From Rhodobacter sp. TJ_12 (GTDB taxonomy: Bacteria > Pseudomonadota > Alphaproteobacteria > Rhodobacterales > Rhodobacteraceae): a stretch of DNA of 64,000 nt. A program made the position numbers and the translations under genes. The first letter of the stretch is position 1. Each line of letters opens with the position of its first letter. The notes beneath the pieces were generated by a model. It was not told where the DNA came from. It saw nothing but the letters and a program-made list of their open reading frames with translations, and ran no database searches. This document shows, one piece after another, positions 1 through 64,000 of the stretch. The DNA is taken from assembly GCF_020023995.1 (NCBI RefSeq), contig NZ_NRRD01000018.1, forward strand, positions 1 through 64,000. Reading direction: 5' to 3'.

Positions 1-935
1 TCGAGTGGCAACAGCAACGGCCCCATGACGATTTGCGTGCCGCCCTCGGCATCCGGCCCGGTTAGCGAGACGGTCAGGCGACCATGGGCCGGGATAGACC
101 CATCGGGCAGCACAATGGGGCCGGTAAGGCTGTCATAGGTGACCGAGGTCACCTGCGAAGAGCCGTTGGCGGCAGTCACGCCGACAGACGCGGCGGTGAT
201 CAGACCGTTCGGCTGCGCCGTGCCGCTGCCGGTCGTGAACATCCGGTTGGTGATGCGCCCAAGGCGCGTCACGATACGGGCATTGATGAAGGCCTCGATA
301 TCGACCGCCGAATCCTGCAGGAGTTCAAACGGAACCGCGATCACCTTGGAGCTGAACTTGTAGACGCCCAACGGCACCGTGCCGAAGGTCGGATCTGCAT
401 CGGTGGCCGAGGTGTTTTCCGGCACCAGTTCACCTTCTTCGCTCGTGCCATCCGAGGTCGGGAACGACATCGGGTTGCCGCTTTCGGTCGAGATCACATC
501 GGCCACCGCGCGCATGCCGCCATAGGCTTTAAGGGCTTCGATGATCGTCGAGGCGACATCGGTCGGGACGGTAAAGCCACCCTCACTGCCGGTCGTGGTC
601 GACATGGTGTTGCGAACCGCAGCCCAATCATCCTCATTCAGCGCGCGCTCGCCGCCCTTGAGGAACTTGGCGAAGGCCTTCATCACCGGGTCGCCATTGC
701 GCTGGCCACGGCGCTCGGCGGCATCAGCCAAATTTTGGGTCGAGGTGCTTTCGGCCAGCTTTTCGTTGAGATCATGGATACGAGCGATCCGATCATCGAT
801 TGCGTTCAGCTCATCAATGCCGCGATCATATTCCTCGTTGTGAATCGCAGGGTCATAGTCATCGCGTTTCACCAGAGCTTCCAGCGCAGCCGCAATCGTG
901 CCGCGCTGCTCGCGCAGTTCCTGAAGACTTTTCAT
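1..935 (-). CDS. HK97-type phage major capsid protein (3' end cut by window)
   Basis: The frame opens at an ATG at 935 (MKSLQELREQRG), preceded by a GAAAGGA ribosome site, and stays open to the window edge, giving about 311 residues. The first hundred residues are charged and helical (ELREQRG, ALVKRDDYDP, IDDRIARIHD), like the N-terminal delta/scaffold domain removed during HK97 head maturation. They are followed by typical capsid-fold text: STTTGSEGGFTVP, SFPTSDGTSEEGELVPEN and ALKAYGGMRA. A head maturation protease gene lies directly upstream in the same orientation, as expected for a phage head module. The C-terminal part is outside the window. It is not the gene-transfer-agent capsid context, because the partner protease is of a different type. 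The family call is secure; functionality is unknown because the module is truncated. Confidence 0.88.
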   Translation of the reverse strand, partial: MKSLQELREQRGTIAAALEALVKRDDYDPAIHNEEYDRGIDELNAIDDRIARIHDLNEKLAESTSTQNLADAAERRGQRNGDPVMKAFAKFLKGGERALNEDDWAAVRNTMSTTTGSEGGFTVPTDVASTIIEALKAYGGMRAVADVISTESGNPMSFPTSDGTSEEGELVPENTSATDADPTFGTVPLGVYKFSSKVIAVPFELLQDSAVDIEAFINARIVTRLGRITNRMFTTGSGTAQPNGLITAASVGVTAANGSSQVTSVTYDSLTGPIVLPDGSIPAHGRLTVSLTGPDAEGGTQIVMGPLLLPL

Positions 936-992
936 CTTCGCTTTCCTTTCATGAAGCGCCGCCACAGCGGCTATTGATCCGGCGCGGCGCGC

Positions 993-1688
993 TCAGATGG
1001 GTTTGGCCAGCAGGCGAAGTCGCAGATCACGCGCCCGCTCGGCGCGCGCCGCGATCGGCTCGCTGGCGTCGTTCTCATTGTCGACGGGATCGGGCGCGCC
1101 GCCGTCATCAGGCAGCGCGTCATCCGTTTCGTTGACGTCGTCTTCGTCGCTGGCGTCGACCTGCGGGGCATGCGCAAAGGCCGACAAATCCCACGGCTGC
1201 TGAGCGCGTTGCGTGCTGTCTTCCGCGATGGCGTCAGCCAAGCCCGCGGCGATGGCCTCTTCTGGCGTGAACCACGTTTCTGCCGCCATCATTTCCACGA
1301 ATGCATCGCGGCTCGTTGCGTCACCAGAGCGCGCAAAATAGGCGTCTGCGATCAACCCGTCGATCTTTTCGGCCAGATCGGCGGAGGTGCGAAGATCTTC
1401 GCAGTTCCCCATGACGATCGACCAGCACCGGTGAATCATTTGCATCGAGCCCGGCACCATTACGCAGCGGGAGCAATTGGCCGCGATGACACTCGCCGCA
1501 GAGGCCGCAAGGCTGTCGATCTGGGCCGTGATCGGGTGCGGGTGCTGGCGCATAGCTGCAACCATTGCTTGCGCGCCAAAGACCGAACCGCCAGGCGAAT
1601 TGATGCGCAGCGTCACCGGGCCGTCGACCTGCGATAGGGCTGCAATGAAGGCGCTCGGCGAGACCCCGCCCCACCAGTAACCAGACCA
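993..1688 (-). pseudogene. ClpP-like phage head maturation protease, N-terminally truncated
   Basis: The open frame runs from an in-frame TGA at 1689-1691 to a stop at 993. It reads WWGGVSPSAFIAAL, then TLRINSPGGSVFGAQ, SLAASAASVIAA and MQMIHRCWS: the substrate-binding loop, the Ser nucleophile (AASAAS) and the catalytic His (IHR) of S14/ClpP-like prohead proteases. The C-terminal third is acidic and disordered (DASDEDDVNETDD). Relatives normally have another 20-40 residues before WWGG; here the reading stops after SGY without a good start codon. A GTG at 1616 could allow internal initiation but would lack the first strand. I read it as broken at a junction near position 1680. The protease lies upstream of the capsid, as in HK97-like phages, but portal and terminase are missing. 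Confidence 0.75.
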
Positions 1689-1777
1689 TCAAGCCGGAGG
1701 AGATAATCCCGGCACTTAAGGCGCTTGGTTATAGCGTGGAAATGGCGCGCGGCGGAGAGTTGAAATCTGCGTCGTGA
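1682..1777 (+). pseudogene. Orphan C-terminal gene fragment at the prophage junction
   Basis: On the plus strand the frame ending at TGA 1775-1777 reads NQTIKPEEIIPALKAL then GYSVEMARGGELKSAS. This looks like a genuine conserved C-terminus, but no open frame continues upstream into the protease region. The fragment starts within a few bases of the point where the protease on the other strand loses its homology, so both genes appear cut at the same breakpoint. I do not recognise the parent protein. Confidence 0.35.
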
Positions 1778-2099
1778 CCGTCTCAACATTCCCCGTTCGT
1801 TCCCGGCCTGTTCCGCCGATTTTCTCAACAGGGGTTGTTTGATTTCAATGGGTTGATTGTGGATTTGCAATCCGCTGCGTAACCTCTCCGCCAACCCGCC
1901 GCCTTGAGGTGGCCCTCGATACCCAATCACGCGCGCGGGCGCAAGGGGCTCTGCGCGTCGTCGAGGCGCAGAGCGGTCGCAGGTGGCGTGGAGTGGTGCA
2001 CCACGGTATGCAAAAGCGCCGCAGCGGGTGGCTGTGCCGTTGCCCCTTGCCCGTTTCTGTGGCAAAACCGCGCAACGAAACCCCTATCGAGAGGTCCCC
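1778..2099. other. Intergenic stretch containing a tRNA-Cys half; no gene
   Basis: About 320 bases separate the prophage junction from the pcm-like gene. The only structured element I recognise is the minus-strand 5' half of a tRNA-Cys at 1861-1900. The part from 1780 to 1860 is less GC-rich than the rest. The part from 1905 to 2085 is GC-rich and has no convincing coding frame. The promoter of the pcm-like gene must lie here, but I see no clear -35/-10 pair. Confidence 0.5.
1861..1900 (-). other. 5' half of tRNA-Cys(GCA), probable phage attachment site
   Basis: Read on the minus strand, positions 1900 to 1861 give the acceptor strand GGCGGGT, a D arm (GGCGGAGAGGTTACGC), and the anticodon stem-loop GCGGATTGCAAATCC with anticodon GCA. 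This is the standard start of a bacterial tRNA-Cys. After TCC the match ends: the next bases (ACAATCAACCC) do not complete the anticodon stem, no T arm follows, and no ACCCGCC acceptor strand is found downstream. The break lies within the anticodon arm, a common crossover region for tyrosine integrases. It is therefore a remnant or att half rather than a working tRNA. Confidence 0.7.
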
Positions 2100-2750
2100 A
2101 TGCAGGATTTCGCTGCGCGCCGCACCATGATGGTCGACACTCAGGTTCGCCCCAACGATGTCACCAAATTTCCCATCATCGAGGCTATGCTGACGGTCCC
2201 GCGGGAGGATTTCGTGCCCGCGCCGCGCCGCGAGGCAGCCTATGTCGGCGAGAATATCGATCTTGGCGGCGGGCGCGTTCTGCTGGAGCCGCGCAACTTT
2301 GCCAAGATGCTTGATGCGATCGACATCCAGCCCAACGATCTTGTTCTCGATGTCGGGGCGGGCATGGGCTATTCGGCGGCGGTGATCGCGCGGATGGCCG
2401 AGGCGGTGGTGGCGCTGGAAACCGATGACATGGCCCCCAAGGCAGAGGCGCAGTTGGCGATCCATGATGTCGATAATGCCGCCGTGATTGCGGGGCCGTT
2501 GGCTGAAGGCGCGGCGCAACATGGCCCTTATGACGCAATCGTGATCGAGGGCGCCATCGAAAATCTTCCGGCCGCGATCGAGGCGCAGTTGAAAGAAGGT
2601 GGCCGGATCATTGCCATTTTCATGGAAGGCGCACTGGGAACCGCGCGACTTGGCCGCAAAATCGACGGCACTTTGGTGTGGCGCGATGTCTTCAATGCGG
2701 CAGCACCGGTGCTAGAAGGCTTCACTTTGGCAAAAGAATTCGTACTCTGA
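2100..2750 (+). CDS. pcm: Protein-L-isoaspartate O-methyltransferase family protein
   Basis: A 216-residue SAM-dependent methyltransferase of the PCMT family. The start at 2100 ([10 protein letters not shown]) has a GAGAGG ribosome site; an in-frame ATG farther upstream only adds low-complexity sequence. The family N-terminus [12 protein letters not shown] is followed by [11 protein letters not shown] and the SAM motif [20 protein letters not shown] (about residues 83-102), then an acidic ribose-binding residue in VVALETDD. In Rhodobacterales such proteins sit directly upstream of a TolC-type gene, as here. They diverge from E. coli Pcm, so repair of isoaspartyl residues is presumed from the family rather than shown. 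Confidence 0.85.
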
Positions 2751-2771
2751 TTGCAAAACGGTACTGCCCGG

Positions 2772-2791
2772 TTCATATCGGCTGGTATGAA
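2772..2791. promoter_or_regulatory. Short inverted repeat upstream of the tolC-like gene
   Basis: TTCATA and TATGAA form a perfect 6-bp dyad with an 8-nt spacer, about 80 bases before the TolC-family start. The spacing suits a dimeric repressor. No regulator gene is adjacent, so this is only a candidate operator. Confidence 0.25.
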
Positions 2792-2869
2792 TATGCCGTG
2801 AGGACCGGAACAGGATCGGCGGCGGGCACCTTGGCACCAAGGCCGGGGGCATGAAGCGAGGACGAGCAG

Positions 2870-4261
2870 ATGCGCAAGAGTTTGAAACCCCTTCTGATGG
2901 CCACGGTGACCGGCTTGGCTTTGGCCGCTGGAACGGTGGCTGCCAGTGCCGAAAGCTTGGCAGATGCGCTGGTGTCGGCCTATCGCAACTCGCATCTGAT
3001 TGAGCAGTACCGCGCCACCTTGGCCGCAGCGGATGAAGATGTGGCCGGCGCCGTCGCCGCGCTGCGCCCGGTTGTGGATTGGGGGCTGAACTTCGAAACC
3101 CAGCGCTGCACCTATCAGGCGGTTTCGACCGGCTGCACCGGGGATTGGAGCGATTTGGCCGCAACGCTGTCGCTGTCGATCGATTGGACGATCTACGATT
3201 TTGGTCGCTCTAATCTGAACGTCGGCATCACCAAGGAAACGGTGCTGGCGACCCGCGAGGCGCTGCGCGCGACCGAGCAAGATGTGCTGTTGTCGGCGGT
3301 GCAAGCCTATGCCGATGCCAAGGCCGCCGCCGAGCAGGTGGCGATCAACGAAAATTCCGTGCGCGTGATCTCGGAGCAGCTCAAGGCCGCGCGCGACCGG
3401 TTTGACGTGGGTGAGGTGACGCGCACCGATGTGTCGCAAGCTGAGGCGTCGCTGGCCGGGGCGCGGGCGTCGCTGGCTGCGGCGCAGGGCACCTATAAAG
3501 CGGCGCGCGAGGCTTATAAGGCCGCCATCGGCCATTATCCCAAAGGTCTGTCGCGTCTGCCCAAGGCGCCGACGCTGCCGAAATCAATGGATGCAGCCAC
3601 CACCACCGCGCTGCGTCAGCACCCGTCGGTCAAGCAGGCACAGCATCAAGCTGCCGTCGCTGATCTGGGGGTGGCGCTGGCCGATGCGCAGCGCATGCCG
3701 ACGATTTCGGGCGGGGCGACTTTTGCCGACCCGCAAGGGGTCGGGCGGTCCACCACGCTGGATTTGACGATTGGCCAGCGAATTTATTCGGGTGGGGCGA
3801 TTTCCTCGGCCCGGCGCAAGGCGATTGTCCAGCGCGAAGGCGCGCGTGCTGGCCTGCGTCAGGCCGGGGTGGCGGTGTCGCAAGGCGTTGCCAATGCCTA
3901 TGCGATGATCGATGTGTATCGCGCGCAGATCCGTGCCTATGATCAACAGATCCAGGCCGCCGACATCGCCTATCGCGGCGTGCGCGAAGAAGCGACGCTG
4001 GGGGCACGCACCACGCTTGATGTGCTGGATGCCGAGCAAGACCTGCTGGATGCTCGCGCTTCGCGGATCACCGCGGAAGCCGATTTGCAGGTAGCATATT
4101 ATCAACTTTTGTCCGCTATGGGTCTATTGACGGTAGAAGACCTCAAGCTCGGGATCCCCACCTATGACCCCGCAGCATATTACAATGCGGTGCAGAACGC
4201 GCCTCTTAGTGTTCAAGGTGAGCGCCTTGATCGCGTCTTGCGGGCCATTGGCAAGCAATAA
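2870..4261 (+). CDS. tolC: TolC family outer membrane efflux protein
   Basis: 463 residues, a normal length for TolC-type channels, which connect inner-membrane exporters to the outside. Residues 1-28 (MRKSLKPLL ... GTVAASAES) form a Sec signal peptide. The mature chain shows the two-fold outer-membrane-factor repeat: LADALVSAYRNSHLIEQYRA at the start of the first half, coiled-coil text such as VGEVTRTDVSQAEASLAGAR in the middle, and the equivalent LGARTTLDVLDAEQDLLDAR in the second half. GAGGACGAGCAG precedes the ATG. It lies 120 bases after the pcm-like gene on the same strand. A type I or RND partner is not adjacent. Confidence 0.9.
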   Translation: MRKSLKPLLMATVTGLALAAGTVAASAESLADALVSAYRNSHLIEQYRATLAAADEDVAGAVAALRPVVDWGLNFETQRCTYQAVSTGCTGDWSDLAATLSLSIDWTIYDFGRSNLNVGITKETVLATREALRATEQDVLLSAVQAYADAKAAAEQVAINENSVRVISEQLKAARDRFDVGEVTRTDVSQAEASLAGARASLAAAQGTYKAAREAYKAAIGHYPKGLSRLPKAPTLPKSMDAATTTALRQHPSVKQAQHQAAVADLGVALADAQRMPTISGGATFADPQGVGRSTTLDLTIGQRIYSGGAISSARRKAIVQREGARAGLRQAGVAVSQGVANAYAMIDVYRAQIRAYDQQIQAADIAYRGVREEATLGARTTLDVLDAEQDLLDARASRITAEADLQVAYYQLLSAMGLLTVEDLKLGIPTYDPAAYYNAVQNAPLSVQGERLDRVLRAIGKQ

Positions 4262-4385
4262 GCTTGCCGCGCGGCACGCGCCATGGGTGCCGACCTGCTT
4301 CGATCGGGCAAAGGCCCGGTAAAGAGGGATTCTGCTTTCATCAAAGGGCTGGACAGATGTTCAGTCGGACCGCAGGATTGAGGGC

Positions 4386-5858
4386 ATGATGTCGGAAACC
4401 GAGACGAATATCGAAATCGAAGATGTGCTGGCGTCGATTCGTCGCTTGGTATCGCGCGATTCAGAGGCGCCGCGCCCCTCGGCGGTGTCGCATCGCAGCG
4501 CCGCTGCGGTCGCCATGCGCGCGCCTGAGCCCGAGGGTGATTTGCGCCCCGAGCAGGCGGTTGTGTCCGACCCAGACCCAGACCCCGAGCCCGTTCCCGA
4601 GACCGAAGCGCAGGCAACGCCTGAGCCCGTCGCGGAAGATGTTGGCCTTGACGTTGCTCCAGAGGTAGCCTTGCCCGAAAACGCCGCAGGGGACATGCAC
4701 GACGCGCCCATGGCCGAAGAAGACACGCTTTCGACGCCCGAATCGGAACCCGATATGCCGGTTGAAGACGCATCCGTTCCCGAGGCCACAACCGAGGCAG
4801 GCCCGGAAGAAGAGGTGGATGAGTTTCTTGTCCTGACCCCGGCCTTGCGCGTCGATGAAGCCGAGGCGGACGCGGGGACGGAAGCGGCGCAAGAGATGCC
4901 CGATATGCGCGCCGAAGCCCCCCCGAAAGAACTTTCGGAGGCCGAAGCGCTTTTGGCCGAGGCCGAGGCGGCTTTGGCGGGCACGGGCGCGCTTCTTGAT
5001 GCCTCAAGCGGGTTTGAGACCGAGGAAGATGTGGCAGAGCCCACCCCGCCCTCGGATGATCTGGGCGATGAATTGAGCCGGCTTGAAAGCACGATTGCCG
5101 AACTTGAAGCCGCCGTTGCCGAAAGCGATGCCGAGTTTGAGCCCGAAGAGGGGCATCCTTTCGTCGCCGAAGGTGCTGCGCCCTTGACGGAATTGCCGGA
5201 AACCTTTGGCCAAGAGGCCCTTGGTGCCTCGTCGGAACCTGAACAAGACGCGTCCGAAGCCGCGCAGGCCGGTGTGGATGCGGCGCCTTCTATGACGGCG
5301 GTGGAAGACCTTCCTTCGGTCGAGGATGCGATGGCGGAGCTTGCTCCCGAGACGGTAGAGGGGGGGCAAGACGCACATCTGGACACAGAGCCCGGGCTCG
5401 AGGCGGAGGAACAGGACGGGTCCGTTGACCCCGATCTGCAAGATGCGGCTTGGGGCGAAAACCCGAGCGTTGGCATGGATTGGGCCGAGGCAACGCTGAA
5501 TCTGGCCAGCGGTAGCGGGCGGCGTCGGCTGAGCGTCGAGGATGCGGAAGAAGTCGCACAAGAGGCGGTGAGCCGCCGCTCCAGCTATGAAAGCTTGCGC
5601 GATGAGCTTGATGGCGCCGATCTTCCCGAGGAAAGCTATGACGACCCGATGGCCTATGAGGATGAGTATTCGACCGCGGGTTCGGATGAATCGGTGATGG
5701 ATGATCGCCTGCTGGATGAGGCCGCGCTGCGCGACATGGTCGGGCAGATGGTGCGCGATGAGTTGCGCGGTGCCTTGGGCGAGCGGATCACCCAAAACGT
5801 GCGCAAACTTGTCCGTCGCGAAATCCAGCGCGCCCTGATGGGGCAGGCCTACGACTGA
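4386..5858 (+). CDS. Large acidic PopZ/DUF2497-like protein
   Basis: A 490-residue protein with two short conserved ends and a long disordered acidic middle. The N-terminus (IEIEDVLASIRRLVSRD) matches the helix at the start of PopZ/DUF2497 proteins. The C-terminus (LRDMVGQMVRDELRGALGER, then ITQNVRKLVRREIQRAL) matches the oligomerisation helices. Between them lie some 380 residues dominated by Glu, Asp, Pro and Ala. In Caulobacter, PopZ forms polar condensates that anchor chromosome and signalling proteins; a similar hub role here is inference. Two ATGs (4386, 4389) are possible; AGGA at 4373 fits the first. The AT-poor, repetitive middle also creates long spurious frames on the other strand. 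Confidence 0.65.
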   Translation: MMSETETNIEIEDVLASIRRLVSRDSEAPRPSAVSHRSAAAVAMRAPEPEGDLRPEQAVVSDPDPDPEPVPETEAQATPEPVAEDVGLDVAPEVALPENAAGDMHDAPMAEEDTLSTPESEPDMPVEDASVPEATTEAGPEEEVDEFLVLTPALRVDEAEADAGTEAAQEMPDMRAEAPPKELSEAEALLAEAEAALAGTGALLDASSGFETEEDVAEPTPPSDDLGDELSRLESTIAELEAAVAESDAEFEPEEGHPFVAEGAAPLTELPETFGQEALGASSEPEQDASEAAQAGVDAAPSMTAVEDLPSVEDAMAELAPETVEGGQDAHLDTEPGLEAEEQDGSVDPDLQDAAWGENPSVGMDWAEATLNLASGSGRRRLSVEDAEEVAQEAVSRRSSYESLRDELDGADLPEESYDDPMAYEDEYSTAGSDESVMDDRLLDEAALRDMVGQMVRDELRGALGERITQNVRKLVRREIQRALMGQAYD

Positions 5859-5937
5859 CCGGCGCGGATCTGCGCACGCACCGGAAAGTGGGGCAGCATT
5901 GCCCCGCATTCGCGGTTAGGCGACATACGTTCAAAAT

Positions 5938-5972
5938 GCAAAAGGCGCGCCCGGTGAAGGCGCGCCTTTTGC
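5938..5972. terminator. Bidirectional intrinsic terminator
   Basis: A perfect 14-bp inverted repeat, GCAAAAGGCGCGCC with GGCGCGCCTTTTGC, surrounds a 7-nt loop. Each arm ends in a run of four A/T pairs, so it can end transcription from both the PopZ-like gene and the convergent gene at 5991. Confidence 0.85.
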
Positions 5973-5990
5973 CATTTGGCTTCGCGGAGC

Positions 5991-6311
5991 TTAGGCCGCT
6001 TCGGCCTCTTCGGCAGCCATGCGGCGTTCGCTTTCTTCGCGCGACAGCGCAACCGAGGTGCGGACCCCTTTGGTGACGAATTCCATCAGGCCTTTGACCA
6101 CGCGTTCGTTCGGGTCAATCCCGGCGCAGGACAGAACTTCGCGCCCATCCCGCGAGCGCGCCCAGCGGGCGATCTGCTCGGGGCCATTGCCATATTTCTT
6201 GTCATCGGCAATCGCATCATCCAGCGCAGCAAGAACCACGGCAGCAAAGAGCTTCCGTGCCCGCTGGCCTTGCTCATAGTTGAATGCGGAGCCGTCAACG
6301 AAATCGCGCAT
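5991..6311 (-). CDS. Conserved Rhodobacterales protein (DUF6280-like)
   Basis: A 106-residue soluble protein. The sequence is very regular and charged: MRDFVDGSAFNYEQGQRARK, VVLAALDDAIADDKKYG, IARWARSRDGREVLSCAG, then a Glu/Ala-rich tail. It matches a small family that I recall as almost universal in Rhodobacterales and annotated DUF6280; the name is from memory. The single Cys lies in VLSCAGIDPNERV. It is a lone gene, convergent with the PopZ-like gene and sharing its terminator. No function is known to me. High conservation within the order suggests a housekeeping role. Confidence 0.75.
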   Translation of the reverse strand: MRDFVDGSAFNYEQGQRARKLFAAVVLAALDDAIADDKKYGNGPEQIARWARSRDGREVLSCAGIDPNERVVKGLMEFVTKGVRTSVALSREESERRMAAEEAEAA

Positions 6312-6637
6312 TTTCTGTCCTTTTTATTGCTCTTGCGTTTCCTGGCGTGGCGGTCATGTAGGGCGCTTGCGAACCGATTCGATATGGCCTCAAAGACATA
6401 ACTGCCATGCATTTTTTGCATGGGTGGGTTTGTTCCCGCCCGTATTTAGGGCCTGTTAACGAGAACAGCCGGGCATATATGGCCATCTTGACCAATTGTT
6501 CAAGGTTTAATCGCGCAAAAGTCCGGCCAAGGGCTGGCCGCAAGCCGGGGCAGGCACGCGTGGGTGGCAAGGAGTTGTTAGGGCTGATTGTGGCGCGCTA
6601 TCGCGGATTTGTGAACGGCATGGGGCGGGGCGGCAGA
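6312..6637. other. Divergence region without a gene
   Basis: About 325 bases upstream of the DUF6280-like gene and downstream of ygfZ. The notable element is a perfect 7-bp dyad CCATGCA/TGCATGG at 6405-6423 with a loop of five Ts, roughly 95 bases before the minus-strand gene, which could be an operator or a weak stem-loop. The sequence from 6440 to 6520 is relatively AT-rich. The longer frames here are antisense to ygfZ or lack coding character. Confidence 0.4.
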
Positions 6638-7363
6638 TCAAAGCGCGTGAAGCTGAGCCGGTCCCGCGCTGAGCGGCCCATCCAGCGCATCATGACGCAT
6701 TTGCGCCAGCGCCCGCCCGCCCGATTGGGTGAAAAGCGTGCCAACCGTGCGCGCCCCCGAAACGATCGGCGTGCCGATCGGCGCCGCGCCGGAAATCGCC
6801 AATTGCACCAAGCCTTTGCGCAATTCGGTTTTATGCTTCATCCGGGCGGTGACTTCCTGCCCGACATAGCAGCCTTTGCGGAAATCCACGCCATTCAGCC
6901 GCTCGAACCCGGCTTCAAGAATATAGGTTTCGGGGGTCAGTTCGATCCCGGTTTCGGGGATCATATGGGCCACGCGCAGCGCGTCCCAATCGCTGCCATC
7001 CTCGCCGCTTTCGGCCCCGTATAGGCGCCAGCCCATTTCGGCACAGCGTGGGTCCGCCACGGCCCCTTCGGGCGCGGGACCAGTGCCGCGAAACACCTGA
7101 AGGTCCGAGGGCGTGATCGCCACATCGGCGCGCAGCTTATACATCATCAGCCGTTTCACCGTCGCCTCGGCCAAGCTGGCCGCGATATCAAGCAAGATCG
7201 TATCGCCTTGTGGAACAAGGAAGAAATCGGCCAGATATTTGCCCTGTGGCGTCAGCAGCGCCGCGTAGATCGGCCCTTGGGCCAGTTTCTTGACATCGTT
7301 GCTCACCAGCCCTTGCAGGAAATGCTCCCGGTCGGGGCCGGTTATTTCATAGATCGTGCGCAT
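6638..7363 (-). CDS. ygfZ: YgfZ/GcvT-like folate-binding protein
   Basis: 241 residues of the YgfZ family, which uses tetrahydrofolate to help maintain or assemble iron-sulfur cluster enzymes. The signature K-G-C-Y-x-G-Q-E is present as KGCYVGQEVTARM at residues 163-175, with the essential Cys at 167. The N-terminal half has the GcvT-type folate fold (FLQGLVSNDVKKL, LTPQGKYLADFFL). AAGGAGG lies 5 bases before the ATG. Length is typical of alphaproteobacterial members, somewhat shorter than the E. coli protein. It is transcribed away from the ABC exporter gene upstream, with about 45 bases between them. Confidence 0.88.
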   Translation of the reverse strand: MRTIYEITGPDREHFLQGLVSNDVKKLAQGPIYAALLTPQGKYLADFFLVPQGDTILLDIAASLAEATVKRLMMYKLRADVAITPSDLQVFRGTGPAPEGAVADPRCAEMGWRLYGAESGEDGSDWDALRVAHMIPETGIELTPETYILEAGFERLNGVDFRKGCYVGQEVTARMKHKTELRKGLVQLAISGAAPIGTPIVSGARTVGTLFTQSGGRALAQMRHDALDGPLSAGPAQLHAL

Positions 7364-7408
7364 GGTGCCTCCTTACCCCGATATGGCCAACGATATGGGT
7401 GGCGAACG

Positions 7409-9184
7409 TCATTCGACAAGCTGCATCCGGCACAACCCCGCATAGGCCCCGCCGCGCGCCAAAAGGTCGTCATGCGTGCCTTCTTCGACCACCTCGCCCG
7501 CGACGATGACCACGATCTTGTCGGCATTGCGCACGGTGGATAGCCGATGCGCGATCACCAGCGTGGTGCGCCCTTGCGATAGCTCGGCCAGCGCTTGCGC
7601 CACCTTTGCCTCGGAGGCGGTATCCAGCGCCGAGGTCGCCTCGTCCAAAAGCAAGATCGGCGCATCGCGCAGCACGGCGCGCGCGATCGCCACGCGCTGG
7701 CGCTGTCCGCCCGATAGCGCCGAACCGCGCGGCCCGGCGGGGGTATCAAGCCCTTCGGGTAGGGTAGCCGTGAATTCGCTGACATGGGCGGTGTCCAAGG
7801 CGCGGGCGAGCGCCGCCTCGCTGACATCTGTGCGGCCCAGCAGGATGTTTTCGCGGATCGTTTCGTCAAAAAGCGCCGCATCTTGGGTCACTGTCGAAAA
7901 CAACTGGCGCAGCGCGGCAAGATCCAGTGCGGTCACAGGCACGCCCCCCACCGAGATCGCGCCCGATTGCGCATCGACGAGCCGGGTCAACAGGTTGAAC
8001 ACACTCGATTTCCCTGCCCCCGAGGGGCCAACCAGCGCGGTGGTTTGCCCGGCTTCAGCGGTAAAGGAGAGCCCGCGCAGCACCGGTTTGGTGCCATAGG
8101 CGAAATCGACCTTGTCAAAGCGCACTGCGGTGGTGGCGGGGAGCGCCTTCGGTGCGGCCGGAGAGGTCACGGCGGGTGTGATGTCAAACACCCGGTACAG
8201 CCGTTCCAGACTGGCCGCGGCCGTTTGCCAGATCCCCGCAAGCCCGCCCAAGCGGCGCAGCGGCTGAAAGGCCAGCGCCATGGCGGTAAAGAAAGACATG
8301 AACTCGCCCACCGTGCGTTCCCCCGCGACGATCTGCGGCCCCCCCAGCACCAAAACGGCAAAGAAGCCCAGCCCGGTGACCGCATCGATCAGCGCGGGAA
8401 TGGTGGATTGCGACAGCGCCATTTTCACCATGGCTTGGCGGATCTGCGTCACCAGCTTGTCGAACCGGGCGACCTGATAGCCCTCCATCTGGTAAAGCTT
8501 GACTGCACCGACGCCGTGAAACACCTCGTCCAGCCGGGTGGCGCGCGCACCCGATTGGTGGCGCATCTGCCCGGTCTTGCGCCGGATATAGCTTTGGGCA
8601 AGCGCGGTGGGTGCGATCAAAAGCGGGGCTCCGATCAGCGCGGCCAAGGTCCAACGCCAGTCGATAGAAATGGCCACGGCGAAAAGCGCGATCAGCGAAA
8701 TCGCATCGCGCCCAGCCCCGGTGATGAACACCTGCCACACCCCCTGCACCGCCAAAGTGTCGCCTTGCACCCGTTCAATCAGCGCGCCGGGCGGGTTTTC
8801 CTGAAAAAAGCTTTGGTCAAGTCGCAGGATATGGCGCAGCAAATCCACTTGCATATCGCTTGAGGCGCGCTGCGCCACATCGGTCAAAAGTCCGCGCGCC
8901 CCGATCGACGTGACCGCGCGGATCAGGAACAGCCCAAAGATCGCCCCGCCAACCAGCCAGATCAGCCCGGATTGCCCCGCGCCAAAGACCTTGTCAAAGA
9001 GCGGCTCCAGCATCCAGCTCAGGACACCCAGACAGCCCCCCTCGACCGCCAGAAGCAGGGCGGCGAGCGCCATCTTTTTCCAATGGCGCCAAAGATAATC
9101 GCGCCAGATCCGCCCGAAAAGGGCGCGCGATCCATAGCGTTCCGCGCGCGGGGCCGTGGGGGCGGGGTCGGTCGAATGGGTCAC
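7409..9184 (-). CDS. ABC exporter, fused permease/ATPase (MsbA-like)
   Basis: A half-transporter of 591 residues that would act as a homodimer. The N-terminal two thirds holds about six membrane segments (MALAALLLAVEGGCLGVLSW, LIWLVGGAIFGLFLI, ISLIALFAVAIS). The C-terminal ATPase has Walker A GPSGAGKSS, signature LSGGQRQR, Walker B ILLLDEATSAL and the H-loop VIAHRLSTV. I use the GTG at 9184 (VTHSTDP), which has AGAGG before it; an ATG 60 bases upstream is also possible. It resembles MsbA and other lipid or drug exporters; the substrate cannot be told from sequence. It precedes ygfZ on the same strand. Confidence 0.85.
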   Translation of the reverse strand: MTHSTDPAPTAPRAERYGSRALFGRIWRDYLWRHWKKMALAALLLAVEGGCLGVLSWMLEPLFDKVFGAGQSGLIWLVGGAIFGLFLIRAVTSIGARGLLTDVAQRASSDMQVDLLRHILRLDQSFFQENPPGALIERVQGDTLAVQGVWQVFITGAGRDAISLIALFAVAISIDWRWTLAALIGAPLLIAPTALAQSYIRRKTGQMRHQSGARATRLDEVFHGVGAVKLYQMEGYQVARFDKLVTQIRQAMVKMALSQSTIPALIDAVTGLGFFAVLVLGGPQIVAGERTVGEFMSFFTAMALAFQPLRRLGGLAGIWQTAAASLERLYRVFDITPAVTSPAAPKALPATTAVRFDKVDFAYGTKPVLRGLSFTAEAGQTTALVGPSGAGKSSVFNLLTRLVDAQSGAISVGGVPVTALDLAALRQLFSTVTQDAALFDETIRENILLGRTDVSEAALARALDTAHVSEFTATLPEGLDTPAGPRGSALSGGQRQRVAIARAVLRDAPILLLDEATSALDTASEAKVAQALAELSQGRTTLVIAHRLSTVRNADKIVVIVAGEVVEEGTHDDLLARGGAYAGLCRMQLVE

Positions 9185-9334
9185 GCGGGCCTCTGGGTCA
9201 TGGCGGGATGGGTTCGGGATAGCGCGATTGGCGCAAGGCGGCAAGGCACGCGGGATTTGTGCCCGTTACAACGCCTGCGTTGACAGGGTGCGCGGCGCGG
9301 GACTACCGCTTTTCCACCCGATTGGAGACTTCCC

Positions 9335-10549
9335 ATGACCCCGCGTTCCAGCCTTGCCCATGGCCGTTCCTATCTTGCCATTCCCGGCCCTTCGGTGATG
9401 CCGGAACGGGTGCTGGCGGCGATGCATCGCTCTGCCCCCAATATCTATGAAGGCGATCTGGTCGATCTGACCGCGCGGGTGGTGGCCGATTTGCGCCGCG
9501 TCGCGCTGAGCACCGGGCATGTGGCGATCTATATCTGTAATGGTCATGGCACGTGGGAGGCTTCGGTCGCGAACCTGTTTTCGCGCGGGGATAAGGTGTT
9601 GTCCTTGCAAACCGGGCGGTTCGGCGTGGGCTGGGCGGTGCAGGCTCAGGCGATGGGCGTGACGGTCGAAGCGTTGGATTTCGGCCTGTCTGCGCCGGTC
9701 GATCCGAACCGGGTAGAGGCCGCTTTGCGCGCCGATCCGCGCCACGAGATCAAGGCGGTACTGCTGACCCATGTCGATACCGCCACCTCTATCCGCAATG
9801 ACGTGGCGGCGGTGCGCGCGGCGATGGATGCGGCGGGGCATCCGGCGCTTTTGGCGGTGGATTGCATCGCCTCGCTTGCCTGTGATGCGTTTCGTTTCGA
9901 CGATTGGGGCGTCGATGTGATGCTAGCGGCCAGCCAAAAGGGGCTGATGGTGCCGCCGGGGCTGGGGTTTGTTTGGGTGTCGGATAAGGCCGTGGCGGCG
10001 GGCCAATCCGCCGATCTGCGCACGCCCTACTGGAATTGGGGGCCGCGGCTCGCGCCGGAATTCTATTACCAGCATTTTGGCGGCACTGCGCCCACGCATC
10101 ATCTGTTTGGCATGGCGGAATCGCTGACGATGATCTTGGAAGAAGAGGGGCTTCCCCATGTTTGGGCACGCCACCGCGCCTTGGCGCGGGCGGTGGGGGC
10201 CGCGTTCGAGGCATGGGGGCAGGGCGGCGCGATTGCGCTGAATGTCGCTGACCCGGCATTCCGTGCGGGCTCGGTTACCGCGGCGCGGATTGCCCAAGGC
10301 GGGGCGGAGCGTCTGCGCCGCTGGTGCGAGGCCGAGGCAGGCGTGACGTTGGGCATTGGGCTTGGCATGGCCCCGCCCGGCACGCCCGAGGCCGATGATT
10401 TTTTGCGTGTCGCGCATATGGGCCATGTGAATGCGCATATGACGCTGGGCGTTTTGGCGGTAATGGAGGCCGGGCTGCAAGCGCTGTCGATCCCGCATGG
10501 AACGGGCGGCATTCAGGCCGCCGCCGCCGTTGTGGCGGCTGGGGCGTAA
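9335..10549 (+). CDS. Class V aminotransferase (serine/alanine-glyoxylate type)
   Basis: 404 residues, PLP fold type I. It starts with the family signature YLAIPGPSVMPERVLAAM and has the phosphate/cofactor region NGHGTWEASVANLFSRGD, the PLP-ring aspartate in LAVDCIAS (D176) and the Schiff-base lysine in ASQKGLMVPPG (K202). The ending MTLGVLAVMEAGLQAL is typical. The likely reaction is transfer of the amino group from serine or alanine to glyoxylate, as in the serine cycle or photorespiratory salvage, though some relatives are aspartate or pyruvate aminotransferases. The gene stands alone, divergent from the ABC exporter, with a TTGACA -35-like hexamer at 9280. Confidence 0.85.
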   Translation: MTPRSSLAHGRSYLAIPGPSVMPERVLAAMHRSAPNIYEGDLVDLTARVVADLRRVALSTGHVAIYICNGHGTWEASVANLFSRGDKVLSLQTGRFGVGWAVQAQAMGVTVEALDFGLSAPVDPNRVEAALRADPRHEIKAVLLTHVDTATSIRNDVAAVRAAMDAAGHPALLAVDCIASLACDAFRFDDWGVDVMLAASQKGLMVPPGLGFVWVSDKAVAAGQSADLRTPYWNWGPRLAPEFYYQHFGGTAPTHHLFGMAESLTMILEEEGLPHVWARHRALARAVGAAFEAWGQGGAIALNVADPAFRAGSVTAARIAQGGAERLRRWCEAEAGVTLGIGLGMAPPGTPEADDFLRVAHMGHVNAHMTLGVLAVMEAGLQALSIPHGTGGIQAAAAVVAAGA

Positions 10550-10553
10550 CGGG

Positions 10554-10940
10554 TCAGCGCTGGCCGTGTTTGACAAGCCAGCCTTCCAACCAGTCCAGCT
10601 CGGCCTGATCGCGTTCCAGCATCGCCTTGGCGCGCTGGCGCAGCGCGGGGTCGGCGCCGTTTTCAAGCACGATCCGCGCCATCTCCATAGCGCCTTGGTG
10701 GTGGGGCACCATCGCACGCACGAAATCAAGATCGGCGTCGCCGGTATAGGGGGTGCTCATCCCGGTTTGCATTCGGGCGCGGGCCGCCTCGAATGCCGGG
10801 GTCGAAGGGGCGGCATCGGCCGTCGCGCTGGCCGTGGGATGGGGTGGGGGCGCAGGCAGATCACCGGCATAGGCGCCAAACGTCAGCGCGAAAGCAAGCG
10901 GGCTGAAAAGGGCAAGAGAGCGTCGGGTTCGGGGGGACAT
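10554..10940 (-). CDS. Secreted DUF305 protein
   Basis: 128 residues. The start at 10940 (MSPRTRRSLALF) is fixed by a perfect AAGGAG six bases upstream. Residues 1-25 are a signal peptide and a Pro/Ala-rich linker follows. The rest is a DUF305 (ferritin-like helical) domain: DADLDFVRAMVPHHQGAMEMA with the His-His pair and Met residues, then RAKAMLERDQAELDWLEGWL. Members are often found near copper-handling genes, and the His/Met pattern suggests metal binding in the periplasm; no metal genes are adjacent here. It is convergent with the aminotransferase, with only 4 bases between stop codons. Confidence 0.85.
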   Translation of the reverse strand: MSPRTRRSLALFSPLAFALTFGAYAGDLPAPPPHPTASATADAAPSTPAFEAARARMQTGMSTPYTGDADLDFVRAMVPHHQGAMEMARIVLENGADPALRQRAKAMLERDQAELDWLEGWLVKHGQR

Positions 10941-11017
10941 CTGCGACTCCTTCATCGGTGTCGGCAGAGTGGCGCAGCCGCGCTGTTGGGGGCAAATCAA
11001 GGCCGCGCGAGAGCGGC

Positions 11018-11047
11018 GTGAGCCCGCGCCCAAAAGCCCGGGCTCAC
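11018..11047. terminator. Stem-loop between two minus-strand genes
   Basis: GTGAGCCCG pairs perfectly with CGGGCTCAC (9 bp) across a 12-nt loop, just after the stop of the DUF6858-like gene. No T-run follows, so it may be a weak or Rho-assisted terminator or an RNA-stabilising hairpin. Confidence 0.5.
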
Positions 11048-11061
11048 ACTGTGTTGAGCGA

Positions 11062-11457
11062 TCAGCCCTTCAGATCGGCCAGCGACTTGCACCACGCTTC
11101 CATTTCCTTGGTCGCCAGTTCCATCGGCGGCTCAAGGAACGTCAGGTGGAAGGCCTCGCCAAGATCGGCCACGCCGATCGCGCGCGGGCGCACAGCCAGC
11201 ACATGGGCATTGGGCAGCGCCACGCCAAAGCAGAAAACGATGTTCTGCGCGGCGAGGATCGAGCGGTCGATCGTGCCTTCGATGGCGGTGGTGTGGGCGT
11301 AATGGTCGAAGGTGGCGATATAGGCGACCTTCGGATGGGCATCGATTTTTTCCTTCAGCTTGGCCATCACATCATCGACGGTGGCGCAGCTTGTTTCGGT
11401 CTTTGGAAGGGTCAGGTCGAAGACCGGATATTTCTCCATCAAAAGATACTGTTTCAT
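11062..11457 (-). CDS. Conserved hypothetical protein (DUF6858-like)
   Basis: 131 residues starting at MKQYLLMEKYPVF, with AAAGGTCAGG before the ATG. Recognisable text is KTETSCATVDDVMAKLKEKI, YIATFDHYAHTTAI and ILAAQNIVFCFGVALPN. The frame remains open upstream into the aminotransferase gene, but that part is shadow sequence. I recall similar proteins as DUF6858, of unknown function. FDHYAHT and the two cysteines could bind a metal or cofactor, but that is speculation. It follows the HisC-like gene on the same strand by about 58 bases and may be co-transcribed. Confidence 0.65.
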   Translation of the reverse strand: MKQYLLMEKYPVFDLTLPKTETSCATVDDVMAKLKEKIDAHPKVAYIATFDHYAHTTAIEGTIDRSILAAQNIVFCFGVALPNAHVLAVRPRAIGVADLGEAFHLTFLEPPMELATKEMEAWCKSLADLKG

Positions 11458-11515
11458 GCCTGACCTTTCCCGTGGATGTATCTTTTGAAATGGCTGCACG
11501 GGCCTAGGGGATGGG

Positions 11516-12634
11516 TCAACCCGGCGTTCTGTCGCGGGCGCGTGCCAACGCATCGGGCAGCGCGGCGGCCAAGGCGTGCATCTCTGGTTCGGGGCCGCAG
11601 GAAATGCGGATGCAGCGGTCTTGTGGGGCCACGCCAGGTTTGCGCACGAACACATCGGCTTGTGCCAGCTCTTCCAGAACGGCGGTGGCAAAGGCCCCAT
11701 CCGCGCCGCAATCGACGGCGACGAAATTCGCCGCCGAGGGCAGCGGCTCCAGCCCGTTGTCGCGCGCGATTTGCGCGATGGTGTTGCGCGAGCCTTCGAC
11801 CAAGCGGCGCATATAGGCAAGCCATGTTTTGTCTTGCAGCGCGGCCAGCGCCCCCGCCTGAGACATCCGGCACATGCCGAAATGATTGCGGATCTTGTCA
11901 AAGGCGGCGATCAGTTCGGGGTGGGCAAGCGCATAGCCGACCCGCGCCCCCGCCAGCCCATGCGCCTTGGAAAAAGTGCGCATGCGGATCACACGGGGAT
12001 CATTGGCGTCTATCGGGGCCTCGGTCCCTTCGGGCGCCAGTTCGACATAGGCTTCATCCAGAACCATCAACGTGCCACTGGGCACCCGGCTGACCATCTC
12101 CGCCATCACTGTGCCGGGGTGATGGGACGCCATCGGATTGTCGGGGTTAGAGATGTAAAGCAGCTTGGGGCCGATCTCGGCGGCCTTGGCCAAAAGCGCC
12201 TCGGGGTCTTCGTGGTCGCCCTTATAGGGCAGCTTGTGCAAGATGCCGCCAAAGCCGGTGACATGGAAGTTGAAGGTCGGATAGGCCCCGTCCGAGGTCA
12301 CGACGCTGTCGCCCGGTTCGATCAGCAACCGGCACAGATAGCCTAAAAGTCCGTCGATCCCCTCGCCGACGATGACGTTTTCGGGCGCGCAGCCGTGATG
12401 CGCGGCCAGCGCATGGCGCAGGTCGTGGTTTTCCGCATCGCCATACATCCACGCTTCGCCCGCCGCGGCGGCCATCGCGGCAATCGCGCGGGGGCTGGGG
12501 CCGAACCCGTTTTCATTCGCGCCGAGCCGGGCGGTGAAGGGGCGGCCCCGGCGGCGTTCCAGCGTATCGGGCCCGACAAAGGGCACGTTGGCGGGCAGGG
12601 CGGCGACAAGCGGCGTGTAGCGTGGCTGGGTCAT
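11516..12634 (-). CDS. HisC-like PLP aminotransferase
   Basis: 372 residues, class I/II aminotransferase of the histidinol-phosphate aminotransferase family. Visible motifs are LGANENGFGPSPRAI at the N-terminus, YGDAENHDLRHALA, the PLP aspartate region ISNPDNPMAS, LDEAYVELA, and the Schiff-base lysine in TFSKAHGLAGARVGY (K223). No other his genes are nearby, so the true substrate could be histidinol phosphate, an aromatic amino acid or another imidazole/aryl compound. It may be one of several HisC paralogs in the genome. It begins a minus-strand pair with the DUF6858-like gene. Confidence 0.8.
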   Translation of the reverse strand: MTQPRYTPLVAALPANVPFVGPDTLERRRGRPFTARLGANENGFGPSPRAIAAMAAAAGEAWMYGDAENHDLRHALAAHHGCAPENVIVGEGIDGLLGYLCRLLIEPGDSVVTSDGAYPTFNFHVTGFGGILHKLPYKGDHEDPEALLAKAAEIGPKLLYISNPDNPMASHHPGTVMAEMVSRVPSGTLMVLDEAYVELAPEGTEAPIDANDPRVIRMRTFSKAHGLAGARVGYALAHPELIAAFDKIRNHFGMCRMSQAGALAALQDKTWLAYMRRLVEGSRNTIAQIARDNGLEPLPSAANFVAVDCGADGAFATAVLEELAQADVFVRKPGVAPQDRCIRISCGPEPEMHALAAALPDALARARDRTPG

Positions 12635-12739
12635 CCCTCATGGCTAGGGGCAAAGTCGCAATGGGTAAAGCGGCTTTCGCAGCGTCACACAGGCGCGGGG
12701 CGGCGTTTCATGGCAAGTTGGCGCAAAGAGGAGGGCGTA

Positions 12740-13525
12740 ATGAACCGGGTAGAGGTGCAAAAGGCGGAGGGTGTGGCGGTTGTCACCCTTGCGCGTCCCG
12801 ACAAGATGAACGCGGTCGATTTCGAGATGATCGATACGTTGATCGCTGTGGCAGAGGATTTGGCCGCCGATGCCAGCTTGCGCGCGGTGGTGCTGACCGG
12901 TGCGGGCCGCGCCTTTTGCGCGGGGCTGGATGTGGCGAATTTCTCGGCCCTTGCTTTGGGCGACCCGGAGGGGCTGATTATGCCGCGCAGTCATGGGGCG
13001 GCAAACCGGTTTCAGCAGTTTTCTTTGTGTTGGCGGGCGCTGCCGGCGCCGGTGATCGCGGCGCTCCACGGCGTGGTGTTTGGCGCGGGTCTGCAACTGG
13101 CTGCGGGGGCGGATGTGCGTATTGCCGCGCCGGGCACGCGGTTGTCGATCATGGAGATGAAATGGGGCCTTGTGCCCGATATGGGCGGCATGGTCACCTT
13201 GCCCAAAATCCTGCGCGCCGATCATCTGCGCCGCATGACTTGGACCGCAGAAGAGATTCTGGCCGAAGAGGCCATGCAGATCGGGTTGGTGACCGAACTG
13301 GCCGAAGACCCGCTGGCGCGCGCCAAGGCTTTGGCGCGTCAGATCGCGGGCAAATCTCCCTCGGCTATTCGTGCGGCGAAGCGGTTGATCGAGGTCGCCT
13401 ATACCGCGCCCGAGGCGGAGGTGTTGGAGCGCGAAAGCCGCGAGCAAACCGATCTGATCGGGAAACCCGATCAGATGGAGGTGATTGCCGCGAATATGCA
13501 AGGCCGCGCGCCACAGTTTGACTAG
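12740..13525 (+). CDS. Enoyl-CoA hydratase/isomerase family protein
   Basis: 261 residues, crotonase fold. GAGGAG lies six bases before the ATG (MNRVEVQKAEG). The two oxyanion-hole regions are clear: GAGRAFCAGLDVANF and HGVVFGAGLQLAAGADVRI. A conserved acidic position follows in SIMEMKWGLVPDMGG. The second glutamate of classical enoyl-CoA hydratases is not obvious, since the region reads WGLVPDMGGM, so isomerase or other crotonase chemistry is possible. The gene is isolated: divergent from the HisC-like gene and convergent with the SDR gene. Confidence 0.85.
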   Translation: MNRVEVQKAEGVAVVTLARPDKMNAVDFEMIDTLIAVAEDLAADASLRAVVLTGAGRAFCAGLDVANFSALALGDPEGLIMPRSHGAANRFQQFSLCWRALPAPVIAALHGVVFGAGLQLAAGADVRIAAPGTRLSIMEMKWGLVPDMGGMVTLPKILRADHLRRMTWTAEEILAEEAMQIGLVTELAEDPLARAKALARQIAGKSPSAIRAAKRLIEVAYTAPEAEVLERESREQTDLIGKPDQMEVIAANMQGRAPQFD

Positions 13526-13543
13526 GCGCGGGCCAGTCCGCCG

Positions 13544-14275
13544 TTAGATCGACATTTTCTTGAAGATCGGCTCGGGGATCGCGCGGATCACCATCATGAT
13601 GAAATACCAGATCCGGGCGGTGTACAGCACATTGGCGCGCCGCTCGATGCCGCCCATGATATCTTCGGCCACTTGCTCGGGTTTGGCCATGAAGGGCAGT
13701 TTCATCCCCGCCGTCATGCGCGTTTCCACCGGGCCGGGTTTCACCGTCATCACATGGACGCCTTTGCGGCCAAGCCGGTTGCGCAGGCCTGAAAGATAGG
13801 TGGCAAAGCCAGCTTTCGCAGCGCCATAGACATAGTTGCCCACGCGGCCACGGTCGCCCGCGACCGAACCGACGCCCACAATCACGCCCTCGCCGCGCGC
13901 TTCCATCACCGGCGCGAGCAGCGACAGGAATTTGGCCGGACCGGTGAAATTGTCGGTCACCACCGCGTCGATCAGCGCCGGATCGGCATCAATCGCGCTT
14001 TGCTCGGGCATGGTGCCAACAAAGCAAGCAAGGTTCAGCACGCCTTGCGTTGCGGACAGTTTGTCGATCAGCGGGGCGAAGGCCGCATCGTCACGAATGT
14101 CGAAAGCGATGGTTTCCACTTCGGCGGCACCGCGCAATTTGCAGTCTTTCGCGAGCGTTTCCAGCTCTTCCATATCACGGCCCGCCAGCATCAGCCGGGC
14201 GCCATCAATCGCCAAACGGCGCAGGAAGGGGCGGGCCATACCGGAAGTGGCCCCGAGAACGATCCAGTTTTGCAT
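13544..14275 (-). CDS. Short-chain dehydrogenase, DprE2-like
   Basis: 243 residues of the SDR superfamily. The NAD(P) motif is VLGATSGMARPFLRRLA near the N-terminus, with catalytic Ser in VGVGSVAGDRG and the Y-x-x-x-K pair in YVYGAAKAGFATYLSG. The C-terminus is hydrophobic and ends IRAIPEPIFKKMSI, as in SDRs that act on lipid-linked sugars. Only 3 bases separate it from the DprE1-like oxidase gene upstream, so the two are co-transcribed. In mycobacteria this enzyme pair epimerises decaprenyl-phosphoryl ribose to arabinose by oxidation then reduction; a related epimerisation here is inferred from pairing. Confidence 0.8.
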   Translation of the reverse strand: MQNWIVLGATSGMARPFLRRLAIDGARLMLAGRDMEELETLAKDCKLRGAAEVETIAFDIRDDAAFAPLIDKLSATQGVLNLACFVGTMPEQSAIDADPALIDAVVTDNFTGPAKFLSLLAPVMEARGEGVIVGVGSVAGDRGRVGNYVYGAAKAGFATYLSGLRNRLGRKGVHVMTVKPGPVETRMTAGMKLPFMAKPEQVAEDIMGGIERRANVLYTARIWYFIMMVIRAIPEPIFKKMSI

Positions 14276-14278
14276 GCC

Positions 14279-15571
14279 TCAGGCACTCCTCAGGTTCAAG
14301 CGTCTTACAAGGTCGGTTTGATAGGCGCCGGTCGGGTCGGCGCGGGCGACCTCTTCTTGCCAGAGAGACAGTTCAGGATACATGCCGCGGATGCGCGCAC
14401 CCTCGGCCAAGGCATCTTTGGCAAAATAAAGCCGCCCGCCTGCCTCCGCCGTGTCAATTTCCAGCGCGCGGATCAAATCGCGCGCGGCGGGGCGGTTCGG
14501 AAAGTCGATGGCCAGCGTATAGCCCTCCATCGGGAAGCTGAGGTAGCCCGCGCGCCCCGCCCCCATCCGTTTGAGCACCGCCAAGGGCGAGGCAAGGCCT
14601 GAGGTGGAGATGCGCTCCATCATCGCGCGCAGCGCACGGGCCGAGGAAAGCGGCACCACGCATTGAAATTGGTGAAAGCCGCGCCGCCCATAAAGGCGGT
14701 TCCAGTCGTGGATTTTATCGAGCGGAAAGAAGAAATCCGCCATCGGGCGCGCAATTGTGCGGCCCTGCGCGGGCACGCGGCGGTAATAGGCTTGATTAAA
14801 GGCGCGCACCACCGGGGCCGATAAGGCGAAATGCGGCGCATCCATCGGCACTTTGGCGGTGCGCTTGCGTTCTTTCACCACGCCTTGGCCAATCTCGGCT
14901 TCTTCGACAATGCCACGCCCCATGGTCGAGCCGGTGGCAGTCGCATCAATCCAGCCCACAGTATAGCTGGCCTCGGAGGTATCCAGAAACGCCAGATGTT
15001 CGTCCCAGTCGCGCGCGCGGCGTTCGGTGACCAGCATCAGATTGCCATCGCAACGCTTCAGCCGCAGCGTGGCACGTAAAATCACCCCGGTTTGGCCCAG
15101 CCCGCCAACGGTGGCTTGAAAGAGGGCCGTGCCCGGGGTGGCGGTGACCTCTGCCCCATTTTGCAACAGCACAATCTCGGTTACATGCGCGCCGAAGCTG
15201 CCAACGTGATGGTGGTTCTTGCCATGCACATCTTGCGCGATGCAGCCGCCGACCGTGGCAAAACCGGTGCCCGGCATCACCGCCGGAATCCAGCCTTGCG
15301 GCACAAAGGCGGCGGCGACATCGCCGATCCGGGCGCCGGCTTCAACCGTTAGGCAGCCGGTTTCGGGGTCAAAGGCCAGAAACCGATCAAAGCCGCTCAT
15401 ATCCACCATGGCCCCGGCTGAATTAAGCGGCGCATCGCCATAAGAGCGGCGCATCCCAAAAGCGGGAGTTGGCGGCAGGTCTGCCAGATGGCGCAGCTTT
15501 TCGGGGCGGGCGACCGGGCCTTTGGCGCGAAGTGCCCGGCCCCAGCCAGTGTAATGGGTGTCTTTGGTCAT
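14279..15571 (-). CDS. DprE1-like FAD-dependent oxidase
   Basis: 430 residues. The start at 15571 (MTKDTHYTGWGRAL) has AAGGAGG at good spacing and overlaps the stop of the upstream gene (ATGA at 15568-15571). The FAD-binding-4 domain shows FGMRRSYGDAPLNSAG, LTVEAGARIGDV, PGTGFATVGGCIAQDVHGKN and HHHVGSFGAHV; the segment DVHGKNHH...GSFG closely resembles mycobacterial DprE1. The C-terminal half matches the substrate-cap domain (GFHQFQCVVPLSSARALR). The natural substrate could be a polyprenyl-phosphoryl pentose. The partner reductase follows directly. Family assignment is good; substrate is inferred. Confidence 0.85.
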   Translation of the reverse strand: MTKDTHYTGWGRALRAKGPVARPEKLRHLADLPPTPAFGMRRSYGDAPLNSAGAMVDMSGFDRFLAFDPETGCLTVEAGARIGDVAAAFVPQGWIPAVMPGTGFATVGGCIAQDVHGKNHHHVGSFGAHVTEIVLLQNGAEVTATPGTALFQATVGGLGQTGVILRATLRLKRCDGNLMLVTERRARDWDEHLAFLDTSEASYTVGWIDATATGSTMGRGIVEEAEIGQGVVKERKRTAKVPMDAPHFALSAPVVRAFNQAYYRRVPAQGRTIARPMADFFFPLDKIHDWNRLYGRRGFHQFQCVVPLSSARALRAMMERISTSGLASPLAVLKRMGAGRAGYLSFPMEGYTLAIDFPNRPAARDLIRALEIDTAEAGGRLYFAKDALAEGARIRGMYPELSLWQEEVARADPTGAYQTDLVRRLNLRSA

Positions 15572-16572
15572 TGGCCGCCTCCTTGCGGCGCATGCAGCGA
15601 GGCGCGCTCGGCGAGCGGAAAGACCGCAAGCCCGATCGCAATGGCAAACCACAGCGTGGTGAGCCGGATCACAGCCGTTGCGGGGACAGAGACCTCAAGC
15701 GGGACGCCATCAAGGCTCAAAAGCGCCACCATCGCCGCCTCCGCCCCGCCAAGGCCCCCCGGTGCGCCTGTGAGCCCGCCCGCGAGCGTGGAAAAGATAA
15801 AGATCGCAACCGCTTTCCAAAGCCCGATTTCGGCCCCCATGAAGCCCAAAAGCAGATGGAACGCATAGCCCTCTGCCATCCAGCCTGCGAAACCAAGCGT
15901 GAGCGCAAGGGCGAGCGTTGGGCCGTGGCTGAACCGCGCAAGCGAACGCGCGGCCTGGCGGGCACGGGCAAAAAGGCGCGGCAAGCGGCCCAAGGCGCGA
16001 TAGGCCAAGGTGACAAGCGCGGCAAGAAGTTTGGGGCGTGTCGCCACCACCGCAGCCACAAGCGCCAGCATTGTGACGGGCAGCGCCCCCGCAATCCCGC
16101 CCGCGGCGAGCGAAATGGCCAGCGCCAAGATCAGCCCCATCACGGCCAAATCACCGGCGCGGTCCATCAGCACCAAGGGCGCGGTGCGCTCGACCGCCCA
16201 GCCGGTTTCGCGTTTGAGCCAGCGCATCCGCACCAATTCCCCCACCCGGCCCGGCGTGACCGACATGGCAAAGCCGCCAAGGTAGTGTCGGAAATCTTGG
16301 ACGAGGTGTGTCGGCAGGCCCAAACGGCGCGCCAGAACATGCCAGCGCAGACCGCGCAGCGCATAATTGGCAAGCGAAAGCCCCAAAAGCGCGATGATCT
16401 GCCAAAGATGCAGGCGGGTCAGTTGCGCCCAAGTTTCTTCCCATCCCGTGGCCGAGGCAAGACCCGCAAGCCCAAGGCCCACCAGCGCCAACAGCCCGAG
16501 GATCAGCGCTTTGTCGCGCCAGCGGCGGGCAAGGGATGGGGCCGGGGATGTGTTTGGACTGAGGCTCATCAT
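15568..16572 (-). CDS. UPF0104 / lysylphosphatidylglycerol-synthase-like membrane protein
   Basis: 334 residues with about eight hydrophobic segments (ILGLLALVGLGLAGLASA, LWQIIALLGLSLANYAL, LILALAISLAAGGIAGAL, VAIFIFSTLAGGLTGAPGG). The conserved loops YLGGFAMSVTPGRVGELVR and LTGAPGGLGGAEAAMVAL are the family signature. There is no soluble synthase domain, so it is the flippase-like membrane part only. Being first in the operon with the DprE1/DprE2-like pair, it could move a lipid-linked sugar across the inner membrane. Start could be either of two adjacent ATGs. Confidence 0.82.
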   Translation of the reverse strand: MMSLSPNTSPAPSLARRWRDKALILGLLALVGLGLAGLASATGWEETWAQLTRLHLWQIIALLGLSLANYALRGLRWHVLARRLGLPTHLVQDFRHYLGGFAMSVTPGRVGELVRMRWLKRETGWAVERTAPLVLMDRAGDLAVMGLILALAISLAAGGIAGALPVTMLALVAAVVATRPKLLAALVTLAYRALGRLPRLFARARQAARSLARFSHGPTLALALTLGFAGWMAEGYAFHLLLGFMGAEIGLWKAVAIFIFSTLAGGLTGAPGGLGGAEAAMVALLSLDGVPLEVSVPATAVIRLTTLWFAIAIGLAVFPLAERASLHAPQGGGQ

Positions 16573-16644
16573 TGCCCTGCATCTAGTGGTTAATTGGGGC
16601 AGGAATATGATGTTGTTGCGGGCTCGCGAACAATTTTAAGGATG

Positions 16645-16669
16645 AAAGCCCCGCGCTGGGCGAGGCTTT
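16645..16669 (-). terminator. Stem-loop ending the CoA-transferase operon
   Basis: AAAGCC and GGCTTT close a hairpin with an inner GC-rich helix just beyond the scoB stop at 16680. On the minus strand it is followed by TTTCATCCTT, a weak U-rich tail. Confidence 0.6.
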
Positions 16670-16679
16670 TGGGGTTTGC

Positions 16680-17309
16680 TTAGTCGACGATGGTGGCCTC
16701 GGTCGCGGCGCGCAATTCTGCCTCGGTCACGCCATCGGCGAGTTCCACAATTTTCAGCCCGCCCGGGACCACATCCATCACGCCAAGGTTGGAGATGATC
16801 CGATCCACCACCGCTTTACCGGTGAGCGGCAGGGTGCATTTGTGCAAGACCTTGGAATCGCCGTGCTTGTTGGTGTGATCCATCACCACCACCACGCGCT
16901 TGACCCCGGCCACAAGATCCATTGCCCCGCCCATGCCCTTGACGAGCTTGCCAGGGATCATCCAGTTTGCCAGATCGCCCTCTTCGCTGACCTCCATCGC
17001 GCCCAAGATCGCCATTGCGATTTTGCCGCCACGGATCATGCCAAAGCTGGTGGCACTATCAAAATAGACGGTCTGGGGCAGTTCGGTGATGGTTTGCTTG
17101 CCCGCGTTGATCAGATCGGGGTCTTCTTCGCCCTCATAGGGAAAGGGGCCCATGCCAAGCATCCCGTTTTCCGATTGCAGCGTGACCGAAACGCCCTCGG
17201 GGATGAAGTTCGGCACCAAGGTCGGAATGCCGATGCCAAGGTTCACATAGGTGCCGTCTTGTAGCTCTTTCGCGGCGCGCGCCGCCATCTGGTTGCGATC
17301 CCACGCCAT
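16680..17309 (-). CDS. scoB: 3-oxoacid CoA-transferase, subunit B
   Basis: 209 residues from MAWDRNQMAAR, with GGGGAGG seven bases before the ATG at 17309. The family I catalytic glutamate sits in QSENGMLGMGPFP, with GIGIPTLVPNFI before it and LVAGVKRVVVVMDHT after it. Together with subunit A it moves CoA between succinyl-CoA and acetoacetate or a similar 3-oxoacid. A small ORF lies between the two subunits, which are normally directly adjacent. Its start region is repeated exactly at the scoA end, see the repeat entries. Confidence 0.9.
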   Translation of the reverse strand: MAWDRNQMAARAAKELQDGTYVNLGIGIPTLVPNFIPEGVSVTLQSENGMLGMGPFPYEGEEDPDLINAGKQTITELPQTVYFDSATSFGMIRGGKIAMAILGAMEVSEEGDLANWMIPGKLVKGMGGAMDLVAGVKRVVVVMDHTNKHGDSKVLHKCTLPLTGKAVVDRIISNLGVMDVVPGGLKIVELADGVTEAELRAATEATIVD

Positions 17310-17323
17310 GATCACGCCTCCCC
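17307..17323. repeat. 17-bp direct repeat, copy 1 (scoB start region)
   Basis: On the plus strand it reads CATGATCACGCCTCCCC and is identical to 17525-17541. It carries the last codons of the small ORF, its stop, the ribosome site and the scoB ATG. The copies are 218 bases apart and bound the extra small ORF. Confidence 0.9.
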
Positions 17324-17527
17324 AAGTTGATGAACAATTTCGTCGAGAGACTCGACAATTGCACCCTGAACATGGGCGTTCATTAAACTTTGGGCCAACT
17401 CCAATTCGGCAGATAACCTTGCTTGGGAGGAAGCAAAGACTTCATCTTCAAGTAAGCTCTTGGCCTCGCCTCTAAAGTAAATGAACAGATCAATTGTGTC
17501 GGCTGCATCGGGCCAATTCTTCGGCAT
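17312..17527 (-). CDS. Small inserted ORF of unknown function inside scoAB
   Basis: 71 residues from the ATG at 17527 (MPKNWPDAADTIDLFIYFRG). It has the same GGGGAGG ribosome site as scoB because of a 17-bp duplication. The protein is acidic, predicted helical (ARLSAELELAQSLMNAHVQG) and ends QLGEA, the same last residues GEA as scoA. GC content of this 218-base segment is close to 50%, well below the flanking genes, and codon use differs (AAA, TTA, AGT). I do not recognise a family. Its placement suggests insertion of a foreign segment that kept the operon translatable. It may instead be a non-functional filler. Confidence 0.6.
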   Translation of the reverse strand: MPKNWPDAADTIDLFIYFRGEAKSLLEDEVFASSQARLSAELELAQSLMNAHVQGAIVESLDEIVHQLGEA

Positions 17528-17541
17528 GATCACGCCTCCCC
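17525..17541. repeat. 17-bp direct repeat, copy 2 (scoA end)
   Basis: Identical to 17307-17323. It contains the scoA stop codon, two spacer bases and the ATG of the small ORF, so scoA now reads into the small ORF exactly as it presumably once read into scoB. Confidence 0.9.
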
Positions 17542-18282
17542 TTTGTCGCCGCAGCCGCCACCGGCCCCTGCCGGGGTCGGGGCATCCGCGCGTTTGCGCG
17601 TGGTGCGCTGTTCGATGCGCTTTTCATGCTGGCCTTGCACAAGGCGGTGCACATAGATGCCCGGCAGGTGGATGTGGTCGGGGTCAAGGCTGCCCACGGG
17701 CACGATTTCCTCTACCTCCATCACGCAGACCTTGCCGCACATCGCGGCAGGCGGGTTGAAGTTGCGCGCGGTCTTGCGGAAAATCGCATTCCCAGAGGTA
17801 TCCGCCTTCCACGCTTTGACGATCGAGACATCGGCGAAGATGCCGGTTTCCAGAATATAGGTCTCGCCGTTGAAGTCTTTGTGCTCTTTGCCCTCGGCAA
17901 TCACCGTGCCGACGCCGGTTTTGGTGTAAAAGCCCGGAATGCCGTGGCCCGCCGCGCGCATCCGCTCGGCCAAAGTGCCTTGGGGATTGAATTCGAGTTC
18001 AAGCTCGCCCGACAGATATTGCCGCATAAATTCGGCATTCTCGCCCACGTAAGACGAGATCATCTTTTTGATCTGCTTGGTATCCAGCAGCTTGCCAAGG
18101 CCAAAGCCATCCACGCCGCAGTTGTTCGAGGCGATGGTGATATCCTTCACGCCGCTTTCAACCAGCGCATCGATGCAAAGCTCTGGGATACCACACAGGC
18201 CAAATCCTCCCGCGGCCAGTGTCATCCCGTCGAACAAAAGCCCGTCAAGGGCTTCTGCCGCCGAGCCGTAAATCTTGTTCAT
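17530..18282 (-). CDS. scoA: 3-oxoacid CoA-transferase, subunit A
   Basis: 250 residues. Family I CoA-transferase alpha subunit with the glycine-rich CoA motif [17 protein letters not shown] near residue 21, [18 protein letters not shown], and [20 protein letters not shown]. The last 35 residues ([20 protein letters not shown]) are a basic and Gly-rich extension. It is first in the operon, with scoB 220 bases downstream instead of directly adjacent because of the inserted ORF. The operon serves ketone-body or short-chain acyl use, for instance together with polyhydroxybutyrate turnover. Confidence 0.9.
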
Positions 18283-18359
18283 GGAAACCTCCCGAAATCC
18301 CTTCGGAAAGTTGTGACGAAGCTAGGCACGCAAGTCAATTGCCGCGTCGCGGCGTGGGC

Positions 18360-21014
<2,655 letters not shown>

Positions 21015-21109
21015 GACTTCCTCTTGTTCACTCTTCGCAATAGGCTGAGGGCGGACCATGCGGGGCGATTGGGGGGAATGTCAATCCGGCATGAAACGCC
21101 CGCTTTGGC

Positions 21110-22270
21110 CTAGCCCCGGCTAAGCAAGCCCCCCGGATGGCGGATCACTTCGCCCTCGATCTCAAGCGTCACAAGGGCGCGTGACAGGGTGGCCGCATCC
21201 GTGCCCAGATCGCGGATGACCGCGTCTTCTGGCGTGGGCGCTGGCCCCAAAAGCGCCAAAAGCCGCCCGCGTAGATCGGTCTGTTGTGTGGGCGCAGCAG
21301 GGGGCGTGGCGGCTTGCGCCGGGGGCGCAGGTGGTGATGCGGCGGCGCGCGGGGCGGCTTCTGTCGCGGACGCAACATTTGGGCCAAGCGCCTCCAGCAC
21401 GTCATCGGCGCCGCGAATGAGCGTGGCGCCATCGCGGATCAGCATGTTGCAGCCTGCGGCGCGCGCATCCATCGGGTGGCCGGGCACGGCCATCACGTCA
21501 CGTCCGTAATCAAGCGCCATCCGCGCGGTCAAAAGGCTGCCCGAACGGGCGGCGGCTTCCACCACCAAAGTGGCGCGCGATAGCGCAGCGATGATCCGGT
21601 TGCGCTGCGGAAAATGGCGCGCTTGGGGTTCCACCCCCGGCGGCACTTCCGACAAGCGCAGCCCGGATTGGGCGATTTTCGCGGCCAGCGCCCGGTTTTC
21701 TTGTGGGTAAATCACATCAATGCCGCCAGCCATGACGGCAATGGTTCCGGTGGGCAGGGCGGCATCATGGGCGGCGGCGTCAATGCCGCGCGCAAGCCCG
21801 GAAATGACCGTGAACTCTGCTTTGCCAAGCTCTGCCGCGAGCCGTTGCGCCATGCGCAGCCCCAAGGAAGAGGCGTTTCGCGCCCCCACAAGCGCCACGC
21901 GCGGGCGGCGCAAAAGGGTGGTATCTCCCAGCGCCCACAGAAGCGGTGGCGCATCGGAAAATTCTGAAAGATCGGTGGGATAGGCGGGCTGCCCGGGCAG
22001 CAAAAGCTGCGCCCCCGCGCGCCGCCCGGCGGCCAGCTCCGCCTCGGCTACGCCCAGTGGGCAGGGTGCATAGCCCGAGGCCCCCGCGGCCCGCGCCACA
22101 TCGGGAAGCGCGGCCAGCGCGGCCTGCGCATTGCCATGTTCTGCCAAAAGTCGGTGGAAGGTTGTCGCGCCGACGCGACGGGAGCGAGCGAGGCGGAGAA
22201 ACGAAAGCTCGTCTTCTTCCGTGGTGGGTGGGGTGAAGGGGGTGGGGTAAGAAAACAAACCTGTTTTCAT
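21110..22270 (-). CDS. dprA: DNA-processing protein DprA
   Basis: 386 residues from MKTGLFSYPTPFTPP, with GGAGGGA before the ATG; the upstream open frame is non-coding. The Rossmann core has VALVGARNASSLGLRMAQ, SGLARGIDAAAHDAAL, AVMAGGIDVIYPQEN and VVEAAARSGSLLTA. A winged-helix domain closes the chain (LLALLGPAPTPEDAVIRDL, LEIEGEVIRHPGG). DprA loads RecA onto incoming single strands during natural transformation. Between these domains is an Ala/Pro-rich linker. It sits upstream of topA. Confidence 0.93.
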   Translation of the reverse strand: MKTGLFSYPTPFTPPTTEEDELSFLRLARSRRVGATTFHRLLAEHGNAQAALAALPDVARAAGASGYAPCPLGVAEAELAAGRRAGAQLLLPGQPAYPTDLSEFSDAPPLLWALGDTTLLRRPRVALVGARNASSLGLRMAQRLAAELGKAEFTVISGLARGIDAAAHDAALPTGTIAVMAGGIDVIYPQENRALAAKIAQSGLRLSEVPPGVEPQARHFPQRNRIIAALSRATLVVEAAARSGSLLTARMALDYGRDVMAVPGHPMDARAAGCNMLIRDGATLIRGADDVLEALGPNVASATEAAPRAAASPPAPPAQAATPPAAPTQQTDLRGRLLALLGPAPTPEDAVIRDLGTDAATLSRALVTLEIEGEVIRHPGGLLSRG

Positions 22271-22398
22271 CCGTCCCTCCGCCTCGTTCGCAAGATCAAC
22301 GTGACGCGTTAATCTTAATAAAGAGTTACCGAAAACGCGATTCGCCTCAAGGTTGTAAATTATTTTCTCAAACACGTCGAAATTTGAAGCTTTTTGCC

Positions 22399-23820
22399 TC
22401 AGGTGGCCGAGCCCCCTACCGTAAGCCCCGAAATCAGAAGCGTCGGTTGCCCCACGCCAACCGGAACCCATTGCCCGGCCTTGCCGCAATTGCCAATGCC
22501 CGGGTCCAGCGCCATGTCATTGCCGATGGCGCGAATCCCCTTCATCGCGGCCGGGCCATCGCCCACCAATGTTGCGCCCTTAACCGGGGCGCCGACGACA
22601 CCGTTTTTCACCCGATAGGCCTCGGTGCAGTTGAAAACGAATTTGCCATTGGTGATATCGACCTGCCCGCCGCCGAAACCCACGGCATAGATGCCATCTT
22701 TCAGATCGGCCAAAATCTCTGCCGGGTCGGTGGTGCCGCCCAGCATGTAGGTGTTGGTCATGCGCGGCATCGGCGGGTGGGCATGGCCTTCGCGTCGCCC
22801 GTTGCCGGTGGGGGGCACCCCCATCAGGCGGGCGTTTTGCCGGTCCTGCATATAGCCCACCAGCACGCCATCTTCGATCAGCACATTGCGCGCCGAGGGC
22901 GTGCCCTCGTCGTCGATGGAGATCGAGCCGCGCCGGTCGGGGATCGTGCCATCATCCACTACGGTCACGCCTTTGGCGGCGACCTGTGTGCCCATCAGCC
23001 CGGCAAAGGCCGAGCTTTTTTTGCGGTTGAAATCGCCCTCAAGCCCGTGGCCCACCGCCTCATGCAGCATCACGCCGGGCCAGCCGGGGCCAAGCACCAC
23101 GTCAAACGCCCCGGCAGGCGCGGGTTCTGCGGCAAGGTTCACCAGCGCGATGCGCAACGCCTCGCGCGCCGAGCGTTGCCAGTGATGCGGCTCAATCAGC
23201 CCCGCCAGCCCGAACCGGCCCCCGCCGCCGTGGCTGCCGCTTTCACGCCGCCCGTTTTCCTCGACAATGACCGAAACATTGAGCCGCGCCATCGGGCGGA
23301 TGTCGCTGACCAGCCCGCCTTCGGGGCGCAGAATGAACACCTCTTGCAGGCTGGCGGCCAGTGCGACGCTAACCTGAACAACGCGCTTGTCCAGATCGCG
23401 GGTGAAGGCATCGACTTCGCGCAAAAGGTCGATTTTCGCCGCAAAGGGGGCGTCTGCCATCGGATCGGCATTGCCATAAAGTGCGCGATTGGTGCGGGAG
23501 GGTGGCGGGGCCATCACGCCCCCCCCATTGCCCACAGCAAGCCGCGCGGTTTCGGCGGCGCGTTTCAGGGCGGCTTCGGAAATCTCGGTCGCATGGGCGA
23601 AGCCGGACACCTCGCCCTTCACGGCACGCAGGCCAAACCCTTCGGAAGCATCGTAAGAGGCGTTTTTCACCCGGCCATCATCAAAGATCAATGCTTCGGA
23701 GCGTCGCCGCTCAAGGAACAACTCGCCATCTTCCGCGCCGGCCGTGGCGTGGCGCAGCACCGCCAGCGCGCTGGCCTCGTCGATATGGGTCTCGAAGGGG
23801 GCGAACTGGTCCTGGCTCAT
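22399..23820 (-). CDS. tldD: Metalloprotease TldD
   Basis: 473 residues; AAAAGGAG precedes the ATG at 23820 (MSQDQFAPFE). The zinc site HEAVGHGLEGDFNRK (residues 253-267) and the conserved regions FDDGRVKNASYDASEGFGLR and NGHAHPP-type turn (GRREGHAHPPMPRMTNTYML) identify TldD. With its partner TldE (PmbA) it degrades unfolded or leader peptides, for example in microcin maturation. No pmbA gene is adjacent; the two are usually unlinked in this group. It is a single gene, divergent from thrC. Confidence 0.93.
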   Translation of the reverse strand: MSQDQFAPFETHIDEASALAVLRHATAGAEDGELFLERRRSEALIFDDGRVKNASYDASEGFGLRAVKGEVSGFAHATEISEAALKRAAETARLAVGNGGGVMAPPPSRTNRALYGNADPMADAPFAAKIDLLREVDAFTRDLDKRVVQVSVALAASLQEVFILRPEGGLVSDIRPMARLNVSVIVEENGRRESGSHGGGGRFGLAGLIEPHHWQRSAREALRIALVNLAAEPAPAGAFDVVLGPGWPGVMLHEAVGHGLEGDFNRKKSSAFAGLMGTQVAAKGVTVVDDGTIPDRRGSISIDDEGTPSARNVLIEDGVLVGYMQDRQNARLMGVPPTGNGRREGHAHPPMPRMTNTYMLGGTTDPAEILADLKDGIYAVGFGGGQVDITNGKFVFNCTEAYRVKNGVVGAPVKGATLVGDGPAAMKGIRAIGNDMALDPGIGNCGKAGQWVPVGVGQPTLLISGLTVGGSAT

Positions 23821-24001
23821 CGCGGGCTCCTTTTCTGCATCGTTCACAGATAGGGGGCAGTGGGGCGAAAGGGAAGCCGATCACGCAAATGCGCGCCGGT
23901 TCGGCGGGTTGCGGCGATTTCCCTTGCATCACTGGGGCTGACAAGGTTTGCGATCTCGCGTATCTCGCGTATCACGCGGCAACGCAAGAAAAGGGCGAAC
24001 G

Positions 24002-25393
24002 ATGCGCTATATCTCCACCCGGGGGCAGGCCCCGGTTCTCAGCTTTGCCGAGGCGATGTTGACCGGGCTTGCCCGCGATGGCGGCCTTTACGTGCCCGAA
24101 TGGGTGCCGGCGATGCGCCCCGGGGAAATCGCGGACCTTGCCGGGCGCAGCTATGAAGAGGTGGCGTTCCGGGTGATGTCGCCGTTCATTGGCGCGGCGT
24201 TTACCGAGGCCGAACTGCGCGGCGCGATTGAACGTGCCTATGCGGGCTTTGGTCATGCCGCGCGCGCGCCCTTGGTGCAATTGGCGCCGGGCCATCACTT
24301 ATTGGAACTGTTCCACGGCCCGACGCTGGCGTTCAAAGATTTCGCAATGCAGATCATTGGCCAGTTGTTTCAGCTTGCACTAGCAAAAGAGGGCAAGCGG
24401 ATCACCATCGTGGGCGCAACCTCGGGCGATACCGGCTCTGCGGCGATCGAGGCGTTCAAGGGTCTTGAAAACGTCGATGTCTTCATCCTGTTCCCGCATG
24501 GGCGCGTGTCCGAGGTGCAGCGCCGCCAGATGACGACGCCGGCCGAAGACAATGTGCATGCGCTGGCGCTGGGCGGCACCTTTGACGATTGCCAAAACCG
24601 GCTCAAGGATATGTTCAACGATTTCGCCTTCCGCGACGAGGTCGGGCTGGCGGGCGTGAACTCGATCAATTGGGCGCGGGTGTTGGCGCAGGTGGTGTAT
24701 TACTTCACAGCCGCCGTCAGCCTTGGCGCGCCCGAGCGCAAGATCAGCTTCACCGTGCCGACGGGCAACTTTGGCGACATTTTCGCGGGCTATATCGCCA
24801 AGGAAATGGGGCTGCCGATCGATAAGCTGGTGATCGCCACGAACCAAAACGACATTTTGCACCGCTGCCTGACCACGGGCGATTACCGCATGGATGGAGT
24901 GAAACCCTCGATCAGCCCGTCGATGGATATTCAAATCTCGTCCAATTTCGAACGCGCGTTGTTCTTTGCCTATGGCAAGGATGGCGCGGCCGTTGCGCAA
25001 TTGATGGATGAACTGAAAACCAACGGCGGGTTCAGCGTGTCGCAAGGGGCGCTGGAGACCCTGCGCGAGATTTATGGCTCGGCCAGCGTATCCGAGGCCG
25101 AAACCAGCGAAACGATTGCTGAAGAACTGGCCCGTTCGGGCGAGCTTTTGTGCCCGCATTCCGCCGTGGGCGTGCGTGTGGGCCACGCCCATGCCCATGC
25201 GCCGGTGCCGATGGTGACGCTGGCCACCGCGCATCCGGCCAAATTCCCCGATGCGGTGGAGGCCGCGACCGGCGTTCGCCCGCCGTTGCCCGCGCGCATG
25301 GCGGATCTGTTCGCGCGTGAGGAACGCGTCACCCGTGTGCCCAATGATCTGGCCGCGCTGGAAGCCTTGATCCGCAAGGAGCGCCGCGCATGA
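24002..25393 (+). CDS. thrC: Threonine synthase
   Basis: 463 residues from MRYISTRGQAPVLSFAEAML. It is a fold-type II PLP enzyme of the long (yeast/E. coli) class. The PLP lysine lies in GPTLAFKDFAMQ (K112), and the phosphate loop is VGATSGDTGSAAIEAF. The enzyme converts O-phosphohomoserine to threonine. The stop overlaps the ATG of the next gene (ATGA at 25390-25393), so thrC, the M16 peptidase and an acetyltransferase form one tightly coupled operon, an arrangement I recall as common in Rhodobacterales. Confidence 0.95.
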   Translation: MRYISTRGQAPVLSFAEAMLTGLARDGGLYVPEWVPAMRPGEIADLAGRSYEEVAFRVMSPFIGAAFTEAELRGAIERAYAGFGHAARAPLVQLAPGHHLLELFHGPTLAFKDFAMQIIGQLFQLALAKEGKRITIVGATSGDTGSAAIEAFKGLENVDVFILFPHGRVSEVQRRQMTTPAEDNVHALALGGTFDDCQNRLKDMFNDFAFRDEVGLAGVNSINWARVLAQVVYYFTAAVSLGAPERKISFTVPTGNFGDIFAGYIAKEMGLPIDKLVIATNQNDILHRCLTTGDYRMDGVKPSISPSMDIQISSNFERALFFAYGKDGAAVAQLMDELKTNGGFSVSQGALETLREIYGSASVSEAETSETIAEELARSGELLCPHSAVGVRVGHAHAHAPVPMVTLATAHPAKFPDAVEAATGVRPPLPARMADLFAREERVTRVPNDLAALEALIRKERRA

Positions 25394-26649
25394 TCGAGCT
25401 GACGACGCTGCCAAATGGGTTGCGCATCGTCACCGAGCGGATGCCGAGCCTTGCCTCGGCCTCCATCGGGATCTGGGTGCAGGCGGGCGGGCGGCATGAG
25501 CGGCTTGAGCAAAACGGGATTGCGCATTTCCTTGAACATATGGCGTTCAAGGGCACCAAGACCCGCTCTGCCTTGGCCATTGCCGAGGCGATCGAGGATG
25601 TGGGCGGCTATATCAACGCCTATACCTCGCGCGAGGCGACGGCTTATTACGCGCGGGTGCTGGGCGCCGATGTCGGGCTCGCGCTTGATGTGATTGCCGA
25701 TATCGTGCTCAACCCGGTGTTCGACACCCGCGAGATCGAGGTGGAACGCCACGTGATCTTGCAAGAGATCGGCCAGACGCTCGACACGCCCGACGATATC
25801 ATTTTCGACTGGTTGCAAGAGGCGGCCTATCCCGATCAGGCGATCGGGCGCACGATTCTTGGCCCGGCAGGCAATATCGAGCGGTTCGGGCGTGCCGATC
25901 TGGCGCAATTCGTGTCGGAACATTACGGCCCGGACCAGATGATCTTGTCCGCTGCGGGGGCGGTGGATCATGCCGAAGTGGTGAAACAGGCCGAAGACTT
26001 GTTTGGCCATCTGTCCGCCATCGGCAAACGCGAGGTGCAAAAGGCTGCGTGGTCGGGGCATGAACGGCGCGAGATCAAGGACCTTGAACAGGTCCATTTT
26101 GCGCTGGCCTTTGAGGGGCCTTCGTATCAGGACGCCGATCTTTACACCGCGCAAGTCTATGCCACGGCGTTGGGGGGTGGCATGTCTTCGCGGCTGTTTC
26201 AAAAAATCCGCGAAGAACGGGGCCTGTGCTATTCGATCTTCGCGCAGGCCGGGGCCTATGACGATACGGGCATGGTCACGATCTATGCGGGCACCTCGGG
26301 CGAGGAGGTCGCGGATCTGTGCGGGCTGACGGTCGATGAGCTTAAGCGGGCCGCCGAAGACATGACCGAGGCCGAGGTCGCCCGCGCTCGCTCGCAGATG
26401 AAGGCGGGCATGTTGATGGGGCTGGAAAGTCCGTCAAGCCGCGCCGAGCGGATGGCGCGCACCTTGGCGATTTGGGGCCGGGTGCCGGGGCTGGACGAAG
26501 TGTCGACCCGGATCGATGCCGTCAGCATGGAGGCGGTGCGCGATTATGCGGGTCGGATGCTGTCGCAAGATCGCACGGCGCTCGCACTTTATGGGCCGGC
26601 CCAGGGCGCGCCCGATTTTGCGGGGCTGCGGCGCAGATTGGCTGCCTGA
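25390..26649 (+). CDS. M16 family zinc peptidase (processing-peptidase-like)
   Basis: 419 residues. The inverted zinc motif HFLEHMAFKGT (H-x-x-E-H) lies near residue 55, with the third ligand glutamate in the region REIEVERHVILQEIG. It has the N-terminal catalytic half and the C-terminal M16_C half (SSRLFQKIREERGLCYSI). This matches the soluble bacterial relatives of the mitochondrial processing peptidase beta subunit. It is translationally coupled to thrC by ATGA and to the acetyltransferase by TGATG. Physiological substrates are unknown. Confidence 0.9.
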   Translation: MIELTTLPNGLRIVTERMPSLASASIGIWVQAGGRHERLEQNGIAHFLEHMAFKGTKTRSALAIAEAIEDVGGYINAYTSREATAYYARVLGADVGLALDVIADIVLNPVFDTREIEVERHVILQEIGQTLDTPDDIIFDWLQEAAYPDQAIGRTILGPAGNIERFGRADLAQFVSEHYGPDQMILSAAGAVDHAEVVKQAEDLFGHLSAIGKREVQKAAWSGHERREIKDLEQVHFALAFEGPSYQDADLYTAQVYATALGGGMSSRLFQKIREERGLCYSIFAQAGAYDDTGMVTIYAGTSGEEVADLCGLTVDELKRAAEDMTEAEVARARSQMKAGMLMGLESPSSRAERMARTLAIWGRVPGLDEVSTRIDAVSMEAVRDYAGRMLSQDRTALALYGPAQGAPDFAGLRRRLAA

Positions 26650-27233
26650 TGTTCATGCGTCGTCGGAAACCATTGGTCGAAACAGAGCGGCTGACGCTGC
26701 GTTTGCCGACGCATTCCGACTATCGCGGCTGGGCGAGCCTGCGGGCGGAAAGCCGCGATTTCTTGATGCCGTGGGAACCGGCGTGGTCGGTCGATCATCT
26801 GGGCCGCAAGGCATTTTCTAACCGGGTCTATTGGGCCGCACGGGCCGAGGCTGCGGGCACGGCCTTGCCCTTTTTCCTGATCGATAACCGCACCGGCGGG
26901 GTTTTGGGCGCGATCACGCTCGACAATATCCGGCGCGGCCCGGCACAGGCGGGCACTTTGGGCTATTGGGTGGGGGCAAGATATGCCCGCCAAGGCTACA
27001 TGCGCGAGGCGATTTCTGCCGTGGTCGATTACGCCTTCGGGCCGATGGATTTGAGCCGGATCGAAGCCGCCTGCCTGCCCGAGAATGCGGCCTCGCGCGG
27101 GGTGCTGGAAAAGTCGGGTTTCAAATACGAAGGCGTGGCGCAAAGCTATTTGCAGATCAATGGGCGCTGGCGCAATCACGTCCTTTATTCCAACCTACGC
27201 GCGGATCGGCGCGGGCGCACCGATACCGGCTAA
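26649..27233 (+). CDS. GNAT acetyltransferase, RimJ-like
   Basis: 194 residues. Start ATG at 26649 overlaps the M16 stop (TGATG). The pattern ETERLTLRLPTHSDY, GAITLDNIRRGPAQAGTLGY, WVGARYARQGYMREAISAVV and NAASRGVLEKSGFKYEG is that of the RimJ/RimL acetyltransferases that modify protein N-termini or other amines; the acetyl-CoA loop is ARQGYMRE. It follows the peptidase within the same operon. The exact substrate is unknown. Confidence 0.88.
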   Translation: MFMRRRKPLVETERLTLRLPTHSDYRGWASLRAESRDFLMPWEPAWSVDHLGRKAFSNRVYWAARAEAAGTALPFFLIDNRTGGVLGAITLDNIRRGPAQAGTLGYWVGARYARQGYMREAISAVVDYAFGPMDLSRIEAACLPENAASRGVLEKSGFKYEGVAQSYLQINGRWRNHVLYSNLRADRRGRTDTG

Positions 27234-27270
27234 GTGCGGCCGGAACGACGACCACAGAAAAGAGGGCAGG

Positions 27271-28680
27271 ATGCTGAACTCCGCCGATGATGCCTTTGTC
27301 CGTAAGCTGGCCGAGGCCCTGCCCGATCTTTGGCTGGGCCCGGCCGAGCCGCGCTATCTGGAAGAACCGCGCGGGCGCTGGAAAGGCCATGCCGGCGTGT
27401 TGGCCAAGCCCGCAAGCACGGCGCAGGTGTCTGCGCTTTTGGCCTTTTGTCATGCGCACCGGGTCGGCGTGGTGCCCTATGGCGGGGGCACAGGGCTTGT
27501 GGGCGGGCAGGTTTGTCCCGACGGGGCCGCGCCAGTTGTTCTGAGCCTTGAAAAGATGGCCGCTTTGCGCGCGGCGGATGCCCAAAGCCTTGTGATCGAG
27601 GCAGGGGCCACCTTGCAAGCGGTGCACGATCATGCGCAGGCGGTGGGGCGGCGCTTTCCGCTCACGCTGGCCAGTCAGGGCTCGGCGCAGATTGGCGGCT
27701 GTCTGGCCACAAATGCGGGCGGGGTCAATGTGCTGCGCTATGGCAATGCGCGCGCACTGTGCTTGGGGCTAGAGGTGGTGCTGGCCGATGGCACGATCTG
27801 GCACGGCCTGAAACGGCTGGCGAAAGATAATACCGGCTATGATCTGCGCGATCTGGTGATCGGGGCCGAAGGCAGCCTTGGGATCATCACCGCCGCAAGC
27901 TTACGGCTTTTCGAACCCCCGGCGGTCGAAGGCACGGCGGTCTTCGCGGTTGCTTCGCCACAGGCGGCGGTTGATCTTTTGGGGGTGGCGCAGGCGCGGT
28001 TCGCGGGCTGCGTCAGTGCGTTTGAACTGATCTCCGGCTGGGGGCTCGGCTTTTTGCGCGAGGTCGGGCCGGACGTGCATCTGCCCTTTGCCCAAGACCC
28101 GGATTGGTCGGTGCTGATTGATCTGGGCTTGCCTGCGGGGATGGAGGCCGAGGCCGCCTTTGCCGATCTATACGAAACGGCGGGCGATCTGGTGCAAGAT
28201 GCCGTTGTGGCGCAATCGGCGGGGCAGGCGGCGCAGCTTTGGCAGATGCGGGAATCCTTGCCCTTGGCGAACCGGCGTATCGGCGCGATTTCCAGCCATG
28301 ATATCGCGGTGCCGGTTGCAGATATCCCGGCCTTCATCACGGCGGCCACCCAGATGATCCGCAAGATGGGGGATTACCGGCTCAACTGTTTTGGCCATGT
28401 GGGCGATGGCAACCTGCATTTCAACGTTTTCCCAGCCAAGGGGCGTGACCGGGCGGATTATGACGCGCACCGCCTCGCGGTGATGGAGGCCGTGCATCAG
28501 TTGGTGGTGGAGCGGTTTGACGGATCCATTTCCGCCGAACATGGGATCGGGCGGCTCAAGGTGGATGCGCTTGCCCGCACCGCAGACCCGGCAAAATTGA
28601 GGATGATGCGGGCGGTCAAATCGGCGCTCGACCCACGCGGTATTTTGAACCCCGGGGTTATCTTGCCAAGCGGTGCGTGA
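27271..28680 (+). CDS. FAD-linked oxidase, GlcD / D-2-hydroxyacid dehydrogenase type
   Basis: 469 residues, with AGAGGGCAGG before the ATG (MLNSADDAFV). It has an FAD-binding-4 domain (VVPYGGGTGLVGGQVCPDG; TLASQGSAQIGGCLATNAGG; GAEGSLGIITAASLRL) and a FAD-oxidase C domain with FGHVGDGNLHFNVFP and EHGIGRLKVDAL, where the histidines bind a metal. Candidates are D-lactate, glycolate or D-2-hydroxyglutarate dehydrogenase; the HGIG ending and length fit D-2-hydroxyglutarate dehydrogenase well. It lies 37 bases after the acetyltransferase and may be read with it. A terminator follows. Confidence 0.87.
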   Translation: MLNSADDAFVRKLAEALPDLWLGPAEPRYLEEPRGRWKGHAGVLAKPASTAQVSALLAFCHAHRVGVVPYGGGTGLVGGQVCPDGAAPVVLSLEKMAALRAADAQSLVIEAGATLQAVHDHAQAVGRRFPLTLASQGSAQIGGCLATNAGGVNVLRYGNARALCLGLEVVLADGTIWHGLKRLAKDNTGYDLRDLVIGAEGSLGIITAASLRLFEPPAVEGTAVFAVASPQAAVDLLGVAQARFAGCVSAFELISGWGLGFLREVGPDVHLPFAQDPDWSVLIDLGLPAGMEAEAAFADLYETAGDLVQDAVVAQSAGQAAQLWQMRESLPLANRRIGAISSHDIAVPVADIPAFITAATQMIRKMGDYRLNCFGHVGDGNLHFNVFPAKGRDRADYDAHRLAVMEAVHQLVVERFDGSISAEHGIGRLKVDALARTADPAKLRMMRAVKSALDPRGILNPGVILPSGA

Positions 28681-28695
28681 GGGCCGGAAATGGGT

Positions 28696-28721
28696 GCGCC
28701 CTGCCGGGGGCGGCAGGGCGC
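28696..28721 (+). terminator. Intrinsic terminator after the FAD-linked oxidase
   Basis: GCGCCCTGCCG and CGGCAGGGCGC form a perfect 11-bp stem with a GGGG loop. It is followed by TGCTCTTTTGG, a short U-rich tail, 15 bases after the stop codon. Confidence 0.8.
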
Positions 28722-28885
28722 TGCTCTTTTGGTTCACGTGTAGCAAGCAGCAGAACCATCAGGCCCGATCTGGGTAGCGCGATTCGGGTTAGCAAGAGAT
28801 TAACCGCGTTAACCCCGTCGCATTTTCTTTTGAAATGAAAGCGACTTGGCGTGTTCCAAGAGTGACAGCGCCTTTTGTTTTGGGC

Positions 28886-29722
28886 CTATTGCTGTGCGGG
28901 CAAAATTTCCCAATGCGTGCCCTTCCAGCCAAAGACATAGGTCGAGACCGGATAGGGGCGCGTTTCGTTGACCTCTTGCGCGAAGCGGGCCAGTTGCGCC
29001 ACGGCCTCAGGTGCGCCAGACGCATCCACCACCACCAGATCGCGGTTGGGCACCACCATGATCACTTCGCCCTGATCCTCGGCCATGCGGCGCCAAAGCT
29101 CGCTGTCCAGCAAAAGCGAGCTTTCATAATAGCCATCCAGCACCAACCCCCAACGCTTTGGCCCCAGCGGTTCGAACCGGGGCGATCGCTTGGCAAGGTT
29201 TTCCAGCGCAATCTTCTTGGCGGCGGCAAAGTCAAGCCCGGCGGCCTGCATCCGCGAGGCCTGCAGATAGGCGGTGGAGCTTGGCGAATCTTCGACCAGA
29301 TAGATCGAGAGCCCGGCAAACCACGGCTCTGATGCGAGGGCTTTTGTCTTTGGCTGATGCTCGGCGAAATTGCTGGGGCGGATGATTGGCATCAGGCTGG
29401 CCGGGGCCAAGATGCCGGTATCGAGGCGCAGCATATCGTCGAAAGCCGCCAGATAGGTATCGACCAGCTCTTGCCGCTCGGCATCATTTGTGGCGCGCTG
29501 CATTTCCATGAACAGGTTATGCGGATCGGCGATCAGCGCCGTGCCCTTCCATGTCAGGTGCAGCTTCTCATCGCGGATCTGCACCTCGGTCGCGTCGCCC
29601 GTGGCGATCACCGCGTTTTGCAAAACGCTCAGAAGGGTGTCGAGGTCGCGCGGGCGGGCCACATCGGCTGTGGCCGCCCCCGCAGATAGGCACAGGGCCA
29701 GCAGAAGCGCTGCGCCCTTCAT
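28886..29722 (-). CDS. DUF1444 (UPF0354) family protein, exported
   Basis: 278 residues from the ATG at 29722 ([20 protein letters not shown]), a signal peptide with cleavage expected near residue 20. The start overlaps the apt stop (ATGA). The body shows [52 protein letters not shown] and [18 protein letters not shown], recognisable as the DUF1444 family of uncharacterised proteins. The export signal is notable, since the characterised-length relatives in Bacillus appear cytosolic. Its coupling to mtnP-apt may be positional rather than functional. Confidence 0.75.
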
Positions 29723-30252
29723 GCCCCTTCGAATTCGCACAGGACGTTCACATCCATGCCCAGATCGTTCAACAGCTTGCGCCCGCCCAATTCGGGCAGA
29801 TCGACGATGAAGGAACACCCGACAATGTCCCCGCCCAGCCGTTCGATCAGTTGGATCGCCGCGCCGCAGGTGCCGCCCGTGGCCAGCAGGTCATCGACGA
29901 TCAGCACCTTTTCACCGGCCTGAATGGCGTCGTCATGGATTTCCATGATCGCCTCGCCATATTCGAGCTTATAGGCTTGGCTGATGGTCTGGCCCGGAAG
30001 CTTGCCCTTTTTGCGGATCGGCACAAAGCCCTTGGAAAGCTGGTGCGCAATCGCGCCGCCCAAGATGAAGCCGCGCGCCTCCAGCCCCACGATCTTGTCG
30101 ATCTTCTCGCCCGCCCAAGGGTGCAGCAGTTGGTCAATCGCCATGCGGAAACCGCGCGGATCGGCAAAGAGCGTGGTCACATCGCGGAACATGATCCCCT
30201 CATGCGGGAAGTCGGCGATGGTGCGGATATAGTCTTTGACGGTCTTCATCAT
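29719..30252 (-). CDS. apt: Adenine phosphoribosyltransferase
   Basis: 177 residues. The PRPP-binding motif [17 protein letters not shown] is diagnostic, and the N-terminus [19 protein letters not shown] and [17 protein letters not shown] match Apt. It makes AMP from adenine. It lies directly after mtnP, which releases adenine from methylthioadenosine, so the pair forms a purine-salvage step. Two ATGs in tandem (30252, 30249) are possible; the ribosome site AAAGG suits the second slightly better. Confidence 0.95.
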
Positions 30253-31131
30253 TCAGCCTTTCAGAACCCGGCCCATCACGGGCATCAGACGGGCGATCAC
30301 TTCGGGGTCGCGTTTCGCAGGCGCGGTCATGATCGCGCCATCCAGCACATGCGTGCAGCCTTTTTCACACGCCTCTGCCGGGCCTTTCAAAAGCGCAGGC
30401 AGCGCCGCGACAAGGGTGCGGGCTTTCTCGGCATTGGCCGTGGCAGTGGCGATCACTTGGGCAACATCCACCGCATCATGGTCCGGGTGCCAGCAGTCAT
30501 AATCGGTCACCATGGCGACGCAGGCGTAGCACATCTCGGCTTCGCGGGCGAGTTTGGCCTCGGGCATGCCGGTCATGCCGATGATGTCGGCTTTCCAGCT
30601 GCGATACAGCTCACTTTCGGCTTGGGTGGAAAACTGCGGGCCTTCCATTGCGACATAGGTGCCCTTTTCATGCACCGTCACGCCCACGTTGCGCGCGGCC
30701 TCGGCACATTTGGCCGACAACCGGCCACAGGTCGGATGCGCCACCGAAACATGGCCGACAAGGCCGGTATCGAAAAAGGTTTTGTCGCGCGCAAAGGTGC
30801 GGTCGATATATTGATCGACCACGACAAAATCGCCCGGCGCGTAATCTTCGCGCAGCGAGCCCACGGCGGAAACGGCAACAAGATCCGTCACGCCCATCAT
30901 CTTCATCGCGGCGATATTGGCGCGATAGGGCACGGTCGAGGGGGTAAAGCGATGGCCGCGCCCGTGACGCGGCAAGAACACCATTTTGACGCCCTCATAG
31001 CTGCCCACCAAAAGCTCGTCCGAGGGGGCGCCGAACGTGGTTTCGACCGCCTGCCATGTTGCGCCTTCCAGCCCGGCGATGTCATAGACACCCGAGCCCC
31101 CGATCACCCCGATCACCCGTTCTGCAGTCAT
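30253..31131 (-). CDS. mtnP: S-methyl-5'-thioadenosine phosphorylase
   Basis: 292 residues from MTAERVIGVIGGSGVYDIAG at 31131, with AGAGGAAGG before the ATG. The phosphate motif GSGVYDI, the region HGRGHRFTPSTVPYRANIAA, and the purine site MEGPQFSTQAESELYR with IIGMTGMPEA identify MtnP rather than general purine nucleoside phosphorylase. It cleaves methylthioadenosine to adenine and methylthioribose-1-phosphate. Its stop abuts the apt start. Longer in-frame upstream sequence is the divergent DMT gene read in reverse. Confidence 0.93.
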   Translation of the reverse strand: MTAERVIGVIGGSGVYDIAGLEGATWQAVETTFGAPSDELLVGSYEGVKMVFLPRHGRGHRFTPSTVPYRANIAAMKMMGVTDLVAVSAVGSLREDYAPGDFVVVDQYIDRTFARDKTFFDTGLVGHVSVAHPTCGRLSAKCAEAARNVGVTVHEKGTYVAMEGPQFSTQAESELYRSWKADIIGMTGMPEAKLAREAEMCYACVAMVTDYDCWHPDHDAVDVAQVIATATANAEKARTLVAALPALLKGPAEACEKGCTHVLDGAIMTAPAKRDPEVIARLMPVMGRVLKG

Positions 31132-31261
31132 GGCCTTCCTCTCGCGCTTGCTTATGCGGCAGGGGGAGATTAGGCCGGGGCGACGGGTGTGGAAAGGGCA
31201 TAGGCCCCTTGGCTCCCGCGTCATATTTTCACCCGCTTGGGAGAGCGGCAGGGGAAACCAC

Positions 31262-32116
31262 ATGGAAAATCTGCGCGGCGCGGTATTGATGACCCTTGCG
31301 ATGGGGCTCTTCGCGCTGGAGGACATGTTCGTCAAACGCGCCGCCGGGGATTTGCCGGTGGGCGAGGTGCTGATCCTCTTTGGCGCGGGCGGCATGGTGG
31401 TATTTATGGCGTTGGCTTTGGGCGCGGGGCAACCCCTGTGGCAACCTGCGGTGGCCAGCCGGTTGATGCTGGTCAAGGCGGGCTTCGAAATCACCGGGCG
31501 GATCGGCTACACACTGGGGATTGCCCTGACCCCGCTTTCCAATGCCTCGGCCATTTTGCAAGCTACGCCTTTGGTGGTTGTGGCGGGAGCGGCGTTGATC
31601 TTTCGCGAACGGGTCGATGCACGGCGCTGGGCGGCGATCGCTTTGGGGTTTCTGGGGGTTTTGGTGATTTTGCGCCCGGGGCTCGAGGGGTTCGTGCCTG
31701 CCGCCTTGTGGACGGTGCTGGGGCTTTTGGGCTTTGCCGGGCGCGATTTGGCCACCCGTGCGGCCCCGCGCGGGCTGACGAACTTCCAGTTGGGCATTTA
31801 TGGCTTTGCCGCGCTGATCCCGGCGGGGGCAATCATTCTGGCGGTGACCGGCGGGGGCATGGTGCCCCGGTCGGCCGAGCTGTTGCCGGTTGCGGGGGCG
31901 GTGGCCTTTGGCGTTGCGGCCTATTGGGCGCTGACGGCGGCGATGCGTCTGGGTGAGGTGTCGGTGGTCACGCCCTTCCGCTATACGCGGCTGATCTTTG
32001 CGCTGATCCTTGGTGTGCTGGTCTTCGGCGAACGGCCCGATACGGCCACGCTGGTGGGGGCGGCCTTGGTGGTGGCTTCGGGGGTCTATACGCTTTTGCG
32101 CAGCGCCCGCCGGTAA
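31262..32116 (+). CDS. DMT family (EamA) transporter
   Basis: 284 residues from MENLRGAVLMTLAMGLFALE, with AGGGGAAA before the ATG. It has about ten membrane segments in two EamA repeats (VLILFGAGGMVVFMALALGA; WAAIALGFLGVLVILRPG; LIFALILGVLVFGERPDT). It is of the RhtA/S-adenosylmethionine-uptake style. Substrate unknown; export of an amino acid or a related small compound is typical for this family. It is divergent from mtnP, with 130 bases between them, and stands alone. Confidence 0.85.
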   Translation: MENLRGAVLMTLAMGLFALEDMFVKRAAGDLPVGEVLILFGAGGMVVFMALALGAGQPLWQPAVASRLMLVKAGFEITGRIGYTLGIALTPLSNASAILQATPLVVVAGAALIFRERVDARRWAAIALGFLGVLVILRPGLEGFVPAALWTVLGLLGFAGRDLATRAAPRGLTNFQLGIYGFAALIPAGAIILAVTGGGMVPRSAELLPVAGAVAFGVAAYWALTAAMRLGEVSVVTPFRYTRLIFALILGVLVFGERPDTATLVGAALVVASGVYTLLRSARR

Positions 32117-32196
32117 ACATGCAAGCGCCACCCGCTTTGGTTTGAACCTGTCTTGTCCGCATGTTACGCGCGAAGCAACGGTGATCCGGGGGCGGC

Positions 32197-32682
32197 ATGT
32201 ATCAGCTCGAGGAAGAGACAGAGGCGGACTGGTGGGAGGTGGAGGCGCTATACGACCTCTGCTTTGCGCCGGGCCGCACCGCGCTGTCGTCTTACCGGCT
32301 GCGCGAAGGGGTGGCCCCGGTCAAGGCGCTGTGCCTGACCTTGCGCGAAGATGGCATTCTGGCGGCGGTGATCCGGTTCTGGCCGGTCTTGGTGGGCGGC
32401 CAGCAGGTGCTGCTCTTGGGGCCGGTCGCGGTGCACCCGACACGCCAGGGCGAGGGGCTGGGTGGTCTGTTGATCCGGGAAAGTCTGGCCGAGGCGCGTC
32501 GTTTGGGCTGGGGGCGGGTGCTTTTGGTGGGGGACGCGCCTTATTACGCGCGCTTCGGATTCGAGAAGCTGGACGGCGTAGAGATGCCGCCCCCCACGAA
32601 CCCCGACCGGATCCTGGGTCTGGAGTTGCGCCCGGGCGCTTGGGCGGGGGTGCGTGGCCAAGTCGAGAAATTCTTGCCCTGA
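32197..32682 (+). CDS. GNAT acetyltransferase, YhbS-like
   Basis: 161 residues. The acetyl-CoA site is LGPVAVHPTRQGEGLGGLLI, followed by VLLVGDAPYYARFGFEKLDG, both typical of the YhbS group. GGGGGCGG precedes the ATG. The N-terminus EEETEADWWEVEALYDLCF is normal for the family. Substrate not predictable. The gene stands between a DMT transporter and an EcsC-family gene on the same strand, with short gaps (80 and 62 bases). Confidence 0.87.
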   Translation: MYQLEEETEADWWEVEALYDLCFAPGRTALSSYRLREGVAPVKALCLTLREDGILAAVIRFWPVLVGGQQVLLLGPVAVHPTRQGEGLGGLLIRESLAEARRLGWGRVLLVGDAPYYARFGFEKLDGVEMPPPTNPDRILGLELRPGAWAGVRGQVEKFLP

Positions 32683-32744
32683 CCTTTTGATCGGCGCACG
32701 CTGGCCCCATATCGGGAAAGCCAAAGGAGTTTCAAGGAGCCGCC

Positions 32745-33509
32745 ATGCAGCCCGAAATCCTGATGCCCGTCACCGATCCGGGCCTGACCGCCGAACTTGA
32801 TGCGCTGGCGCGCCGCCATCATGCGGCCTCTGGGCCGATGATGCAGGTGATCTCTTTCGTGGGGGCGACCACAGAAAGCCTGTTGGGGCGCTTGCCGCCG
32901 CCGGTGCGGAATGGCCTGCAATCGGCCACTGAGCGCGGGCTTGAAACTGCGTTGGAGGCGGCGGGGCGCAGCCGGACCGTGGTGTCGGACCGACCCGATT
33001 GGATGAATACGGCCATGACCACGGCGCTTGGCGCGGCTGGGGGCGCGGGCGGGCTGCCCAGTGCGCTTGCCGAATTGCCTTTTACCATCACCATGCTGTT
33101 GCGCGCGATCCAGGGTATTGCCGCCGAACATGGGTTCGACCCCGACAGCGACGAGGTGAAGGTAGAATGCCTGCGCGTTTTCGCCGCCGCAGGGCCTTTG
33201 CAGGCCGATGACGGGGCGGATATGGGATTCCTGACCGCGCGCATGACGATCACCGGCGCGGGGCTGCATGGGTTGGTGGCCAAGGTCGCGCCACGGTTGG
33301 CAGCGGCTTTGGGGCAGAAGCTTGCCACGCAGACGGTGCCGGTTCTGGGGGCCGTGGCGGGCGCCGCAGTGAATTACGCTTTCACCAGCTATTATCAAGA
33401 AATCGCCCGGGTGCATTTCGGGTTGAAGCGGCTTGCGCGCGATACCGCCTCTGACGAGGGGCTTTTGCGCGAAGAGCTGGTGATGCGGCTGACCCGCCCC
33501 TCTGCCTGA
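32745..33509 (+). CDS. EcsC family protein
   Basis: 254 residues, start ATG with AAGGAG five bases upstream. It has hydrophobic and amphipathic helices: MQVISFVGATTESLLGRLPP, TTALGAAGGAGGLPSALAEL, FTITMLLRAIQGIAAEHGFD, and VPVLGAVAGAAVNYAFTSYY near the C-terminus. This is the PF12787 EcsC fold, found alone in many proteobacteria. In Bacillus EcsC accompanies the EcsAB transporter but its role is unclear. No partner is adjacent here. The chain ends VMRLTRPSA. Confidence 0.82.
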   Translation: MQPEILMPVTDPGLTAELDALARRHHAASGPMMQVISFVGATTESLLGRLPPPVRNGLQSATERGLETALEAAGRSRTVVSDRPDWMNTAMTTALGAAGGAGGLPSALAELPFTITMLLRAIQGIAAEHGFDPDSDEVKVECLRVFAAAGPLQADDGADMGFLTARMTITGAGLHGLVAKVAPRLAAALGQKLATQTVPVLGAVAGAAVNYAFTSYYQEIARVHFGLKRLARDTASDEGLLREELVMRLTRPSA

Positions 33510-33589
33510 GGGGGGCGCAATCTTAGACACACGAGCCCAAGCAATGCTGTGAGGCAGAAGGCTTTTGGTGCCTAGTATGTTTTGAAAAG

Positions 33590-33664
33590 TGGCAGCCCGT
33601 AGGGGAATCGAACCCCTCTTTCCAGGTTGAAAACCTGGCGTCCTAACCGATAGACGAACGGGCC
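33590..33664 (-). tRNA. tRNA-Glu(TTC)
   Basis: On the minus strand the 75-base gene begins GGCCCGTTCGTCTATCGG and ends in an encoded CCA. The acceptor GGCCCGT pairs with ACGGGCT, the anticodon stem CCAGG/CCTGG encloses TTTTCAA with anticodon TTC, and the T arm is AGGGGTTCGATTCCCCT. All four arms fold without mismatch except a terminal G-U-type pair. Confidence 0.96.
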
Positions 33665-33819
33665 ACCGTTGCCGCTTTGGTGCGTTGCCGCGCGGCGTGG
33701 GCGGTGTTTAGGCCAGCCGCGCGTGACTCGCAAGAGGGTTTTTGCAGTTTTTCCAAACTTTCTGTGTCGCGGCCAAAAAACTTGAAAAAAGGCGCAATCC
33801 CAAGGGTTTGTGGTGGGGC

Positions 33820-35562
33820 CTAAGCGCGGGCTGCATCATCAAGGCGCAATTGCACCTTGTTGCGCCCGCCCCAACTGTTGATCTCCAGCTTGCCAGCAAG
33901 GTGAAACCGCCCTGCGCCCCCCTCGGAAAGGGCTGGTCCAAGTGGGCCATCGAAGGCGCCAAAGGCGATCGCGTCGATCTTGGCGCCCAGCCCATCGCCC
34001 AGTGAAAAGCGCAAATGGCTTTCGCCGATCCGGCGCGCGCCCGAAATCGCCATATCCGCAAAGGCGAAGCGTGGCGCGGGGGCGCCTTGGCCAAAGGGGC
34101 CGGCGCGTTCCAGATCCTCGACCAGTGCATTTGTGGCCGCACCCGGCATCAAAAGCCCGTCAAGCCGCAAATCGGTTGGGCCGCCATGGCCTGCGCCTTG
34201 TCGTTCCAGCAATTCGCCAAGCCGCGCCATCGCCAGATCGAGCTTGTCTTCTTCGACGGTCAAACCGGCGGCCATACGGTGCCCGCCGCCCTTGAGTAAA
34301 AGCCCCTCTGCTGCGACGCGCTGCACGGCGGCCCCAAGGTCCACGCCCGCGACAGAGCGGGCCGAGCCTTTGCCGATGCCGTTTTCCAGACCAATGACCA
34401 CGGCGGGGCGGTTCGTGGCTTCTTTGAGCCGCGCGGCAACAATGCCGACCACCCCCGGATGCCAGCCGGCGCCTGCGGCCCAGACAAGCGGGCCATCAAG
34501 CCCGCGCGTTTCGGCTTGCGCCAATGCGGCGTCGCGGACGCGGTTTTCGATGTCGCGGCGCTCGGCGTTGAGGCCATCGAGCCGGGCGGCCAAGGCTTCG
34601 GCCTCAGCGCTTTGATCGGTGGCCAGAAGCCGGGCGCCCAGATCTGCCGCGCCGATCCGCCCGCCCGCATTGACGCGCGGGCCAAGCAGAAAGCCCAGAT
34701 GGTAGGCGGTGGGCGCGCGGTCGATCCGCGCCACGTCTGACAATGCCACAAGTCCGGGCCGTTCGCGGCGCGCCATGACCTTCAGCCCTTGGCGCACCAG
34801 CGCCCGGTTCACGCCCACAAGCGGTGCCACATCAGCCACGGTGGCCAGCGCCACAAGATCCAAAAGCGCCATTAGATCGGGGCCTTTGATGCCCTCGGCG
34901 CGCAGTTGGCGGTTTGCCTCCACCAGCATCAAGAACACGACCGAGGCCGCGCAAAGATGCCCCAAATCGCCGCTTTCATCTTGGCGGTTGGGGTTCACAC
35001 AGGCTACGGCGGGGGGCAGCGTTTCGCCGCCCAAGTGGTGATCCAAGATCACCACATCGGCGGGTTTGGCCGCGGCCACAGGTTCGTGGGAGAGCGTGCC
35101 GCAATCCACGCAGACAATCAGCCCGTGGCGGCGACCAAGCTCTTGCATGGCGGGAACGTTGGGGCCGTAGCCTTCATCGATCCGGTCGGGGATATATAGC
35201 GTGGCGCTATGGCCGAACTGGCGCAGCCATGTCAGCAAAAGCGCCGCCGAGGCGCCGCCATCCACATCGTAATCGGCAAAGACGGCAATTTTTTCGCGGG
35301 CCTTAATCGCGCGCAAAAACCGTGCGGCGGCGGTTTCCATATCTTTGAGCCGGTGCGGATCGGGCAAAAGCTCGCGCAGCGTCGGCTCCAGAAAACCTGC
35401 GGCCTCTTCAGGGGCAACGCCGCGTGCCACCAGAACGCGCGCCAGCGGCAGCGGAAGCTGGGTGGTTTGCGCCATCGCCTCGGCCAGCCGGTCGGCCTCA
35501 AGCGTAGGGCCTACCCAACGCCGCCCGGTCAGCGAATTTTCGACATTCAGGAATGCGGTCAT
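33820..35562 (-). CDS. recJ: Single-stranded-DNA-specific exonuclease RecJ
   Basis: 580 residues from MTAFLNVENSLTGRRW at 35562. The DHH phosphoesterase motifs are present: ADYDVDGGASAALLLTWL, DCGTLSHEP, ILDHHLGGE and the DHHA1 motif KGGGHRMAAGLTVEE. RecJ degrades single strands 5' to 3' during recombination and mismatch repair. The start lies only about 13 bases after a strong terminator and has a weak GAGA ribosome site, so translation may be inefficient or the start may lie elsewhere. It follows glpX on the same strand. Confidence 0.93.
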   Translation of the reverse strand: MTAFLNVENSLTGRRWVGPTLEADRLAEAMAQTTQLPLPLARVLVARGVAPEEAAGFLEPTLRELLPDPHRLKDMETAAARFLRAIKAREKIAVFADYDVDGGASAALLLTWLRQFGHSATLYIPDRIDEGYGPNVPAMQELGRRHGLIVCVDCGTLSHEPVAAAKPADVVILDHHLGGETLPPAVACVNPNRQDESGDLGHLCAASVVFLMLVEANRQLRAEGIKGPDLMALLDLVALATVADVAPLVGVNRALVRQGLKVMARRERPGLVALSDVARIDRAPTAYHLGFLLGPRVNAGGRIGAADLGARLLATDQSAEAEALAARLDGLNAERRDIENRVRDAALAQAETRGLDGPLVWAAGAGWHPGVVGIVAARLKEATNRPAVVIGLENGIGKGSARSVAGVDLGAAVQRVAAEGLLLKGGGHRMAAGLTVEEDKLDLAMARLGELLERQGAGHGGPTDLRLDGLLMPGAATNALVEDLERAGPFGQGAPAPRFAFADMAISGARRIGESHLRFSLGDGLGAKIDAIAFGAFDGPLGPALSEGGAGRFHLAGKLEINSWGGRNKVQLRLDDAARA

Positions 35563-35574
35563 CGGTCTCGCATA

Positions 35575-35607
35575 GCGAAAAACAAAACCGCCCGCCAGTG
35601 GCGGGCG
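35575..35607 (-). terminator. Strong intrinsic terminator after glpX, abutting recJ
   Basis: CGCCCGCC and GGCGGGCG form a perfect 8-bp stem with a 3-nt loop at 35589-35607. On the minus strand the tail is GGTTTTGTTTTTCG. It ends about 13 bases before the chosen recJ ATG. Confidence 0.85.
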
Positions 35608-35640
35608 ATTGAGCATATGCCAAGCTGGCGCGTTCCGCGC

Positions 35641-36606
35641 TTAGCGGATCGGGTTGCGGTAGATCATGTGGCGCACCGAGCCGGTTTTCGAGCGCATCAG
35701 TACCGTTTCCGTTTCCAAGAATTTCGGGTTGCGCTTCACGCCGCGCAGGATCGAGCCATTGGTCACGCCGGTCGCCGCAAAAATCACATCGGCGCGGACC
35801 ATGTCATCGCGGCCATAGATTTTGTCGAGATCGGTGATGCCCGCTTTTTTCGCACGGCCGCGTTCGTCATCGTTGCGGAACAAGAGTTTGCCCCACATTT
35901 GCCCGCCCATGCATTTGAGCGCCGACGCCGCGAGCACCCCCTCAGGCGCGCCGCCCGAGCCCATATACATGTCGATGTTGGTCACATCGGGTTCGGCGCA
36001 GTGAATGATGCCCGCCACATCGCCATCGGTGATCAGGCGGATCGCCGCGCCGGTGGCGCGGACTTCTTCGATCAGGTCTTCGTGACGCGGGCGTTCAAGA
36101 ATGCAGCAGGTGATGTCGCGGTTGGTGCAGCCTTTGGCTTTGGCCAGCGCATTGACGCGTTCGGTCGGCGTCATATCAAGGGTGACCACATCTTTGGGGT
36201 AGCCCGGGCCGATGGCAAGCTTGTCCATATAAACGTCGGGCGCGTGCAGCATGGTGCCGCGCGGCGCCATGGCGATCACGGTCAGCGCGTTGGGCATGTC
36301 TTTGGCGGTCAGCGTCGTGCCTTCCAGCGGGTCAAGGGCGATATCCACCGCCGGGCCTTCGCCGGTGCCGACTTCTTCGCCGATGTAAAGCATCGGCGCC
36401 TCGTCGCGTTCCCCCTCACCGATCACCACCACACCGCGAATGTCGAGCGCGTTGAGCTGTTCGCGCATCGCATTCACGGCGGCTTGGTCGGCGGCTTTTT
36501 CGTCGCCATGACCGATCAGCTGGGCCGAGGCATGCGCCGCAGCTTCCGACACGCGGGCGAGGCCAAGGGAAAGCAGACGGTCATTGAAATCGGTGGGGAC
36601 ACTCAT
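35641..36606 (-). CDS. glpX: Class II fructose-1,6-bisphosphatase (GlpX)
   Basis: 321 residues from MSVPTDFNDRLLSLGLARVS with AGGAAACG before the ATG. The phosphatase motifs GEGERDEAPMLYIGEEVG and DIALDPLEGTTLTAKDMPNA hold the metal and substrate residues; GSGGAPEGVLAASALKCMGG is also typical. It hydrolyses fructose-1,6-bisphosphate for gluconeogenesis, or for the Calvin cycle in phototrophic relatives, where GlpX can also act on sedoheptulose-1,7-bisphosphate. It lies upstream of recJ, as I recall in Rhodobacterales. A strong terminator separates the two. Confidence 0.94.
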   Translation of the reverse strand: MSVPTDFNDRLLSLGLARVSEAAAHASAQLIGHGDEKAADQAAVNAMREQLNALDIRGVVVIGEGERDEAPMLYIGEEVGTGEGPAVDIALDPLEGTTLTAKDMPNALTVIAMAPRGTMLHAPDVYMDKLAIGPGYPKDVVTLDMTPTERVNALAKAKGCTNRDITCCILERPRHEDLIEEVRATGAAIRLITDGDVAGIIHCAEPDVTNIDMYMGSGGAPEGVLAASALKCMGGQMWGKLLFRNDDERGRAKKAGITDLDKIYGRDDMVRADVIFAATGVTNGSILRGVKRNPKFLETETVLMRSKTGSVRHMIYRNPIR

Positions 36607-36697
36607 GGCGTTTCCTGTGCATGAAGATTGGTTGGGCACAGCTAATCCGTCGCACCACTGGGTGACAACCCTGTGAACGCTAACGCGAAATCCCGGG

Positions 36698-37399
36698 TCA
36701 GGGGGCTTCGGCGGCGGGCCGCTGCAGCCGCAGGTAGAGTTGCAAGATCATCCCGATCATCGCGCCATTGAGCAGGTGCCACAGGAAATGGGTGCCATTC
36801 GGGAATTGGCTGCACAGATCGCGATCAAGCGTGCGAAAGGTCAACGAGATTAGGAAGGTCATCGCCGCAGCCACAAGCCACCAACGCTGTGGATGGCGGC
36901 GGCGGAACATGATCACGCCAAAGACCGCCATCGCCAAAACGGCGGGCGCATATTGTCCGGACCCATTCAGCGGGTCGGGCTGGGCTGGGCCGGTGGGCAA
37001 GGCTTCGGGCGGCGCGCCTTCACCCATTGCCAGAAAGATCAGCGTCGCGATAGCGGCCAGCGCAATCGTGCCCGCCAGCGCAGGATGGGGCGGCTTGGCG
37101 CGAAGTTTTGCTTTCAGTGCAATGATATAGACGGCGACAAAGCTCCAGATCGGCAGCACGTCGGCCAGTTCGGACCAGCGGTTTGCGAAGGTATGGAAAA
37201 GGAACGACCCCAGCCCGATCAGCGCCGCCATGGCGATCAAGACCCAGCCCATCACATCGGTGCCGCGGGCCCGCGCCGTCAGCGCCGCAAGCGCGGCAAA
37301 CAGCGGAAAGGACAGGTTCGACAGCGCGTTCCACGGCTCGGCCCAAAGGCCCGGACCCATCCGTTCGCAATAGATGTCGACGGGGGTGAACCAGTCCAT
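36698..37399 (-). CDS. Ceramidase-domain integral membrane protein
   Basis: 233 residues with seven hydrophobic segments and a cytosolic-type N-terminus (MDWFTPVDIYCERMGPGLWA). The alkaline-ceramidase (PF05875) metal residues are visible in LIGLGSFLFHTFANRWSELAD and in the C-terminal NGTHFLWHLLNGAMIG. GGAGAAG precedes the ATG. Animal and fungal homologs hydrolyse ceramide. In a bacterium the substrate may be a ceramide-like or ornithine lipid, or the protein may belong to the wider CREST hydrolase group. It is between glpX and hom on the same strand. Confidence 0.82.
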   Translation of the reverse strand: MDWFTPVDIYCERMGPGLWAEPWNALSNLSFPLFAALAALTARARGTDVMGWVLIAMAALIGLGSFLFHTFANRWSELADVLPIWSFVAVYIIALKAKLRAKPPHPALAGTIALAAIATLIFLAMGEGAPPEALPTGPAQPDPLNGSGQYAPAVLAMAVFGVIMFRRRHPQRWWLVAAAMTFLISLTFRTLDRDLCSQFPNGTHFLWHLLNGAMIGMILQLYLRLQRPAAEAP

Positions 37400-37432
37400 G
37401 CGCTTCTCCCGTTGGGGCGGGAAAAGCCTGCC

Positions 37433-38731
37433 TCAGAGTTCTTCGATGCGCAAGGCGACAGGCGAGCCATCCACAACGCCCGTGGCGGGCAGGGCGGCGA
37501 TTGCCACGTCGATCGCGTCGCGCGTGGTCTTATGGGTGACGATCAGCACCGGGGCGGTGGTGTCGGCATGGCCATATTGCCGCATCCGCGAAATCGACAC
37601 GCCCGCATCGCCCAAGGCGGTGGCGATTTTCGCCAACGCGCCGGGCTTGTCGAGCAGTTGCAGGCGTAGGTAATAAGGTGCAGGGGCGGAAACGGCGGCT
37701 GGCACCGGATCGGCCAGCGTCGCCGCGGGCTGGCCGAAGGTTGGCAGCCGGGTCCCGCGCGCAATATCAAGCACATCGCCCATCACCGCGCTGGCGGTGG
37801 GGCCTTCGCCCGCGCCCGCGCCACGCAGCACGATCTGGCCGACCGAGTCCCCCTCGATCACCACCATATTGGTGCCGCCCTGAAGCTGGCCCAACGGCGA
37901 AGAGGCGGGGACAAGGCAGGGCGTCATGCGCTGTTCCAGCCCGCGCCCGGTCATTTGCGCCACGCCCAGAAGCTTGATCTTAAAGCCCATATCGGCGGCA
38001 CGGCGAATGTCATCAATCGAGATGCAGCCGATCCCTTCCAGCACAACATCGTCAAAGCTGACCTTGGTGCCAAAGGCAATGGACGCAAGGATCGCCAGCT
38101 TATGCCCGGCATCGATGCCGCCCACATCCAGATTGGGGTCGGCTTCCAGATAACCCAATTGCCGGGCTTCTTCGAACACCGTGTCATAGGGCAGACCGGC
38201 GGTTTCCATCCGTGTCAGGATGTAATTGCAGGTGCCGTTCATCACGCCCATCACACGCCGGATCGCGTTGCCCGCCAGCCCCTCGGTCAGGGATTTGATC
38301 ACCGGGATGCCGCCGGCGACCGCAGCTTCAAACCGGATCACCCGGCCCATGCTTTCGGCCAGCTCAGCCAATTCCTGCCCGTGATGCGCCAAAAGCGCCT
38401 TGTTCGCGGTGACGACATCCTTGCCCGCTTTTAGCGCGGCGATGGTGGCGTCTTTGGCAGGGCCGTCATGCCCGCCCATCAATTCAACGAAGACATCGAT
38501 ATCCTCGCGCGTGGCCAGAGCGACCGGGTCCGTTTCCCATGCATAGCCGGACAGATCCGCGTCGCGGTTCTTGGTGCGGTCGCGCGCGCTGACGGCGGTG
38601 ATCATCACCGGGCGGCCGGTGCGTGCGGCCAGCACATCGGCGTGGCGCTGCACGATCTTCACCGCGCCAATGCCGACGGTGCCAAGCCCCGCGATGCCAA
38701 GGCGGAGCGGTTGGGCGTCAGGGGCGGACAT
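37433..38731 (-). CDS. hom: Homoserine dehydrogenase
   Basis: 432 residues. The NAD(P)-binding motif LGIAGLGTVGIGAVKIVQ, the catalytic domain with VNGTCNYILTRME and EADPNLDVGGIDAGHKLAIL, and a C-terminal ACT domain (LRLQLLDKPGALAKIATAL) for feedback by threonine are clear. GAGG precedes the ATG. It reduces aspartate semialdehyde to homoserine, feeding threonine and methionine synthesis; thrC elsewhere in the window acts later in the same route. The gene is 30 bases upstream of the ceramidase-like gene. Confidence 0.95.
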   Translation of the reverse strand: MSAPDAQPLRLGIAGLGTVGIGAVKIVQRHADVLAARTGRPVMITAVSARDRTKNRDADLSGYAWETDPVALATREDIDVFVELMGGHDGPAKDATIAALKAGKDVVTANKALLAHHGQELAELAESMGRVIRFEAAVAGGIPVIKSLTEGLAGNAIRRVMGVMNGTCNYILTRMETAGLPYDTVFEEARQLGYLEADPNLDVGGIDAGHKLAILASIAFGTKVSFDDVVLEGIGCISIDDIRRAADMGFKIKLLGVAQMTGRGLEQRMTPCLVPASSPLGQLQGGTNMVVIEGDSVGQIVLRGAGAGEGPTASAVMGDVLDIARGTRLPTFGQPAATLADPVPAAVSAPAPYYLRLQLLDKPGALAKIATALGDAGVSISRMRQYGHADTTAPVLIVTHKTTRDAIDVAIAALPATGVVDGSPVALRIEEL

Positions 38732-38811
38732 GGGAACCTCGTGCGATTGTCGGACTGTTGCGCCCTGTTAGCCGTTTGGCGGCGCGCTTGCAACGTGGCC
38801 GTGGGGCGCGC

Positions 38812-39015
38812 CTAAGGTGTGGCGCTGCGCAAGCGGTCTGCCCGGGCGCGCAGGGCGGCGGCGCGTGCCTCTAGCCCCGGCGCGGGCGAGGGCGTCAGCG
38901 GCTGGTCGATCAACACCGTATCAAGCGGCACCAGCGCCGGATAATCGGCGGTTTGTCCGCTTGCGCAGGCGGCGAGCAAAGCGGGCAAAAGCAAAAGCGG
39001 GGTCAGGCGGGGCAT
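38812..39015 (-). CDS. Small lipoprotein
   Basis: 67 residues from MPRLTPLLLLPALLAACASG. The lipobox LLAAC predicts lipidation at Cys17 and anchoring in the outer or inner membrane. The mature part is short and Pro/Ala/Arg-rich (SPAPGLEARAAALRARADRL), with a helical C-terminus. No family recognised. It is convergent in no direction with neighbours and could be a remnant or a small envelope factor. Confidence 0.6.
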   Translation of the reverse strand: MPRLTPLLLLPALLAACASGQTADYPALVPLDTVLIDQPLTPSPAPGLEARAAALRARADRLRSATP

Positions 39016-39095
39016 CGGCTCATCGCGGTTGCAGCGGTCCGCGCCACCATAGGCGGGCGCGCTGTAAGGCGCCAGAGCGCTTTGCGGTTGAAGAG

Positions 39096-39109
39096 TGAAC
39101 GTGCGTTCA
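39096..39109. promoter_or_regulatory. Palindromic TetR-type operator
   Basis: TGAACG and CGTTCA are separated by TG, 13 bases before the TetR ATG. This TGAACGnnCGTTCA form is the classical target of TetR repressors of fatty-acid genes, so autoregulation is likely. Confidence 0.65.
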
Positions 39110-39122
39110 GTTACCCTGAGGC

Positions 39123-39710
39123 ATGGCACGCAAGACCGGTTCGCATTCCGAAATCACCGGCCCGCGCATTCGCGCGGAGGCCAGCCGCTTGTTCGCACGC
39201 CATGGTTTCGCGGCGGTGTCGATGCGCCAGATCGCGGCGGCGGTGGGGGTGCAGGCGGGGGCACTGTATCTTTATACGCCTGACAAGGAAGCGCTGCTGT
39301 TTGATCTGCTTAAGACCCATATGGAGGAGTTGCTGGCCGCTTGGCACACTGAACCGAAGGGCGCGGAGCCGCTTGAGGCGCTTGAACGTTTCGTGCGCTT
39401 TCACATCGGCTTCAACCTGATGCGGTCTGAAGCGGTGTTCCTGAGCTATATGGAGCTGCGCAACCTGTCAGAGGCGAATTTCGCGGTGATCGAGGGGTTG
39501 CGGCGTGCCTATGAAACCGAGTTGGAAGAAATCTTGAAGGCGGGGCAGGCGGCGGGCGCGTTGTCCGTGCCCGATACCAAACTCGCGACCATGGCGATCA
39601 TCGCCATGCTGACCGGGGTCAACACTTGGTACCGTGAAGGCGGTCGGCTGAGCCGCGACACTGTCGAGACGATCTATTGGGATATGGTGCGCAAGGCGGT
39701 GGGCGCCTGA
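39123..39710 (+). CDS. TetR/AcrR family transcriptional regulator
   Basis: 195 residues. The N-terminal helix-turn-helix is clear: IRAEASRLFARHGFAAVSMR, then QIAAAVGVQAGALYLYTPDK. The C-terminal ligand domain (LEALERFVRFHIGFNLMRSE ... AIIAMLTGVNTWYREGG) resembles the TetR_C_33 class that regulates fatty acid or aromatic acyl-CoA genes. A perfect dyad lies just upstream. It is divergent from the small lipoprotein and convergent with the TadE-type gene (4 bases between stops). Its target genes are not evident in this window. Confidence 0.88.
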   Translation: MARKTGSHSEITGPRIRAEASRLFARHGFAAVSMRQIAAAVGVQAGALYLYTPDKEALLFDLLKTHMEELLAAWHTEPKGAEPLEALERFVRFHIGFNLMRSEAVFLSYMELRNLSEANFAVIEGLRRAYETELEEILKAGQAAGALSVPDTKLATMAIIAMLTGVNTWYREGGRLSRDTVETIYWDMVRKAVGA

Positions 39711-39714
39711 GCGG

Positions 39715-40344
39715 TTACTTTTGCGCGTTCCAGACCGTGCGCGGGCCGCGCGGGCGGGTCACAACAAAGTTCGAGAACCGCAGCCTTTCGCTGAGCCCTT
39801 GCTTAGTCCAGTTTGTGCCGTCTAGGGTCATTTCCCGGTCACCAATCGCGAAGATTGGGAAGTAGGAATAGGAGCTTTCAACGATCACCGCGGTATCGCC
39901 CGCGCCCATGATCGGAATGCGCGACGCTTCTTGATTGATCGAACTGCTGTTGTGCACCGAAACGCCGTTGGTCGCGGTGGTGTAAGAGCTTTCAAGCGTG
40001 AATTGTTTGGTGCTTCCGTCGCAATTGCGCAGGTCCGACGGCGTGGCGGTGCAGGAAATGATCGAGACCCGCAGCCACGTATAATTCTCGTTTGGGGCGG
40101 CGGCGATGTAGTCGAACACCTTTTTCAGGCCGTTCACATAGGTCGGGCCAATCGCATTGCGCTCGCGCGAGATCAGGTCGCCCACGGTATAGGTCGCGCG
40201 CAAGGCTTGGGACCGCATGCGGAACGCGTCATAGAATTGAAACGCGATCACATACCAGCCCAGCAGCAACAGGCCGCCATAAAGCCCCTCGATCGGGATC
40301 GAGCCATTTTCCTGACGCCAGAACTGTCTTAGAAATTTCAACAT
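39715..40344 (-). CDS. TadE/TadG-type pilus assembly protein
   Basis: 209 residues. It starts MLKFLRQFWRQENGSIPIEG, the charged leader plus GSIPIEG motif of TadE-like prepilins, followed by one membrane segment (LYGGLLLLGWYVIAFQFYD). The rest is an extracytoplasmic domain with a Cys pair (ISCTATPSDLRNCDG). It forms an operon with the TadE and TadG-like genes upstream, in the order TadG, TadE, this gene. These build Flp/Tad pili; the ATPase and secretin genes are not in the window. Confidence 0.75.
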   Translation of the reverse strand: MLKFLRQFWRQENGSIPIEGLYGGLLLLGWYVIAFQFYDAFRMRSQALRATYTVGDLISRERNAIGPTYVNGLKKVFDYIAAAPNENYTWLRVSIISCTATPSDLRNCDGSTKQFTLESSYTTATNGVSVHNSSSINQEASRIPIMGAGDTAVIVESSYSYFPIFAIGDREMTLDGTNWTKQGLSERLRFSNFVVTRPRGPRTVWNAQK

Positions 40345-40363
40345 CTTTCGCCCCCTTCCCGCA

Positions 40364-40915
40364 TCACGATCCGGGTCGCGGTTCGTTGACGAAGGCGGTC
40401 ACCGACACCAGCGCCGCGCGGCCATCAACATCGCGTGCAAGTGCCATGGCCAGGGGGTTCACCTCCATCATCGTGTCGATCTTCAGGCAGGCGCGCAAGA
40501 TCATCAACTGGTTGGTGCCGCCGCGCAGAATCTGCGGCGAGATCGAGGCGGCATTGCTTGAATCGACGCATAGCGCGGCGGCTTGGTTCGTGGCGGTCCA
40601 TGTGTCGGTATCGACGGGAAAGACCTCAACCGCGAGCCGATCCATGCAATCGGGGATGAAGGCGATATTGGTGCAGATCGAGCGTTTAAGTTGTTCGTGC
40701 GAGGGCAGATCTTCTAGCCCCAGCCGCAAGATCCGCGTCGTCAGATCGATGCCGCGATCAAAAAGTGTCTGCTTGATGATCAACACGCCCATTTCGACCG
40801 AAGCTGCCATGATCATGATGAAAAGCGGCAACCACAAAAGCGCCGGGATCGTGACCGCCCCCTCCTCAGAGTGGCGCAACCGGCCTAGCCAGCTTTTCGG
40901 GGTCTGCGTTCTCAT
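40364..40915 (-). CDS. TadE family pilus protein
   Basis: 183 residues. The leader LGRLRHSEEGAVTIPALLWL with the E-E-G-A-V-T prepilin-like processing region, a single membrane span (PLFIMIMAASVEMGVLIIKQ), and an outside domain with four cysteines identify a TadE-like minor pilin. AAGGGGG precedes the ATG. It lies 10 bases after tadG and 20 bases before the next gene in the operon. Confidence 0.8.
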   Translation of the reverse strand: MRTQTPKSWLGRLRHSEEGAVTIPALLWLPLFIMIMAASVEMGVLIIKQTLFDRGIDLTTRILRLGLEDLPSHEQLKRSICTNIAFIPDCMDRLAVEVFPVDTDTWTATNQAAALCVDSSNAASISPQILRGGTNQLMILRACLKIDTMMEVNPLAMALARDVDGRAALVSVTAFVNEPRPGS

Positions 40916-40925
40916 GCCGGCCCCC

Positions 40926-42659
40926 TTAATTCGTCAGCCGGAGCGAGTTGATCGCGGAAGCGATGGAGGCAAAGGCATCGGTCAAATCCAGCGCGCTGAC
41001 CTCATAGGCATAGGTGTCGGCGGTGGCGCATTTGCGCAGCACCTCTTTGCCGGAGGTGGGCGCATCCACGGCCACGGTGAAGATGATGATATTGTGCTCA
41101 TCGTCTTTCGCTGTGGTGCACAGGGCATTCAGCGCCGAGTCTTTCTCCGAAAACTCTGACTGCTCTGCCATTGCGTTATAAATGTCGGTCTTTCCGACGC
41201 CGTAGTAGATGTCGCTCAGCGGACGATAGAAGAAGATATCGATGAAGCCTTGCAGCGAATAGCCTTTGGACCAGATCGTTTCCCACGAGATGTTGTATTT
41301 CGTGCCATAGATTTGGTAGGCGTAATACCACTTGTCGTATTTGAAGCTGTAATAGGGCTTGGTTCGCCCCTCGACGTAATAGAACAGCTCGTCCCAGTCA
41401 TACTGGTTTTGCGAAAAAGCCGTTGCGCTGCGGCGCGACACGAAGCCGGAATCGCCGGTGCGATAGGCCGGTTTTGTGGAGTAGGAGCGGGTGTTCTGAC
41501 CATCGGTCATCAGCACCATCACCTTCATCGCGGTTTCATCCACGTCCTTGGTGCCATCGTCATAATCGAAGGGCCGCCCGGCAAGGTCCGACGAGACCCA
41601 GTTTTTCGAGATCATCGAGGTTACTGCCGGGGCTGCGTCCGGATCCAAAAGCGCCAACCCCCAACGGGCGCCGACATCAATCGCGGTATCACCGCCCGGG
41701 CGGAGCGCATTGATCGCACTTTTGATCGTGGTTTCATTATTGGCAAAGGCCAGAACCGACGAATAGGAATTCTCGTAGCAGTTTTGGTTCGTCACGGTTG
41801 ACCGCAGTGACCAACTGCCTTGCCCCAGCGCATATTGGCCCCAATAGTCGAAGCTGTCGCCATACATGGTGCGCTGCAACGTGGTCGACGGCGAGATCGC
41901 GATCTGGTTCGTGGGCAAAGTGAACACATCGGCACAGGTGTTTTGCGTGTGATCGGTCGATAGCTTGAAGACCGAGCCAAGCTTGCTGCCCAGCGTGACC
42001 TGCTGGTTATAGGGCACAATCGAGATCGAAAGCCGCCCTGCCGGTGCGGTAGGCGGTTGAACCGTATCGAACATTTCCTCGACGAAATTTAGCGCCGCCG
42101 GGCGCAACTGATCCATCCGGGTCGGATAGACGCCGTTATAGCTGCTGTCATTGTCGTGGTAGATGTTGAAATTCATCGACCCCGAAATATCGAGCACCAA
42201 GGAAATTTCGACGTTGCCGATCGATTCCATCGCTTGGCTGTTGCCTGCGGTGTGCAGTTCGTCGATCCCCACCAGCGGGCCGAAGATCGTCGGCATCCGG
42301 TCTGTCGTTCTGATGGTGACACGGCGCCATTCATCGAAATCGCCTTCTTCGACCTTGGTATCTGTATCGAGATAGTCGAGCCCGGCCTTGGCGAGATAAT
42401 CGTCCACCACCGCTTCCGGGTCGAGATTTTGCGACAGCGAGGCTGCCGCCAGCGCGGCCCGGTCAAGCGTGTTCTGAATGACGGCGCGACGTTCTTCGAT
42501 CCGCACAAGGTCGATGGCGATGCCGGTGCAGACCAGCATGATGATAAAGATCTGAAGCGACAGGATGATCAGCGCGCCGTCTTCTTCGCGCAGGACACGG
42601 GAGAGCCAGCGCTGCGCGCGGCTGTCTGGCGTGCCTTTTCTGTTCTGTTGCAATCCCAT
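40926..42659 (-). CDS. TadG-like pilus protein with von Willebrand factor A domain
   Basis: 577 residues from MGLQQNRKGTPDSR, using the ATG at 42659; an in-frame GTG at 42680 is also open. Residues 25-50 are the EEDGALIILSLQIFIIMLVC membrane anchor typical of TadG. The vWA domain has the MIDAS VLDISGSMNFN near residue 155 and MVLMTDGQNTRSY later. Several Tyr-rich segments (SPYFYYVE-like stretches DELFYYVEGRTKPYYSF) follow. TadG tethers or assembles Flp pili at the surface. It is the first gene of a three-gene Tad operon. Confidence 0.85.
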   Translation of the reverse strand: MGLQQNRKGTPDSRAQRWLSRVLREEDGALIILSLQIFIIMLVCTGIAIDLVRIEERRAVIQNTLDRAALAAASLSQNLDPEAVVDDYLAKAGLDYLDTDTKVEEGDFDEWRRVTIRTTDRMPTIFGPLVGIDELHTAGNSQAMESIGNVEISLVLDISGSMNFNIYHDNDSSYNGVYPTRMDQLRPAALNFVEEMFDTVQPPTAPAGRLSISIVPYNQQVTLGSKLGSVFKLSTDHTQNTCADVFTLPTNQIAISPSTTLQRTMYGDSFDYWGQYALGQGSWSLRSTVTNQNCYENSYSSVLAFANNETTIKSAINALRPGGDTAIDVGARWGLALLDPDAAPAVTSMISKNWVSSDLAGRPFDYDDGTKDVDETAMKVMVLMTDGQNTRSYSTKPAYRTGDSGFVSRRSATAFSQNQYDWDELFYYVEGRTKPYYSFKYDKWYYAYQIYGTKYNISWETIWSKGYSLQGFIDIFFYRPLSDIYYGVGKTDIYNAMAEQSEFSEKDSALNALCTTAKDDEHNIIIFTVAVDAPTSGKEVLRKCATADTYAYEVSALDLTDAFASIASAINSLRLTN

Positions 42660-43084
42660 TCCACCACTCCATTCCAGCACACCGTCTGGTTAAGACGCTG
42701 CGCGGAAGATGATTTCTCGACTATCGTTATCGAGGCGGATCGGGGCGGAAATGAGGCAGCCACATGGCCGTTCAGGCTGATTGTGCCTGCTGGCGCAACG
42801 CTGCACGACAACTGTGTGGCGCGGTTTCCGCAGCGTCGACAATACGACATGGAATTTCCGCTTGGTTTAGCAATTTCCTTCACCCGGTTAACCAAAGCCG
42901 CTTAGTGATTCGTTAAGCATGCCGCGAGTCTGCCGGGGCGAAGGCGCGGGGGATCGTGCGCCGCTCGCTTGCAAGCGGATGGAAACGGGCTTGAGAACGG
43001 GGCTGTGTGCCGGGCGACGCGGTCGGGGGCGGATCGCGCATGCGGGCTCTCGACTCGGGCGCGGCTTGGCCCGATATTGGCGCC
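42660..43084. promoter_or_regulatory. Divergent promoter region, tad genes and dnaG
   Basis: About 425 bases with no credible gene. It holds a perfect GGTTAACC palindrome near 42886 and TTAG-7-TTAA at 42902-42916, one mismatch from the CtrA box TTAA-N7-TTAA. CtrA controls motility and Flp pili in alphaproteobacteria, so this may drive the tad operon. The dnaG side is GC-rich without a clear promoter. Confidence 0.4.
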
Positions 43085-45019
43085 ATGTCGCTACCTCCCG
43101 GATTCCTTGACGACCTGCGCACCCGCGTGACGCTTTCCGACGTTGTCGGGCGCAAAGTCATGTGGGATCAGCGCAAGTCGAATCGGGCCAAGGGGGATTA
43201 CTGGGCGCCGTGCCCCTTCCACCATGAAAATACGGCCTCGTTCCATGTCGATGACCGCAAGGGCTTTTACTATTGTTTCGGGTGCCATGCGAAAGGCGAT
43301 GCGCTCAGTTTTGTGAAGGAAACCGAGAACGTCTCTTTCATGGAGGCGGTTGAGATTTTGGCGCGTGAGGCGGGCATGCCGATGCCCGCGCGCGATCCAA
43401 AGGCGGCCGAGCGCGCGGATCGGCGCACCGAATTGGCCAATGTCATGGAAGAGGCGGTGAAATATTTCCGCCTTCAGCTAAGTACGCAGGCAGGCGCGGG
43501 CGCGCGCGATTATCTGGCCCGGCGCCGGTTCCCGCCCGCCGCGCTGGAGCGGTTCGAGATTGGCTTTGCACCCGATACCCGGCAGGGGCTTTTTCAGGCG
43601 CTGACAGGCAAAGGCATTGCGCCCGATCTGATTGTTGATGCGGGCCTGTGTATCCGCCCCGACGATGGCGGCGCGCCCTATGACCGGTTCCGGGGGCGGA
43701 TCATCTTTCCGATTCGCGATGCCCGTGGGCGGGCCATTTCGTTGGGTGGTCGGGCGATGGACCCGAATGCCCGGGCAAAGTACCTCAACGGACCCGAGAC
43801 AGAGCTTTTTGATAAGGGGCGCAATCTCTACAACGTCGGCCCCGCGCGGCAAGCCTGCGGTAAGGGGCAGCCGCTGATTGTCGCCGAAGGCTATGTCGAT
43901 GTGATTGCGCTGGTTGAAGCGGGGTTTGCCGGTGCCGTGGCACCGCTGGGCACCGCGATCACCGAGGATCAGTTGCGGCTGATGTGGCGCATTTCCGATG
44001 AGCCGATCATTGCGCTGGATGGCGATACCGCCGGATTGCGGGCAGGGATGCGGCTCGTCGATCTGGCGCTGCCACTGCTGGAGGCGGGCAAGGGGCTGCG
44101 CTTTGCGATTTTACCCAGTGGCCAGGACCCTGATGATCTGATCCGCGCCGAGGGGCGCGAGGCGATGGAAAAGGTGATCGCGGGCGCGCGCCCGATGGTC
44201 GATCTTTTGTGGCGGCGCGAGACCGAGGGCAAGGTCTTCGACAGCCCGGAGCGGCGCGCCGCGCTCGACAAGACTTTGCGCGCCGCGCTGGGCCGGATTT
44301 CCGATCTCTCTTTGCGGGGCCATTATGGGGCCGAGATCAAGCGGCTGCGCGAAGAGTTGTTTGGCATGGGGCCTGCAGCCCCGACCGGCGGATGGCAAAC
44401 GCGCGCCCGGATGCCGTGGAGGCCGGGCAAAGGTCCGGTGCTGCCGCTCAGCTCGACCCGCTCTACGCTTTTGGCCGCGGCGGCAGGCGATACGGTGGCC
44501 CAGCAACTGCGCGAAACCATGTGCCTGGCGATCTTGGTCACCCATCCCGGGCTGCTGGCCGAGTTTGAAAGCCAGATCGAGCGGCTGCATCTGTCGGACC
44601 CTGAGCTAGAGGCGCTTTTGTCGCTGATGCTGACCTATGCCCATGATGGGCCCGAGGCGCTGGCGGATCGGCTGGCACAAGAGGCGCCCGCCGCGCTTGA
44701 AAAGCTGCTGAACCACCCCCATGTAAGAACCGCCCCCCCCGTGTTGCGCCGGACTGACACCGCTTTTGCCCGCATGTGCTTGGCAGAGGAATTGGCAAAG
44801 CTCGCAGCCGCCCGCGCGGTGAAGGCAGAAACGGAAGAAGCCATTGAGGCGCTCGAAGGTTTGGCTGACGAGGGCGTGACGTGGCGAATCACTCAGGCGA
44901 CGAAGGCTTATCACCATGCGGAAAAGTCGAAAATCAACGACACCGCCGATCTTGGCGAAGACCGCGCGGCGATGTCGCAATTCCTGCAATCGCTGCTAGA
45001 TAAACACTCAGGCGGGTGA
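43085..45019 (+). CDS. dnaG: DNA primase
   Basis: 644 residues from [20 protein letters not shown]. The N-terminal CHC2 zinc ribbon ([15 protein letters not shown] ... [11 protein letters not shown]), the TOPRIM catalytic core ([25 protein letters not shown]) and the helicase-binding C-terminal domain ([25 protein letters not shown]) are all present. It makes RNA primers at the replication fork. It is followed by rpoD, an ancient dnaG-rpoD pair. The start has no strong ribosome site; an upstream ATG at 43007 is less likely because the extension is not conserved in style. Confidence 0.95.
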
Positions 45020-45153
45020 AACAGATCAAAACTGATTCGCCCTCTGTGATTCGCCGTTGTGATTCGATAAAACGGCGGGAAACGATTCGATTCCGCCACG
45101 CGAGGCCCCGCGTGACGACGATTAGCCCGATGAAGCCGGAGCAAGGAGCGCCC

Positions 45154-47163
45154 ATGGCCGCCAAGGACATCGACGATAGCAAAACCGATACCGCCGCCGA
45201 AGAGGAGACGTCCTTTGACATGAGCCAGGCTGCGGTCAAGCGGATGATCGCCGAGGCGAAGGAACGTGGCTATATCACCATCGATCAGCTCAATGCGGTG
45301 ATGCCGCCCGAACAAGTGTCGGGCGACCAGATCGAGGATGTGATGTCGATGCTCTCGGAAATGGGCATCAATGTCGTCGAAGGGGAAGAAACCGAAGAGG
45401 CCGAAGGCGGGCAGGTCGTCGAGACTGGTTCCGGTTCGCGTGAGGTTGCGGTTGCTGGCTCGACCTCGGAAACGCTGGATCGTACCGATGACCCGGTGCG
45501 GATGTATCTGCGCGAGATGGGCTCGGTCGAATTGCTGTCGCGCGAAGGCGAAATCGCGATTGCCAAGCGCATCGAGGCGGGCCGTAACACGATGATCGCC
45601 GGGCTGTGCGAAAGCCCGCTGACCTTTCAGGCCATCACCATCTGGCGCGACGAACTTCTGTCTGAAGAAATTCTGCTGCGCGATGTGATCGACCTTGATG
45701 CTACCTTCGGTCGTTCGATCGATGGGGAAGACGAGGACGACGACGATGGTCGCCCGGTTGAAGGCATGCCCATCGATGGTGCCGAGACCGAAACGGCGCA
45801 ACCGCGCCAAGCCTCCAGCGAACCGGAATATGATGCCGACGGCAATCCGATTGCGCGCAACGACGACGAGGATGACGACGACGACACCTCGAACATGTCG
45901 CTGGCCGCGATGGAGGCTGCGCTCAAGCCCAAGGTCCTTGAAACTCTCGATCTGATTGCGCGCGACTATGCCAATCTGGCCGAGATGCAAGACCAGCGCA
46001 TGTCGGCGACGCTGAACGAAGATGGCACCTTCTCGGTTGCCGAAGAGGCCGCCTATCAAAAGCTGCGCTCGGAAATCGTTTTGCTGGTGAACGAATTGCA
46101 CCTGCATAACAACCGGATCGAAGCGCTGATTGACCAGCTTTACGGCATCAACCGTAAGATCATGTCGATTGACAGCGGCATGGTGAAACTGGCCGATAGC
46201 GCGCGGATTCCGCGCCGCGAATTCATCGACGAATATCGCGGCTACGAGCTGGACCCGACCTGGATGGACCGGATGGCTGCCAAGTCGGGCCGGGGCTGGG
46301 CCACGCTGATGGAAAAGAACGGCGGCAAGCTGGAAGATTTGCGCGCGCAGATGGCGCAAGTCGGCCAGTATGTCGGGGTGGATATTTCCGAATTCCGCCG
46401 CATCGTGAACCAAGTGCAAAAGGGCGAAAAAGAAGCCCGGCAAGCGAAGAAGGAAATGGTCGAGGCGAACCTGCGGCTCGTGATTTCCATCGCCAAGAAA
46501 TACACCAACCGCGGCTTGCAGTTCCTTGACCTTATTCAGGAAGGCAATATCGGCCTGATGAAAGCGGTCGATAAGTTCGAATATCGGCGCGGCTACAAGT
46601 TCTCGACCTATGCGACCTGGTGGATCCGTCAGGCGATCACCCGGTCGATCGCGGACCAAGCGCGCACCATCCGTATCCCGGTGCATATGATCGAAACGAT
46701 CAACAAGCTGGTGCGCACCGGGCGGCAGATGCTGCATGAAATCGGTCGTGAGCCCACGCCCGAGGAATTGGCCGACAAGCTGCAAATGCCGCTGGAAAAG
46801 GTTCGCAAGGTGATGAAGATCGCCAAGGAGCCGATTTCGCTCGAAACGCCGATTGGCGACGAGGAAGACAGCCAACTGGGCGATTTCATCGAGGACAAGA
46901 ACGCCGTTTTGCCGCTCGATAGCGCGATTCAGGAAAACCTGAAGGAAACGACGACCCGCGTTTTGGCCAGCCTGACGCCGCGTGAAGAGCGGGTTTTGCG
47001 GATGCGCTTTGGTATCGGCATGAACACCGACCACACGCTGGAAGAAGTTGGCCAGCAGTTCAGCGTGACCCGCGAACGGATCCGGCAGATCGAGGCGAAG
47101 GCTTTGCGCAAGCTCAAGCACCCGTCGCGGTCGCGCAAGCTGCGCTCGTTCCTTGATCAATAA
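45154..47163 (+). CDS. rpoD: RNA polymerase primary sigma factor
   Basis: 669 residues, start [12 protein letters not shown] with GCAAGGAG before the ATG. Region 1.1 is [20 protein letters not shown]. The non-conserved acidic region follows ([20 protein letters not shown]). Region 2 is [17 protein letters not shown], region 3 is [20 protein letters not shown], and region 4.2 is [20 protein letters not shown]. It recognises housekeeping promoters. It follows dnaG by 134 bases, within which the usual heat-shock or stationary promoters would lie; I see none clearly. A terminator follows directly. Confidence 0.97.
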
Positions 47164-47188
47164 GCGCGGCGAAGCCCATGCTTGAGAC

Positions 47189-47217
47189 AACGCCCCCGCA
47201 TGGGGGCGTTTCTTTTT
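47189..47217 (+). terminator. Intrinsic terminator after rpoD
   Basis: AACGCCCCC pairs with GGGGGCGTT (9 bp) across a 4-nt loop, followed by TCTTTTT. Confidence 0.9.
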
Positions 47218-47329
47218 GGGGCGTGCCCCGCATGGGGCCGGGCGCCCTTTCCAAATGGGGGGCAGCTCTGTTTCACTGGGCTGGCCACGCTGCGCACGCC
47301 CGTTGCGCACCCAAAAGAAAGGCCCGCCC

Positions 47330-48844
47330 ATGCAGACCCGCCCCAATATTCTGATCATTATGGTGGATCAGGCCAATGGCACCTTGTTTCCCGATGGTCC
47401 CGCGCCGTTCCTGCACACCCCCCACCTTGATGCGCTGGCGGCGCGCTCGGTGCGCTTTGCCCATACCTACACGGCCAGCCCGCTTTGTGCGCCTGCGCGG
47501 GCCTCGTTCATGTCGGGGCAATTGCCGTCGCGCACGCGGGTCTATGACAATGCCGCTGAATTCTGTTCCGATATTCCCACCTTTGCGCACCACCTGCGCC
47601 GCGCGGGCTATGCCACCACGCTGTCAGGCAAAATGCATTTTGTCGGCCCAGATCAGTTGCACGGCTTCGAAGAGCGGCTGACGACCGATATTTACCCCGC
47701 TGATTTTGGCTGGACGCCGGATTACACAAGGCCCGGCGAGCGGATCGATTGGTGGTATCACAATCTTGGCTCGGTCACTGGCGCGGGCGTGGCCGAGATT
47801 TCCAACCAGATGGAATATGATGACGAGGTGGCCTATCACGCAACCCGCAAGCTATATGATCTGTCGCGGCGCAGCGATGACCGGCCTTGGTGCCTGACGG
47901 TTTCGTTCACCCACCCGCATGACCCCTATGTGGCGCGCCGCAAGTTCTGGGATCTGTATGAGGGGTGCGCGGAGCTTGAGCCCAAAGTGCCCGCCTTCGA
48001 TCTGGCCGCGCATGATGCGCAGTCGCGCCGCATTTTAGAGTCGTGCGATATCGAAAATTTCGATATCCAGCCCGCGCATATCCGCCGCGCCCGGCAGGGC
48101 TATTTCGCCAATATCTCTTACCTGGATGAAAAGATAGGTGAAATTCTGGATGTTCTGGAACGAGGCCGGATGGCTGAAGACACGATTGTTGTCTTTGTCT
48201 CCGATCACGGGGACATGTTGGGCGAGCGGGGCTTGTGGTTCAAGATGAGCTTTTTCGACGGCTCGGCCCGGGTGCCCTTGATGATTTCGGCCCCGGGCTG
48301 GGAGGCTGGGCGGGTCGATACGCCCGTTTCAACGCTGGATGTAACGCCCACCTTGGCGGTGCTGGCGGGCATTGATATCTCGACCCTTGCGCGCTGGACC
48401 GATGGGGTAGACCTTGCCCCCATCGCCAAAGGCGCGCCGCGTCCCCCGGTGCCGGTTGAATATGCTGCCGAAGCCAGCATCGCGCCCTTGGTCTGTTTGC
48501 GCGATGGGCGCTACAAGATCATGCTGTGCGACGCCGATCCGCCGCTTCTTTACGATCTGGAGGCTGATCCGCAAGAGCTGGTGAATTTGGCCAATGATCC
48601 GGCCCATGCCGACACGCTGGCCCGGTTGACCGAACTGGCGATGGCGCGTTGGGATTTGGGCGCCTTTGACGCTGCGGTGCGAGAAAGTCAGGCGCGGCGC
48701 TGGGTCGTTTATGAGGCGCTGCGCAACGGGGCCTATTTCCCATGGGATTACCAGCCGCTGCAACGCGCGTCGGAACGCTATATGCGCAACCACATGGATT
48801 TGAACACGCTAGAGGAAAGCCAGCGCTACCCGCGCGGGGAATGA
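47330..48844 (+). CDS. betC: Choline-sulfatase
   Basis: 504 residues from MQTRPNILIIMVDQANG. The formylglycine cysteine lies in SPLCAPARASFMSGQ (C53, C-x-P-x-R), the metal site in FVSDHGDMLGERGLWFKMSF, and the C-terminus (RRWVYEALRNGAYFPWDYQP) is the choline-sulfatase C-terminal domain. It releases choline and sulfate from choline-O-sulfate, feeding glycine-betaine synthesis. No betAB or betI is adjacent. The stop (TGA at 48842) meets the arsJ stop head-on as TGATCA, so the two are convergent with no gap. Confidence 0.9.
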   Translation: MQTRPNILIIMVDQANGTLFPDGPAPFLHTPHLDALAARSVRFAHTYTASPLCAPARASFMSGQLPSRTRVYDNAAEFCSDIPTFAHHLRRAGYATTLSGKMHFVGPDQLHGFEERLTTDIYPADFGWTPDYTRPGERIDWWYHNLGSVTGAGVAEISNQMEYDDEVAYHATRKLYDLSRRSDDRPWCLTVSFTHPHDPYVARRKFWDLYEGCAELEPKVPAFDLAAHDAQSRRILESCDIENFDIQPAHIRRARQGYFANISYLDEKIGEILDVLERGRMAEDTIVVFVSDHGDMLGERGLWFKMSFFDGSARVPLMISAPGWEAGRVDTPVSTLDVTPTLAVLAGIDISTLARWTDGVDLAPIAKGAPRPPVPVEYAAEASIAPLVCLRDGRYKIMLCDADPPLLYDLEADPQELVNLANDPAHADTLARLTELAMARWDLGAFDAAVRESQARRWVVYEALRNGAYFPWDYQPLQRASERYMRNHMDLNTLEESQRYPRGE

Positions 48845-50089
48845 TCACAGGCTGGCCAGTCGGCGTGCCGCAAGCCAACTGGCCGCCGCCATCAACCCGG
48901 CGGTGGCCAGACACAGTGCAAGCCCGCCGATCTGATAGCTAAGCCCCGACAAAAGCGTGCCAATCAGCCGCCCGGCCGCATTCGCCATATAGTAAAAGCC
49001 CACATCACGGGTGATCCGCTCTGCCGATCCAAAGGCAAGGATCAAATAGGAATGCAGCGCGGAATTCAGCGCGAAAACTGCCCCAAACAGCAACAACCCT
49101 GCCACCAGAAGCGCGGTCAGCCATGGGGCGGGCGCCCCGGCCAGTGCCGTGGCTGCTGCCAGCGTAAAGGGGATCGGCACCAGCGCACCGGCCCAGCCAA
49201 TCGCCTTGCGGGTCACCGCCGCTTCGGGCAGCGTTCTTGCGCGCAAAAGCTTGGGGGCGAAGCCCTGCACCGCACCGTAACCGATGATCCAAAGCGCCAT
49301 GAAGCCGCCGGTTAGGAAAAACGCCTCGCGGCTGCCCTGTGCGGTGCCATCGGACAGGACCGCGTGAAAATAGATCGGAATGCCGACGACAAACCACACA
49401 TCGCGCGCGCCAAACAAAAACATCCGCGCAAGGCTCAGCCGGTTCACGCGCGGATCTTTTGATCGCCATCCGCCCCAGCTTTCGGCGGATTTCATCCGCC
49501 CCGGCAGGCCCTTGGGCAAGAACACCACCACGGCGGCAAGGATCGCAGCCAAGATCGCGGCCATGCCCCAGATCGCGGGTTTGAAACCGACCAGCGCCAA
49601 TAGCGCCGCGCCCAGAAAGAAGCCAAGTCCCTTGACTGCGTTCTTTGACCCGGTCAGCGCCGCCACCCAGCGAAACAGTGCGCCATCGCCGCTGGGGGCC
49701 AGCAGCTTCACCGCGGATTTGGACGACATCTTGGCCAGATCCTTGGCCACGCCGGAAACGCCCTGCACCGCCATCACAAAAATCACCGAGGCGGTCAGGC
49801 TCCACCCCGGGTTCAACTGCGCCAGCGCGACCAGCGCCCCGATTTGCAGCGCCAGTCCGCCATAAAGCGTGGCCGCCAAGCCAAAGCGCGCGGCAAGCCA
49901 GCCGGCGCCAAGGTTGGTGACAATCCCCGCCACCTCATAAAGCAGAAAAAGCCATGCCAGATCGACGGGGCTGAACCCCAACTGGTTGAAATGCAGCAGA
50001 ACCAGCATCCGCAACGCCCCGTCAGAGAGCATGAAAGCCCAATAGGCGGCGGTCACGGCGGCATAGGCGCGGATCGGGTTGTCGCTCAT
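48845..50089 (-). CDS. arsJ: Organoarsenical efflux MFS transporter ArsJ
   Basis: 414 residues, twelve hydrophobic segments. ArsJ features are visible: MLSDGALRMLVLLHFNQLGF, SGVAKDLAKMSSKSAVKLLA and ALTGSKNAVKGLGFFLGA. ArsJ exports 1-arseno-3-phosphoglycerate, which the neighbouring GAPDH makes from arsenate and glyceraldehyde-3-phosphate. It is third in the minus-strand arsenic operon, 24 bases after the GAPDH gene. The gene pair is diagnostic and supports the call more than the MFS fold alone. Confidence 0.93.
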   Translation of the reverse strand: MSDNPIRAYAAVTAAYWAFMLSDGALRMLVLLHFNQLGFSPVDLAWLFLLYEVAGIVTNLGAGWLAARFGLAATLYGGLALQIGALVALAQLNPGWSLTASVIFVMAVQGVSGVAKDLAKMSSKSAVKLLAPSGDGALFRWVAALTGSKNAVKGLGFFLGAALLALVGFKPAIWGMAAILAAILAAVVVFLPKGLPGRMKSAESWGGWRSKDPRVNRLSLARMFLFGARDVWFVVGIPIYFHAVLSDGTAQGSREAFFLTGGFMALWIIGYGAVQGFAPKLLRARTLPEAAVTRKAIGWAGALVPIPFTLAAATALAGAPAPWLTALLVAGLLLFGAVFALNSALHSYLILAFGSAERITRDVGFYYMANAAGRLIGTLLSGLSYQIGGLALCLATAGLMAAASWLAARRLASL

Positions 50090-50113
50090 CGCGGGTCCTG
50101 TCGTCAGCCGGGG

Positions 50114-51121
50114 TCAGAGACTTTGGGCAACCATGCGGGCAATATCCGCCAGACGGCAGGCATAGCCCCATTCGTTGTCATACCAAGCATAGACCTTCAA
50201 TTGTGTGCCATTGATGACCATGGTCGAGGGCGCATCGATAATGGCGGATCGGTCATCATTGGTGAAATCCGAAGACACAAGCGGGCGCGTTTCCACGCCC
50301 AAAATGCCCCGCAGCGGGCCGTCGGCGGCGGCGGTGAAAAGCGCATTGACCTCTTCTGCCGTGGTCGGACGCTCCAGTTCAAAGACGCAATCGGTGAGCG
50401 AGGCATTTAACAGCGGCACGCGGACCGCATGGCCATTCAGGCGGCCTTTCAATTCGGGATAGATCAGCGTGATCGCGGTGGCCGAGCCGGTGGTGGTGGG
50501 GATCAGGTTCGTCAGCGCAGAGCGCGCGCGACGCATATCTTTGGCCGGACGATCGACGATCGTTTGGGTATTTGTCACATCGTGCAAGGTGGTGATCGAC
50601 CCGTGGCGAATGCCAAGATGTTCGTGGATCACCTTCACCACCGGCGCTAAGCAATTGGTGGTGCAAGAGGCCGCGGTCACAAGCCGCTGGCTGCCGTCGT
50701 AAAGGTGGTGGTTCACCCCATAAACAAGGTTGAGCGCCTCCCCATCCTTGACCGGCGCGCTCACGACCACTTTTTGCACCCCTGCGTTGAAGTAGGGGGC
50801 GATCTTCGCGGCGGTTTTGAAGACGCCAGTGCAATCGATCACCAGATCGATGCCCATTTCCCGCAGCGGAAGGTCTTCAAGCCGCGTCTCTTGCGTCAGC
50901 CGGATGCGCTGGTCGTTCAGCACCAAGGCGCCGGCCTCGGCGCGCACCGGGGTTTGCCAGCGGCCATGCACGGAATCGAATTCCATCAACAGCGCAAGCT
51001 GCTCAGCATCGCCCGCCGGTTCGTTCACCAGCACAATCTCGCCGCCTGCGCCAGCATCCATCAGGTTGCGCAGGGCAAGTTTGCCCATTCTTCCAAGGCC
51101 ATTGAGGGCGATGCGCGGCAT
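50114..51121 (-). CDS. ArsJ-associated glyceraldehyde-3-phosphate dehydrogenase
   Basis: 335 residues. It is a type [38 protein letters not shown] and the catalytic cysteine in [11 protein letters not shown] (C153), ending [18 protein letters not shown]. The variant signature ([10 protein letters not shown] rather than KVGINGFGRIG) is that of the arsenic-operon group. It makes the unstable 1-arseno-3-phosphoglycerate that ArsJ removes. It lies 3 bases after the ArsR-ArsC gene. It is probably not the glycolytic enzyme. Confidence 0.92.
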
Positions 51122-51124
51122 AGG

Positions 51125-51952
51125 TCACTCCGTATCGATCTGGGGGGCAAGCGTGTCGAGGCGCGCTTGCAAGGCGCGCCGGTCAAGCGTTTCAAGAGGC
51201 AAGGCGACAAAGGCAGACAGCCGACGATGCAGCGCGGCATAGCATTCAGCAAAGGCCAAGGCTTTCTGCGCCCCGGTGCCCGTCGCCTGCGCCGGGTCAG
51301 GCAGACCCCAATGCGCGCTGATCGGCTGGCCCGGCCAGGGCGGGCATTCCTCGGTCGCGGCCAGATCGCATAGGGTAAAAACGAAATGCATCTGCGGCGC
51401 GTTGGGTGCGCGGAACTGCGCCAAAGATTTGGACTTCAGCGTGTCGGTGGCATGGCCATTGCGCGCCAGCACCTCCAGCGCGAATGGGTTCGGTGCAGCC
51501 CCGGGGCGGGTGCCCGCCGAATGGGCGACGAACCGGCCTTGCCCAAGGTCGCGCAGCAGCGCCTCGGCGATGATCGAGCGGGCGGAGTTCCCGGTGCATA
51601 GAAACAGAACATGGAATGGGGCCACCGGTGCGGGTCCGCTGTTCAACACCTTGGGCAGAACATCGCCCCGCGCCCGCCCCAGATCAAGCGCTAGGTAGTC
51701 CACCAAAGCCTCGGTCGTTTCCAGATTGGCGGCGTAAAGCCTAGCACGTCCGTCCCGTGTCACCGTCACCAAGCGCGCGGCGGCGAGGTCGGACAGGTGA
51801 TGCGACAGCGTGTTGGGCTTTAGCCCCAAGGCTTTGACGATCTCGCCGGGACGGACACCCGAGGGCGCACGGCGCAAGATCAGCCGCAGCACAGCCAACC
51901 GATCCGGGTGGCCAAGGGTCGCAAAGGCGGTGGCGGCAAAAGTATGTTCCAT
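51125..51952 (-). CDS. arsR-arsC: Fused ArsR regulator and arsenate reductase (ArsC, LMW-PTP type)
   Basis: 275 residues. Residues 5-95 are a winged-helix ArsR domain (FATLGHPDRLAVLRLILRRA; ALGLKPNTLSHHLSDLAAAR). Residues 113-270 are a low-molecular-weight phosphatase-type ArsC with VLFLCTGNSARSIIAEALL (catalytic C119, R125), the Asp region WGLPDPAQATGTG and other cysteines in TLCDLAATEECPPWPGQP. The ArsR half contains no cysteine at all, so it cannot use the canonical three-Cys As(III) site. It starts the operon that continues with GAPDH and arsJ. Confidence 0.9.
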   Translation of the reverse strand: MEHTFAATAFATLGHPDRLAVLRLILRRAPSGVRPGEIVKALGLKPNTLSHHLSDLAAARLVTVTRDGRARLYAANLETTEALVDYLALDLGRARGDVLPKVLNSGPAPVAPFHVLFLCTGNSARSIIAEALLRDLGQGRFVAHSAGTRPGAAPNPFALEVLARNGHATDTLKSKSLAQFRAPNAPQMHFVFTLCDLAATEECPPWPGQPISAHWGLPDPAQATGTGAQKALAFAECYAALHRRLSAFVALPLETLDRRALQARLDTLAPQIDTE

Positions 51953-51980
51953 AATTCCGGATTAGTGGAAATAATTATGC
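51951..51980. promoter_or_regulatory. AT-rich imperfect dyad at the ars operon start
   Basis: ATAATTCCGG and GGAAATAATTAT form an imperfect inverted repeat overlapping the ATG of the ArsR-ArsC gene. It is far more AT-rich than its surroundings and is the likely operator or core promoter. Confidence 0.4.
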
Positions 51981-52139
51981 GTGTCGAATGATGATTGCAT
52001 GACAGTTGTGCGACGCGTGCCATGACACGGGCGCTTCAGGCCGGGGTGGGCCGGTCCGGCGATGTGACGCGGGCCAACGTCGTGAAACTGTCATGCGCCC
52101 GCGCGATCTTTTGGCGTCTTTGCCTGAACGGATTTGTCC

Positions 52140-52421
52140 ATGCTTACGCGCCTGCTGCACCGTCTTGCCCAAGCCTTGATCGTTTTTGGCGTCAGCACTG
52201 GGCTTGCCAGCGCTTGGCCGATGCCAAAAGGAGAGGGGCTCAAGACGCTGCGCAAGGAATGCACCCGCTGTCACGCGCTGCGCAATATCGTCAATGCTGA
52301 CGGTCGCGCCCGCGCGGAATGGGAAAAGCACGTTGTCGATATGACCGATATCGAGCGCCGCCCCGAGGCGATGAAAGCCGTGGTGGATTATCTGACCGAG
52401 CATTTCCCGCCCGGCTATTGA
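52140..52421 (+). CDS. Small periplasmic cytochrome c
   Basis: 93 residues. A signal peptide (LTRLLHRLAQALIVFGVSTG LASAW, split here by a space) precedes one heme site C-T-R-C-H in ECTRCHALRNIVNADG. After it come AEWEKHVVDMTDIERRPEAM and a short tail, KAVVDYLTEHFPPGY, typical of small monoheme cytochromes that accompany oxidoreductases. No clear Met ligand beyond M in the helix. No redox partner is adjacent. It lies between the ars operon and a metal ATPase. Confidence 0.75.
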   Translation: MLTRLLHRLAQALIVFGVSTGLASAWPMPKGEGLKTLRKECTRCHALRNIVNADGRARAEWEKHVVDMTDIERRPEAMKAVVDYLTEHFPPGY

Positions 52422-52517
52422 CCCGCGCCCGCACAGACGAAGCGTCGCCTGTCATAAGCCGTAAAATGCGCTAGAAGGGCAGAGCGGCGCGACCGGCCCG
52501 CAGGAAACGGGAGCAAG

Positions 52518-54419
52518 ATGGTGAGCGAAGAGACGCAGCGTTTGGCCCTCACTTGGGCGACGATTCTGGGCATGGCGATGGCGGCCCTGTGCCATTGGGC
52601 GTTGCCGGGTCTGGCGGAAAGCTGGCTCGAAGCTGCCGCACTGGTCGTCGTGTTTTTGGCTGGTGGTGTGCCCGCCGCGCTGCGCGCGCTGGACGCGCTG
52701 ATCAAGGAACGCACGCTCGACATCGATCTGTTGATGGTGATTGCGGCCGTTGCAGCCGCAGCGGTGGGGGCGGCGCTGGAAGGCGCGGTGCTTTTGACGC
52801 TGTTCAGCCTGTCGACCACCTTGGAGCATCGCGCGATGGGGCGCACGCGCCGCGCGATTGAGGCGTTGATGGAACTGCGCCCGGATCGAGCGCTCAAGCG
52901 TGTGGGCGACACCACGCAAGAGGTGGCAGTCGACAGCCTTGTGCCCGGCGATGTGGTGATGCTGCGCCCCGGCGCGCGGGTGCCGGTGGATGGCTTGATC
53001 GTCGAGGGCGAAGGCTCGGTCGATGAATCGACCATCACCGGGGAATCGGTGCCGGTGCACAAGGCACCGGGCGCGCAGGTGTTCGAAGCGACGGTGAACC
53101 TGCATGGTGTGCTGGCGGTCGAGGTGCGCAAGCCGCTCAGCGAAAGCACGGTCGCGCGGATGATCGCGCTGGTGACCGAGGCACAGGCGGCGCGCGCGCC
53201 GTCCGAGCGTTTTTCGGACTGGTTTGGTCAGCGTTACACGATTGCGGTTCTGGCGGGAGCGATTGTGGCGTTTATCGTTTTTGCCATGCTTGGCTATGGC
53301 TGGCACGCGGCGCTTTACAAGGCGGCCACGCTTTTGGTCGCGGCCAGCCCCTGTGCCATCGTGATTTCCGTGCCCGCAGCGATCTTGTCGGCCTTGGCGG
53401 TGTCCGCCCGGGGCGGGGTTCTGTTCAAAGGCGGCGCGGCGCTTGAAACATTGGCGTCGGTGTCGACCTTCGCTTTTGACAAGACCGGCACATTGACCAC
53501 CGGGCGGCAAGAGTTGGTCGAAATCCACTGCGAAGGCGATGAACGCGATTTTCTGGCCCGTCTGGCGGGGCTTGAAGCGCATTCCGAACATCCGATTGCC
53601 GAGGCGATCCGGCGGGCCGCCAAGGCGCGCGGCCTTGCCCCGGTCACCGTGCGCGAGGCGCGCGCCGTCCCCGGAGAGGGGATGGTCGGTGTCGATGACA
53701 GCGGGGTGATCTGGGCGGGCAACGCGCGTTTGGCCGCGCGTATGGGCGCCAAGGCCGAGGTGGATGCGGCCCAAGCGCTGCCCGAGGCGGTGCAACAGGC
53801 GCCGCGCACCTTGGTGCTTTTGGGACGCGGGGCGCATTACATCGGCGCCGCGACCTTTGAAGATTTGCCGCGCAGTTCCACCCCTTACGGTCTTGCGGCG
53901 CTGCGCGCGGGCGGGGTGAAACAGATCGCCATGCTAACCGGTGACCGGCGCGCCGTGGCGGAGCGGGTCGGGGATGAGTTGCGCATCCCGCGCGCCGCGA
54001 TCCATGCCGATCTGCGCCCCGAGGACAAGGTCGCCCTTGTGGCCGATCTGGCGGGCAAGGGGCGCGTCGCCTTTGTGGGCGACGGGGTGAATGATGCGGC
54101 GGCGCTGGCGCGCGCCGATGTGGGGATCGCGATGGGGGCGGCGGGCTCCGAAGTGGCGCTTCAAGCGGCGGATGTGGCCCTTTTGTCCGACGATATTGCC
54201 CGTCTGGCCGAGGCGCATCGTCTGGCCAAGCGCACCGCCACGATCATCCGACAAAACCTTGTCTTTGCCATGGGGGCGATGGTGGTGCTGGTCACTTCGG
54301 GGCTGTTTTTTTCTTTGCCGTTGCCGATTGCGGTGATCGGCCACGAAGGCGGCACCGTTTTGGTGGTGTTGAACGGCTTGCGGCTTTTGACCGACCCGAT
54401 CCGCAAGACAGAGGCCTAA
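52518..54419 (+). CDS. P1B-type metal-transporting ATPase, P1B-4 subgroup
   Basis: 633 residues. The pump motifs are TGES (174-177), SPC in AASPCAIVISVP (277-279), phosphorylation site DKTGTLT (321-327), SEHPIA, and GDGVNDAAALA. There is no N-terminal metal-binding domain and only about six membrane spans. The last spans hold GHEGGTVLVVLNGLRLL: SPC plus HEGGT defines subgroup P1B-4, whose members pump Co2+, Fe2+ or other metals. It stands alone on the plus strand, 96 bases after the cytochrome and 11 bases before the convergent hydrolase gene. Confidence 0.9.
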   Translation: MVSEETQRLALTWATILGMAMAALCHWALPGLAESWLEAAALVVVFLAGGVPAALRALDALIKERTLDIDLLMVIAAVAAAAVGAALEGAVLLTLFSLSTTLEHRAMGRTRRAIEALMELRPDRALKRVGDTTQEVAVDSLVPGDVVMLRPGARVPVDGLIVEGEGSVDESTITGESVPVHKAPGAQVFEATVNLHGVLAVEVRKPLSESTVARMIALVTEAQAARAPSERFSDWFGQRYTIAVLAGAIVAFIVFAMLGYGWHAALYKAATLLVAASPCAIVISVPAAILSALAVSARGGVLFKGGAALETLASVSTFAFDKTGTLTTGRQELVEIHCEGDERDFLARLAGLEAHSEHPIAEAIRRAAKARGLAPVTVREARAVPGEGMVGVDDSGVIWAGNARLAARMGAKAEVDAAQALPEAVQQAPRTLVLLGRGAHYIGAATFEDLPRSSTPYGLAALRAGGVKQIAMLTGDRRAVAERVGDELRIPRAAIHADLRPEDKVALVADLAGKGRVAFVGDGVNDAAALARADVGIAMGAAGSEVALQAADVALLSDDIARLAEAHRLAKRTATIIRQNLVFAMGAMVVLVTSGLFFSLPLPIAVIGHEGGTVLVVLNGLRLLTDPIRKTEA

Positions 54420-54429
54420 AGCCCGGGGC

Positions 54430-55914
54430 TTAGGCTTCCAAAAGCGGCAAGATCACGCCCAGAACCCAAGCCAAGCTGACCCCAAGCCCCAGCCCGGCGG
54501 GCAGTGCGCCTGTGCGGCGCGCGATCCAGCGCCCCATCAGCCCATGCACCAACCAAAAGACCACGATCACTGGCAGGGCCATCAAGATGAACAGCCGATC
54601 CGCATCGCCAAGGGCCACCGTGGCCGCAAGCGCGGCAAGCGCAATCAGTCGCGCCACCACCCGCCGCCATAGCGCTGCCCGTCCCGCCTCGGTCAGGGCC
54701 GCATCGGCCAGCATGAACGGCACCGTGCCCAGCACCAAAACCGCCATCAAAACCGCGCGCTCGGGCGAGGGCCAGAAATTGGTGAAATAGCGATCCAGCG
54801 CAAACCCAAAGAGTCCAAGCCCCCACAGGATCAACAGTCCGAGGGCTGCAAGCGACACCGGCCCGCGCAGCCCCGCGCCGCGCAAAACCGCCAGTTGCAG
54901 CACGCCGTAAAGCGCCAGATGCAGGCTTAAGGCGCTGATCGCGGTCACTGGCAGCGGGTTGACGTGAAAGGCTATCAGCAGCAGTGGCGTGGCCACGGCG
55001 GGGGCTAGACAGGCCAGCCAGAACTGCCCGCGCGAGATCGCCCGCGCCCCAGGACCCTTGCGCAACAGCGCCACCAGCGGATGCAGCAACAGCACCAGCC
55101 CGGTCAGAAGTGTGACGATCCAGACCCCCATCGCATCGATCGCGCCCGTGCTGACCCGACCGAAGCTGCGATCAAGCCAATCGCGTGCAGCGGTGATCGC
55201 CGCAGGGCTATAAAGCACGCCCACGTGGCCGACATGCGGTGCGACCATCGCGCGCCGCTCCACCGCACCGGAGACCGCCAGATCGCCCTCTGCCGCGGTG
55301 GGGTCGATTTGCTGCACAGCCTTCAGCGCGAAATCGCGCAGCATCCCCTCCCACGCGCCGGAAATCAGCAAAAGCCGCTCGGGCGCCTCTGGGCCGATGG
55401 CCTCGGAAAAGCTCGAAATCGCCACCACGGCATCAATCGGGGTGCCTGCCTGCGCCTCTTCTTCGGCCACGCGCACGATGATATCGGTCGCCATTGAATG
55501 CCCCAAAAGCGCCACGCCCGTCACCTTGGGCAGTGCGCGCGCGGCGGCGATGACCGCGCGGGTTTCCGCCATCAGATAGACGGTCGTCCCCTCGATCTTT
55601 GTGACATCGCCGCGCATCGGCACCGGATTGCGGCCTTGCCCCTCAAAATCGAAGGCCAAAACCCGATAGCCCGCCTGCGCCAGCCGAAAGGAGTAGCCCT
55701 GCATGATCTGACGTGAGCCTGCAAACCCATGCGCCACCACCACCGCGGGTCCCCCCTCGGCCCCCGCGCGCTGGTAAAGCGTCACAGGCGTTGTGCCGAC
55801 GGCAAGCGGGCGCATCTGCACACCGGCCCGCTCGCGCTCCAGCATGAAGACGGACAGAAGAACCAGGCACAGGGCAAACAACCCCAGCGCGGCATGGCGG
55901 ATCGGATGGGTCAT
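54430..55914 (-). CDS. Alpha/beta hydrolase fused to a multi-span membrane domain
   Basis: 494 residues from MTHPIRHAALGLF, with GGAAAG before the ATG. Residues 1-25 form a membrane anchor. The hydrolase follows: VVVAHGFAGSRQIMQGYSFR, and the nucleophile serine in ALLGHSMATDII, with YLMAETRAVIAAARALPKV before it. The last 230 residues contain six or seven membrane spans (MGVWIVTLLTGLVLLLHPLV ... FWLVHGLMGRWI). This two-domain arrangement is unusual and I do not know its substrate; a lipid or membrane-peptide hydrolase is plausible. A terminator ending the sulP-usp operon lies just upstream. Confidence 0.75.
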   Translation of the reverse strand: MTHPIRHAALGLFALCLVLLSVFMLERERAGVQMRPLAVGTTPVTLYQRAGAEGGPAVVVAHGFAGSRQIMQGYSFRLAQAGYRVLAFDFEGQGRNPVPMRGDVTKIEGTTVYLMAETRAVIAAARALPKVTGVALLGHSMATDIIVRVAEEEAQAGTPIDAVVAISSFSEAIGPEAPERLLLISGAWEGMLRDFALKAVQQIDPTAAEGDLAVSGAVERRAMVAPHVGHVGVLYSPAAITAARDWLDRSFGRVSTGAIDAMGVWIVTLLTGLVLLLHPLVALLRKGPGARAISRGQFWLACLAPAVATPLLLIAFHVNPLPVTAISALSLHLALYGVLQLAVLRGAGLRGPVSLAALGLLILWGLGLFGFALDRYFTNFWPSPERAVLMAVLVLGTVPFMLADAALTEAGRAALWRRVVARLIALAALAATVALGDADRLFILMALPVIVVFWLVHGLMGRWIARRTGALPAGLGLGVSLAWVLGVILPLLEA

Positions 55915-55989
55915 GGCGGCTTTCCGGCTGAAATGGCCCATAAGGTCGCCCGAAATGCCGCCCGGTGCAATGGCGGCAACGGGTCGCGC

Positions 55990-56017
55990 AAAAAGACGCG
56001 GCCTGTCGGCCGCGTCT
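55990..56017 (-). terminator. Intrinsic terminator of the sulP-usp operon
   Basis: AGACGCGGCC and GGCCGCGTCT form a perfect 10-bp stem with a TGTC loop. Read on the minus strand it is followed by TTTTTGCG. Confidence 0.9.
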
Positions 56018-56070
56018 CATGCCCTCGGGTGGCCCTTGAAGGGCGACAGGAGGGGCATGACCCTATTTGC

Positions 56071-56925
56071 TTAGCGCACCAACAAAACCGGGCTGTGGCA
56101 GGTGCGGATCATCTCGGAAGTGGTGGAGCCCACGATCATCGTGCGGATGCGCGAATGGCCGTAAGCCCCCATCACCAGAAGGTCGAACCCTTCTTCTTCC
56201 TCGATCCGGCCCAGAACGGCGGCGGGTTGGCCCGCAATCACCTCGGTCGTGGCCTTGATCCCGGCTGCGCCCAAAAGCGCGGCGGCATCGTCAAGGCTGC
56301 GGCGCGCCTCGGAGGTGTCATGGCCGATGGTGACAAGGCGCACGGAAAGCCCGGCAAAGATCGGGCTGCGGGCCATGAAATCCACCGCGCGCATCGCCGA
56401 GGGGCCGCCATCCCACGCCACCAAAATCCGTTCCACGGGTTTGAAGGCGCGCGCGGCCACAAACACCGGGCGATGGCTGGCCCGCACGATCCGCTCTAGG
56501 TTTTGGCCCAGTGCCCGGTCGGGCTTTTCGGCGGTTTCACCGCGCTTGCCGATCAGCACGAGGCTGGCAGCAAGGTCTTGTTCGCCCACGGTTTCGGCAA
56601 TCTCGCCATGGCGCAAATGCGGGGTTACGGCCTCGACGCCCGCGTCGCGGATCACGGCGGTCGCGTCATCCAAGATGGCACGGCCCCGATGCGCCACCAG
56701 CTTGGCGCGTTGTTCGTCCAGGCTGGCCAATTCTTGCATCAGGGCGGTGCGCGCGCCCAGCTTGATGGAGCCCGAATAGTCAGAGGGCGCGGCGGCTTCG
56801 CGCGGGCCCAGCACATGCACAAGGTCGATAGCCGCGTCGCCGCGTTTGGCGATCCAGGCGGCGTATTCACACAGGCTGTGCGAATAGATCGAGCCGTCGA
56901 CGAAGGCGATGATCGTGTCGGTCAT
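56071..56925 (-). CDS. Universal stress protein with two UspA domains
   Basis: 284 residues from MTDTIIAFVDGSIYSHSLCE. Domain 1 (1-140) has LVLIGKRGETAEKPDRALGQ; domain 2 (150-284) has VERILVAWDGGPSAMRAVDF and the ATP-type G-x-x-G region LVMGAYGHSRIRTMIVGSTT. The tandem form can dimerise within one chain. GGGGGAAAAG precedes the ATG. It starts 16 bases after the sulP stop, so the two are one operon. It may link transporter activity to energy stress. Confidence 0.87.
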   Translation of the reverse strand: MTDTIIAFVDGSIYSHSLCEYAAWIAKRGDAAIDLVHVLGPREAAAPSDYSGSIKLGARTALMQELASLDEQRAKLVAHRGRAILDDATAVIRDAGVEAVTPHLRHGEIAETVGEQDLAASLVLIGKRGETAEKPDRALGQNLERIVRASHRPVFVAARAFKPVERILVAWDGGPSAMRAVDFMARSPIFAGLSVRLVTIGHDTSEARRSLDDAAALLGAAGIKATTEVIAGQPAAVLGRIEEEEGFDLLVMGAYGHSRIRTMIVGSTTSEMIRTCHSPVLLVR

Positions 56926-56941
56926 GGTCTTTTCCCCCGCC

Positions 56942-58432
56942 TCAATGCGCATTCAGCTTGTCAAGCGCATCGGGTTTGTCATGCAGCGCCAGCTTGTCCA
57001 CGATGGTCTCTGACGCCTCGTTCATGCCGATGATTTCCACCGTTGCGCCATCGCGGCGGAACTTCAACACGGCCATGTCCAGCGCGGCAACGGACGAAAT
57101 GTCCCAGATATGGGCATGGCTGACATCGATGGTGACGTGTTCCAGCGCCTCGCGGAAGTCAAAGGCGCGCATGAAATCTTCGACACTGGCGAAGAAAAGC
57201 TGCCCTTCGATGCGGTAGGTGCGCGCGCGGCCATCGGGCGAAAGCGTCGATGTGACGCGGAAGAGCTGCGCGATTTTGGCGGCAAAGAAAATGCCAGACA
57301 GCAGCACGCCCAGCACCACGCCAATGGCCAGGTTATGGGTCCAAACCACTGCGGCCACGGTCGCCAGCATGACGATGGAGCTTGAGGTCGGGTGGCTGCG
57401 CAACGCCTTCATCGACGACCAAGAGAAGGTCCCGATCGAAACCATGATCATGATCGCGACCAGCGCGGGCATCGGAATCTGGCCGACCCAATCGCCCAAG
57501 ACGACGCAGAAGAACAAAAGCATCACCCCGGCGGTGAAGGTCGACAGCCGCCCCCGCCCGCCCGATTTCACGTTGATCATCGATTGGCCGATCATCGCAC
57601 AGCCCGCCATGCCACCGATAAAGCCGGTCGCTGTATTGGCGATCCCTTGGCCGATGCATTCTTGGTTGCGGTCCGATGTGGTGTCGGTCAGGTCATCGAC
57701 AATCTGCTGCGTCATCAGGCTTTCCAAAAGCCCCACCACGGCCACCGCGACCGAATAGGGGAAGATGATTTGCAGCGTCTCAAAGGTCAGCGGAATGTCC
57801 GGGATCAGGAAAACCGGCAGCGTATCGGGCAGCGCGCCCATGTCAGACACGGTGCGCACATCCCAGCCAAAGAAGATGGTCAGCGTTGTCAGCACGATAA
57901 TGGTGACAAGGGGCGAGGGCACGGCGCGGGTGATGAGCGGGAACAGATAAATGATCGCAAGCCCGGCCGCGACCAGTGCATAGGTCATCCATGTCACGTG
58001 GCGCGGGTCTAATTCGGGCAATTGCGCCATGAAAATCAGGATCGCGAGCGCATTCACAAAGCCCGTCATCACCGAGCGCGAAACAAAGCGCATCACCCGC
58101 CCCAGCTTGATGACCCCGGCCCCGATCTGGATCAGGCCCGCCAAAACGGTGGCGGCCAGCAGATATTCCAGCCCGTGATCGCGCACCAGTGTGACCATCA
58201 GCACCGCGGTGGCGGCGGTGGCCGCCGAAATCATGCCCGGGCGCCCGCCGGTGATTGCGGTGATCACCGCAATCGAAAAACTGGCGTAAAGGCCCACTTT
58301 CGGGTCGACCCCCGCGATGATGGAAAACGCGATGGCTTCGGGAATAAGGGCCAGCGCCACGACAAGGCCTGACAGGACATCGCCGCGGATATTGCCAAGC
58401 CATTGGCTGCGATAGGCGGAAAGGGACAGCAT
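56942..58432 (-). CDS. SulP family anion transporter with STAS domain
   Basis: 496 residues from [20 protein letters not shown]. The SulP signature is [20 protein letters not shown], with about twelve membrane spans. The C-terminal STAS domain includes [20 protein letters not shown] and [20 protein letters not shown]. Members carry sulfate, bicarbonate or other anions; substrate is not determinable here. The STAS domain may interact with regulators. It is followed by a universal stress protein gene. Confidence 0.9.
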
Positions 58433-58741
58433 GGAAAACCTCTTCGACGACCGGAGGGCGCGGGCCGGTGGGGTGGGTTTGCATTGGGTGGTCAGAGTGC
58501 GTTCATCCGGCACAAACGATACGCAAGGCGACCGGCCGGGGTGGTTCGGCCTCTCCCTAAACAGCCGCGCAGGACTTGCCAAGCCCGCAATCGCCTTGGG
58601 CATAGGCTCATGCGCGCATGTTGGATTGTTGGGCAGAGCGCGCAACAATCGCCAAAAACGCGGGCGCTGCGGCGACGCAAGCAGGATCGATGCTATCCGA
58701 GGGGCGTTATCAAAGGAAGAGAGATGGTGCTGCAAGAGAGG

Positions 58742-58776
58742 ATTGAATTTTCGTCGCCTACCTCTAAAAATTCAAT
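58742..58776. repeat. 10-bp inverted repeat at the island edge
   Basis: ATTGAATTTT and AAAATTCAAT are perfect arms with a 15-nt spacer at the point where base composition changes. It may be a weak terminator or a recombination feature. Confidence 0.4.
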
Positions 58777-58823
58777 TAAAGCATTGATATATTGTGTAAA
58801 AAGTAGGATTTGGAGATTCGCAC

Positions 58824-58856
58824 TGGTACAGTCCGATGGTACAGGTATTGGTACAG
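58824..58856. repeat. Three direct TGGTACAG repeats
   Basis: TGGTACAG occurs at 58824, 58837 and 58849, spaced 13 and 12 bases, about one helical turn plus. Such phasing suits cooperative protein binding or integrase arm sites. Confidence 0.55.
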
Positions 58857-59057
58857 AACACCAGCGAATCGAAGCCTGCGTCAGCAGGCGATCACGGTGA
58901 TTAAAAATGGCACATTGTTAGCTTCCGCGTCGCTTGAAACGCCGCATGAAAGAAATGGCGCATGCTCGGAAGCGGCCTTTTGCTGTCGTTCATCGGTGGA
59001 TGGAGATTCTGCGGTCGCAGCCCATTCTGCCGACATTGGCGGAATTCAACCTTTGGA

Positions 59058-59203
59058 TGCCAGCCACAGTAAGTGTGTGCATTGCTGCTCAAGACGACCT
59101 CTTGCGCGGACTGTACGATCCATGTGGTCAACGCAAGGCTGAACACCGCAGTTTGATCGCCCGTCTGTACCGCAAAACGAGTCACGGTAAAACGTGGCTG
59201 GCA
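59058..59203 (-). ncRNA. Candidate DRT3 ncRNA carrying an ACACAC template
   Basis: Read on the minus strand, TGCCAGCCAC (59203-59194) pairs perfectly with GTGGCTGGCA (59067-59058), enclosing about 126 bases. Inside are a CTTGCG/CGCAAG stem (59137-59132 with 59106-59101) and a CAAGA/TCTTG hairpin. The tract GCACACACTTACT lies directly before the 3' arm. The region starts 18 bases after the second RT gene ends. I recall that DRT3 systems contain a ncRNA whose ACACAC serves as RT template; that knowledge is from memory. The ends and any separate promoter are unknown. Confidence 0.5.
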
Positions 59204-59220
59204 CCCGACTTCAAGATATC

Positions 59221-61227
59221 CTAGGCGTAGACGCTGCTCAATTCTTTCTTTTCGATCATGTTCAACAGGTCGATCCCATCCCAGCGAACAAACCAATGCT
59301 GCTGTTGGATTTCGTCGATTAGCGCTTCGGCCTCGGCAACAGTGATGCTTCCGGAGTTCGCGCCAATCCTGTTCCATGAAGCCCGAAGCAACTTAGCTCT
59401 CTCGGCCCTGTCCAGATAGGGACAAGCGAGGGAGTCCAGCAACAGATGCACTGCTTCAGAATCCCTATTCAGGTACTTCTCTGACGAAAATCGCTTACAG
59501 ATGAAATCCCAAATTTGGTTCCTCTGAAGAGCGAACTCCGGTCGATCACCATAGATGAATAGCTTTACGACCAACTCGAAGTAACCTTGGCTCTTTCTGT
59601 CCAGTTTGGCGAGCGAGATCAGCTCGTGCTCCAGTTGCCCATCGCCCCCAAATTGTTGAAGACTAACCAGAATGTTGAGTATCTCGATAGGGATCACAGA
59701 ATTTTTTGAAAACAAGCCTTCGAAGCTAGGTGCACTTGCCAATTGTGACGCCCAACGAAGGGAGGCTTCTTTGAGAATGTCAAAACCTTCAGCATCATGT
59801 TCTTGCAGATGCTGCGCAGCGCGCACGATGGCGTGAGACAGGCGAAGCGAGGACGCGACAGTTGGGTGAAGCGTAAAGAAGTAAAATCCAACATCGAGCA
59901 AGAAAAAGAACATTTGGCGATAGTCCCGCTCGACAACAGGACTTTCTTCCAACGCGACAAGATCAATGTACCCGTCAGCTATATCAATTACTTTCCGGCG
60001 CACGGCCCCAATAACATAGCTTGCGACCGCATCGTAACCAAGCTCGGAGGAAAAGCATGCTGCCTTAACCTCTCTGGTAAACTTTCCGAACAATGACCGA
60101 TACTTGTAAATGTACTTCGGGAATAACGCCTTCTTACCGCTCGCAGGCAGGGTAACAGTTTCAAAGAGCTTTTCCCAATGAGCGCCAAGGGAATTATTGA
60201 TCTCGTCGATCACCAGAGACTTTTTCGAGTAGAATGGCCGCTTGTCGAACTCTCTTTTCCCAGTATTCAGGTGCAGATTGTACTCTCGCAACGCGATTGA
60301 TAGCTCGTGCTCCACCTGCTCGGCAATCGCAGGGTCATTGGTAAAAACATAGTAGTTGTCCACGTACCGCCTGCACTCATAGTCGACACCATCACGTATG
60401 GCAGGGCTTTTCGATTCAAGGTTACGGCGTGCATTCTGATCCACCTTTGCAAGAATGATTTCTGCAAAGATGCGACTGGCCTCCGGACCAATGCAGATAC
60501 CACTAGTCTCGCCGTGATTGAGCCTTTGCATTACCGTATCGAACTGGTTTCCAAAACTCAGAGCGTGCTTATTATCTTTCGCCTCATCCTTGCTCTTCGT
60601 CGCCCACGCCATGGAATGCGTGTAAATGCTGTCAAAGCATTTGCTGATATCCAGAGATAACTGATATCGAAACTTTTTTTCCAAGCGAATGTGATCGTTT
60701 GAAGCGAAAAATTTGTAGAGGCGCTCAAATCCTGAATATGCGAAATAGCTTGCCGGGTTACGCACCAGTTTATCCAACTCCGCCGTATCCACGGTAGCGT
60801 TCTTGTATTGATTCTTGTCCTGCACTGGGGATGGCACAAAAAAGGAATTCCCAACTTTCTTAGGCGCACGAATGGAGAACGGTCCCCGCCCGGAATACTC
60901 GCAGATCAACTCCTCGTATTTTTGATAAAAATCAGCCAATATGACCTGACCCCTCGGATGCAGGAGGCTCAAGGTTCTGACGCTTCGAGAATCTTTGACG
61001 ATATTGTACCTTAGCGGAACGGTGTAGCTCTTGCCGTCGTCTTTCAGCAAAAGGGCGTTCACCAAATCTTGGAAGTGCGCCGATTTCTTGGCTACCCCAT
61101 GAAGGTTTTTGTAGAAACCATCGTTGCTTACGATTATCGGCACCTCAAAAGGTGACGTGTCTGTGAGCACCACGCGCCACTTGTCGGCTCGGCTTAGGTT
61201 GACCCGTGACTTCCTCTTGCTAGGCAT
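59221..61227 (-). CDS. drt3b: DRT3 second reverse transcriptase (Drt3b, UG8-like)
   Basis: 668 residues. The start (MPSKRKSRVNLSRADKWR) overlaps the end of the first RT gene by 8 bases. RT motifs: YQLSLDISKCFDSIYTHSMA with catalytic D193; GETSGICIGPEASRIFAEII, the GxxxGP form used by UG/Abi RTs; RRYVDNYYVFTND with Y288-V-D-N291, where most RTs have YxDD; LHLNTGKREFDKR. From about residue 380 on the chain is all helical (KVIDIADGYIDLVALEESP, LLLDSLACPYLDRAERAKLL), like the helical-repeat domain of abortive-infection RTs. GC is clearly lower than the chromosome. It is identified by size and pairing with the 413-residue RT. Confidence 0.8.
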   Translation of the reverse strand: MPSKRKSRVNLSRADKWRVVLTDTSPFEVPIIVSNDGFYKNLHGVAKKSAHFQDLVNALLLKDDGKSYTVPLRYNIVKDSRSVRTLSLLHPRGQVILADFYQKYEELICEYSGRGPFSIRAPKKVGNSFFVPSPVQDKNQYKNATVDTAELDKLVRNPASYFAYSGFERLYKFFASNDHIRLEKKFRYQLSLDISKCFDSIYTHSMAWATKSKDEAKDNKHALSFGNQFDTVMQRLNHGETSGICIGPEASRIFAEIILAKVDQNARRNLESKSPAIRDGVDYECRRYVDNYYVFTNDPAIAEQVEHELSIALREYNLHLNTGKREFDKRPFYSKKSLVIDEINNSLGAHWEKLFETVTLPASGKKALFPKYIYKYRSLFGKFTREVKAACFSSELGYDAVASYVIGAVRRKVIDIADGYIDLVALEESPVVERDYRQMFFFLLDVGFYFFTLHPTVASSLRLSHAIVRAAQHLQEHDAEGFDILKEASLRWASQLASAPSFEGLFSKNSVIPIEILNILVSLQQFGGDGQLEHELISLAKLDRKSQGYFELVVKLFIYGDRPEFALQRNQIWDFICKRFSSEKYLNRDSEAVHLLLDSLACPYLDRAERAKLLRASWNRIGANSGSITVAEAEALIDEIQQQHWFVRWDGIDLLNMIEKKELSSVYA

Positions 61228-62461
61228 ACTTCCAGCACTCCATTAACTTTGCCAACCGATCAGCAGTGAATCGGAAGTGAACGCGGTTGGCGAACCCGCA
61301 GACGAATGAGTACTTGAGAAGCTCCTTTCTTTGACGGTTTGTCAGAGACAGCGCGAGCCTTCCTCCAATCGCCCCTGAACGGCACAGAACCATCGCCGAG
61401 AAAAACTTATCAAGCTCGGCGAGCGCCGGTGCGTTACTGTTGATAAGGCTGTATGTGTGCTGAAGGCCCGCACTTCGCTTCTTTTGCTGTCTTTCGTCAA
61501 AGAACTGATAGCCACAGGTCAAAATACGGATGCGATCTATTAGGTCGTCAAAGTTTCCGTCAGCCAAGTACTGCAGGAGCGATTTCACGATCCTCGTCTT
61601 GTTCTTTTTAACCTTTGAGTCGGCAATGTCTAAATCAACTTGACGAGCGAGAGGCCGGTCTTTGCCGATTTGGTGGACGCTAAACCTAAAGCCGAGGTAA
61701 TCGAAGCTGTGCTCAACTGCTGCCGGCTTTACCTTCGCGCCTCCGAAGGTGTATATTTTTGATTTGGAGGAATTCAATTTCAGCCCCGTCGGCAGGGCCC
61801 TTTCGATATTATTCTTGAGCGTCTTTGGGTGTTCCAATTCAGGCAAGATGAGCACGATATCATCTACGTATCGAGCAAAATAATGTGCACCAAAAATCTC
61901 CTTCATATGGCGGTCGAACTCCTGCATATAGAATTCGCTAAGCTCCGCACTTATTGCTAAGCCTTGAGGCAATCCGCCTACAGAATTCATTTTGCAATGG
62001 TGAATCAGCGAGTTGACAACAGATCTTGTGCTTGGAGCAGTTATAAGCCTTCGATTCAGCAGGTTCGATAGTGTCTCCTGATCAACGGAAGGGTAGAAGC
62101 TCTTTATGTCCATCTTCGCAATGGTGAACGGCATGCCTTCTTCACAGAACAGTTTTAGTCGGCGTACAATTTCGATCCGGCTTCCCTGTTTTGATGCTGT
62201 AATTCTACGGATGTTCTGAGCAGCTTTTCGCAGCACCAGATCGCACGCCAGATCATTTACTTGATATATAGTCCGGCCAGCCAACTTATTCGGCGTCAAT
62301 GGCAAAGAGGAGAAACCATTTCGCGCTGTGTTGACTGCCTGAGAAATCAAAGCTTCCCTGTGGGCTTCGTTCTTCAATGTGGGATGTTTAAGGAAATCGC
62401 TTTTGTTTAGGTGTCTTGCAAGTGCCGTGCTGCCAAATGTGGGATCGTACATGAAAGTCAC
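61220..62461 (-). CDS. drt3a: DRT3 first reverse transcriptase (Drt3a, UG3-like)
   Basis: 413 residues. GTG at 62461 (MTFMYDPTFG) is the longest start; an ATG nine bases in (62452) is an alternative. RT motifs in order: PFTIAKMDIKSFYPSVDQET (D118), NSVGGLPQGLAISAELSEFY (GLPQG 163-167), YFARYVDDIVLILPE (YVDD 198-201), LKLNSSKSKIYTF and FDYLGFRFSV. All catalytic residues are present, unlike the partner. No maturase X, HNH or intron RNA is present, so it is not a group II intron, and no retron msr/msd is visible. Low GC and AT-rich codons mark it as acquired. It is the upstream gene of the pair. Confidence 0.82.
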   Translation of the reverse strand: MTFMYDPTFGSTALARHLNKSDFLKHPTLKNEAHREALISQAVNTARNGFSSLPLTPNKLAGRTIYQVNDLACDLVLRKAAQNIRRITASKQGSRIEIVRRLKLFCEEGMPFTIAKMDIKSFYPSVDQETLSNLLNRRLITAPSTRSVVNSLIHHCKMNSVGGLPQGLAISAELSEFYMQEFDRHMKEIFGAHYFARYVDDIVLILPELEHPKTLKNNIERALPTGLKLNSSKSKIYTFGGAKVKPAAVEHSFDYLGFRFSVHQIGKDRPLARQVDLDIADSKVKKNKTRIVKSLLQYLADGNFDDLIDRIRILTCGYQFFDERQQKKRSAGLQHTYSLINSNAPALAELDKFFSAMVLCRSGAIGGRLALSLTNRQRKELLKYSFVCGFANRVHFRFTADRLAKLMECWKYA

Positions 62462-62905
62462 TTTCGCCTATTCTCTTCAACCTTACGCCGAAAGCTGACC
62501 ACATGGAAAGCACTGGATCGAGGGCGACGTCCGCTCGAAGGAAGTCAAATACCGTGTTCGCTATCGCAGCGAACGGCCACTTCTCACCCCGTGCGACAAA
62601 CCTAGGGCAGCAAATGGCTAGCTTAGGCGTCGAAGAATAGTGTCGACTGCCCATCTTTTCTGGGGAGGAGCGCTGGGAAGAAGATGCAAAACTCAAGATC
62701 AAAAATTGGTATTTAAACCGACACTATGCAACGCATTAAATTGCATGTCGTAAATGTAACATTATGAATGGAACGCGTTCTGCAACTCGCTAACGGCTAC
62801 TGCACCGCTTCTCGGCCCCAGCCCATAGCCCCCCCTTTGGGTCCCTGAGCATGGAAGAACGTGTCCACGTGATGTTTAGGTGGAGAAGCCCGCTGACGCG
62901 GACTA
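62462..62905. promoter_or_regulatory. Leader region upstream of the RT pair; no gene
   Basis: About 440 bases. A stem-loop GTTCGCT/AGCGAAC lies at 62556-62574. A second dyad, ATGCAA (62726) with TTGCAT (62741), extends to CGAC/GTCG and sits in very AT-rich sequence around 62700-62765, the best place for the promoter of the minus-strand genes. On the right, 62790-62905 is GC-rich again and belongs to the recombinase end. No convincing coding frame is found. Confidence 0.45.
62888..62901. repeat. 14-bp direct repeat, left copy
   Basis: GCCCGCTGACGCGG, identical to 63876-63889, flanking the serine recombinase gene. It lies just beyond the stop of that gene. In GC-rich DNA a chance match of this length is uncommon but possible. 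Confidence 0.5.
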
Positions 62906-63580
62906 TCAGACCGCCAGCCTTCGCCGCACATTCGCCACGCTGGAGGCGTGCCACATACCTCCGCGTGCGGTCTTTATACCACGCCGGTTGAGCTCTGACG
63001 CCATCGCCGCAAGCGTACGATGGCCCTGTTCCGCCACATCTGCAAGGACGTCTGCGAGCTCGTAGGCGCGCGCCAGCGCATCGGCTTTCTGAGCCGCACA
63101 TGACGCCTTGTTGCCCTTGCCTGCGCGCCGCAGGGCTTCCGCGCCATTCGGGTTGCCCAGCGCCTGCCCTCGAGCTTTGGCGGCTTGCAACGCAGCTTTT
63201 GTGCGCTCGCTAATGGCGCGGGCTTCATCCTGTGCCACGAGGGCCAGAATACCAATCGTCAAAGGGGTAGCGGTTGGGTTATCGCAGGCGACGAAGTCCA
63301 CCCCGGACTCCTGTAGATTGAGCAGAAAAGCAGCATTTCGACTGAGCCGGTCGAGCTTCGCAATTACTAGCTTAGAGCCGGTGAGCTTTGCCAACTTGAG
63401 TGCGGCTTGAAGCTGCGGGCGGTCCGCCTTGCGCCCGGACTCCACTTCGGTGAACGCGCCGACGATCTGGGCCGCGTTAGCGGCTGCATAGGCGGCAATC
63501 GCGGCCTCCTGAGCTTCCAGCCCAAGCCCGCTGCGCCCCTGCCGGTCGGTGGAAACGCGGGTATAGGTGACGATCTTCAC
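62906..63580 (-). CDS. Serine recombinase (resolvase/invertase family)
   Basis: 224 residues from the GTG at 63580 (VKIVTYTRVSTDRQG), with GGAGG eight bases upstream. The nucleophile is Ser10 in YTRVSTDRQG; the catalytic arginines are in VIAKLDRLSRNAAFLLNL. An E helix and a C-terminal helix-turn-helix follow (LAAMASELNRRGIKTARGG, MWHASSVANVRRRLAV). It is the small resolvase/invertase class, not a large phage integrase. Downstream on the same strand is the RT pair. It may be a plasmid or transposon resolvase that helped the island move. Confidence 0.9.
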   Translation of the reverse strand: MKIVTYTRVSTDRQGRSGLGLEAQEAAIAAYAAANAAQIVGAFTEVESGRKADRPQLQAALKLAKLTGSKLVIAKLDRLSRNAAFLLNLQESGVDFVACDNPTATPLTIGILALVAQDEARAISERTKAALQAAKARGQALGNPNGAEALRRAGKGNKASCAAQKADALARAYELADVLADVAEQGHRTLAAMASELNRRGIKTARGGMWHASSVANVRRRLAV

Positions 63581-63594
63581 GGCGAATTCCTCCA

Positions 63595-63634
63595 ATATAA
63601 ACTGGCGCAACGCCCGTTAGGTCAGTTTGTATAT
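63595..63634. promoter_or_regulatory. Res-like dyad upstream of the recombinase
   Basis: ATATAAACTG (63595-63604) faces CAGTTTGTATAT (63623-63634), an imperfect dyad with an 18-nt spacer just upstream of the GTG. This is the position where resolvases bind their own res subsite and promoter. Confidence 0.4.
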
Positions 63635-64000
63635 CAGCTTCACTGCTGCGTCTATCTTGTTCGGCAACTGGAATCATGAACAACCAATTTCCATTGTTGG
63701 CGAAGTTTGGTGGCTCGCCTTTAGGCCAAGTGTAGCAATTGCCCGGGGGAAAGTTGCTCTCGCGCGGCTGCGCGGCGACTTAAGGGCACTTGGGAGAGCG
63801 AGCTGTGCCTGCCGATCTGGTGCGTACGAGATTACGATAGGTGCGGGGGCGCGGGAAAATAGATCGCGCGCCCGCGCCCGCTGACGCGGGGCGGAGCTAA
63901 CGACAGGGGTGGGGAAAAACAGAACCGGGCTAAGAAAAGCGGAAGCCTTTACGACAGGCAGGGGAAAGGGGCGAAGCCTTCACGACAGGCGCCGGATGAG
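63611..64000. repeat. Right edge: repeated ACGACAGG elements, no gene
   Basis: No credible gene in about 390 bases. The sequence GAAGCCTTTACGACAGGC (63942-63959) recurs as GAAGCCTTCACGACAGGC (63973-63990), with a period of 31 and one mismatch, and a third ACGACAGG stands at 63900-63907, followed by similar GGGGAAA text. A 14-bp direct repeat copy lies at 63876-63889. The repeats may continue beyond the window. They could be plasmid-type iterons or part of a mobile element. Confidence 0.55.

Follow-up and report, generated by a model that had tools for sequence, protein, structure and literature searches.

A probable DRT3 antiphage locus carried as cargo of a tRNA-Thr island in Rhodobacter sp. 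TJ_12

Among the antiphage systems described in bacteria is DRT3, whose two DNA-making enzymes, together with a small RNA, give rise to repetitive double-stranded DNA. The locus described here lies in a stretch of 64,000 nucleotides of Rhodobacter sp. TJ_12, analysed as a whole and referred to as the window, and it is very probably a full DRT3 set of the antiphage type, composed of drt3a, drt3b, and a downstream non-coding RNA (ncRNA), which travels as the cargo of an integrative tRNA-Thr(GGT) island. The features are as follows, in window coordinates unless stated otherwise:

58724..64000, no strand: part of the tRNA-Thr island inside the window; it runs on to contig position 66375
58724..58747, plus strand: putative attL, which directly repeats 24 nt of the tRNA-Thr 3' end; its second copy lies at contig position 66352-66375, outside the window
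58978..62715, no strand: cargo slot, without DNA homology to the sister island of the same genus
59055..59206, minus strand: predicted DRT3 ncRNA, 152 nt from the 5' arm to the 3' arm of its closing stem, based on fold and conservation
59193..59206, minus strand: closing stem, 5' arm, forming a 14-bp ungapped helix with the 3' arm
59055..59068, minus strand: closing stem, 3' arm, the partner in that helix
59073..59079, minus strand: CACACAC, which the fold prediction leaves unpaired and which is predicted to serve Drt3a as the RNA template for poly(GT)
59221..61227, minus strand: drt3b (UG8, Class 1 reverse transcriptase with a helical C-terminal part), 668 aa
61220..62461, minus strand: drt3a (UG3, Class 2 reverse transcriptase), 413 aa from a GTG, with an intact YVDD
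62719..62750, minus strand: imperfect palindrome CGACATGCAATTTAATGCGTTGCATAGTGTCG, which lies within a few nt of the cargo joint on the right
62906..63610, minus strand: serine recombinase of the island backbone (Pfam Resolvase, 105.6 bits)
64689-66308 of the contig, outside the window, minus strand: tyrosine recombinase (PHROG integrase, 64.9 bits)

The sequence-only reading of this DNA had proposed two overlapping reverse transcriptase (RT) genes, of 413 and 668 residues, and had assigned them to UG3 and UG8, that is, to DRT3. Both open reading frames are present on the minus strand, with an overlap of 8 nt, and the profile searches against RT class models and PADLOC that it had suggested ranked the Drt3a and Drt3b models first. 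Drt3a scores 353.1 bits with NF041747 of NCBIfam (cut-off 200) and 449.8 bits with the PADLOC model, where the runner-up class, UG17, reaches 109.3, and Drt3b scores 602.2 bits with NF041748 (cut-off 350) and 695.2 bits with the PADLOC model, where the runner-up, Drt6, reaches 164.9. Given model E-values as low as 2e-209, a chance match is excluded. In sequence searches of the PDB, the best matches of both proteins are solved Drt3a and Drt3b chains, 9z6y_A for Drt3a (E=6.8e-58) and 9z6y_H (E=6.5e-114) and 26cz_A (E=1.1e-84) for Drt3b. The AlphaFold2 model of Drt3b has a mean pLDDT of 84.9, and a structure search with Drt3b places the Class 1 relatives DRT6, DRT4/UG15, and AbiK first. As the homologues of Drt3a begin at a Met that aligns with residue 4 of the window's open reading frame, a start at 62452, giving a product of 410 aa, appears more likely than the GTG.

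The templating, priming, and metal-binding residues of Drt3b can also be traced. In E. coli Drt3b, E22, R71, and R241 are protein-templating, Y666 is the priming residue, and the active-site metal ligands are D182, I183, and D278 (PMC13174585). PDB 26cz was taken as that protein, given that E22, D182, R241, D278, and Y666 all fit at an offset of 108, and the alignment to 26cz gives E28, R84, R252, and Y667 as the equivalents in the window, with D193, I194, and D290 at the ligand positions. R84, R252, and Y667 are invariant across 35 Drt3b sequences.

The RNA component was located by comparison, given that Rfam returned no match at E<=1 within 58400-63700. The 5' arm of its closing stem lies 17 nt downstream of where the drt3b stop codon begins, and the minimum-energy fold of the whole RNA (-62.9 kcal/mol, z -3.4), which contains 13 of the 14 closing-stem pairs, was equalled in stability by none of 200 shuffles. 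The ncRNA is kept in four close relatives, in two of which the homologous DNA extends as far as 59055 and 59052, and in the other two as far as 59004 and 58982. ACACAC occurs five times in the window, counting both strands, and the copy next nearest to that of the ncRNA is more than 25 kb away. In a sample of DRT3 systems drawn by their likeness to the window's Drt3b, 93 had sufficient sequence downstream, and in 88 of these the motif occurs no more than 300 nt past the stop of drt3b, against a shuffle mean of 5.0.

The closing stem was scored ungapped and with limited positions, i.e., with the 5' arm 9-26 nt past the stop and the 3' arm 0-19 nt past the template, and a score of at least 20 was reached in 73 of 82 systems, compared with 612 of 6642 mismatched arm pairings; the stem fails in the other 9 systems. 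The 73 systems include 67 distinct 5' arms, and the retention of both template and stem despite this free change of sequence points to a single product across this portion of the family. A system's own arms gave the best pairing in 28/82 cases with this scoring and in 20/86 with free ungapped scoring. Gapped duplex scoring was set aside because of its poor discrimination between own and mismatched arms, the own arms ranking first in 10/86. For the inner helices, covariation supports 1 of 47 pairs in an alignment of five close sequences in which the window's row is 6 nt short. Promoter-like sites are not in excess, at 5 against a mean of 4.0 in shuffles, and nothing resembling a terminator was found on the 3' side of the ncRNA. 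A 158-aa open reading frame that spans the ncRNA (58901-59377) was rejected as a gene, and matches no Pfam or PHROG family.

One residue of the window's Drt3b departs from the usual pattern, given that it has YVDN in the place of YVDD, with N291 replacing the second Asp. This Asp is usual, but lies outside the ligand list of PMC13174585, and it is not required for a sequence to pass the curated Drt3b model; its replacement by Asn may nevertheless leave catalysis altered or weaker. Position 291 is N in 14 of 96 Drt3b sequences and D in the other 82, and in the Drt3b tree, from which L046 was left out as a fragment, YVDN is found in 13 of the 14 members of one mainly alphaproteobacterial clade. 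As some members of this clade are only 33-38% identical to the window's Drt3b, the variant has been retained for a long time, and N291 is treated here as a lineage variant, rather than as a defining failure of DRT3. A supposed link between YVDN and the residue that follows the priming Tyr was dropped, as the N/D switch occurs just twice on the tree, too few times for a test of association, and as a single residue follows that Tyr in E. coli Drt3b as well. The clade provides a natural test of which carboxylates are needed for protein-templated synthesis.

Given this substitution, the locus might be read as a decaying or inactive copy of DRT3, in which YVDN marks the loss of polymerase function and the remaining elements are relics. 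Damage of this kind does occur in relatives, where drt3b is interrupted (L009) or in two pieces (L010), or drt3a is split between two open reading frames (L040), although both RT genes of the window are full length, the YVDN box has persisted across its clade, and the gating residues, priming Tyr, metal ligands, template, and closing stem are all intact, so that decay appears improbable. A further reading of the departure at the catalytic box is that the polymer made by the Asn291 lineage is a different one, or that its Drt3b is chiefly a scaffold that stimulates Drt3a, a role in keeping with the catalytically dead E. coli Drt3b, which still raises the Drt3a product in vitro (PMC13174585). The same study reports that both active sites are required for defence in E. 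coli, and the window's Drt3b retains the selectivity residues E28, R84, and R252 and the primer Y667, with an RNA template that is still ACACAC, which predicts complementary AC strands; this reading is thus very improbable. Derivation of the two RTs from a group II intron or a retron, the outcome that the sequence-only reading had named as contrary to its own, has a negligible probability, and is refuted by the model scores. Both proteins do match these models weakly, at 77.4 and 31.7 bits for the group II maturase (TIGR04416) and 54.4 and 25 bits for the retron RT (NF038233), far below the respective cut-offs of 300 and 235, and the empty Rfam search also argues against such an origin.

The DRT3 genes lie within an island of 7.6 kb inserted at tRNA-Thr(GGT) and bounded by direct repeats, 24 nt long, that match the 3' end of the tRNA. 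The island has a tyrosine recombinase beside the tRNA and a sister island in a genome of the same genus, whose integrase is 99% and serine recombinase 88.9% identical, and which carries other cargo in the same slot. The integrase and the tRNA are just beyond the window's edge, and are absent from the sequence-only reading. Neither Drt3a nor Drt3b had a match in the sister island, and the serine recombinase, being present there without DRT3, belongs to the island; the earlier description of the RT genes as lying beside a recombinase is thus right as to position, although this gene is no part of DRT3. The span first proposed (58735-62780) comes near the cargo slot defined by comparison; the sequence-only reading overlooked the ncRNA and the repeat at 58724-58747.

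Within the slot, 58982-62555 is common to the DRT3 loci of distant hosts, and 62556-62715 matches neither these loci nor the sister island. The palindrome, whose region is common to L146 as far as the cargo joint, is possibly a recombination site. The low GC content first remarked upon is borne out (0.491 in the cargo segment versus 0.629 in positions 1-58000), GC3 being 0.55-0.58 in drt3a and drt3b versus 0.77-0.80 in three other genes of the window. Together with the tRNA-bounded island, the other cargo of the same-genus island, and Drt3b relatives 82-93% identical in Loktanella sp. S4079 (L040), a Minwuia MAG (L044), and Acetobacter indonesiensis (L042), this supports the horizontal transfer that had been proposed. 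A search for an empty site through the left flank found this flank away from the tRNA in all four relatives examined, and so yielded no clean empty site. A single Drt3b query, which reaches close relatives only, had no match in viral contigs, and a phage collection gave nine partial matches, none reaching 80% coverage, which leaves a phage origin unsupported.

By homology, once the window's locus is transcribed and its components assembled into the hexameric complex of DRT3, Drt3a would copy the CACACAC loop of the ncRNA over and over to yield poly(GT), and Drt3b would use Tyr667 as the primer, with Glu28, Arg84, and Arg252 acting as a substitute for a template, to yield poly(AC). The two products would anneal into repetitive double-stranded DNA, which an end-processing nuclease of the host would hold at a low level until a phage disables that nuclease, and this trigger would stop cell growth and so provide defence.

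The prevailing model of DRT3 relies on RecBCD as the guard. The host of the window has addA (1282.7 bits), and no recC match was found in its genome, which makes RecBCD an improbable guard in this host, where AddAB would be the most likely one. Moreover, recC had no match in 30 of the 59 DRT3-bearing genomes searched, a sample that includes 49 of the 80 named loci, these being mostly from isolates, so another enzyme may serve as the guard in many hosts. The reach of DRT3, and whether its subtypes produce other motifs, are open questions according to the review PMC13314766. A tentative proposal, which is rather unlikely to hold as a whole, is that the mainly alphaproteobacterial lineage works with the Asn291-type Drt3b, that AddAB polices its double-stranded DNA, with AddAB-blocking phage proteins as the trigger, and that the system forms a single exchangeable cassette of tRNA-Thr islands, with the swap taking place at a serine-recombinase site by the cargo joint.

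The relatives in Loktanella, Minwuia, and Acetobacter resemble the window in that their Drt3b carries YVDN and their ncRNA is conserved, and their DNA homology to it ends at most about 50 nt from the 3' end of the ncRNA, with none beyond the DRT3 unit; Loktanella sp. S4079 differs in its split drt3a. Among nine neighbouring proteins scanned at these three loci and at L043, no family was found in common with the window's island. The E. coli system (UG3 plus UG8; Gao 2020, Deng 2026, as given in PMC13314766) shares with the window the order of the RT genes, the gating Glu and Arg residues, a priming Tyr near the C-terminus, and a downstream ACACAC ncRNA, the same in position and template (PMC13174585). 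On the other hand, the window's Drt3b has diverged from that of E. coli (26cz, with a match of 288.5 bits that spans almost the full length) and has YVDN instead of YVDD, in a host with addA and no recC match. The Drt3a and Drt3b of PDB 9z6y/9z6z are the closest solved chains by sequence, nearly over the full length, although diverged from those of the window, and the Drt3b of 9z6y carries YVDD. Finally, DRT10 and DRT9, which are repeat-making RTs with an ncRNA, have one RT each and are not known to have a protein-templated partner. Both resemble Drt3a in that a short RNA template is copied repeatedly (for Drt3a, PMC13174585).

The Rhodobacter sp. TJ_12 locus is a complete DRT3 system, carried as cargo by an island inserted at a tRNA-Thr(GGT) on a contig of 78838 nt.

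58724, start of the 24-nt repeat ATGGTGCTGCAAGAGAGGATTGAA (putative attL)
59055-59206, minus strand, predicted ncRNA
59073-59079, minus strand, CACACAC template
59221-61227, minus strand, drt3b
61220-62461, minus strand, drt3a
62906-63610, minus strand, serine recombinase
66352, start of the second repeat copy, which runs into the 3' end of the tRNA-Thr(GGT)

The sequence-only reading had described two overlapping reverse transcriptase frames of 413 and 668 aa in low-GC DNA and had called them DRT3 (UG3 plus UG8), all of which was confirmed: the two frames overlap by 8 nt, the cargo segment has a GC of 0.491 vs 0.629 in window 1-58000, and the PADLOC and NCBIfam model searches gave Drt3a and Drt3b as the best classes. 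In PADLOC, the 413-aa protein scored 449.8 bits for Drt3a (runner-up class UG17, 109.3) and the 668-aa protein 695.2 bits for Drt3b (runner-up Drt6, 164.9), and the NCBIfam scores were 353.1 bits (curated cut-off 200) and 602.2 bits (curated cut-off 350), respectively. The start of drt3a is probably at 62452, with a product of 410 aa, a position preferred because the homologues start at that methionine. Among the PDB sequences, 9z6y has the nearest solved chain for each protein (Drt3a, E 6.8e-58; Drt3b, E 6.5e-114), followed by the SUMO-fused reverse transcriptase of 26cz. An AlphaFold2 model of Drt3b (35 sequences; mean pLDDT 84.9, pTM 0.85) had DRT6, DRT4/UG15, AbiK and Abi-P2 as its top structural matches, with no entry described as DRT3 among the best 50, in a library running up to April 2026. 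A group II or retron identity was rejected, as the NCBIfam models of both score far under their own cut-offs.

The comparison set was drawn from an order-wide search of 390 genomes (41 with a Drt3b match, 10 above the cut-off, including the window's own) and from plasmids and genome contigs, and is biased towards the window's kin because only the best 80 of 448 genome-contig relatives were retained. At a threshold of 150 bits, and after the removal of two window duplicates, it holds 96 Drt3b sequences including the window, some of them fragments. Losses are seen among the relatives, with drt3b interrupted in L009 and L010 and drt3a split over two ORFs in Loktanella sp. S4079 (L040). A 93% identical locus (L041, JAAAPI010000293.1) lies on a 3.6-kb contig assigned to a Verrucomicrobia MAG, with a coverage of 0.246 by the contig name, and is possibly a wrongly binned contig.

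The metal ligands of E. coli Drt3b are D182, I183 and D278 (PMC13174585), which correspond to D193, I194 and D290 in the window, just as E22, R71, R241 and Y666 correspond to E28, R84, R252 and Y667, when the 26cz numbering is assumed to be that of the E. coli protein plus 108 and the equivalences are hand-counted on the alignment. R84, R252 and Y667 do not vary across 35 aligned Drt3b sequences, and the E28 site has E in 67, D in 25, H in one and a gap in three of the 96. The YVDD motif is intact in the window Drt3a, and Drt3b has YVDN, with N at that site in 14/96 sequences and D in 82/96. In a tree of 95 Drt3b, from which the N/D column was excluded and L046 (also N) omitted as a fragment, a single clade (SH-aLRT 98, quick method) unites the 13 sequences with N and one with D (L043), and the site requires two changes in total. 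The term YVDN is absent from the main text of PMC13174585, and a literature search for Drt3b or YVDN found both together in none of the matches listed.

In E. coli, the DRT3 ncRNA lies 3' of drt3b and carries an ACACAC template (PMC13174585). The sole ACACAC close to the window drt3 genes is at 59078-59073(-), within the longer form CACACAC. The predicted ncRNA (59206-59055, 152 nt) folds at -62.9 kcal/mol (z -3.4, equal stability in 0/200 shuffles); a fold with the ends shifted by a few nt had a z of -1.93 (8/200). The RNA is closed by a stem of 13-14 bp, and the template is unpaired, directly 5' of the 3' arm of this stem; the inner helices are only tentatively taken as real.

Among the 93/96 systems with at least 250 nt of downstream sequence, ACACAC occurs within the first 300 nt in 88 (mononucleotide shuffles averaged 5.0), and is missing there from L009, L010 and L046 (drt3b interrupted or broken) and from two Snodgrassella loci. 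The latter (L063, L072) have long open frames for both drt3 genes and no ACACAC up to 700 nt downstream, and their ncRNA may be lost, moved or altered. The closing stem was tested on 82 of the 88 systems, and scored at least 20 in 73 of them vs 612/6642 mismatched arm pairings; there were 67 distinct 5' arms, and the own arms were strictly best among all pairings in 28/82 and in the top three in 57/82. The other six (L002, L003, L004, L039, L114, L117) were dropped because a template 31-57 nt past the drt3b stop leaves too little room for the test; another stem analysis found no closing stem in four of them. These loci form a distant DRT3 group, in which drt3b may overlap any 5' portion that the RNA has. 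Four of the nine tested systems below that score (L052, L053, L055, L059) belong to the group that is sister to the window's own and have the template 174-230 nt past the stop; because these four lack a strong closing stem, the sister group may have a different ncRNA shape.

The gene beside the tRNA encodes a tyrosine recombinase of 539 aa, which scores 30.2 bits for DUF6538 and 64.9 bits for PHROG integrase, shows R, HxxR and Y in the alignment and has no match among the PDB sequences; it is followed by a gene of the EPSP synthase family, probably murA. Among 18 genomes of the same genus, G439 carries at the same tRNA an island with a 99.3% identical integrase and an 88.9% identical serine recombinase, and with no DRT3 match. 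DNA homology between the two covers 62716-67000 (the query end), 58724-58923 and 58919-58977, with none between 58977 and 62716, and this gap contains the stretch common to DRT3 loci elsewhere: 58982-62462 in L041 (where the contig runs out on the drt3a side), 59004-62555 in L040, 59055-62452 in a Minwuia MAG (L044) and 59052-62458 in Acetobacter indonesiensis (L042). Given this, the DRT3 unit is delimited by two independent comparisons, neither of which covers the approximately 160 nt at its right, 62556-62715. In G439 the slot is occupied by an AAA ATPase (retron type I-B-like, 134.5 bits). The two left homologous pieces lie approximately 2 kb apart in G439, which therefore has an insertion of its own on this side, with a 369-aa protein of weak type IV restriction enzyme likeness (26.8 bits).

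An imperfect palindrome at 62719-62750, a few nt off the right cargo joint, is a possible serine recombinase site. Three CCTGTCGT copies lie in the non-coding backbone at contig 63900-63989 (L120 7901-7990) and recur at identical spacing in the G439 locus (L146, 8472-8561), with three copies in 0/200 shuffles for either locus. The G439 island spans L146 (G439:C5:1-11600) 3074-11002, and an extra integrase immediately outside its attL suggests tandem islands. The UspA-like and SulP-type genes beside attL (window 56071-58735) sit elsewhere in the G439 genome, and the left side of the tRNA therefore differs between relatives.

A third island at the same tRNA, in G449 (L150, G449:C82:1-12600, 5328-12049), encodes the pair HEC-01A/B, at 493.5 and 180 bits, and a different integrase (28%). 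The 24-nt repeat was checked in 17 genomes, G450 being outside this set, and exact copies lie beside the tRNA in four (G000, G439, G440, G449), with a 91% copy in G451. Given the island cargo and the repeat copies beside the same tRNA in several genomes, this tRNA-Thr is a hotspot, and at least three genomes carry defence or defence-like genes there.

In E. coli, RecBCD holds the DRT3 products low and the phage protein Gam triggers the system (PMC13174585). The genome that holds the window, of completeness 100 and in 114 contigs, has a full addA (1282.7 bits) and gave no recC match. There was also no recC match in any of the 10 same-family genomes (this one among them) that carry DRT3, whether intact or broken, nor in 20/49 named DRT3-bearing genomes (49 of 80 loci surveyed; completeness not stated). 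An addA above the alphaproteobacterial cut-off is present in 23 of the 30 genomes with no recC match; the remaining seven, labelled non-alphaproteobacterial, gave only weaker matches to the alphaproteobacterial addA model. AddAB may be the guard of DRT3; a literature search gave one paper with both "defense-associated reverse transcriptase" and AddAB, a general review. Added here are the ncRNA of this locus, the YVDN clade, the many hosts in which recC had no match, and the organisation of the island as a cassette.
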